Below, in pieces: positions 1-27,151 of a stretch of 27,151 bases of DNA. How positions within the stretch are numbered: position 1 is the first letter of the stretch; each line of letters opens with the position of its first letter. This DNA comes from a virus, in the IMG/VR virus record IMGVR_UViG_3300029908_000121, positions 1-27,151 of that record. The stretch is one strand, 5' to 3'. A program made the translations under genes and the position numbers. Below the pieces are notes generated by a model. It searched no databases, was not told the DNA's origin, and was given only the letters and a program-made list of their open reading frames with translations.

Positions 1-1
1 A

Positions 2-730
2 ATGCACAAAATTAAGCACTTGATTGAAAAGAGCAAATCAAGTGATAGTCAAGCCGAATCAGATTCTTTTATGCTTAAAGCGCAGGAGCTTTTAGCTAAA
101 TATAATTTAGATTCTTATCACGTTACTTCTTACGAACAAGTGAAAAAAGAAGGCGTGATGGAAGATAAAATTTCTCATGGTGGCGATTGGGAATACCAGC
201 TTCTAAAAGCAATCTCGCGTAATAATTTCTGCAAAAATATTATTCATACCAAAACCTTATGCAGCGTTATCGGTTTTCCATCCAATGTAGAAGTAGTTAA
301 CTTTCTATTCGATTTCTTTCGCAAGGAGATAATGGACTTAGGGATGAAGGCTTACTCTATGTTCCTGTATGAAAACGATGTAGACGCTGACATGCTATCC
401 GATATTAATAAAGGACGCAAAAAAGCCGGAAAGAAAACCAATCACCAGGAGCAGTTTATAGAAGACTATCTTTTCGGTGCTGTATATGGCGTTAAGAAAA
501 AAATGGAAGATGCACAGGCTGAACAGGCGAAAGGAAATGGAGAGTTTGGGATAATGCTATCCGGCCAGAATGATGCTGTTCAAAAATATATAGAGGAACA
601 TTATCCGTTTTGCGGAAGTGCGAGAGTTGGAAACGGCAGAGGAGATTCTGGTGCATTTTCGTTAGGTAGTCGTGATGGCTACGGAATCCAAAGAACTGGA
701 TTAGGAAGTGGGCAGAAGAGGATTGGATGA
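2..730 (+). CDS. DUF2786-like protein (possibly 5'-truncated)
   Basis: The first 40 residues (KIKHLIEKSKSS.., then KAQELLAKYNLD) match the pattern of the DUF2786 domain, a short helical module found in many phage and bacterial proteins of unknown function. The rest has a lysine-rich stretch (GRKKAGKKTN, about 137-146) and a glycine/serine-rich tail (GNGRGDSGAFSLGSRDG), as is common in the C-terminal half of DUF2786 proteins. The ATG is the second base of the window, so the true start may lie upstream. The gene ends in TGA just before a strong hairpin terminator, so it is probably the last gene of its transcript. The biochemical role is unknown. Confidence 0.7.
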   Translation: MHKIKHLIEKSKSSDSQAESDSFMLKAQELLAKYNLDSYHVTSYEQVKKEGVMEDKISHGGDWEYQLLKAISRNNFCKNIIHTKTLCSVIGFPSNVEVVNFLFDFFRKEIMDLGMKAYSMFLYENDVDADMLSDINKGRKKAGKKTNHQEQFIEDYLFGAVYGVKKKMEDAQAEQAKGNGEFGIMLSGQNDAVQKYIEEHYPFCGSARVGNGRGDSGAFSLGSRDGYGIQRTGLGSGQKRIG

Positions 731-754
731 GCTTAGGTGCGTTGTTTGTAAATT

Positions 755-784
755 AGCCGAAATCTTTAGGGATTTCGGCTTTTC
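755..784 (+). terminator. Rho-independent terminator after the DUF2786-like gene
   Basis: A perfect 10-bp stem AGCCGAAATC / GATTTCGGCT (755-764 with 771-780) has a 6-nt loop and is followed by TTT. It lies 25 nt after the stop codon at 730. It separates the first gene from the following + strand genes. Confidence 0.85.
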
Positions 785-867
785 CGGTGCAAGTTGGTCT
801 AATCTGGCTTGCGAAATTTATGTCAAAAATATCCAAAGTGATATTCGTTCAAGACGAAAAAGAAGTA

Positions 868-1446
868 ATGAGCAACAAGATAAATCTTTCTGCTCCAAAA
901 TTGGTAGAGAAAATCGATTTACCTGAAAAGAAAACTAACTCGAAATCAGAACTGCGCCCGCTTTTTTGGAAAAACTTTCCGATTTCAGAATTTCCATTTT
1001 ACCTGAAAATTGCACAACAAGCAAATAAGGATTTAGGGATTCCGTTTTGTATTACACTATCTAAGAAAGCCTATGTTTCTGGTGAACTTGATGCAAATTT
1101 AGGTTCAATCTGGTTTACGTGCGGCTCAAAGGATTTTAAAGAGAAGTTCAGAATCCCGTTAGAGGTTGCGCTCTGCTCTTCTGGATTTAGAGAGTTTTTG
1201 TTAAAAGATATCCGTAAAGCATCTCCAGGATTCAAATTCAATATCCTATTTGTTTCAGACGATGGAGAAGTTGAAATGATTGAGTGCATTAAAATTGCTG
1301 GAAAAGAGAATGGCGCAAGGATTATATACGAATCAGCGGGATACAGATACGAGATGGACTATTCAGACATTTCTGATTTTGGTAGCGGAAGATTGGATGA
1401 TGAAAAATTTCAGTTCTATCTTCCGGCAAATGTTGAAAATGTGTAA
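868..1446 (+). CDS. Hypothetical protein
   Basis: I do not recognise this 192-aa protein. It has a lysine-rich, polar N-terminus, then a mixed alpha/beta sequence with a Trp/Phe-rich patch (PLFWKNFPISEFPFY) and an acidic C-terminal third. In-frame starts are GTG 787, ATG 820 and ATG 868. I chose 868 because a purine-rich stretch (GAAAAAGAAGTA) precedes it, as is usual for starts in this window. GTG 787 lies only a few bases after the terminator stem and is unlikely. The gene stands alone between the terminator at 755-784 and a 190-nt non-coding gap. Function unknown. Confidence 0.6.
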   Translation: MSNKINLSAPKLVEKIDLPEKKTNSKSELRPLFWKNFPISEFPFYLKIAQQANKDLGIPFCITLSKKAYVSGELDANLGSIWFTCGSKDFKEKFRIPLEVALCSSGFREFLLKDIRKASPGFKFNILFVSDDGEVEMIECIKIAGKENGARIIYESAGYRYEMDYSDISDFGSGRLDDEKFQFYLPANVENV

Positions 1447-1639
1447 ATTTGACCTGTTTTAAGGTGTATTTTTCAAGCTAATAAGGCGTATATAGGCGAA
1501 ATTCAGACGTTATTTTAAGTTACTCGGACAAAGGTAGGGTACATTTAAATTTAGAGCGTTAAGCTAATAACAATTAATTAACAAACCAATCCCGCATCGC
1601 TGAAAAGCTGCGGGATTTGGTGATAAAATCAACTTAGAT
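1447..1639 (+). other. Non-coding gap with a hairpin (1588-1617)
   Basis: No convincing ORF lies here. The notable element is a hairpin with outer stem AATCCCGCA / TGCGGGATT (1588-1596 with 1609-1617), a 2-nt bulge (TC) and inner stem GCT-GAAA-AGC closed by a GNRA-type tetraloop. No T-run follows (TTGGTG comes next), so it is not a clean terminator. It could be a weak terminator, a transcript-processing site or a 5' leader structure for the operon that starts at 1640. Confidence 0.5.
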
Positions 1640-1891
1640 ATGCTGCTCGGTTCAGACGAATACATCTTAGACGAATCGCAAGAACTAAACATCCTTGCTG
1701 ATAAGAAACGCGCAATCCAACTTGCTTTTAAGCGGTTTAATTTAGAGAACGTAGATTTTATTGCTGTTCAACTTGGAATATCAGGAAAAACTTTGTTTCG
1801 CTATTTGGATTATTTTGGTTTAAGAGGATTGATTGGAGAAAATAGGAAAAATCTTAGAGAGTATAAGAAAAACAAACTAAAACAAAAATGA
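1640..1891 (+). CDS. Small Fis-type helix-turn-helix protein
   Basis: This 83-aa protein has a C-terminal segment (about 27-68: AIQLAFKRFNLENVDFIA, then LGISGKTLFRYLDYFGL) that matches the Fis/NtrC-type HTH pattern, in which a helix is followed by LGIS..TL.R.L..FGL. The last 15 residues are very basic (NRKKNLREYKKNKLKQK region), as in DNA-binding tails. It overlaps the next gene by ATGA, so it is translationally coupled to the methyltransferase. It may regulate this operon or assist DNA recognition; both roles are inferred from context. Confidence 0.65.
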   Translation: MLLGSDEYILDESQELNILADKKRAIQLAFKRFNLENVDFIAVQLGISGKTLFRYLDYFGLRGLIGENRKNLREYKKNKLKQK

Positions 1892-2604
1892 AATCCGAAA
1901 CCTTCTGCATGGACAACTTAGATTTTCTTAGGAATTGTCCAGATAAAAAATACGATGTTGCTGTTGTTGATCCAGAATATCTTGATAAGAATCAGCCAAA
2001 CCAATTTATGAGAGCTAAGGGTGGTATGATAGATTGGAAAGGTTCACCTAAAGAGGAATATTTTTATCATCTTTTTAGGGTTAGTCGCGAACAAATCATT
2101 TTCGGTGGAAATTATTTTACGTACTTGCTCGATTTTTCTGTGTTCGCAGAAAGCCAAGATGTTATAGATATAAAACCGTTTCTTTCATCAAACGGAAATT
2201 GGATAATTTGGGATAAAAGGATTGCATTTGGAATGAACTATGCAATGTACGAGATGGCATGGACATCAATTAAAAAAGTAGGAAAGATATTTGAATTAAG
2301 TCCTGTTGGAAAATGTAGCGATTGGCACTCTACTGGAAAGCCAATGGAATTGTATCATTGGATTTTCAAGAATTACTTATTAGATTTTAAGGAGAAAAAC
2401 GGCGGGTTTTTAAGCATCTTAGACACCAATCTCGGCTCTGGCTCATCCAGGAAAGCTGCATTAACTTTAGGATTTGATTTTACAGGAATAGAGATTAACG
2501 AAAAATATTATAAAAAACAAGAGGAAGATTTTGCTTTGTACTATGAGAAAAATAGGATGTTTCTTCCTGCTTTAGATATTGAATTTAGTTTAGATAGTTT
2601 GTAA
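1888..2604 (+). CDS. DNA methyltransferase, beta-class (N6-adenine/N4-cytosine type)
   Basis: It transfers a methyl group from S-adenosylmethionine to DNA. Motif IV DPEY (D28-Y31, from the usual DPPY) is near the N-terminus. The motif X-like block HSTGKPMELYHWIF is at about 147-160. The SAM-binding motif I, DTNLGSGSS (179-187), with following GIEINEKYY, is near the C-terminus. That IV-then-I order defines the beta class. The 238-aa length and weak central region suggest a solitary enzyme. No restriction endonuclease is adjacent, so self-protection or epigenetic control by the phage is likely. A VRR-NUC nuclease lies 1.2 kb downstream in the same run. The Pro to Glu change in DPPY is unusual but occurs in active phage enzymes. 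Confidence 0.85.
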   Translation: MKSETFCMDNLDFLRNCPDKKYDVAVVDPEYLDKNQPNQFMRAKGGMIDWKGSPKEEYFYHLFRVSREQIIFGGNYFTYLLDFSVFAESQDVIDIKPFLSSNGNWIIWDKRIAFGMNYAMYEMAWTSIKKVGKIFELSPVGKCSDWHSTGKPMELYHWIFKNYLLDFKEKNGGFLSILDTNLGSGSSRKAALTLGFDFTGIEINEKYYKKQEEDFALYYEKNRMFLPALDIEFSLDSL

Positions 2605-2622
2605 CATTTAAAAAAAATAAAA

Positions 2623-3132
2623 ATGAAAAATCAAGAAAAAAGAGAAGAAAAAATTGAGTATCATTCTGGATTTCTTAGTCCAGAAAAAGCTGACGAACTT
2701 GAATCCGAAATAACAAAACTCAAAAAAGATTTAGAAACACAAGAGTATGCTTATTCGAGATTGAACCAAGAAAATCAAGGACTGCATCAAAAGCATAATT
2801 CTTTACTTCAAACAAATAGAGATTTAATTACAGGAAATGATGAAATAAATTCTAAACTCGAATCCCAAAAATTTCTAAACAAACAACTTTTAACATCTAA
2901 TTCTAATTTGAATAACGAGATTCAAGACAAGGAAAGTATAATACTTAGTTCAAAGCAAATGCTTAGGATTGAGGTTTCTGAACGGGAAAAGAAGATTACG
3001 GAGCTTAATGCGCTTTTAATTCGTTTCCAGGATTTAGATAAATCACATACTTTTTGGAAGGCACTTGCAATATCTTCTATAACATTATTTGGAATAACTT
3101 TAACCTTACTTTTAACTAAACTTTTCAACTGA
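2623..3132 (+). CDS. Coiled-coil protein with C-terminal membrane anchor
   Basis: The protein has 169 aa. Residues about 20-140 are dominated by heptad-like Leu/Glu/Lys/Gln and are predicted to be one long coiled coil (e.g. ELESEITKLKKDLETQEY). The last 25 residues form a single hydrophobic helix (FWKALAISSITLFGITLTLL..) with a short basic/aromatic end, so it resembles a tail-anchored membrane protein with its coil in the cytoplasm. The stop overlaps the next start (TGATG). I see no recognisable family. Possible roles include a membrane tether for a phage complex or a superinfection factor; neither is supported beyond topology. Confidence 0.7.
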   Translation: MKNQEKREEKIEYHSGFLSPEKADELESEITKLKKDLETQEYAYSRLNQENQGLHQKHNSLLQTNRDLITGNDEINSKLESQKFLNKQLLTSNSNLNNEIQDKESIILSSKQMLRIEVSEREKKITELNALLIRFQDLDKSHTFWKALAISSITLFGITLTLLLTKLFN

Positions 3133-3395
3133 TGGACAAAAAACCAATCTCAGACTTAGAACTAAACCGAACCAAGATTGAACTTGGAAACCTAAAAACT
3201 AAACTTCGGATTCAAGAGCAGAAGTTTAAGGATTTAGAAGCAGACCACAACGAACTTTATAATGATTTTTTGAAACTTACAACATCATATAAAACACTTC
3301 ATTTGGCTTTTGAAAACAAAACTGATGAACTTGCGAAATTGAGAACAATAATTAAATCAAACCGGCTACTACGCCTACTAACCAAAAGATTATGA
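3132..3395 (+). CDS. Small coiled-coil protein
   Basis: This 87-aa protein is almost entirely predicted coiled coil (ELNRTKIELGNLKTKLRIQE.., then basic SNRLLRLLTKRL). It has the same kind of composition as the tail-anchored coiled-coil protein just upstream, starts within that gene's stop codon, and ends in an ATGA overlap with the next gene. The two coils could pair with each other, which is inferred from their adjacency. Function unknown. Confidence 0.6.
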   Translation: MDKKPISDLELNRTKIELGNLKTKLRIQEQKFKDLEADHNELYNDFLKLTTSYKTLHLAFENKTDELAKLRTIIKSNRLLRLLTKRL

Positions 3396-3607
3396 ACATC
3401 GTAGATTTCACAAACAAAGTACAAATAGAATACGGAGTAAATCCAGTTTTTTCGGAATTAGAATGTTCTGATGGAAATACTAAAATTCTATTGCAAATTT
3501 TTCCACATGAATCCTGTTCATTAAGTTGGATTGGAATTGGATACAATGGAGCGGATGCGAATCAGAGTGTTGTTGATAAAGCTGTAAATTATTTAAAATG
3601 GGATTAG
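3392..3607 (+). CDS. Hypothetical small protein
   Basis: The protein has 71 aa and no recognisable family. It contains a Cys/Ser/Trp patch (HESCSLSWIGIGYNGADA) and looks like a compact alpha/beta fold. It overlaps its neighbours by 4 nt upstream and 10 nt downstream, which strongly supports real translation as part of the 1640-4310 operon. Confidence 0.55.
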   Translation: MNIVDFTNKVQIEYGVNPVFSELECSDGNTKILLQIFPHESCSLSWIGIGYNGADANQSVVDKAVNYLKWD

Positions 3608-3852
3608 ATTCTTATGAACAAAGAAGATTTAATTTATCGAATAAAATTAAATCTCAAAATCACGTTTCTCTTGTAAAAAGGGACGGTGGAAAAATACGAT
3701 ACAATGGACGTATTTTTGGAAATATCATAACTGATAATACACAACAACAGAAGTGTATGATTGAAAAGAAACAGTTTACACCAATACACAAAAGCGATAT
3801 GTCATTAGATAAATTATTAAAAGAATATCCTGGATATAGATATCAAAAATGA
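3598..3852 (+). CDS. Hypothetical basic small protein
   Basis: This 84-aa protein is rich in Lys, Arg, Asn and Gln, with a basic core (VKRDGGKIRYNGRIFGN) and an aromatic C-terminus (KEYPGYRYQK). The charge pattern suggests nucleic-acid binding, but I recognise no motif. Its start overlaps the preceding gene and its stop forms an ATGA overlap with the VRR-NUC gene, so it is probably co-translated with it. Confidence 0.55.
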   Translation: MGLDSYEQRRFNLSNKIKSQNHVSLVKRDGGKIRYNGRIFGNIITDNTQQQKCMIEKKQFTPIHKSDMSLDKLLKEYPGYRYQK

Positions 3853-4310
3853 ATACTCTTAATGCATCCCAAATCCAAGAACTAAAAACTCGCATCTTCC
3901 CAAACGAAGATGCTTTTCAGTCTGCTGCGATTACTTTTATCCAGCAGTTTTTTCCTATGTTTCGCGGAAAGGTCTTTCACGCGATGAACGAAATGTATGT
4001 ACCTCGTAGGCCAGGAGAATCGGATAAAGAATATCAAAAGCGCACCGCTTTTTACGGCTCACAAAACAAAGGTAAAGGAAAATTAGCAGGTGTGCCGGAT
4101 ATTTGCATTAAATACTTAGGAATTTTGTACTCTATCGAACTTAAGATGCCAAAAGGAGTAGTATCAGAAGTACAGGAAAAAGTCCATTTAGATTGGGCTT
4201 TAGACTTTCCTGAAATTCAGACTTATGTTGCTCGCTCGATGTATGACGTGTATCAGTATTGCCAGTGGATATTAAAGAGTGGATTTAGGATTACGAGGGT
4301 TCAGGTTTAG
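3849..4310 (+). CDS. VRR-NUC domain nuclease (PD-(D/E)XK superfamily)
   Basis: This 153-aa single-domain protein has the VRR-NUC layout: an N-terminal Glu/Gln helix (NEDAFQSAAITFIQQFFP, about 19-36), then GVPDI (81-85) with catalytic Asp84, then the strand SIELKMPKG (95-103) carrying Glu97-x-Lys99, then a conserved Gln (VSEVQ). Phage members of this family are structure-specific nucleases thought to act on branched DNA during replication or packaging. It is the last gene of the + strand run. Its TAG stop directly abuts the stop codon of the convergent - strand operon. Confidence 0.85.
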   Translation: MNTLNASQIQELKTRIFPNEDAFQSAAITFIQQFFPMFRGKVFHAMNEMYVPRRPGESDKEYQKRTAFYGSQNKGKGKLAGVPDICIKYLGILYSIELKMPKGVVSEVQEKVHLDWALDFPEIQTYVARSMYDVYQYCQWILKSGFRITRVQV

Positions 4311-4568
4311 TTAAATCCATCTAACTATGTAAATATACAATTTCCAGTAAAACTTTATTTCTTCATTTCTTAGTAGAATTTTTGGATTATCGCATCCAAA
4401 ATAATATCCCCTATATTCGTCAACTAAATTGCAAAATTCTGAAATTATTTTATCTTCCATATTATCTGCAATAGTTATCCATCCAAAAGTGTTTGGTTCA
4501 TGTGTTCCATTAACTCTTTCGTGATGAAATCCTTGTTGTTTTTCATTCCACTCTAATCTGAAATTCAT
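4311..4568 (-). CDS. Hypothetical protein, end of the early - strand operon
   Basis: This 85-aa protein has many aromatic residues (a FYWKLYIYIVRWI tail) and no recognisable motif. It starts 2 nt after the Nudix gene and is the last gene of the long - strand operon. Its stop is directly next to the stop of the convergent VRR-NUC gene, leaving no room for a dedicated terminator. Function unknown. Confidence 0.55.
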   Translation of the reverse strand: MNFRLEWNEKQQGFHHERVNGTHEPNTFGWITIADNMEDKIISEFCNLVDEYRGYYFGCDNPKILLRNEEIKFYWKLYIYIVRWI

Positions 4569-4570
4569 AA

Positions 4571-5017
4571 TTAATAAATTAAAGATGCTGACTTCAAATT
4601 CCTTTCCAAAGCAAGTGATATCAAAAAATCCAAATTAGGATATAGATGGTGGTATTTTAGTAAAGATATCGTGTACACACTTACTACATCCTCTTCTCCT
4701 GTTTTAATTTGGTAAATAGAATCAGAAAACAAGCGAAAGAAATAAATCTCTTTTTCTGGATAAAACATTTCGCAAAATAATTCCCATCCTTGCAAATCCA
4801 ATACAGCCTCTTCTTTAAACTCTCTTTGCATCGCTTGGTGTTTTGATTCACCTTGTTCGATGTGGCCGCCGATGCCGGTTAAAAGAAAACAGCTTAAATT
4901 CGTATCATCCTTTCCGCATGGTATTAGATTTCCATCAGCGGTAAAATAATTCCTACGCATCAGCGCAACCCTATCTCCTTTATTTGAGAATAGAAAACCT
5001 ATTGAGATTTTTTCCAT
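4571..5017 (-). CDS. Nudix hydrolase
   Basis: It hydrolyses a nucleoside diphosphate linked to another group. The Nudix box is complete apart from one position: G51-x5-E57-x7-R65-E66-F67-x-E69-E70, with Ala71 in place of the usual Gly. The strand before it (ALMRRNYFTADGNLIPCG) fits the family. The length of 148 aa is typical. It lies with MazG-like, HD and dNMP kinase genes, so it probably cleans or recycles nucleotides during infection. Removal of a nucleotide signal used by host defence is an alternative that sequence alone cannot decide. Confidence 0.9.
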   Translation of the reverse strand: MEKISIGFLFSNKGDRVALMRRNYFTADGNLIPCGKDDTNLSCFLLTGIGGHIEQGESKHQAMQREFKEEAVLDLQGWELFCEMFYPEKEIYFFRLFSDSIYQIKTGEEDVVSVYTISLLKYHHLYPNLDFLISLALERNLKSASLIY

Positions 5018-5023
5018 TTTATC

Positions 5024-5263
5024 TTATTTTTGTATTTTTCTAATAACAACATTTCCAGCAAATTTCTTTAGCTTACCAATTTCATCATCTGAAACCTTTA
5101 ACCAAGATAGTTCTGGCAAGTAAATATTTAAGTGAGTATCTGTTTTACCGCAAAACTTTTTAACAACATGAGCAACCTGGTCATCTTTTTTGACGATATT
5201 TTCTTCTTCTATTTCGTAATAACCGTCAGGCAATGAGAAAATTAAATCGTTTAGTGTAGGCAT
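5024..5263 (-). CDS. Hypothetical small protein
   Basis: The protein has 79 aa, is mixed-charge and has no recognisable family. Its sequence (SLPDGYYEIEEENIVKKDDQ) suggests a small beta-rich fold. It is packed between two operon genes with only a few bases on either side, so it is probably expressed. Function unknown. Confidence 0.5.
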   Translation of the reverse strand: MPTLNDLIFSLPDGYYEIEEENIVKKDDQVAHVVKKFCGKTDTHLNIYLPELSWLKVSDDEIGKLKKFAGNVVIRKIQK

Positions 5264-5265
5264 GT

Positions 5266-5595
5266 TTATGATTTTGAAATTATTTCAAATGCTTCTTTAA
5301 ATGTTTTACAATCTTTTATTTTGTACTTTATTAAGGAAAGAAATTTTATTTTATTTTTTAAACCGTCTATCCTTTTATTTTCTTCTTCTATTTGAGAATT
5401 TATATCTAACATAATATCTGAAATTATACCATCAGATAATTTATTTATAAAAAATGTAAATTCTCTTTCTTCTGTTGGATTGTTTAATTTATTTTTATAC
5501 TCAAATATATCTTTCCATTTGTTTGAAAATTCATAAGAAAAAACTCTAATAAATTTTTGCAAATCATTAAAATCGAAAAATGTGTAAGTTTTCAT
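5266..5595 (-). CDS. Hypothetical helical protein
   Basis: This 109-aa protein is rich in Phe, Lys, Ile and Glu, with predicted long helices (INSQIEEENKRIDGLKNKIK). The gene is very AT-rich even for this window. It sits 2 nt from both neighbours. No motif recognised. Confidence 0.5.
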   Translation of the reverse strand: MKTYTFFDFNDLQKFIRVFSYEFSNKWKDIFEYKNKLNNPTEEREFTFFINKLSDGIISDIMLDINSQIEEENKRIDGLKNKIKFLSLIKYKIKDCKTFKEAFEIISKS

Positions 5596-5597
5596 AT

Positions 5598-5834
5598 TTA
5601 AATCTCTTGGTTTGTATCGTGATTAACTGATGTAAAGTTTCCTAATTCAAGCTCAACCTGATATACTATCCTTGTATCTAATCCACTCTCAGCCTCATAC
5701 TTAATTCCACGCACGATTCCATAAACATCCTTTCCTAACTTGTTTCTAAACTCGTATGGATAGTCTAATTTATGAAGTTTAGCGTATGTGTAAAGTACCT
5801 TAATCGGAAATTCTATTAGGTCAAAGTCGGTCAT
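5598..5834 (-). CDS. Hypothetical small protein
   Basis: The protein has 78 aa with an aromatic N-terminal part (FPIKVLYTYAKLHKLDYPYEF) and a beta-like C-terminal part (YQVELELGNFTSVNH). It overlaps the stop of the MazG-like gene by 4 nt (ATGA), so the two are translationally coupled. No family recognised. Confidence 0.55.
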   Translation of the reverse strand: MTDFDLIEFPIKVLYTYAKLHKLDYPYEFRNKLGKDVYGIVRGIKYEAESGLDTRIVYQVELELGNFTSVNHDTNQEI

Positions 5835-6169
5835 AATCTATCGGGAAGCAAATTCTCTTTTATATGTGAATAAGAATTATCTTCATTTATTTTCCAATCA
5901 CGTTTGTAATTAATATCCAATTTTATTCTCAAAAATGAAAATAAAGTATCTTCATTTATTCCTGAACGCCTTGCGGAATCAATTAAATACATCATACAAT
6001 CAGCATATTCCATTCCTAATTTTATAAAGTCAGGATTTTTTGTTTCTAACTCAATTTCAACTTCCTTTATCTCACGCTCCAATCCACGAAGAGATGATGT
6101 TGGTGTTGAATTTGGAAATTTATTTTTTGCCCAATGATTGTATTCTGATAAAAGCTTTTCTAAAGACAT
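5831..6169 (-). CDS. MazG-like nucleotide pyrophosphohydrolase
   Basis: This 112-aa all-alpha protein carries the ExxE...ExxD signature of MazG/DUF550-type NTP pyrophosphatases: E33xxE36 (LEREIKEVEIEL) and E54xxD57 (GMEYADCMMYLID). A C-terminal helix with KLDINYKRDWKI resembles the KL..N..R.W of phage members. Such enzymes hydrolyse (d)NTPs to monophosphates and can lower ppGpp or unusual nucleotides in the cell. It fits the nucleotide-metabolism operon. It overlaps the upstream gene by 10 nt and the downstream one by 4 nt. Confidence 0.8.
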   Translation of the reverse strand: MSLEKLLSEYNHWAKNKFPNSTPTSSLRGLEREIKEVEIELETKNPDFIKLGMEYADCMMYLIDSARRSGINEDTLFSFLRIKLDINYKRDWKINEDNSYSHIKENLLPDRL

Positions 6170-6726
6170 AATAAAGATTTTAATTTTTTTCTAAAAACTC
6201 CAGCATAAAATTCCGGATTCCATCCTTCAAAAACCTCTGCAAAGATTTCTCTTTCTCTTGCATCTTTGCAGGTAAAAAAAGGTATCCTAAAAATATATCC
6301 AGTAACTAAAGATTCACATTTTCTGAAGTAATCCCAGTCTGTCATCTGGTAAGATGCTTTAGCGTAAGTATCAGCTATTGATTCGGCTCGTTTTTGGAAT
6401 GAGATGTGCTCTTGTTCTCTAAACTTTTCAGCTCTAACCTTAAAATCAGAATACGAAAGCTCTAAAATGTGCTCTCTAAGCGCATAAGCTGGAATCCTTA
6501 ACCTTTTAACAAGAGATATGAAAGATTGTTCATAAACGTTTGTTTCCTCTTCAATCCTTGTTAAAAGTGATTCGAGTGCCGGTAGTTCTTCTTTTGATTG
6601 ATTTAAAGCGTCAATAACAGTATCTAAGTCATCTACTTCTTTTTCATGTAGCGATTTAATTAAGTTCTCCCATGTAGAAAGACGAACTGCTAAATCCGGT
6701 ACTTTTATTTTAGTAAGGTCAGTCAT
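6160..6726 (-). CDS. Hypothetical helical protein
   Basis: This 188-aa protein is mostly helical by composition, with a probable coiled segment at about 20-75 (ENLIKSLHEKEVDDLDTVID). The C-terminal part is rich in Phe, Tyr and Cys (IPFFTCKDAREREIFAEVF). I recognise no family. It overlaps the next gene by 10 nt and the previous gene by 8 nt. Confidence 0.55.
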   Translation of the reverse strand: MTDLTKIKVPDLAVRLSTWENLIKSLHEKEVDDLDTVIDALNQSKEELPALESLLTRIEEETNVYEQSFISLVKRLRIPAYALREHILELSYSDFKVRAEKFREQEHISFQKRAESIADTYAKASYQMTDWDYFRKCESLVTGYIFRIPFFTCKDAREREIFAEVFEGWNPEFYAGVFRKKLKSLLCL

Positions 6727-7003
6727 TTATCCAGTCGAATTTATAAACTGTAGGATTGATATTATTGTAGAACCATGTATAAGGATGTTCTAAAGCCTGT
6801 AAAAAAGCAATCTCAAACAAAAAATTAGATTCGCCAAGTAAGTTAGAGTATCTATCTTTATTGTTTTGGTAGAATGTAGTTTTGTTCGTATGAAATCTCG
6901 CTCCTTTATCTGAAGTTAAAAGAAATTTAGATATTCTATTTGCGACAAAACCGTGAATAGAAAATCTCCAAGTATCAGCAAGAAATCCTAAGTTGTCGTT
7001 CAT
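6719..7003 (-). CDS. Hypothetical small protein
   Basis: The protein has 94 aa and is rich in Phe, Tyr, Trp and Asn (e.g. HPYTWFYNNINPTVYKFDW). It has no signal peptide or membrane segment. It overlaps the following gene by 8 nt. Function unknown; the aromatic-rich small form is common among phage host-takeover proteins, but that is only a resemblance. Confidence 0.5.
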   Translation of the reverse strand: MNDNLGFLADTWRFSIHGFVANRISKFLLTSDKGARFHTNKTTFYQNNKDRYSNLLGESNFLFEIAFLQALEHPYTWFYNNINPTVYKFDWIND

Positions 7004-7008
7004 TTAAA

Positions 7009-7371
7009 TTACTTATCTCCATTATCAACTTTTCTTCTTTGCCTTCTTGCCTCTACTTCATTATCAAATTTTATCAATCCATCAGCAACAGCATCGTAAA
7101 TATTTTCAGGTTCAAAATCTTTTATGGTTGGCTTTTCGTTTCCCAAATCTGATATGAAATGATATTCTATTTTATGAGATTCTTTGTAGTTTTTTGTACG
7201 CTTTAAGGCATCCTTAAATGTCATCAGTTGGCTTCCATTTTTATCCCATATATTTTTATTATCAACTACGTGAAGCCAACCATAAATTGATTTTACATTT
7301 ACTTTTCTGTCCTTATATTTTTCTATTGCTTTTAGATTTGCCGGCTTCGGCATTGGATGATATAGTATCAT
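7009..7371 (-). CDS. Hypothetical protein
   Basis: This 120-aa protein has a basic N-terminal third (NLKAIEKYKDRKVNVKSIYG), a central region with KDALKRTKNYKES and a very basic, possibly disordered C-terminus (EARRQRRKVDNGDK). That pattern suggests nucleic-acid contact but does not identify a family. A 25-nt gap separates it from the HD gene upstream in the operon. Confidence 0.5.
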   Translation of the reverse strand: MILYHPMPKPANLKAIEKYKDRKVNVKSIYGWLHVVDNKNIWDKNGSQLMTFKDALKRTKNYKESHKIEYHFISDLGNEKPTIKDFEPENIYDAVADGLIKFDNEVEARRQRRKVDNGDK

Positions 7372-7396
7372 TTTGAAAGTTTGAAAGTTTTAAGTT

Positions 7397-8029
7397 TTAG
7401 ATTGCTCCTAAATAAGTACCATTAGGATTTAGTGAATTAAAAAGATTTAGAAATTGTTTTTTTACTTTTGAATGTGAGTATTCGTGACTTTTTTCTTCAA
7501 TCATTTTTCCATGTTCGTACTTTTTTTCGATGTTTGGTTCCGGAAGGCTACCTTTTAACATCAACTCATTCCATTCCATCTCTAAAACATCATTATCAAC
7601 TTTTTTGTGAAATTCGTTTAATGGATATTTAAATCCGAATTTTTTGGCTAAAATCATCATGAAATTATTTTCAATCGCATAATACCGAGCAAAATTACGT
7701 TTAACCGGACTTGGTAAATCCATTAAACCAAATGCCTCCGAACTGTCGTGCATCAATAAAGTAAATAAATCCAAATCTGAAATATGACGATATTCTTTCT
7801 TTTTTAATTTGATTTCAGACGCATGTTCTACACATCTAATACAATGTTCAGCTACCGAATAAAATATCGGTAGATGTCCACCAAATCTCGGAATCATAGC
7901 CAAAGCGTGAGCTATATCCTGGATTTGTAAGGTATCCGGATGTGGATTTTTTATATTTACGTATTGACCAGAGTAAGTTCTGATGCAACCATCTGTATAA
8001 AGATTTTCTATAAATCCTGCTTTATTCAT
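7397..8029 (-). CDS. HD-domain 5'-deoxynucleotidase-like hydrolase (YfbR-like)
   Basis: The metal-binding HD signature is clear: His62 in FYSVAEHC, His94-Asp95 in LLMHDSSEAF, and a later Asp around 145-147 (KKVDNDVLEMEW). The block IRTYSGQYVN..IQDIAHAL and the DLPSPVKR loop are typical of phage HD hydrolases that dephosphorylate deoxynucleoside monophosphates. The length of 210 aa is normal. It overlaps the dNMP kinase gene by ATGA, so kinase and nucleotidase are made together and probably set the dNTP pool balance with ThyA. Confidence 0.85.
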   Translation of the reverse strand: MNKAGFIENLYTDGCIRTYSGQYVNIKNPHPDTLQIQDIAHALAMIPRFGGHLPIFYSVAEHCIRCVEHASEIKLKKKEYRHISDLDLFTLLMHDSSEAFGLMDLPSPVKRNFARYYAIENNFMMILAKKFGFKYPLNEFHKKVDNDVLEMEWNELMLKGSLPEPNIEKKYEHGKMIEEKSHEYSHSKVKKQFLNLFNSLNPNGTYLGAI

Positions 8030-8760
8030 TTGTATAGTTGATTTAAAATATTAGAAACATGTTCGTATAAAGCATCTAATGTTGAATTATTTTGTATCGT
8101 GAAGTCGGATTTAATTTTACTTAGTTCTGTTTCTGATGAGTGCGTATGATTGTGTTCGTTGTGGCGTTCTATCTTAATAATTATTCCACCGCGTTCCTTA
8201 ACTGCTTTAGCTTCGTATAGATAGCGCATGTCGCTAATAATCCAGTTTGATTCTAAGTTTCTTGTTCTCCTTAAAATTCCTGGTTCATCGTTAATTCGAT
8301 TTGGTTCAGCATTTTTGATTTTACCATCTTCATACGAAGAAAAAAGCTCATCAACAAAATAATTTTCACCTAATAGTTCTTTTATCTTATCCGCAAGATG
8401 TTGTAGAAGCCAGCGATAGGTGTGTTGCGAATATGTGATGTGGTTGTCTACTGGATGCTCGTATTTGATTTGAAATTGCTTTGGCATAACCGTTGCCTTA
8501 AATTCCTCATTCTCAAAATCTTCAACACTACATCCAACCAAATCTGCGGCTTGTTGTTTTAGTTTTAGAGCGAATTTTTTGATTTGCCAATTTGGATTTT
8601 CAAACTTCATTATTCTATCATACCATTCATTTTCATTTTTTAAAAAATCATCTAATAAAAATGATGAAATTCCTTTTCTTTTTGAATAGTGGTAATATTG
8701 AATCATCTTCGCAATCGTGTCTTTTCCAGATTGTTGATTTCCTGTTAGTGCGATTATCAT
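8026..8760 (-). CDS. Deoxynucleoside monophosphate kinase
   Basis: It phosphorylates dNMPs to dNDPs. The N-terminal P-loop is G7NQQSGK13DT, with Asp after the Lys as in T4-type dNMP kinases. The central ISDMRYLYEAKAVKERGGIIIKI block (from about 180) matches the conserved 'SDxR...EA..i...GG.vi.i.R' region of this family. The length is 244 aa. It follows a 90-nt gap and is coupled to the HD gene by a 4-nt overlap. With thymidylate synthase it would raise phage dNTP supply. Confidence 0.85.
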   Translation of the reverse strand: MIIALTGNQQSGKDTIAKMIQYYHYSKRKGISSFLLDDFLKNENEWYDRIMKFENPNWQIKKFALKLKQQAADLVGCSVEDFENEEFKATVMPKQFQIKYEHPVDNHITYSQHTYRWLLQHLADKIKELLGENYFVDELFSSYEDGKIKNAEPNRINDEPGILRRTRNLESNWIISDMRYLYEAKAVKERGGIIIKIERHNEHNHTHSSETELSKIKSDFTIQNNSTLDALYEHVSNILNQLYK

Positions 8761-8803
8761 TTTAATGGAAATTTTAATGATAGAAAATAAGTAATAAGTA
8801 AAA

Positions 8804-8854
8804 TTAAATAATAATCAATAATGGTAAAATATAAACCTTCCAAATTAATTTCAT
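8804..8854 (-). CDS. Possible 16-aa hydrophobic micropeptide
   Basis: A start at 8854 forms an ATGA overlap with the stop of the 109-aa gene upstream and encodes MKLIWKVYILPLLIII then TAA. It is a basic N-terminus plus a short hydrophobic stretch. It lies in the otherwise empty gap 8761-8850. It may be chance in AT-rich DNA; the coupling overlap is the only positive support. Confidence 0.2.
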   Translation of the reverse strand: MKLIWKVYILPLLIII

Positions 8855-9180
8855 ATCAACTTAGTTTTAGGATTTTCGCAAAGTGTTGTGCTTTTTTGGA
8901 TATTAACAGGTTGTTGAAACATCAAACAAACTAAATAATTTCCTAAGTCGGCTATAAATTCATCGGTTGCATCACATTCTTTAGCCATCAGAGCGGCAAT
9001 TAATTTAGCTTTATGATATTCAAATTCGTACATCCATTTTGGAAAGTCGTCTTTAATTTTCCAATCCCAAATCGAGTTCTTAGTTTTTTCATTTTCCGTT
9101 AGTTCGTTTTGCATCCTATGTGCAAAAGCAATAATTCTATCGTCAATGAAAACTTCTTTGCCGTCTATTTGTAGTATCAT
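8851..9180 (-). CDS. Hypothetical helical protein
   Basis: This 109-aa protein contains helices with conserved-looking acidic residues (AALMAKECDATDEFIADLGNY). This faintly resembles the E..D helices of all-alpha NTP pyrophosphatases, but the ExxE part is not evident, so I do not assign it. It begins in an ATGA overlap with a 39-aa ORF and sits between thyA and dNMP kinase, which suggests a link to nucleotide metabolism. Confidence 0.55.
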   Translation of the reverse strand: MILQIDGKEVFIDDRIIAFAHRMQNELTENEKTKNSIWDWKIKDDFPKWMYEFEYHKAKLIAALMAKECDATDEFIADLGNYLVCLMFQQPVNIQKSTTLCENPKTKLI

Positions 9181-9296
9181 ACGTAAGCAGTTATATAGTT
9201 ATATTTAGAATCATAACACTCATGATTTTTACATTCATCGTAAGTTCCTACAAATAGTAGTTTTTCGTCCGATATTCTTCTAATACAATAAATCAT
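9177..9296 (-). CDS. Small coupled protein (39 aa)
   Basis: This short ORF fills the gap between thyA and the 109-aa gene. Its ATG (9296-9294) overlaps the thyA stop as ATGA, and its own stop (9179-9177) overlaps the next start as ATGA, so both junctions show translational coupling. The product starts MIYCIRRISDEKLLFVGTYD and includes CKNHEC, a possible metal-binding pair with a third Cys near the start. The VGTYDEC segment resembles the small beta-alpha proteins found in many phages. Function unknown. Confidence 0.6.
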   Translation of the reverse strand: MIYCIRRISDEKLLFVGTYDECKNHECYDSKYNYITAYV

Positions 9297-10342
9297 TTTA
9301 ATCCAGTTGAAAGTTTAGCTTTAATTGATGGTTGTGGGTTGTATCCTTCTAATCGGAAGTCGTAATGTGCCATTGAATTTATAAAATCGTCCAATGTGTA
9401 TCTACCGGAAAGAAATTTATCGTAATTGTCCGGCAAATATCCTTCTTTGTTTCTTTGCCAACATTTTAAAGTCGGTAGTTGCGATGGTTGACGATAAAGT
9501 TGTTCATCAACCGCAGCTAAATGATTTTCGTATATATGCACATCTCCAAATGTATGAATTAAATCACCTGGAATAAATCCGCAAATTTCGCAAAGTATGT
9601 GTGTCAACAAAGCGTAAGATGCGGTGTTATACGGAACGCCAAGAAAAACATCCGCGCTTCGTTGGTACATTGAGCAATCTAAGTAGTATTTTGGGATTAA
9701 TTCCAAAGCTGAATCTAAATCATTGTCTTTTGTTTCTATTGGACACATTTGTATCCTATCAGATTGGTGTATCGGCCTACAATTAAATTGCGCAATCACA
9801 TGACACGGAAATAACGCCAAATCGTTATAGTGTGCCGGATTTAAAGCGGTAAGCATGTGCCGCCTACTTTCAGGATTTTTTTTCAGGTTGGAAATTAGTT
9901 CTGATATTTGGTCAATACCATCCCACTTGCGCCACAATCTACCATATTGCCAACCGCAATCGCCAAGTGTATAATTTTGTATATTTTGATTTGATTTAAA
10001 TCCTTGATTTACGCCAGTAACAAACAAATCGAATGAAATTGGTTTTATGTTTTGTTGATTACAAACCTTAGCGTAGTAGTTATATGCATCCTCATTCCAA
10101 ATATTACATCCATTATCTACAAGGAATTTAATATTTGTATCACCACGCAAAAACCAAATCAATTCCGTAGCTATATTTTTAAAGCTAACTTGCTTTGTGG
10201 TTAGAATTGGAAATCCTTCACTAAGGTTATACCGATATTGCGCACCGAATAAAGATAAAGTTCGCGGCATATTTTCTCTTGCTTCGTTTTTCCAAGTTCC
10301 TTCAGATTTGATTTTGCGAAGTAAGTCTAAGTATTGTTGCAT
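9293..10342 (-). CDS. thyA: Thymidylate synthase (ThyA-type) with two insertions
   Basis: It converts dUMP and methylene-tetrahydrofolate to dTMP. The catalytic cysteine is C180 in ALFPCHVIAQF. Phosphate-binding Arg160-Arg161 (ESRRHM), the PYNTASYALL block with Asn239 and GDVHIYENH (266-274) are all present. The length is 349 aa compared with about 264 in E. coli. The extra length comes from insertions at about residues 90-125 (after NEDAY) and 189-215 (after QFNCRP). The N-terminal phosphate loop is also altered (KNEARENMPRT instead of the common R-T-G-T). The core motifs look intact, so it is likely active. It is coupled to the next small ORF by ATGA. Confidence 0.95.
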   Translation of the reverse strand: MQQYLDLLRKIKSEGTWKNEARENMPRTLSLFGAQYRYNLSEGFPILTTKQVSFKNIATELIWFLRGDTNIKFLVDNGCNIWNEDAYNYYAKVCNQQNIKPISFDLFVTGVNQGFKSNQNIQNYTLGDCGWQYGRLWRKWDGIDQISELISNLKKNPESRRHMLTALNPAHYNDLALFPCHVIAQFNCRPIHQSDRIQMCPIETKDNDLDSALELIPKYYLDCSMYQRSADVFLGVPYNTASYALLTHILCEICGFIPGDLIHTFGDVHIYENHLAAVDEQLYRQPSQLPTLKCWQRNKEGYLPDNYDKFLSGRYTLDDFINSMAHYDFRLEGYNPQPSIKAKLSTGLK

Positions 10343-10358
10343 GTTTTTTTGTTTTTAA

Positions 10359-10589
10359 TTATAATTGCCTTGATGTAATTTTCGATGTGTTGTGTTTAAT
10401 AATTATTGTTGTAGCATCTTTTTCGAGTTCTCTCAAAGTAAACTTATTACTGATCCTTGCTGGCAATGATTCTTTAGCAATAGTTGCTGCCTCTTTTTCA
10501 TCAATAGCCTTTATGATTACAATAAAATCGCAATCCGATCCGCCATCGTCATGCGTGTTATTTACGGTTGCTAAAAATAATCTGGTCAT
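10359..10589 (-). CDS. Hypothetical small protein upstream of thyA
   Basis: The protein has 76 aa from ATG 10589 (MTRLFLATVNNTHDDGGSDC). An in-frame TTG at 10625 would start inside the tRNA-like T-arm, so I reject that longer form. The sequence has a beta-strand/helix pattern (DFIVIIKAIDEKEAATIAKE) typical of small alpha/beta proteins of unknown function. It lies 16 nt upstream of thyA and directly downstream of the structured RNA region, which could act as its leader. Confidence 0.6.
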   Translation of the reverse strand: MTRLFLATVNNTHDDGGSDCDFIVIIKAIDEKEAATIAKESLPARISNKFTLRELEKDATTIIIKHNTSKITSRQL

Positions 10590-10601
10590 TTTTAAGTTTT
10601 T

Positions 10602-10674
10602 GGGATTCACTTGGAATCGAACCAAGTTCTAATTTCGCTAAGGATTAAATCCTTCTACTTTTAGCTTTACATCC
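10602..10674 (-). tRNA. tRNA-like element, UUA anticodon-like loop, reduced D-arm
   Basis: On the - strand this has a perfect T-arm: stem CTTGG / CCAAG around the loop TTCGATT. The acceptor GGATGTA / TGAATCC pairs at 6 of 7 positions (one G-A mismatch, one G-U), at exactly the right distance for a 73-nt tRNA. A 4-bp hairpin AAGG-ATTTAAT-CCTT has a U-turn T and would present UUA, complementary to the stop codon UAA. The D-arm is reduced to 3 bp (CTA-AAAG-TAG) and about 13 nt separate the anticodon-like and T-arms. It is therefore either a degenerate tRNA or an unusual tRNA-like RNA. No CCA follows. Confidence 0.5.
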
Positions 10675-10728
10675 GGTTTTATCACCAAAAGCCATTCCGA
10701 TTAAGGATATGGCTTAGGTTGTATGGTT
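10675..10728 (-). other. Alternative hairpins between two cloverleaf elements
   Basis: On the - strand, hairpin A pairs AAGCCAT with ATGGCTT plus TCC with GGA around TTAATC, with one bulged base (10689-10715). Hairpin B pairs GG(C)TTTT with AAAACC around GGTGAT, starting in the 3' half of A, so the two cannot form together. Such exclusive pairs are seen in attenuators and riboswitch expression platforms. No ORF is present. Confidence 0.45.
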
Positions 10729-10795
10729 GTTTGCGGCTATCTGAATGATATCCAACAACTTATTGGTAGTTTAGGGCTACTAAACAATCGCAAAC
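10729..10795 (-). ncRNA. 67-nt four-way-junction (cloverleaf) RNA element
   Basis: A closing 7-bp stem GTTTGCG / CGCAAAC encloses three perfect hairpins. On the - strand in order these are GTTTAG-TAGCC-CTAAAC, CCAA-TAAGTTG-TTGG and TATC-ATTCA-GATA. The size and shape are tRNA-like, but there is no T-loop consensus, no D-loop GG and no U-turn before the anticodon position, so it is not a standard tRNA on either strand. It lies right after the exonuclease stop in the - strand transcript. TTTTT follows the closing stem on the + strand. The structure is read from the sequence; its function is unknown. Confidence 0.55.
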
Positions 10796-10803
10796 TTTTT
10801 AAA

Positions 10804-12522
10804 TTACATCTTACTAACATCAATATTAATTCGCTCCTTAATTTTATTTATCTCTTCCTTAGTATTAATTTCTATTTGCTTATTTAGTTCAGCCCTAAAA
10901 GTAGGATTTCTATCAACAACTATACGATTAGATAAGTAGACTGTCCGAATACTTTGGTTATCCAAAAAGTTCATCTGGTTTCGGATTTCTACAAGCCTTT
11001 CAGCATCACCTTCAACTGGTATTGCCGTTGGGATTGAGAATTTCTCCTTAGCAACTGGAGCAGGTTTTGATTTAGATTGTTTTGGTGGCTCTGGTGTTGA
11101 TAGCTTAGTTTTGTGTTTATCCAAATAGGATTTTAGTTCTTGGTTTTGCTCCCAAAATCCATCTTCGTCGTTTTTATCCATGTAAAATTCTACGCACTCC
11201 ATTGCTGATTTGAAGGAGTCAATCAAGCCAGTTAAAGGATGTGAGAAAACTTCCTCTTTCTCAGCTTCAGAAAATCTCTCCTGTTCAATCTCCGAGTTTT
11301 CTTGCGAAGCAGGCGCATCCTGTATTTCTTGCGATTGATTGGCATCTTCTTGTTTTGTTCGTGTTTTTAAGAAATCAAATTGCTCTTTAGTTAATTCTGT
11401 TACTTCGTCAACATATCCGCCTTCAAAAGCAAATCCCTGCTCCGATTCAACAACTTCTTTCAACATTTCTGTTATTGCATCCTCAATTTTTTCTGACCTT
11501 TCAACTACATCACTTATTTCTTTTTGCTCGGATTTCCACTTTTCTCCAGTTTCTCTCTCCCATTCAGAAATCGCGTAGTTGTTTAGCCACTTGCGAGAAA
11601 TCTCTATCCTGGAGCAAAGGTTAAGATAGGCGGCTTGGTCATATTTAACCTCAAAAGAAATAATCCTTGCCCTCAACGGTAAATCTTCCGGAACTTTTAC
11701 TTTACGCAAAAATTCCAAACAAGCATCCTGATATTCTGGATTTTGTTCTTGGTCTTTTCCGAATTTATATAAAATGCGTTTGTATTCATCTTCAACTAAT
11801 CCTTGAGGCATATCAACAAGGCAATATCTAAGTATAAAGCGAGATACTCCATAAAGCGCGCAGTAAACGATTCCTTGCCAATAATATATCGCATTTTTTA
11901 TTGACTGTTCGACATCTTTTAATGAATCTTCTCCATTTTCTGCCTCGTAAACATTTTTACCAATTTCTATTAAATCGATAGTGTGAGGCTGGAAAGTTTC
12001 TAAACTCCAGCAAGATTTAACATCCTGTACCATTTCTGGAGCGTCAAGCGGATAGAGAATATCACATTCGCCTTCTACGTGTTCATTATATTTTCTATGT
12101 TGTATGCCTGATTCCTCGCACCATTTTTTATATGATACATAAAATTCCTCATCAACTTCCCTCAAAAGCGCGATAGAGTCATCCTCTTTTAACTTTCCGT
12201 TTTCAACGTACTTGTTATCAATATCTTTCTTTATACCAAAACGCTTTTGTAGATAGCACTCAAGAAGATAAGAAATAGCAGTATCAGATAAAACTATGTC
12301 ATCTTTGTGCGCTTGAAGTTCTGGAAGAGATTGCCTTAGTTTGTTTAAAGCTGTTACTTGAGAGGATGTTAATTTCTTTTCGCTGTTTTCGTATCCTGTT
12401 ATTTTCTCTTGGCACTCTTGATACTTCTGCATCGGACTTTTTCCTCTCGGATTAGTCATCAGTTTTCCGCATGAAGATGCTCGGAATGTGTAGGTTGAGA
12501 AATCTATTGGTTTTTCAAGCAT
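10804..12522 (-). CDS. YqaJ-like exonuclease (PD-(D/E)XK recombination nuclease)
   Basis: It probably resects double-stranded DNA ends to make single strands for the neighbouring annealing protein. The nuclease core reads E150-GEC-D154-ILY, then D167-V-K169 (VQDVKSCW), i.e. the D...(D/E)xK pattern. It is followed by the helix NAIYYWQGIVYCALYGV and VDMPQGLVEDEYKR, typical of phage YqaJ/lambda-exo-like enzymes. The 572-aa length is well above the usual 200-350 aa. Residues about 345-570 form an extra C-terminal region rich in Glu, Ser and Pro (probably partly disordered linkers) with a coiled end. Its start overlaps the upstream gene by 8 nt. Confidence 0.8.
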   Translation of the reverse strand: MLEKPIDFSTYTFRASSCGKLMTNPRGKSPMQKYQECQEKITGYENSEKKLTSSQVTALNKLRQSLPELQAHKDDIVLSDTAISYLLECYLQKRFGIKKDIDNKYVENGKLKEDDSIALLREVDEEFYVSYKKWCEESGIQHRKYNEHVEGECDILYPLDAPEMVQDVKSCWSLETFQPHTIDLIEIGKNVYEAENGEDSLKDVEQSIKNAIYYWQGIVYCALYGVSRFILRYCLVDMPQGLVEDEYKRILYKFGKDQEQNPEYQDACLEFLRKVKVPEDLPLRARIISFEVKYDQAAYLNLCSRIEISRKWLNNYAISEWERETGEKWKSEQKEISDVVERSEKIEDAITEMLKEVVESEQGFAFEGGYVDEVTELTKEQFDFLKTRTKQEDANQSQEIQDAPASQENSEIEQERFSEAEKEEVFSHPLTGLIDSFKSAMECVEFYMDKNDEDGFWEQNQELKSYLDKHKTKLSTPEPPKQSKSKPAPVAKEKFSIPTAIPVEGDAERLVEIRNQMNFLDNQSIRTVYLSNRIVVDRNPTFRAELNKQIEINTKEEINKIKERINIDVSKM

Positions 12523-12856
12523 GAGATTTAAGTCTTTTTATTAGAGATTTATTTTTGTGTATTTGTAATGCTGTTTTGTACTGATTGGGATGCCAATCAA
12601 AAAAGTAACTCATGTTTACTGGACGCAAATCTTTTGAATTTACTGTTCCCATATTTGAAGTTGACCAAGTTGAATCTACGCATTCAAATCCCATAGCACC
12701 AAGAAAGCCCGCAATCCAACAAAGGACGCGGGCTAAATAATCCGGATAAACTTTCAAATAAAACCGGATTAATTTTGTATTTAGGATACTTGCGGGAACA
12801 AATAAAACAGGACTAATCTTTTTGTGCAGCAGTAAGCTCTGCTTTTCTTTCTTCAA
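12515..12856 (-). CDS. Hypothetical protein between annealing protein and exonuclease
   Basis: The longest reading has 113 aa from a TTG at 12856 and overlaps the annealing-protein gene by 44 nt. A later start near the upstream stop at 12813 is possible, because the first 15 residues (KKEKQSLLLHKKIS) overlap that gene. The middle has a Cys/Trp-rich segment (ARVLCWIAGFLGAMGFECVD) and the C-terminus is basic. No family recognised. Its position inside the exonuclease/annealase module suggests a recombination accessory protein. Confidence 0.45.
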   Translation of the reverse strand: MKKEKQSLLLHKKISPVLFVPASILNTKLIRFYLKVYPDYLARVLCWIAGFLGAMGFECVDSTWSTSNMGTVNSKDLRPVNMSYFFDWHPNQYKTALQIHKNKSLIKRLKSHA

Positions 12857-13805
12857 ATAAAGTCAAATCCAACATTGCAGAATTAATCTTTTCGGTAGCG
12901 CAAAACGACTTAGCTTTTTTAAGCAAATCATCTAAAGTTTTTACTTTATCTTTATTTGAGATACACTTATCAAATTCAGCTTGCTGTCTTGCGGTTGCTT
13001 GCTGATTTTCTTCGTCAGAGTGGTTTTGGTATCCGTTTAAAGGCTGGCTTGAAACTTCTTCACTTGGAGATATTTCAACTTCTCCATCTGAAAGCTCAAG
13101 TCCGGTAATCTTATTATGTAGCCACTTCAAACATTTTCTTTCGGCTTTTCCAATCAAACCATCTCCTTCCATGCCGGAGTTTTTCTTTACTGGATGGGTT
13201 AAAGTTTGGCTTGCGGCCTTTCCTTTATACACCCAATCCATCTTTGTTGTAACGCTCCATTGCCCGCCATCCTCTTTTGGAAGTTGGTGGATAAATGTAG
13301 GAAACGTCAAATCAGGTATAGTCCTCAATTTACCAGCAAATCCCTCTTTGGTGTAATAAGGTTTTGCAGCCAGGATATTAACCTGATTACCCATCATTGA
13401 AAAACCGTTCAATGTAGCTTCAATAAAGCATCGGCGTACAGTATCCTCGTCATAACCCTTTGGTGTTTGAGAATCGCGGTCTGTTCTGAATCCAATACCG
13501 TTTCCTTGCAGGAACATAATCGGGCGCATGATTTCCTTAGTCATCATTGCTGTTAATTTCTCAAAAGCCGTTGCTTGGATGAAAGCCTTTTCAAAAGGAT
13601 TCATTTCATCCGTCATAAGAGAAACTTCTTTTAGGATTTCAGTTACAGACTTTGAGAAAACGATTTGGTCTTGTGTGATTAGTTGGCGGGATGGAGTTGA
13701 AGGTTTCTCGGAAACCACTTCCAATCCGGTTTCAGCATTTTCGTCTTTTGTTTCAACATCTGAAACGATTATTTGTTCTTCTTGATTTTCTATTTTTTTT
13801 GCCAT
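12813..13805 (-). CDS. RecT-like single-strand annealing protein
   Basis: The protein has 330 aa. An acidic, disordered N-terminus (about 1-45) is followed by a core with FIQATAFEKLTAMM, TVRRCFIEATLNGF and GNQVNILAAKPYYTKEGFAGKL (about 121-160), a pattern seen in phage RecT-family proteins of Bacteroidota. The C-terminal region is Gln/Glu-rich. The identification rests on this pattern plus context: SSB upstream and a YqaJ-like exonuclease downstream form the classic recombination set. An Erf-type annealing protein is the alternative. A bidirectional terminator separates it from the SSB gene, so its level may be set by readthrough. Confidence 0.6.
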   Translation of the reverse strand: MAKKIENQEEQIIVSDVETKDENAETGLEVVSEKPSTPSRQLITQDQIVFSKSVTEILKEVSLMTDEMNPFEKAFIQATAFEKLTAMMTKEIMRPIMFLQGNGIGFRTDRDSQTPKGYDEDTVRRCFIEATLNGFSMMGNQVNILAAKPYYTKEGFAGKLRTIPDLTFPTFIHQLPKEDGGQWSVTTKMDWVYKGKAASQTLTHPVKKNSGMEGDGLIGKAERKCLKWLHNKITGLELSDGEVEISPSEEVSSQPLNGYQNHSDEENQQATARQQAEFDKCISNKDKVKTLDDLLKKAKSFCATEKINSAMLDLTLFEERKAELTAAQKD

Positions 13806-13833
13806 GTTTAGTAAGTTTTTTTAATCTCAAAAA

Positions 13834-13863
13834 CCCAAATCTCGAAAGATGTTGGGCTTTTTT
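13834..13863. terminator. Bidirectional hairpin terminator between SSB and RecT-like genes
   Basis: On the + strand the stem is CCCAA-ATCT / AGAT-(G)-TTGGG around CGAA (13834-13856), followed by CTTTTTT. On the - strand it reads with a TTCG loop, followed by TTTTT. Flanking A- and T-runs extend pairing further. In the - strand operon it would partly stop transcription after SSB. Confidence 0.8.
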
Positions 13864-13884
13864 GAATTGAGAAAAATTTAGTAA

Positions 13885-14457
13885 TTAGAATGGCAAATCG
13901 TCAACGGGTTCAGGAGAAACCCATTCTTTCTTTTTTGTATCCCATTTCATGCCAGGATGCGGAACATTTTTGTCTTTCAAATCGCGGTTATGCTTTTCTT
14001 GCTGCTGTTGTTGCTTATCCCATTCTTCTTGCTGCTGCTGTTGCTTATCCCATTCTTCTTGCTTGTCTTTAGCATCCGAATTTGAGTCAGATACTCCTTC
14101 CGCCTTTTTAACCAACTCAATCTTCCACGCATTTGCATTTGACATGCAGGTAAGGCTATTTGGATTTTTAGGAGATTTTGGCTTTCCTTCTTTTGGTTTT
14201 GCTCCACCAAATGCACCTTTCATTGAGAAATAAACGATAACCTCATCTCCTACATTGAATGGTTCGATTTTTTCACAGTTGTTTCGGACGCATTGAAATT
14301 TTATATCATTTTCGGTGACATCGCCCATAGATTCTTCTTCCATAGAAAGGCAGAACTCCCTCGTGAAAAATTCTCCACCGGATTTTGATATATTTGCTTT
14401 GTCATCAATAAATTTGATTTTACCTTGCAGTTTAAATTCGTTTTTGTAATCGGACAT
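13885..14457 (-). CDS. DUF3127-type single-stranded DNA-binding protein
   Basis: This 190-aa protein starts at ATG 14457 (MSDYKNEFKLQGKIKF). A longer reading to 14523 runs through the promoter and is rejected. Residues about 8-115 match the DUF3127 OB-fold pattern: IKFQCVRNNCEKIEPFNVGDEVIVYFSMKG, then SNANAWKIEL. These proteins act as Bacteroidota SSB-like factors. The C-terminus ends PVDDLPF, an acidic-hydrophobic tip like the SSB tail that docks replication and recombination proteins. The linker contains a duplicated EEWDKQQQQQ unit. It is the first gene of the - strand operon, directly under a strong promoter. Confidence 0.75.
   Translation of the reverse strand: MSDYKNEFKLQGKIKFIDDKANISKSGGEFFTREFCLSMEEESMGDVTENDIKFQCVRNNCEKIEPFNVGDEVIVYFSMKGAFGGAKPKEGKPKSPKNPNSLTCMSNANAWKIELVKKAEGVSDSNSDAKDKQEEWDKQQQQQEEWDKQQQQQEKHNRDLKDKNVPHPGMKWDTKKKEWVSPEPVDDLPF
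14001..14060 (-). repeat. 30-nt tandem duplication in the SSB linker
   Basis: Two adjacent 30-nt copies (14001-14030 and 14031-14060) differ at one base and encode EEWDKQQQQQ twice. The repeat adds a polar Gln-rich linker between the OB fold and the acidic tip. Slippage at CTG/TTG (Gln) repeats is the likely source, so copy number may vary between relatives. Confidence 0.9.
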
Positions 14458-14492
14458 GATTTGACGTTTTTTGAGTGAAAATATATAAAGCT

Positions 14493-14524
14493 CAAAGGTA
14501 ACACTATATATAATACCATGCAAC
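14493..14524 (-). promoter_or_regulatory. Bacteroidota-type promoter for the SSB operon
   Basis: Read on the - strand, GTTG (14524-14521) lies 20 nt before TACCTTTG (14500-14493), matching the -33 TTG/TTTG and -7 TAnnTTTG elements of Bacteroidota. It is 36 nt upstream of the chosen SSB start. Confidence 0.75.
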
Positions 14525-14547
14525 TAAATGAACATATTTATTTGAAA

Positions 14548-14591
14548 ATATTTGTCATAATACATATATTTCTAACAATATTTGTTATAAT
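14548..14591. promoter_or_regulatory. Operator-like repeats between divergent promoters
   Basis: The AT-rich centre of the divergent region holds an inverted repeat TAACAA-TAT-TTGTTA (14573-14587) and a direct repeat ATATTTGTCATAAT (14548-14561) / ATATTTGTTATAAT (14578-14591), 30 bp apart start to start, about three helical turns. It sits between the two promoters, so one bound regulator could control both operons. Chance is possible in such AT-rich DNA. Confidence 0.45.
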
Positions 14592-14593
14592 TA

Positions 14594-14625
14594 TTTGCAG
14601 GTCTAAAAAATAGTACTTACCTTTG
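14594..14625 (+). promoter_or_regulatory. Bacteroidota-type promoter for the replication operon
   Basis: TTTG (14594-14597) is 20 nt upstream of TACCTTTG (14618-14625), the same -7 octamer and spacing as the divergent SSB promoter. Transcription would start near 14632. The leader before the first gene contains small inverted repeats (TAGGT / ACCTA, 14640-14661). Confidence 0.8.
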
Positions 14626-14675
14626 CCCATACCAATATATAGGTAACGCCCGAATAACCTACAGTTCAGGCTCCT

Positions 14676-14921
14676 ATGTGGCAAAACAGGCATTTTATGG
14701 AGCACCTTTTAGACATAGCGAAATTAAAGAAAGAGATTACAACAGAGTCAGTATCTGCTCAAAAATTAAATAGTTTTTTTGATGGAGCGGCAAGCGCATT
14801 GACGGATGAACAGATTGATGAACTTGAAAAATTAAACGAATCTAACTATAAATTAGTTAAATTTATTGTTGATTCTGCAAGAGAAAGAAAAGAAAAGATT
14901 AATGAAATAACTGCTGATTAA
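14676..14921 (+). CDS. Hypothetical small helical protein, first gene of replication operon
   Basis: The protein has 81 aa from ATG 14676, or 74 aa from ATG 14697 (MEHLLDIAKLKKEI). Either start is downstream of the predicted transcription start. It is charged and helical (ALTDEQIDELEKLNESNYKL, then ARERKEKINEI). Being first after the strong early promoter, it may be a regulator or an accessory of the clamp-like protein that follows 15 nt later. No family recognised. Confidence 0.6.
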   Translation: MWQNRHFMEHLLDIAKLKKEITTESVSAQKLNSFFDGAASALTDEQIDELEKLNESNYKLVKFIVDSARERKEKINEITAD

Positions 14922-14936
14922 AAACAACTTACTTTT

Positions 14937-16061
14937 ATGACCATAACTCTCCCCCAATCCCAAATAAAAGAATTTCTCAAACTTTCCAGCTATGTTGTAT
15001 CAGACCAAATTCTGATTGACAACAATCCTAATTACGGTTGTATAAAGGTTGAAATAGTTTTCGGGATGTGTTTTCTTTCTAAAACAAACCAATCAGAGTT
15101 TGTTCAATTTTCGTTTCCTATTATCGCCGAAGATACAAGTTTCCTTATCTGGGAAGAGCATCTAAAGTCATTAATGGAAGTTTCAAAAAAGGAGAACATA
15201 AGGATAGAGTTAAAACTTGAACATTCAACACAAGATATAACTGACGATTATTTTACTCCAAAATTTGGCAAACAAATTGGAGTTGATATTAAAACGTATC
15301 CTAAAATTCCTAAGCCACCTAAAGTTGGATTTAAACTAACTAAACGAATTTTGGATGTTTTATCAGTAGCTAAAGATAATATAGAGAAAAAGGATAATCT
15401 TCGTCCGTTTATGAATCACGTTCACATACGAGAAAGTTTTATCTGGGCTACGGATGGTTATGTTAACTTTACTTATGAATTTCCAGAAGTTTTAAACTTC
15501 CCTTTAATATCTTTGTCTGAATTAGAGTGTAACTTAATTTCTGGATTTGATGAGTGCGATATATTTCTCACTGATTCTTTTAACATCATTAAATATAAAA
15601 ACTGCCTTTACGCATCCAGGATAAAAGTAATGGAGAAAGATATGACAGAACTTCTTTTGAAGTTTAAATCTTGGGTAGATAAGAGTAAGTTTGTTAAAGT
15701 TCAGGTAAAAGATTTTAAAGACTTTTGCGCCAGTACGGTATCATTCACTAAAAAAATACAAAAGAATTTTAAGAACTCTGGATTGAAGTTGGTTAGGCAA
15801 GATACTATTCAATTTTTCTACAAGGATTCTGAAAATGAAATTGAAAATGTTTTGGAATTTCCGTGCGTATCTATTGGATTGCCGGATGGATACTCATTTC
15901 TATTTTCACATTCCAGATTTCTTAAAGTTCTTGATAAATTCGCTTATAAAGAAATTTGCTTATCGGATTCTGAAAATCCAACAGGTGGTGCTGCACCATT
16001 TGGGATATGGATTGAAGAAGATGGTGCTCTTTGTATAACCGCTGTTAAAATGACGATGTAA
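14937..16061 (+). CDS. Sliding-clamp-like protein (DnaN/beta-clamp fold)
   Basis: The 374-aa length is close to the roughly 366 aa of bacterial beta clamps. Three segments resemble clamp repeats: an N-terminal domain; a central start with RILDVLSVAKDNIEKKDNLR and IRESFIWATDGYV, like the 'RP.L.g.l...LvATDg.R' part of DnaN; and a C-terminal block with a YSFLFSHSRFLKVLDKF helix and strand ending CITAVKMTM, like the '...fN..yl.d.L......Y.vMPmr' end. Identity is low, so the call rests on length, order and these motifs. It would tether a DNA polymerase. No polymerase is in the window, so it may use a host enzyme or one encoded outside. Confidence 0.6.
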   Translation: MTITLPQSQIKEFLKLSSYVVSDQILIDNNPNYGCIKVEIVFGMCFLSKTNQSEFVQFSFPIIAEDTSFLIWEEHLKSLMEVSKKENIRIELKLEHSTQDITDDYFTPKFGKQIGVDIKTYPKIPKPPKVGFKLTKRILDVLSVAKDNIEKKDNLRPFMNHVHIRESFIWATDGYVNFTYEFPEVLNFPLISLSELECNLISGFDECDIFLTDSFNIIKYKNCLYASRIKVMEKDMTELLLKFKSWVDKSKFVKVQVKDFKDFCASTVSFTKKIQKNFKNSGLKLVRQDTIQFFYKDSENEIENVLEFPCVSIGLPDGYSFLFSHSRFLKVLDKFAYKEICLSDSENPTGGAAPFGIWIEEDGALCITAVKMTM

Positions 16062-16068
16062 ATAAAAG

Positions 16069-16133
16069 TGGATGTTGGTGTAATGGCAGCATACCCGTTT
16101 TTCGGGAGGATTAGTTCGAATCTTGACATCTAC
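16069..16133 (+). tRNA. Shortened tRNA-like element (probable degenerate tRNA)
   Basis: The acceptor TGGATGT / ACATCTA pairs at all 7 positions (one G-U). It is followed by a canonical D-arm: G-T-G-T / G-C-A-T stem with loop AATGGCA containing the GG of normal D-loops. An anticodon-like hairpin CCCG-TTTTT-CGGG and a T-loop GTTCGAATC follow. The element is about 7 nt too short: the anticodon loop has 5 nt, the variable region is nearly absent and the T-stem is only 3 of 5 paired. The anticodon cannot be assigned. It lies 7 nt after the clamp stop in the replication operon. Confidence 0.5.
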
Positions 16134-16181
16134 ACAAACGCAAAGCCGAAAGCGATTAGACGGCAAACTAAAAACAACACA

Positions 16182-16343
16182 ATGAAAAAATCAATTTTGG
16201 AGTTCCGTCAATTTCATCCTGGTACAGAAGGAGAAGAAGTATCTGATGCGCAAGTAAAAGGAGATGTAGAATATGAGGATAGCGAAGAGGAGGAGGCGGA
16301 AGATGAAGATGAAGAAGAAACTGAAGAATCAGAAGAGGATTAA
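16182..16343 (+). CDS. Small highly acidic protein
   Basis: The protein has 53 aa from ATG 16182 (MKKSILEFRQFHPGTEGEE). A longer in-frame reading from 16068 passes through the tRNA-like element and is rejected. The last 25 residues are almost all Glu and Asp (EDSEEEEAEDEDEEETEESEED). Such acidic tails are typical of DNA-mimic or chaperone-like small proteins and of phage inhibitors of DNA-binding enzymes, but the sequence does not prove a role. A strong terminator follows 23 nt after the stop. Confidence 0.6.
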   Translation: MKKSILEFRQFHPGTEGEEVSDAQVKGDVEYEDSEEEEAEDEDEEETEESEED

Positions 16344-16366
16344 TTCCGTTAACTCCTTTTCTTTGT

Positions 16367-16395
16367 AGCCCGCTAAGAAATTAGCGGGCTTTCTT
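16367..16395 (+). terminator. Rho-independent terminator with GAAA loop
   Basis: A perfect 10-bp stem AGCCCGCTAA / TTAGCGGGCT (16367-16376 with 16381-16390) is closed by GAAA and followed by TTCTT. It splits the replication operon into a clamp segment and an exonuclease/helicase segment. No new promoter is obvious downstream. Confidence 0.85.
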
Positions 16396-16413
16396 GGTGA
16401 AAAATCTTTCTTT

Positions 16414-16608
16414 ATGAAAATAACAAGAAAATCATATATTTCTGGAGTTGAAAAAACTTATGAAATAGATGTTACAGAAGAACAGATGTTGGAGTTTAAT
16501 TCTCAAAACAGAAGAAAAATCCAAGAGATATTTCCTAATATAAAAGCATGGGAGCGCGAATTTATTTTAACTGGTATTAATAACGAAGAATGGAATCAAA
16601 TTTTCTAA
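16414..16608 (+). CDS. Hypothetical small protein upstream of DnaQ-like exonuclease
   Basis: The protein has 64 aa: an N-terminal beta-like part (ISGVEKTYEIDVTEEQ) followed by a helix (NRRKIQEIFPNIKAWEREFI). It directly abuts the exonuclease gene (stop TAA, then ATG), so it is probably co-translated. No family recognised. Confidence 0.6.
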   Translation: MKITRKSYISGVEKTYEIDVTEEQMLEFNSQNRRKIQEIFPNIKAWEREFILTGINNEEWNQIF

Positions 16609-17466
16609 ATGACCAATAAAACCATCCGCTTTTTCGACATCGAATCCACAGGCACTGATATTTCCAAAGACAGGATTATTCAGCTAAGCTTGATTAAGAC
16701 TGATTTAAACTTTAGCATTTTAGATAAAAAGAAACTTCTTCTATCTAATTGCGGAGTTCCTATTCATCCTGATGCTTTTAAGGCGCATGGGATTAGTGAG
16801 GAAAGTATTTTAAAGCACTACAAAGAATTAACAAAAGTACCATCTTTATATCAAACAATTTCAGACTGTCCTGGATTTTCTGCTTACGCACATAGAATAC
16901 ATGAATACATCCAAGACTGCGATTTTCTTGGAGGATACAACATTAAAGGATTTGATATTCCTTTATTGTATGAGGAATTTGCAAGAGCAGGAATCGAATG
17001 GAAACCAAAACCAGCTTTTGATGCCTTTAGGATTTTTAGTAACCGTGAAAAGCGAAATCTTACTGCTGCTGTTAAATTCTATTGCGGACGCGAAATGATT
17101 GATGGAGCGCATGATTCCGAAATTGATGTTTTGGAAACTATTGAGGTTTTGAAAAATCAAGTAAGACATTATTCCTTTGATTCCTACCTGCATTTAATTA
17201 AAGAGGAAGATGAACACGCAAAAGAAGGATTCCAGCCTTTAGAACAAGTATTAGTTTCGGAATCCTCATTTCCTGATGAAGATAAACGACTAACCTTTGA
17301 CGGAAAACTCATTTTAAATGAACAAGGAGAGGCAATCATTAACTTCGGAAAAGATAAAGGAAAATTAGTTTCAGAATTGGATTTGGGATATATTAATTGG
17401 ATTCTAACTTCTGACTTTTCATCTAATACTAAAAATGTTTTACGATGCCTTATAAACAAAAAATAA
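16609..17466 (+). CDS. DEDDh 3'-5' exonuclease (DnaQ-like) fused to DUF3820
   Basis: It probably proofreads or degrades single-stranded DNA. The exonuclease residues are D10-I-E12 (FFDIEST), D116 (GGYNIKGFDIPLL), H168 and D173 (GAHDSEIDV), the full DEDDh set. The C-terminal part (about 246-282: NFGKDKGKLVSELDLGYINWIL) matches DUF3820, a small module often fused to DnaQ-like nucleases in Bacteroidota. The length is 285 aa. Context with the clamp-like protein and helicase supports a replication role. The last 22 nt overlap the next small gene. Confidence 0.85.
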   Translation: MTNKTIRFFDIESTGTDISKDRIIQLSLIKTDLNFSILDKKKLLLSNCGVPIHPDAFKAHGISEESILKHYKELTKVPSLYQTISDCPGFSAYAHRIHEYIQDCDFLGGYNIKGFDIPLLYEEFARAGIEWKPKPAFDAFRIFSNREKRNLTAAVKFYCGREMIDGAHDSEIDVLETIEVLKNQVRHYSFDSYLHLIKEEDEHAKEGFQPLEQVLVSESSFPDEDKRLTFDGKLILNEQGEAIINFGKDKGKLVSELDLGYINWILTSDFSSNTKNVLRCLINKK

Positions 17467-17627
17467 ATATAGGTGATAAAGTTGAAAACAAGCAATCTGG
17501 AATAGTGTACAAGATAATTAGTTTTCACGCCGCAACTGGATTGTACACTTGCAGAAATATCTATCACGGAGAAATTTGTGTTTACGAAAATGATTTAATT
17601 ATTGATAAAAAAGATAAAATTAAATAA
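17445..17627 (+). CDS. Small beta-barrel-like protein
   Basis: The protein has 60 aa with an opening INIGDKVENKQSGIVYKIISF and following short strands (GLYTCRNIYHGEICVYENDL). This resembles small SH3-like/DUF2158-type barrels that bind nucleic acid or protein. It overlaps the exonuclease gene by 22 nt in another frame, and ATG 17445 is the only available start. Real but of unknown function. Confidence 0.5.
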   Translation: MPYKQKINIGDKVENKQSGIVYKIISFHAATGLYTCRNIYHGEICVYENDLIIDKKDKIK

Positions 17628-17629
17628 TT

Positions 17630-17908
17630 ATGGCAGGTTGTTTTGGTAATTCAGATTTCGACAGAAACGAAGAAAGAAAATTAATGAATCATTTAAATGA
17701 AGAATCCAACTTTGATTCTTATTTAAATTCTATTTTGGAAGATTGTTCTAAAATAGAACCAGTTTTATCGGATACTGGAGATTTTGAAATATTTTGGGAT
17801 AGAAGTGATGAGTGTGATACTATTTTGCAAGAAAATTACGTATCCGAAAAGACTTCAAGCGAAATCGCAAAATTAATAATGGATAAATTTATTTCTCTTG
17901 CTCGTTAA
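17630..17908 (+). CDS. Hypothetical acidic protein
   Basis: This 92-aa protein is rich in Asp, Glu, Ser and Asn (EESNFDSYLNSILEDCSK, then FWDRSDECDTILQENY) with four Cys. It starts 2 nt after the preceding stop. No family recognised. Confidence 0.55.
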   Translation: MAGCFGNSDFDRNEERKLMNHLNEESNFDSYLNSILEDCSKIEPVLSDTGDFEIFWDRSDECDTILQENYVSEKTSSEIAKLIMDKFISLAR

Positions 17909-18107
17909 ATCCCTCCTCGCAGAATCCCTCCACATAATATCATCTTGCCTATACACTCACAAGCAAGGATATTTCTTTATTGTTATTAACAATAAAGATG
18001 AGGTTTTTACTCTGGACAAATCCGAACTAACAAATCCGCCAAAACACGAAACTAATAATAAAATTCCATACACAAACAAAACACCTAAATTTACTGATTT
18101 CACTTAA
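17898..18107 (+). CDS. Hypothetical small protein with TTG start
   Basis: The protein has 69 aa beginning at TTG 17898, overlapping the preceding gene by 11 nt. The N-terminal half is hydrophobic (SLLAESLHIISSCLYTHKQG, then YFFIVINNKDEVF) and the C-terminal half is Pro/Asn/Thr/Lys-rich and probably disordered. The non-ATG start makes it less certain. Function unknown. Confidence 0.4.
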   Translation: MLVKSLLAESLHIISSCLYTHKQGYFFIVINNKDEVFTLDKSELTNPPKHETNNKIPYTNKTPKFTDFT

Positions 18108-18124
18108 TCTAAAAAAAATATATT

Positions 18125-18343
18125 ATGAATGTAAAAAAATGTACTGACGAATTAAATGTAAACGGAAAAATTACATCTTTAGTTGCGCACGATTTGGATG
18201 AAATGGAGTTACTTGAATCAGTAGCTACTTTGTTGTATAAAACTAAGTCGGTTAGGGATACAATAAACATCCTTGACAGAGAATCAAAAAGACAAACAAA
18301 CAACTCAAAATCAGACAAACGCGAATCTTTTACTAACTGCTAA
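18125..18343 (+). CDS. Hypothetical small protein coupled to helicase
   Basis: The protein has 72 aa with a central helical part (AHDLDEMELLESVATLLYKT) and a basic, polar tail (ESKRQTNNSKSDKRES). Its TAA stop overlaps the helicase ATG (TAATG), so translation is coupled. It may be a helicase partner, an inference from position only. Confidence 0.55.
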   Translation: MNVKKCTDELNVNGKITSLVAHDLDEMELLESVATLLYKTKSVRDTINILDRESKRQTNNSKSDKRESFTNC

Positions 18344-20016
18344 TGCCTACACCAATCCCATTCGATTACCAAGAAGAGGCAGTTCCAAAGATTGCTGAAC
18401 TTTTAAACCAGTTTGATTCTGGATTAATTGTTGCGCCAGGAGGCAGTGGCAAGAGCATGATGGCAAGTTTGATTACTTACCGTATCCTTCTAAAACGCCA
18501 AACCGGAAAAGTCTTATTTTTCACCCATCGTGATGAGCTTTTCAATCAGATTCGAGAAAGGATGCTTGAATTTGGAATTGTTACGCAAGGAATAAATCAA
18601 GAAACTACCTATATAAATCCTTCTTCAAGGGTTTTTATAATAATGGTAGAAACATTCAACCGAAGATGCGAACTTCCTGCCTTCTTAGCTAATTTTGAAG
18701 ATACTTTCCTATATCATTGTGACGAGGCGCATCGCTCTGACTTCAACAAGATTTTTAAACACTTTCCAAACTCTAAAAGATTGGGATGGACTGCAACTCC
18801 AATATCTGCTGTTAAAGCTCATCCGTTAAAAGAGTTTTATCAGTTTATGTTTGAGGTTGTTAAAGTATCTCACCTGCACGAACTAAACTCAGAAAATCCC
18901 AAAATAGGAGTAGTTCCAATCCAATGCTACCATTTAGGAAAGGTAGATAGAAGTAAGTTTGGAATTAAAGGCGGAGAATTTATAGAATCTCAAGTTAGTG
19001 AGGAATTTCGTAAAAAACTTCAAATAGATAACGTAATCAGTTCTTACTTTAAACTTGCTCGAGGATTGAAAACACTTTGTTTTGATGCTGATATAGAACA
19101 TAGCATTGATATGATGTATGCTTTTAAATCTGTTGGAATCAATGCAAGGCATGTAAATGGCGGCGGCAGTAAATGTAAAAAGTATCCTGATGAGGCTAAG
19201 GAATTTGGCAAAAAATCTTGGAGAAAGGATTGCCTAACTTGGCTAAAAAAAACTCCAGATGCCGTATTAGATAATGTAGGAATACTGACTACTGGATTTG
19301 ATGAAAAAAGCGTTGAGGCTGTTTTTATTAATAGCTCAATGCTTTCCAAATCCTTATATATTCAGAAGGTTGTTCGTGTTTCAAGACCATATCAATATCC
19401 AGATGGAACATGGAAAACTCAAGGGCTTTTACTTGACTTCGGAAACAATGCACCATCAGAAAAAGGTGGTGCTGGATTTGGTGATACTAATAAAGACGAG
19501 GATTGGGAGTATGAATTTAATCATCCTTATGAAAAAAAGCGCGAAGGCGTAGGAGGATACAAAACCTGCCCAAACTGCTCAAACTTAAATCCAGTTTCCG
19601 CTCGTTTCTGCACTGGATTTCTACTTGATTTTCTAACAGATTCTTATGTACAATGCGACTACGTTTTTCCTATCTCTGTTAAAGAAGTTGATTTAGTTCC
19701 GAGAGAAATGATTAAGTTTTACCAGGATAAAATTCAAGTTAGTTCAATCCTTATAGAGATAGAAAGGAATGGCTATAAAGCAGGAAGTGCATATCACAAA
19801 GTGCTTGACGGAATAGTGGGATTGGCTAAGGATTTAGGAGTTTACCTTGCTTCAGAGCAAATCTCATTTTTAGTAGAGATGGGAATTTCTAAAATCAAAG
19901 AGTTGGGTAAATTGACTGGTAAGAAAACCTTTAAGGAATCAGTAAAAGAAGATATCTTAAAGAAGTTGCAGGAAAAAGGATTTATTGTTAATATTAATGA
20001 AGTAAACCAAATTTAA
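18343..20016 (+). CDS. SF2 DEAH-box helicase with Zn-ribbon
   Basis: It is an ATP-driven DNA helicase or translocase. Motifs in order are: the Q-motif-like FDYQ (Q10); Walker A GGSGKS (33-38); DEAH (127-130) in YHCDEAHRSD; motif III-like GWTATP (148-153); motif V GILTTGFDEKSVEAV; and motif VI QKVVRVSRP. After the helicase core comes a Cys cluster (CPNCSNLNPVSARFCTG plus a later Cys), a probable zinc ribbon. The last 100 aa are helical. The 557-aa length and domain order fit phage DEAD/DEAH proteins that remodel replication or recombination forks (UvsW/RadD-like in role). It is the main enzyme at the end of the replication operon. Confidence 0.9.
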   Translation: MPTPIPFDYQEEAVPKIAELLNQFDSGLIVAPGGSGKSMMASLITYRILLKRQTGKVLFFTHRDELFNQIRERMLEFGIVTQGINQETTYINPSSRVFIIMVETFNRRCELPAFLANFEDTFLYHCDEAHRSDFNKIFKHFPNSKRLGWTATPISAVKAHPLKEFYQFMFEVVKVSHLHELNSENPKIGVVPIQCYHLGKVDRSKFGIKGGEFIESQVSEEFRKKLQIDNVISSYFKLARGLKTLCFDADIEHSIDMMYAFKSVGINARHVNGGGSKCKKYPDEAKEFGKKSWRKDCLTWLKKTPDAVLDNVGILTTGFDEKSVEAVFINSSMLSKSLYIQKVVRVSRPYQYPDGTWKTQGLLLDFGNNAPSEKGGAGFGDTNKDEDWEYEFNHPYEKKREGVGGYKTCPNCSNLNPVSARFCTGFLLDFLTDSYVQCDYVFPISVKEVDLVPREMIKFYQDKIQVSSILIEIERNGYKAGSAYHKVLDGIVGLAKDLGVYLASEQISFLVEMGISKIKELGKLTGKKTFKESVKEDILKKLQEKGFIVNINEVNQI

Positions 20017-20045
20017 AACCGCCAACAGGCACAAAACACACGATT

Positions 20046-20414
20046 ATGACAAATCAGGAAAAGAAAATTAAGGATTTAGAATCCGAAATTAAAGGATTCG
20101 CGCAATCAGAAACTGTTTACTTAGAGAAAATAAAACAACTCGAAGAAAAACTGAAATCATCCGAAAAGAAAATATTGGAACTTGAAGAGGATTTTAATAG
20201 TCCACTTGATATTCCAATAGATTTACTTTTTGATGTTTTGCCGGAAAATGAAGCTATAAATACACTATCCAGACTTTCTGCTAAACTTCACGGAAGGATT
20301 ACAGAAAATCTAACTCGTCTTAGAAACGAAACCGGATTACTTGAAAACAACCTTGAGATATTCGAGCTTAATGCAAAAAATATATCTCTTGGAAGAAACT
20401 TCAAAAAATCCTAA
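20046..20414 (+). CDS. Coiled-coil protein, last gene of replication operon
   Basis: The protein has 122 aa. Residues 1-50 are predicted coiled coil (KIKDLESEIKGFAQSE, then KIKQLEEKLKSSEKKI), followed by a helical part (AINTLSRLSAKLHGRI). Its TAA stop overlaps the stop codon of the convergent - strand gene. No family recognised. Confidence 0.6.
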   Translation: MTNQEKKIKDLESEIKGFAQSETVYLEKIKQLEEKLKSSEKKILELEEDFNSPLDIPIDLLFDVLPENEAINTLSRLSAKLHGRITENLTRLRNETGLLENNLEIFELNAKNISLGRNFKKS

Positions 20415-20596
20415 TTAGCTGAACTTTCTTTTTCGAGTTCGCTCAACTCTGATTTTAATTCATCAATTTTCTTTTCAGATGCAGTTTCCTCTTTAGGTGC
20501 TGCATCTTTTTTTTGCTCTACGTGAACATCTGTTCCGCCTATTGTCATGTGCTTCGTCATAGCCTTAGCCAAATCTTCGCTGTACTGATTTCTCAT
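20411..20596 (-). CDS. Hypothetical small coiled protein, end of late operon
   Basis: The protein has 61 aa with a Lys/Glu-rich C-terminal coil (EEKKIDELKSELSELEKE type) and an N-terminal part MRNQYSEDLAKAMTKHMT. It follows the lysis block and a weak terminator. Its TAG stop is embedded with the opposing TAA in CTAATTAG. Function unknown. Confidence 0.5.
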   Translation of the reverse strand: MRNQYSEDLAKAMTKHMTIGGTDVHVEQKKDAAPKEETASEKKIDELKSELSELEKESSAN

Positions 20597-20617
20597 TTTC
20601 TTTTGATTTTATTCGGT

Positions 20618-20640
20618 AAAAAGCCAGCCTAAGATTAGGC
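20618..20640 (-). terminator. Weak terminator-like hairpin after the lysis block
   Basis: On the - strand GCCTAA-TC-TTAGGC (20640-20627) is followed after 4 nt by TTTTT. The very short loop means 5 bp around a 4-nt loop at best. It could reduce transcription into the last small gene. Confidence 0.4.
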
Positions 20641-20663
20641 CAGCCGCTTACCTACATGATAAT

Positions 20664-21053
20664 TTAATTTCCTTTTAATACGCTATTGGCAGATACTGTT
20701 ACGTAAGGAGTAAGATATGCCGTTGGTGATGTTCCAACTCCGTGCATAGCTGCTGATACATTAGCTCCAGCAATAGCTATTAATCCTGGCTGCAATGATG
20801 CATCTACTGTTGAAAAAACCTTACCGAGAGTTGTTAAAATGGATAGTATAGCCTCTCTCGCCGGTTCTGTTTCTGGTACAAGTTTTGTAAAATCCGTTAC
20901 AGTTGAATTGTTTAAAAGTATTTCAACTTTAATGATTAAAGCATTTGCTTTCTTACAAACAACATCAATCTCTGATGGAAGTTTGTGTTCAATTTTGAGA
21001 ATAAAATTCTCGATGTCTGTTAGCACGATTTGTGCCTCTGTTTTTAAACTCAT
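20664..21053 (-). CDS. Hypothetical protein of the lysis region
   Basis: The protein has 129 aa. The N-terminal half is helical (TDIENFILKIEHKLPSEID, then ANALIIKVEILL). The C-terminal half is Ala/Gly/Ser/Thr-rich with a mildly hydrophobic stretch (GLIAIAGANVSAAMHGVG). No signal peptide or clear membrane helix is visible. It follows the holin-like gene, so a lysis or late-structure accessory role is possible. Family unknown. Confidence 0.5.
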   Translation of the reverse strand: MSLKTEAQIVLTDIENFILKIEHKLPSEIDVVCKKANALIIKVEILLNNSTVTDFTKLVPETEPAREAILSILTTLGKVFSTVDASLQPGLIAIAGANVSAAMHGVGTSPTAYLTPYVTVSANSVLKGN

Positions 21054-21103
21054 ATAGATAAATTTGCCCCTACTCTTTGATTGGATTTTCGGGTTACTCC
21101 AGT

Positions 21104-21346
21104 TTAGTTTTTTGGTGCAGATACCGCATCTATAAGTTTATTCGTCTGCTCTGCATGTTGAACATCTGAACTTGATTTAACAAACGAATTTGCGAAATCC
21201 TTAAACGCTACTACAAAAGCAACTACTATACCACCAGATACGCTATCGCTTACATGACTTTTTACAAAGTACATAAATACAAGTGCTACAAGGCAAAGCA
21301 ATGCGAAAACTCCTGATATTAATTGATTAAATGTTGGTTTTTGCAT
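21104..21346 (-). CDS. Holin-like small membrane protein
   Basis: The protein has 80 aa with two hydrophobic segments: about 9-28 (ISGVFALLCLVALVFMYF) and about 37-51 (VSGGIVVAFVVAFKDF), then a polar C-terminal tail. The size, topology and position directly after the GH24 lysozyme gene are those of class II-like phage holins that open the inner membrane to release the lysozyme. The family cannot be named from sequence alone. Confidence 0.7.
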   Translation of the reverse strand: MQKPTFNQLISGVFALLCLVALVFMYFVKSHVSDSVSGGIVVAFVVAFKDFANSFVKSSSDVQHAEQTNKLIDAVSAPKN

Positions 21347-21367
21347 TTTAAGTTTTTTTAAAGTTAA

Positions 21368-21823
21368 TTAAGATATTGGACTAAAGTATAAATCCGACTC
21401 AGCTTTCCTTCTTTTTACTAAATCTTCCAAAATATCTCCGCCGGCATAAACCCATTTACTGAATTGAGCGCGGATTTCAGATTCTAATTTCTTTCCCTCT
21501 ATCGCCAAAAGCAAATGAGATTTCAAAAACCCATCAGTTCCTTCATTGTAACAAAAAGAACAGATTGCATCATATTGGTTTTGATTCCAATTGATAGGCA
21601 AAGAATTTAACTGTCCTTCTATGTTTCGACTGATGTAATCTAAAAGATAACTTTCTGCTTGTTCCTTAGTTATCGCTTGGTCTTGCATGGTAACTCTCGT
21701 TCCATTAGGATATCTTATTGTACCATATCCGATAGTTGGTATTCCAACTTGATCTTTGTATGGATGTAGCACCAATCCTTCCTGAATTGTTATTAGGTCT
21801 ATTCCTTTTTGTGAGATTTTCAT
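21368..21823 (-). CDS. GH24 (T4-type) lysozyme / endolysin
   Basis: It cleaves peptidoglycan glycan strands for host lysis. The catalytic triad is visible in order as Glu15 (ITIQEG), Asp24 (YKDQVG) and Thr30 (IPTIGYG), matching T4 lysozyme E11/D20/T26. The NWNQNQYDAICSFCYNEG block is the conserved 'N..Q.dALvSF.fN.G' region. The length of 151 aa is normal. No signal peptide, so it depends on the adjacent holin-like protein for export. Confidence 0.95.
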   Translation of the reverse strand: MKISQKGIDLITIQEGLVLHPYKDQVGIPTIGYGTIRYPNGTRVTMQDQAITKEQAESYLLDYISRNIEGQLNSLPINWNQNQYDAICSFCYNEGTDGFLKSHLLLAIEGKKLESEIRAQFSKWVYAGGDILEDLVKRRKAESDLYFSPIS

Positions 21824-21864
21824 CGTCTTGTTGCTATTAAAAATTTTTAATCATTATTTATGCC

Positions 21865-22164
21865 TTAACGGAAATATCTGCGTGTTGCTATTAAAATTAT
21901 TTGATTTCTTATGGTATCTATGCTTCCGTATATTTCAGCGTGAATACGCCTGTTTTTTTCATCCGAAGCAATATCTTTTATGCTATCTCTGTATTGGTGT
22001 GCCGCTATCTTTTCTTCATAGCCATCCCATTTAACAACTTTAGCCTTAACATCAGTCCAAACAATACCTACTTTAAAAGACAAAATCATAGCAGCCGTTA
22101 GCGGGCTAAGAATCTTTAACCAGTCTTTCAACTCTTTATATCTGTCTTTTGCCGTGTCTGTCAT
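21865..22164 (-). CDS. Hypothetical membrane-anchored protein, lysis region
   Basis: The protein has 99 aa. One hydrophobic segment at about 19-37 (LSPLTAAMILSFKVGIVW) is followed by a charged helical tail (KWDGYEEKIAAHQYRD, then EKNRRIHAEIYGSIDT). That form, an N-terminal anchor plus a polar helical domain next to lysozyme and holin genes, is similar to i-spanin-like or holin-accessory proteins. No o-spanin partner is evident, so the call stays tentative. Confidence 0.55.
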   Translation of the reverse strand: MTDTAKDRYKELKDWLKILSPLTAAMILSFKVGIVWTDVKAKVVKWDGYEEKIAAHQYRDSIKDIASDEKNRRIHAEIYGSIDTIRNQIILIATRRYFR

Positions 22165-22183
22165 TTGTTAATGAGATTTTAGA

Positions 22184-22360
22184 TTAGATTGTCACCCATG
22201 TTAAGCCAACGGCATCCCACTTATACCGCGTTCCTGTCGCGAGGTCAGTGTAATAATTATTTAGGCCACGTCCTACGATGCTAACGGCGTTAGTATTTGG
22301 GTTGCCTTCCCCGTGCGTTTCTGCCCATGATGCTGATGTTGCTATTATTACTGGATTCAT
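22184..22360 (-). CDS. Small fibre/structural-like protein (58 aa)
   Basis: This short ORF starts at ATG 22360 and begins MNPVIIATSASWAETHGEGN. Its C-terminal part (YYTDLATGTRYKWDAVGLTW) has the 'D..tG..Y.Wdg..W' pattern seen in head- or tail-fibre and decoration proteins. It fills an otherwise empty 226-nt gap between the signal-peptide protein and the membrane-anchored protein. It shares the higher GC of that block, which supports it being coding. Confidence 0.6.
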   Translation of the reverse strand: MNPVIIATSASWAETHGEGNPNTNAVSIVGRGLNNYYTDLATGTRYKWDAVGLTWVTI

Positions 22361-22390
22361 TTTGTTTAATTTTTATGGTTAAGAAAATAA

Positions 22391-23110
22391 TTATGGAGTT
22401 ATTATTTGATACCCTATTGTTACCGTTATCAATCCGTCCGCACCTGCCGCACTTGGTGACAAATCAGCTTTTAGTTTCAAGTCTGTATTTGTGACATATT
22501 TCGGAGTGCCGATAACCGTAGATACGGATGCGCTTGCTAAATACGGCGAAAAAGATGTAATACTGATTCCAGAACCTGTATTACCAGCCATTGCATCATT
22601 AATAGCGGATATGCACGTAGCAATTGTGCTGCCCCCCTCATCGAGATACAGCATTCTATTCGCCCTGTAAGGCGTAGTTACGAAAGTGTATTTCCACACC
22701 GCCCATATCGGCACTATTATTGTCCCCGCTCCCTGAGCAGCGATCAACGTTACAGGCGTTGTAGTTACCGTGTTTACCTGTGCCGGAGTAAGATTTACGG
22801 TTACGGTATAAACAGGATTTAATACGGCAATAGTACCGCTCGTTGTAATCGTTCCGCCAGATAGTCCTGTTCCAGCGGTTATGGATGTAACAGTACCAGC
22901 ACCACTTGGATGAGCCGAAATACTATCAGAAATTGCTATTTTGATTTGAGCAGAGTTCCAATACCAACACAACGTATCTCCAGTTTGCAAATCAATTATT
23001 GCATACGGAGTATAATTCAATGGATATCTAACATTAACACTTTGATTTGTTAAAGTTTGACCAAAAGAAAATAATGGCAAAAACAATAAGGATATTAGTA
23101 GTTTTTTCAT
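22391..23110 (-). CDS. Tail-fibre-like protein with N-terminal signal peptide
   Basis: The protein has 239 aa. The start MKKLLISLLFLPLFSFGQ is a textbook Sec signal peptide with a probable cut after FG or GQ. The middle has GTVTSITAGTGLSGGTITTSG (about 73-93), a low-complexity Gly/Thr motif common in phage tail fibres. The C-terminal half is Thr/Val/Ala-rich and beta-like (SITSFSPYLASASVS region). The gene is more GC-rich than the rest of the window. Export of a phage fibre-like protein is unexpected; it could be displayed on the host or made only after lysis begins. A tail-fibre tip or an adhesin is the best guess. Confidence 0.6.
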   Translation of the reverse strand: MKKLLISLLFLPLFSFGQTLTNQSVNVRYPLNYTPYAIIDLQTGDTLCWYWNSAQIKIAISDSISAHPSGAGTVTSITAGTGLSGGTITTSGTIAVLNPVYTVTVNLTPAQVNTVTTTPVTLIAAQGAGTIIVPIWAVWKYTFVTTPYRANRMLYLDEGGSTIATCISAINDAMAGNTGSGISITSFSPYLASASVSTVIGTPKYVTNTDLKLKADLSPSAAGADGLITVTIGYQIITP

Positions 23111-23116
23111 TTTAAT

Positions 23117-24127
23117 TTAGTTTACTTGAGTTATTAAAGCCCCTATATCGTATGTGATGCTTCCTCCACCTGTTGCAAGTGTTGTTTTTACTGTAATGGC
23201 TGTACTTGCGTGTGCTCTTATCGTTATCGGAGAAAATGAATAATATCCGGTGGTAGATAACAATGCAGATGTTCCGCCGTTTGGCCACACCGTCATTTGT
23301 TGTGAGTTATTATTTTCATCTGTCCATGTAATCACAAATTCGAGAACATCTACACTTATAGCTGTTATGTTTACATATCCTTCTACCTCGAAAGTTTCAA
23401 GCGCAGGCACTGCATAAGCCGATACGCTGCTTAAAGCCCCCGTCTGTCCGGTTGCATCATTATTTACCCGTATCACCTTAAGACCGTTGCCCTGCGTTGC
23501 CGTTCCGTTGTATGTAGTAACAAATCCAAGAATATTTATGCTGCTCCAAAAACTGTGTTTGTTTCCATCGTTCATAAGTGCCTGCCCTGCATTTCCATTC
23601 GATAGTGTCAGATACCAGGCATCGCCTATTTTGATGCTATCTGATGCGCTTGCGCCTTTATCAATGAAATTCATCATTATAGTAGAATCGTGACCCTTAA
23701 TGAGCCATTTAGCGGTGCTATCTAATATATTTATCCATCCCACAGACCCTATTTCCCATCTATAAGACAAAAAATTAGTCATATTTATTCCGTATCCATT
23801 ACCATTTTGTATGTAGTTTCCACTCCATGTTTTAGATGTGTCGCTCCAGCTTTTTGAACCTCCGATTCCTGGAAGGATTGAATCATATAGATTCTGAATT
23901 AATTGAAGATATGACCTTCTTAATGAAGCGTCAGAAGTATTAAAAATATTATATGATTTAGGAACAAATCCTGGAGAGTAGTGTTTATATGGATAATCAA
24001 TTGTAGTATCTGTTTGATACGTAAGTTGTGTGATTTGCGTAGGGATACTTACTTGTGCGTTAGTTGTATGCACCGCCATAATCACCGTAAACACCAATAG
24101 AATCCGAATTAATGTAGTTTGTCGCAT
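23117..24127 (-). CDS. Large fibre-like protein with probable signal peptide
   Basis: The protein has 336 aa. Residues 1-25 (basic start, then LIRILLVFTVIMAV and TTNAQ) form a likely Sec signal peptide. An inner ATG at codon 17 (24079) would remove most of it. The remainder is rich in Ser, Thr, Asn, Gly and Tyr with beta-repeat character (SKTWSGNYIQNGNGYG, then GNAGQALMNDGNKHSFW). This is typical of tail fibre shafts and of Bacteroidota surface proteins. It overlaps the LysM-like gene by 68 nt and shares its transcription unit with the baseplate genes. It likely takes part in host recognition. Confidence 0.6.
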   Translation of the reverse strand: MRQTTLIRILLVFTVIMAVHTTNAQVSIPTQITQLTYQTDTTIDYPYKHYSPGFVPKSYNIFNTSDASLRRSYLQLIQNLYDSILPGIGGSKSWSDTSKTWSGNYIQNGNGYGINMTNFLSYRWEIGSVGWINILDSTAKWLIKGHDSTIMMNFIDKGASASDSIKIGDAWYLTLSNGNAGQALMNDGNKHSFWSSINILGFVTTYNGTATQGNGLKVIRVNNDATGQTGALSSVSAYAVPALETFEVEGYVNITAISVDVLEFVITWTDENNNSQQMTVWPNGGTSALLSTTGYYSFSPITIRAHASTAITVKTTLATGGGSITYDIGALITQVN

Positions 24128-24314
24128 AAGGATATCCTATAAATTTTGAATTAATGTTTTTTGCACCTGAATCAAAAAAGTAAGAGTTTAAAAGCGTTGT
24201 TGAACTTTTGATTTGATTGTCGTTTAAAAGTTTAACAAAGAAATCTAAGCTACCGTAAAGTTGCATACATAAGTCATAGTTACTCTGCCCTTGCTGCGCT
24301 CCCTGTGTGTCCAT
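24060..24314 (-). CDS. LysM-like tail/baseplate protein
   Basis: The protein has 84 aa. The N-terminal segment NYDLCMQLYGSLDFFVKLL has the 'D...q.yGs...f..l...N' pattern of LysM-like small tail proteins (gpX type) seen near gp25-like genes in Bacteroidota phages. The tail is Ser/Tyr/Gly-rich and ends GVYGDYGGAYN. Its last 68 nt overlap the fibre-like gene. A putative promoter lies about 40 nt upstream. Confidence 0.55.
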   Translation of the reverse strand: MDTQGAQQGQSNYDLCMQLYGSLDFFVKLLNDNQIKSSTTLLNSYFFDSGAKNINSKFIGYPYATNYINSDSIGVYGDYGGAYN

Positions 24315-24354
24315 GCTACCTATTTTAAGACCTTGTACCTTTACTCCATACTCA

Positions 24355-24362
24355 CAAAAGTA
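24355..24362 (-). promoter_or_regulatory. Possible late promoter (-7 element only)
   Basis: On the - strand TACTTTTG (24362-24355) matches TAnnTTTG, 41 nt before the LysM-like start, in a 105-nt gap. No TTTG is found at the right upstream distance, so it is a weak candidate. The gap also holds a perfect palindrome GTTTATAAAC (24392-24401). Confidence 0.3.
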
Positions 24363-24419
24363 CGTCTAATTTAGTCTTGTATTAGTTATTCGTTTATAAA
24401 CAAAAAAAACAATTCAATA

Positions 24420-24779
24420 TCAGTAATTAGGAAAAATAAAATCAGTATCAATGTTAAATCCATTACTTCCATCTGATGAAATAGCTCCATTTTTAACCAA
24501 ATATCCATCAGATTTCATTTGATCTGATAGGCTTGAGAAAACTAAATTTTTATTGTACTCTCCATTTTGATACTGAAATAATCCAAAACCCAATAAAGGA
24601 AATTGTTTTATCGCTCCCTTCCAAATAAATATAATATCAATTATGTGTTGATTGTCGCTGTTTCCGTATGGCGTTGGCAAATAAACTCCATCAATAATTG
24701 TATCGTCTAAAGGAAAATCGTAATAGACGTTTCCTTGAGAATCGGTATTTGGCTGTAAAAGAAAATCTTGTCTTGGCAT
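24420..24779 (-). CDS. Baseplate wedge protein, gp25/gpW-like
   Basis: This 119-aa protein contains SDNQHIIDIIFIWKGAIKQFPLLGFGLFQY (two overlapping segments, about 41-70). That matches the region of Bacteroidota-phage gp25-like proteins in which 'sDnQhie.il...kGe.kq.P..GvGl' is conserved. The N-terminal half carries short strands (DFPLDDTIIDGVYL). Members build the baseplate wedge at the tail end of contractile tails. Its position after spike and 69-aa genes supports the call. Confidence 0.65.
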   Translation of the reverse strand: MPRQDFLLQPNTDSQGNVYYDFPLDDTIIDGVYLPTPYGNSDNQHIIDIIFIWKGAIKQFPLLGFGLFQYQNGEYNKNLVFSSLSDQMKSDGYLVKNGAISSDGSNGFNIDTDFIFPNY

Positions 24780-24797
24780 GATTAGATTTTTTTAATT

Positions 24798-25007
24798 TTA
24801 AGATACAACAACCGTAGCCATAGTTCCGGTAACCGGACTTCCTGGACTTGCCGATACTAATCCTGTAGAATAAGTTAAAGTTAATGTTTTAACTGTATCA
24901 ATTATTGCTTGAGCTAATCTTGCATTAGCTACCGCTTGTGATTCAGTATCTCCTGCAGCGGCATTTGTAGCCATAGCAGATTCGATTAATGATGTCGTCA
25001 TTGCCAT
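24798..25007 (-). CDS. Small baseplate-region protein
   Basis: The protein has 69 aa and is Ala/Thr/Val/Ser-rich, starting MAMTTSLIESAMATNAAAG. It overlaps the spike gene by 10 nt. The sequence is simple and probably helical first, then beta. It may be a small structural or chaperone protein of the baseplate. No family recognised. Confidence 0.55.
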   Translation of the reverse strand: MAMTTSLIESAMATNAAAGDTESQAVANARLAQAIIDTVKTLTLTYSTGLVSASPGSPVTGTMATVVVS

Positions 25008-25540
25008 AAATCATCAAAGTTTGATTGGTCATTAGTTAAATCAGATAAATTATTTGGAGTTCCTGTTACACCTGCTCCATTTGTAAAAGTCATTGCTTGT
25101 ATGTGTTGAAAGAAAGAATCCATTAGTGTTTTGAAATCCTTACTTCCGTTCTTAATTGAGATTTTTCCTGAACTTAGAGTTATCTTAACCTCACCTTGTT
25201 CTATTAGGATATTTCCATCAACCATTTTAATTTCAGTATCTCCTACTATAAAATCTTTTTGGTCTAACCAAGTAGCAGATACGATATAAGGGTCAGTAAA
25301 ATCAGTCATTGCAACAGTTACAGTAGAATCTACTTGTGGAACAGACATATCTCCGTCAGATTGTTCTAACATAAAACGAACAGTAATTCCGTTTAAAGAA
25401 GAATCTATGCTGTCAACTACGCAGGTAAAACTTGGTAAATCTACGCTAACAACATTTCCATCAAATAGCTTAACATTAGCCTTACCATAAGTACCAGCTA
25501 TCTTTTGGATTAGTTCTTTTATTTCTATGTTGCTTACCAT
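24998..25540 (-). CDS. Baseplate spike protein (gpV/gp5-like OB fold)
   Basis: The protein has 180 aa. An N-terminal OB-like region (about 25-95: VVSVDLPSFTCVVDSID, then VDSTVTVAMTDFTDPYIVSA) has the pattern of contractile-tail spike proteins. It is followed by short repeating strands (IKMVDGNILIEQGEVKITL) as in the spike beta-helix. The C-terminus is polar. It sits between the hub and wedge genes, the usual place for gpV. It would form the membrane-piercing tip. Confidence 0.75.
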   Translation of the reverse strand: MVSNIEIKELIQKIAGTYGKANVKLFDGNVVSVDLPSFTCVVDSIDSSLNGITVRFMLEQSDGDMSVPQVDSTVTVAMTDFTDPYIVSATWLDQKDFIVGDTEIKMVDGNILIEQGEVKITLSSGKISIKNGSKDFKTLMDSFFQHIQAMTFTNGAGVTGTPNNLSDLTNDQSNFDDLWQ

Positions 25541-25543
25541 TTT

Positions 25544-26980
25544 TTATAGCATGTGGATTTGCTGAACATTTGAAGGTATCTGTCTAACTTTTAAAACTCC
25601 TAATTCTAAATCTTGTAACAAGTAATCGAGATGAATTTCTTGAGTGATACCTTTGGTTCCGCCTTTTCTTATTACTTTTCTTACTTTGTAAACTCCGTTC
25701 CTATCCGCCATTATCGGGTCGAGTAGATTTACGTTGTCATTCCAATCGACAAACGGAAAACCTAAAGTAACAAAACTTCCTTTAAATCCAGTATAGTGAT
25801 ACTTACTTAATTGCTGTTTCCCTAATTCAAATAAATCATTAAGTGTTGGTGAAGGTAAACTTAAATCAACTGGATACCAACAACTATGCCTTTCGCCATC
25901 ACTTGGATTTGGAAGAGCTGTCGTTCCTGGTTTACTTAAATCCTGATATTTATAAGAAGAAGTTGGAATATCCCAAAAAACTAAAATCTTAAGTTTTGCA
26001 AGTTTTGTTGCAGTTGCACCAGATTTTAAAGTCTTTCCTGATTTTTGAATTATCTTGCATTGAACGATTGTGCTAAGTTGGATGTCGTCTTTGTTAGTAT
26101 ATTCTAAATCAGTTTTATCATGAATATTAGCCGATGTTTGAAGTTGGCCATTTGAATTGAAAATATCTCTAAATGCGAAAAATGCAGATGAATTTGGTAT
26201 TAAATTAGCATCAGAAACTGAAGTATCATCGTTATATAGTGTTGCACCAAAAAGTAAAGTGTTTCCAACAAATGTAGATTCAAAATGAAATTGAGATTTT
26301 AACTTGTCTAATAATTGACCGCAACTCAAATCTCCAATATCTAAGTATCCAAGTGAAAATTCTGCTGTTATTGCGTTTGGGATTTCGGTAAAAGTAAGTA
26401 ATGGGTAGCTTGGATTTTGTGAATTAAACTTAGCATTTACTAAATCCAAAATATGTTGCATTAAACTATACAAATCGGTTTTACCATTTCCTGTAGTTTT
26501 GTTCCAAACTGTTGAATCAAATGGTGTGCGTTTTAAAAGATAGAAGTTGTCATTGCAAGTAACCTGTATCGGAACATCTGATTTTACTTCTGAAATATAT
26601 CCAGAGAATACAGTTTTACCTTTTTGGACATCCACTTGATTCTCGTTCCTAAACCAATAACCATCTGCAATATAAACTATATCACCTTTCATTAAAAGAG
26701 GTGCATAGGTTATTGGTTGACCGAGAACCGATTGATTCGTTACCCCACCTAAGATAACATTGTATGTTCCTGTTTCAGTAAAAGTAAAATCGCCATCTTG
26801 TAAAACTATATTTTTTGGAAACTTAATAGTAGCTTCATTTGTATGACTTTCCCATCCAGATGGGATTTCGTATTCAGTAACAAAATCAAGAGTTAAAAGT
26901 TTATTGCGTACAATATCCACTCCACTTGCATTGTAGGTTGTTACCTGTTGGATTGATATTTGTACGAATGGGCGAAGCAC
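25544..26980 (-). CDS. Baseplate hub / late control D-like protein
   Basis: The protein has 478 aa from GTG 26980; an in-frame stop lies 12 nt upstream. The sequence has features of gpD/gp27-type hubs: an N-terminal strand-rich part with NEATIKFPKNIVLQDGD and KGKTVFSGYISEVKSD, a middle with LSCGQLLDKLKSQFHFESTF, and a C-terminal part with FELGKQQLSKYHYTGFKGS and a YKVRKVIRKGG strand. The hub joins the tail tube to the spike, whose gene follows 3 nt downstream. Confidence 0.75.
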   Translation of the reverse strand: MLRPFVQISIQQVTTYNASGVDIVRNKLLTLDFVTEYEIPSGWESHTNEATIKFPKNIVLQDGDFTFTETGTYNVILGGVTNQSVLGQPITYAPLLMKGDIVYIADGYWFRNENQVDVQKGKTVFSGYISEVKSDVPIQVTCNDNFYLLKRTPFDSTVWNKTTGNGKTDLYSLMQHILDLVNAKFNSQNPSYPLLTFTEIPNAITAEFSLGYLDIGDLSCGQLLDKLKSQFHFESTFVGNTLLFGATLYNDDTSVSDANLIPNSSAFFAFRDIFNSNGQLQTSANIHDKTDLEYTNKDDIQLSTIVQCKIIQKSGKTLKSGATATKLAKLKILVFWDIPTSSYKYQDLSKPGTTALPNPSDGERHSCWYPVDLSLPSPTLNDLFELGKQQLSKYHYTGFKGSFVTLGFPFVDWNDNVNLLDPIMADRNGVYKVRKVIRKGGTKGITQEIHLDYLLQDLELGVLKVRQIPSNVQQIHML

Positions 26981-27093
26981 TGTTATTTGTTATTTAGTTG
27001 TTAATACTTAGTGGCTTAGGTTTGGTTTGCTTTAACTTAGGTGCGACATGGTTTATTTGGTGCGCTATATAAAGCCTTTAATTTAGGTTGATT
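26981..27093. other. Non-coding gap with short imperfect repeats
   Basis: There is no ORF. On the + strand GCTTTAACTTAGGT (27029-27042) and CCTTTAATTTAGGT (27075-27088) are near-identical, and GGTGCG occurs twice between them. They may be regulatory sites or remnants; no TAnnTTTG promoter is seen on the - strand. Confidence 0.35.
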
Positions 27094-27151
27094 TTAAACA
27101 AGAGGCTGCGCCACCGTAATAATTAACGGATTGTCACTCAAACAAGGAATA
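27094..27151 (-). CDS. C-terminal end of an upstream late gene (partial)
   Basis: Reading in from the right edge on the - strand, one frame is open for 18 codons and ends LIITVAQPLV then TAA at 27096-27094. It looks like the end of a protein in the same late operon, probably a tail gene. It is too short to identify. Confidence 0.4.
   Translation of the reverse strand, partial: IPCLSDNPLIITVAQPLV

Follow-up and report, generated by a model that had tools for sequence, protein, structure and literature searches.

A tRNA-like element, probably a decayed tRNA gene, in the gap between the exonuclease and thyA genes of an AT-rich phage

Our analysis suggests that a 214-nt non-coding gap (10590-10803) downstream of an exonuclease gene in an AT-rich phage is most likely an unremarkable border where two phage transcription units of the minus strand meet, and that it probably holds a degenerate tRNA gene at 10602-10674. 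A first-pass annotation had assigned the 194 nt studied here (10602-10795) to three structured RNA elements in a non-coding gap, and its coordinates and the non-coding status are correct. The window, meaning the whole stretch of DNA analysed, has 27,151 bases with 34% G+C and is a linear virus record in IMG/VR. Most of it is identical to a longer record of the same phage (IMGVR_UViG_3300029985_000115, 32,159 bases), and the nearest relatives by DNA and by exonuclease protein are mainly Bacteroidota phages, all distant. The exonuclease gene, a 76-aa open reading frame (ORF) and thyA are all encoded on the minus strand, and the features of the region are as follows.

9293-10342, minus strand: thyA (thymidylate synthase; Pfam PF00303, E 1.2e-83)
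10359-10589, minus strand: 76-aa ORF, function not assigned, between the tRNA-like element and thyA
10602-10674, minus strand: tRNA-like element, probable decayed tRNA (Rfam RF00005 alignment, tRNA descriptor, B-box)
10602, minus strand: discriminator C of the element (RF00005 alignment)
10603-10609, minus strand: acceptor 3' strand of the element (RF00005 alignment)
10610-10626, minus strand: perfect T-arm, CTTGG-TTCGATT-CCAAG (sequence and cmscan alignment)
10627-10638, minus strand: long variable region of the element (RF00005 alignment)
10639-10655, minus strand: anticodon arm of the element, anticodon UUA at 10646-10648 (RF00005 alignment)
10656-10665, minus strand: D-region of the element (RF00005 alignment)
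10668-10674, minus strand: acceptor 5' strand of the element (RF00005 alignment)
10686-10715, minus strand: hairpin AAGCCAT(A)TCC-TTAATC-GGAATGGCTT then TT, probable intrinsic terminator (from the fold)
10729-10795, minus strand: predicted four-way cloverleaf with a 7-bp closing stem, GUUUGCG/CGCAAAC (fold -16.4 kcal/mol)
10804-12522, minus strand: exonuclease gene (PHROG 5715 'exonuclease'), upstream of the gap

An alternative in-frame TTG at 10625 would put the start of the 76-aa ORF inside the T-arm. The start of this ORF also carries a weak match to DUF805b RNA (RF02914) at 10589-10612 (10.2 bits, E 6); a second DUF805b match, at 21067-21102 on the minus strand, scores 38.4 bits, above the cutoff, in a short gap before the predicted gene 20664-21053. 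The two records of the phage differ between 18428-25926 of the window and L071:1-7500, with 27 mismatches and 13 gap openings in 7.5 kb; the N-terminus of ORF 24060-24314 is among the differences, and the records are otherwise identical where compared. The longer record also encodes two low-complexity repeat proteins outside the window (L072:5508-6206 and 9126-9812), with repeats of the GGVIRGGVIR and CIDCSDC types.

The tRNA-like fold with a perfect T-arm reported at 10602-10674 exists on the minus strand. Rfam RF00005 aligns to 10674-10602 end to end (model positions 1-71 of 71) with 23.4 bits, below the family's gathering cutoff of 29 bits; the E value was 0.013 with 4227 families and 401 bases searched, from which we calculate ~2e-4 if the tRNA family alone is considered across the whole window. 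The T-arm has a 5-bp stem and a TTCRANN loop (CUUGG-UUCGAUU-CCAAG), and the acceptor stem has six of seven pairs, one of them G-U, with a mismatch at 5-68. The anticodon loop, AUUUAAU, has 7 nt with U33 and A37 on a stem of four pairs out of five, and its anticodon is UUA. Other features depart from the canonical form: both the acceptor and anticodon stems contain G-A mismatches, no CCA is encoded after the element, and the D-arm is a GCU-AAA-AGU minihairpin (3 bp and a triloop) that lacks GG (G18-G19), with A8 in place of U8. In tRNAs the elbow normally depends on a contact between the D-loop GG and the T-loop, which is impossible when the GG is missing. Reading the element as tRNA-Leu(UAA) through a shifted anticodon register was rejected, as the anticodon stem is then lost and position 37 is a pyrimidine.

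We compared this score with those of known phage tRNAs. Intact tRNAs of Serratia phage BF score about 51-71 bits, except for one tRNA-Ser at 36.4, the annotated pseudo-tRNAs of the same phage score 44-58 bits, and three Flavobacterium phage tRNAs score 49-61 bits. ARAGORN reported no tRNA gene. The element's 23.4 bits, against mostly 44-71 in intact and pseudo-tRNAs, together with the negative ARAGORN result, point to decay. The phage tRNA genes and pseudogenes of Serratia phage BF, Flavobacterium phage immuto and Xanthomonas phage XacN1 share with it a T-arm, an acceptor stem, an anticodon arm and an intergenic position, but the element here scores below the BF and immuto tRNAs, BF pseudo-tRNAs included, has a degenerate D-arm and is isolated rather than clustered. 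The earlier suggestion of a decayed tRNA cluster is thus supported only for 10602-10674, and as a single element instead of a cluster. Against decay, no donor tRNA is known, nor an intact relative that would show the ancestral state.

Could the element instead be an accident of an AT-rich intergenic stretch, in which a terminator hairpin and fortuitous pairings accompany a coincidental T-arm? On energy alone the tRNA-like part is unremarkable (minus strand, z -1.82, 96 of 2000 shuffles as good). A tRNA descriptor (acceptor at least 6/7, T-stem 5/5, TTCRA loop, anticodon stem at least 4/5, U33 and R37) matches the window once, at the element, and at least one match occurs in 10% of dinucleotide-shuffled windows. 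Both results would fit chance, but the match to the covariance model is full-length and comes with acceptor and anticodon stems and a perfect B-box: GGTTCRANTCC occurs once in the window, in this element, with 0.078 occurrences expected per shuffled window. The descriptor's 23 matches in other phage DNA (527 kb) all lie in loci with tRNA genes, and a search of a Flavobacterium phage (50 kb, E up to 10) listed no unexplained tRNA match, which also argues against coincidence. The likeness to tRNA is better backed by the covariance model than by folding energy. We consider chance rather unlikely.

The single unannotated tRNA match (24.6 bits) in the 25 kb of Serratia phage BF searched overlaps a Y-RNA-like match. 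The latter, an unannotated YrlA-like hit at L074:10232-10324 with 40.3 bits (cutoff 69), is a possible phage Y RNA in a tRNA-rich region. Bacterial Y RNAs carry a tRNA-like module with a T-arm, a feature shared with the element studied here; the latter differs in having an acceptor stem and no match to YrlA (RF02553).

The anticodon UUA would decode UAA, the commonest stop codon of the phage, which ends 25 of its 41 predicted genes; a working UUA tRNA would therefore be costly. No recoded in-frame stops were found, the genes being open under table 11 (the standard code). The phage suppressor tRNAs described in the cited papers pair with UAG or UGA (PMC13037316, PMC12386605, PMC5852040) through CUA or UCA anticodons; they share a stop-reading anticodon with the element, but here the codon would be the main stop, there is no sign of recoding and the D-arm is too degenerate. 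Among the jumbo and other phage genomes of one survey, none recodes TAA (PMC13037316). A functional tRNA-like RNA, either a divergent ochre-type (UUA) suppressor or a tRNA-mimic processing signal between operons, would be consistent with the U33 and A37 of the loop and its 4-bp stem; divergent phage suppressors may escape detection, and CUA suppressors occur without apparent recoding (PMC12386605, PMC5852040). The stem mismatches, the D-arm, the absence of U8 and CCA and the use of UAA as the main stop all weigh against it, and we find it highly improbable. Still less probable, in our view, is the specific case of an expressed, highly divergent UUA (ochre) tRNA or mimic at 10602-10674 while UAA stays the phage's main stop codon. 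If the element is instead a decaying gene, its anticodon carries no meaning.

Ochre readthrough between neighbouring genes was also considered and rejected. One third of same-strand pairs with short gaps would be expected to be in frame; counting by hand gave 6 of 13, which does not clearly exceed that fraction and is not significant. The six neighbour pairs split in frame by UAA and a short gap lie at 1888-3132, 14676-16343, 21104-21823, 22391-24127 and 24998-26980.

The first-pass annotation held that pairing this dense was unlikely to be chance. Folded as RNA against 500 shuffles, the whole 194 nt does better than shuffled sequence on both strands, with z -3.58 on the minus strand (0/500 as good) and z -3.09 on the plus strand (1/500). 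Across the whole window, however, 8 of 278 minus-strand 194-nt windows (~3%) reach z <= -3.4, a further point for chance, so that on energy the claim holds only moderately: folding of the gap is in roughly the top few percent of the window, notable and not exceptional. Inverted repeats always fold about equally on both strands, and the near-equal folding seen here is expected of inverted repeats rather than of a strand-specific RNA. A 70-nt scan placed 26 of 1355 windows below z -3.5; the most extreme on the minus strand is the one at 17941, and an AT-rich hairpin (TCTTTATTGTTATTAACAATAAAGA) lies at 17935-18060 within the stretch 17909-18342.

Single parts of the gap were folded at exact coordinates with 2000 shuffles each. 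The middle hairpin region proposed from about 10675 does fold on the minus strand: 10675-10728 reaches -15.6 kcal/mol with z -4.36 (z -4.2 with 2000 shuffles, 3/2000 as good). Locally no fold is stronger than the hairpin at 10686-10715, which follows the exonuclease gene and is probably the terminator of the exonuclease operon. It is absent from the output of a consensus terminator scan, probably because its T-run is short: the U-tract is UUUU only, partly inside the stem. The cloverleaf at 10729-10795 likewise exists as a minus-strand fold (z -3.0), with an energy that 20 of its 2000 shuffles (1%) also attain; it has tRNA-like geometry without the sequence hallmarks of a tRNA, and is weak. 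We rejected it as a second tRNA: Rfam gives no match there, and by eye, on either strand, the loop at the anticodon position lacks U33 and no TTCRA T-loop lies in register.

A third proposal was that the 194 nt might be a leader controlling thyA. The whole-gap z of about -3.6 would be consistent with such a cis-regulatory leader, or with a conserved structured RNA, spanning the 194 nt, but the gap has no Rfam riboregulator match, a separate 76-aa ORF intervenes before thyA, and both strands fold alike. Homologues were not found. Protein searches of IMG/VR with the exonuclease, a 330-aa neighbour and the 76-aa ORF returned the same phage only, as did DNA patterns, exact or with gaps, that represented the T-arm, the anticodon arm and the cloverleaf. 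GTDB representatives gave no match, and in phages and plasmids the only matches were generic T-arms or short ones due to chance. A thyA search returned 65 other loci, and the phage thyA loci fetched (up to ~50% protein identity) contain no sequence similar to the gap. All copies of the gap recovered are identical, from the same phage in another record, leaving no variation for covariation analysis. Neither a thyA leader nor a new conserved RNA is supported, and we regard this reading as quite improbable. A Bacteroidetes-type -7 promoter (TANNTTTG) was not found on the minus strand of 10500-11200.

Outside the same phage, IMG/VR gave no match to the 24-25-nt T-arm/acceptor 3' sequence, and GTDB representative genomes gave no exact one. 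A prophage att site would match the 3' end of a host tRNA, provided that the host is among those genomes. No integrase was seen among the ORFs listed, part of which were searched against families.

The reading we favor is a unit boundary with a decayed tRNA gene. Transcripts of the exonuclease operon would then probably end at the hairpin at 10686-10715, with the putative tRNA remnant just downstream. The T-arm and acceptor stem would have survived in this remnant, while the D-arm would have shrunk to three pairs and the anticodon become UUA. The remnant is most likely neither aminoacylated nor used in translation; if it is transcribed, its T-arm/acceptor half may still be recognised by tRNA-processing enzymes. 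The upstream cloverleaf would be a 3'-UTR fold with no demonstrated role.

Phage tRNA remnants are already known, and one more changes little. The UUA element would matter only if it were expressed and charged, because the survey had no UAA-recoding phage and the described suppressors read UAG or UGA (PMC13037316, PMC12386605, PMC5852040). In that event, an expressed UUA tRNA or mimic might, for example, disturb host termination or signal RNA processing ahead of thyA.
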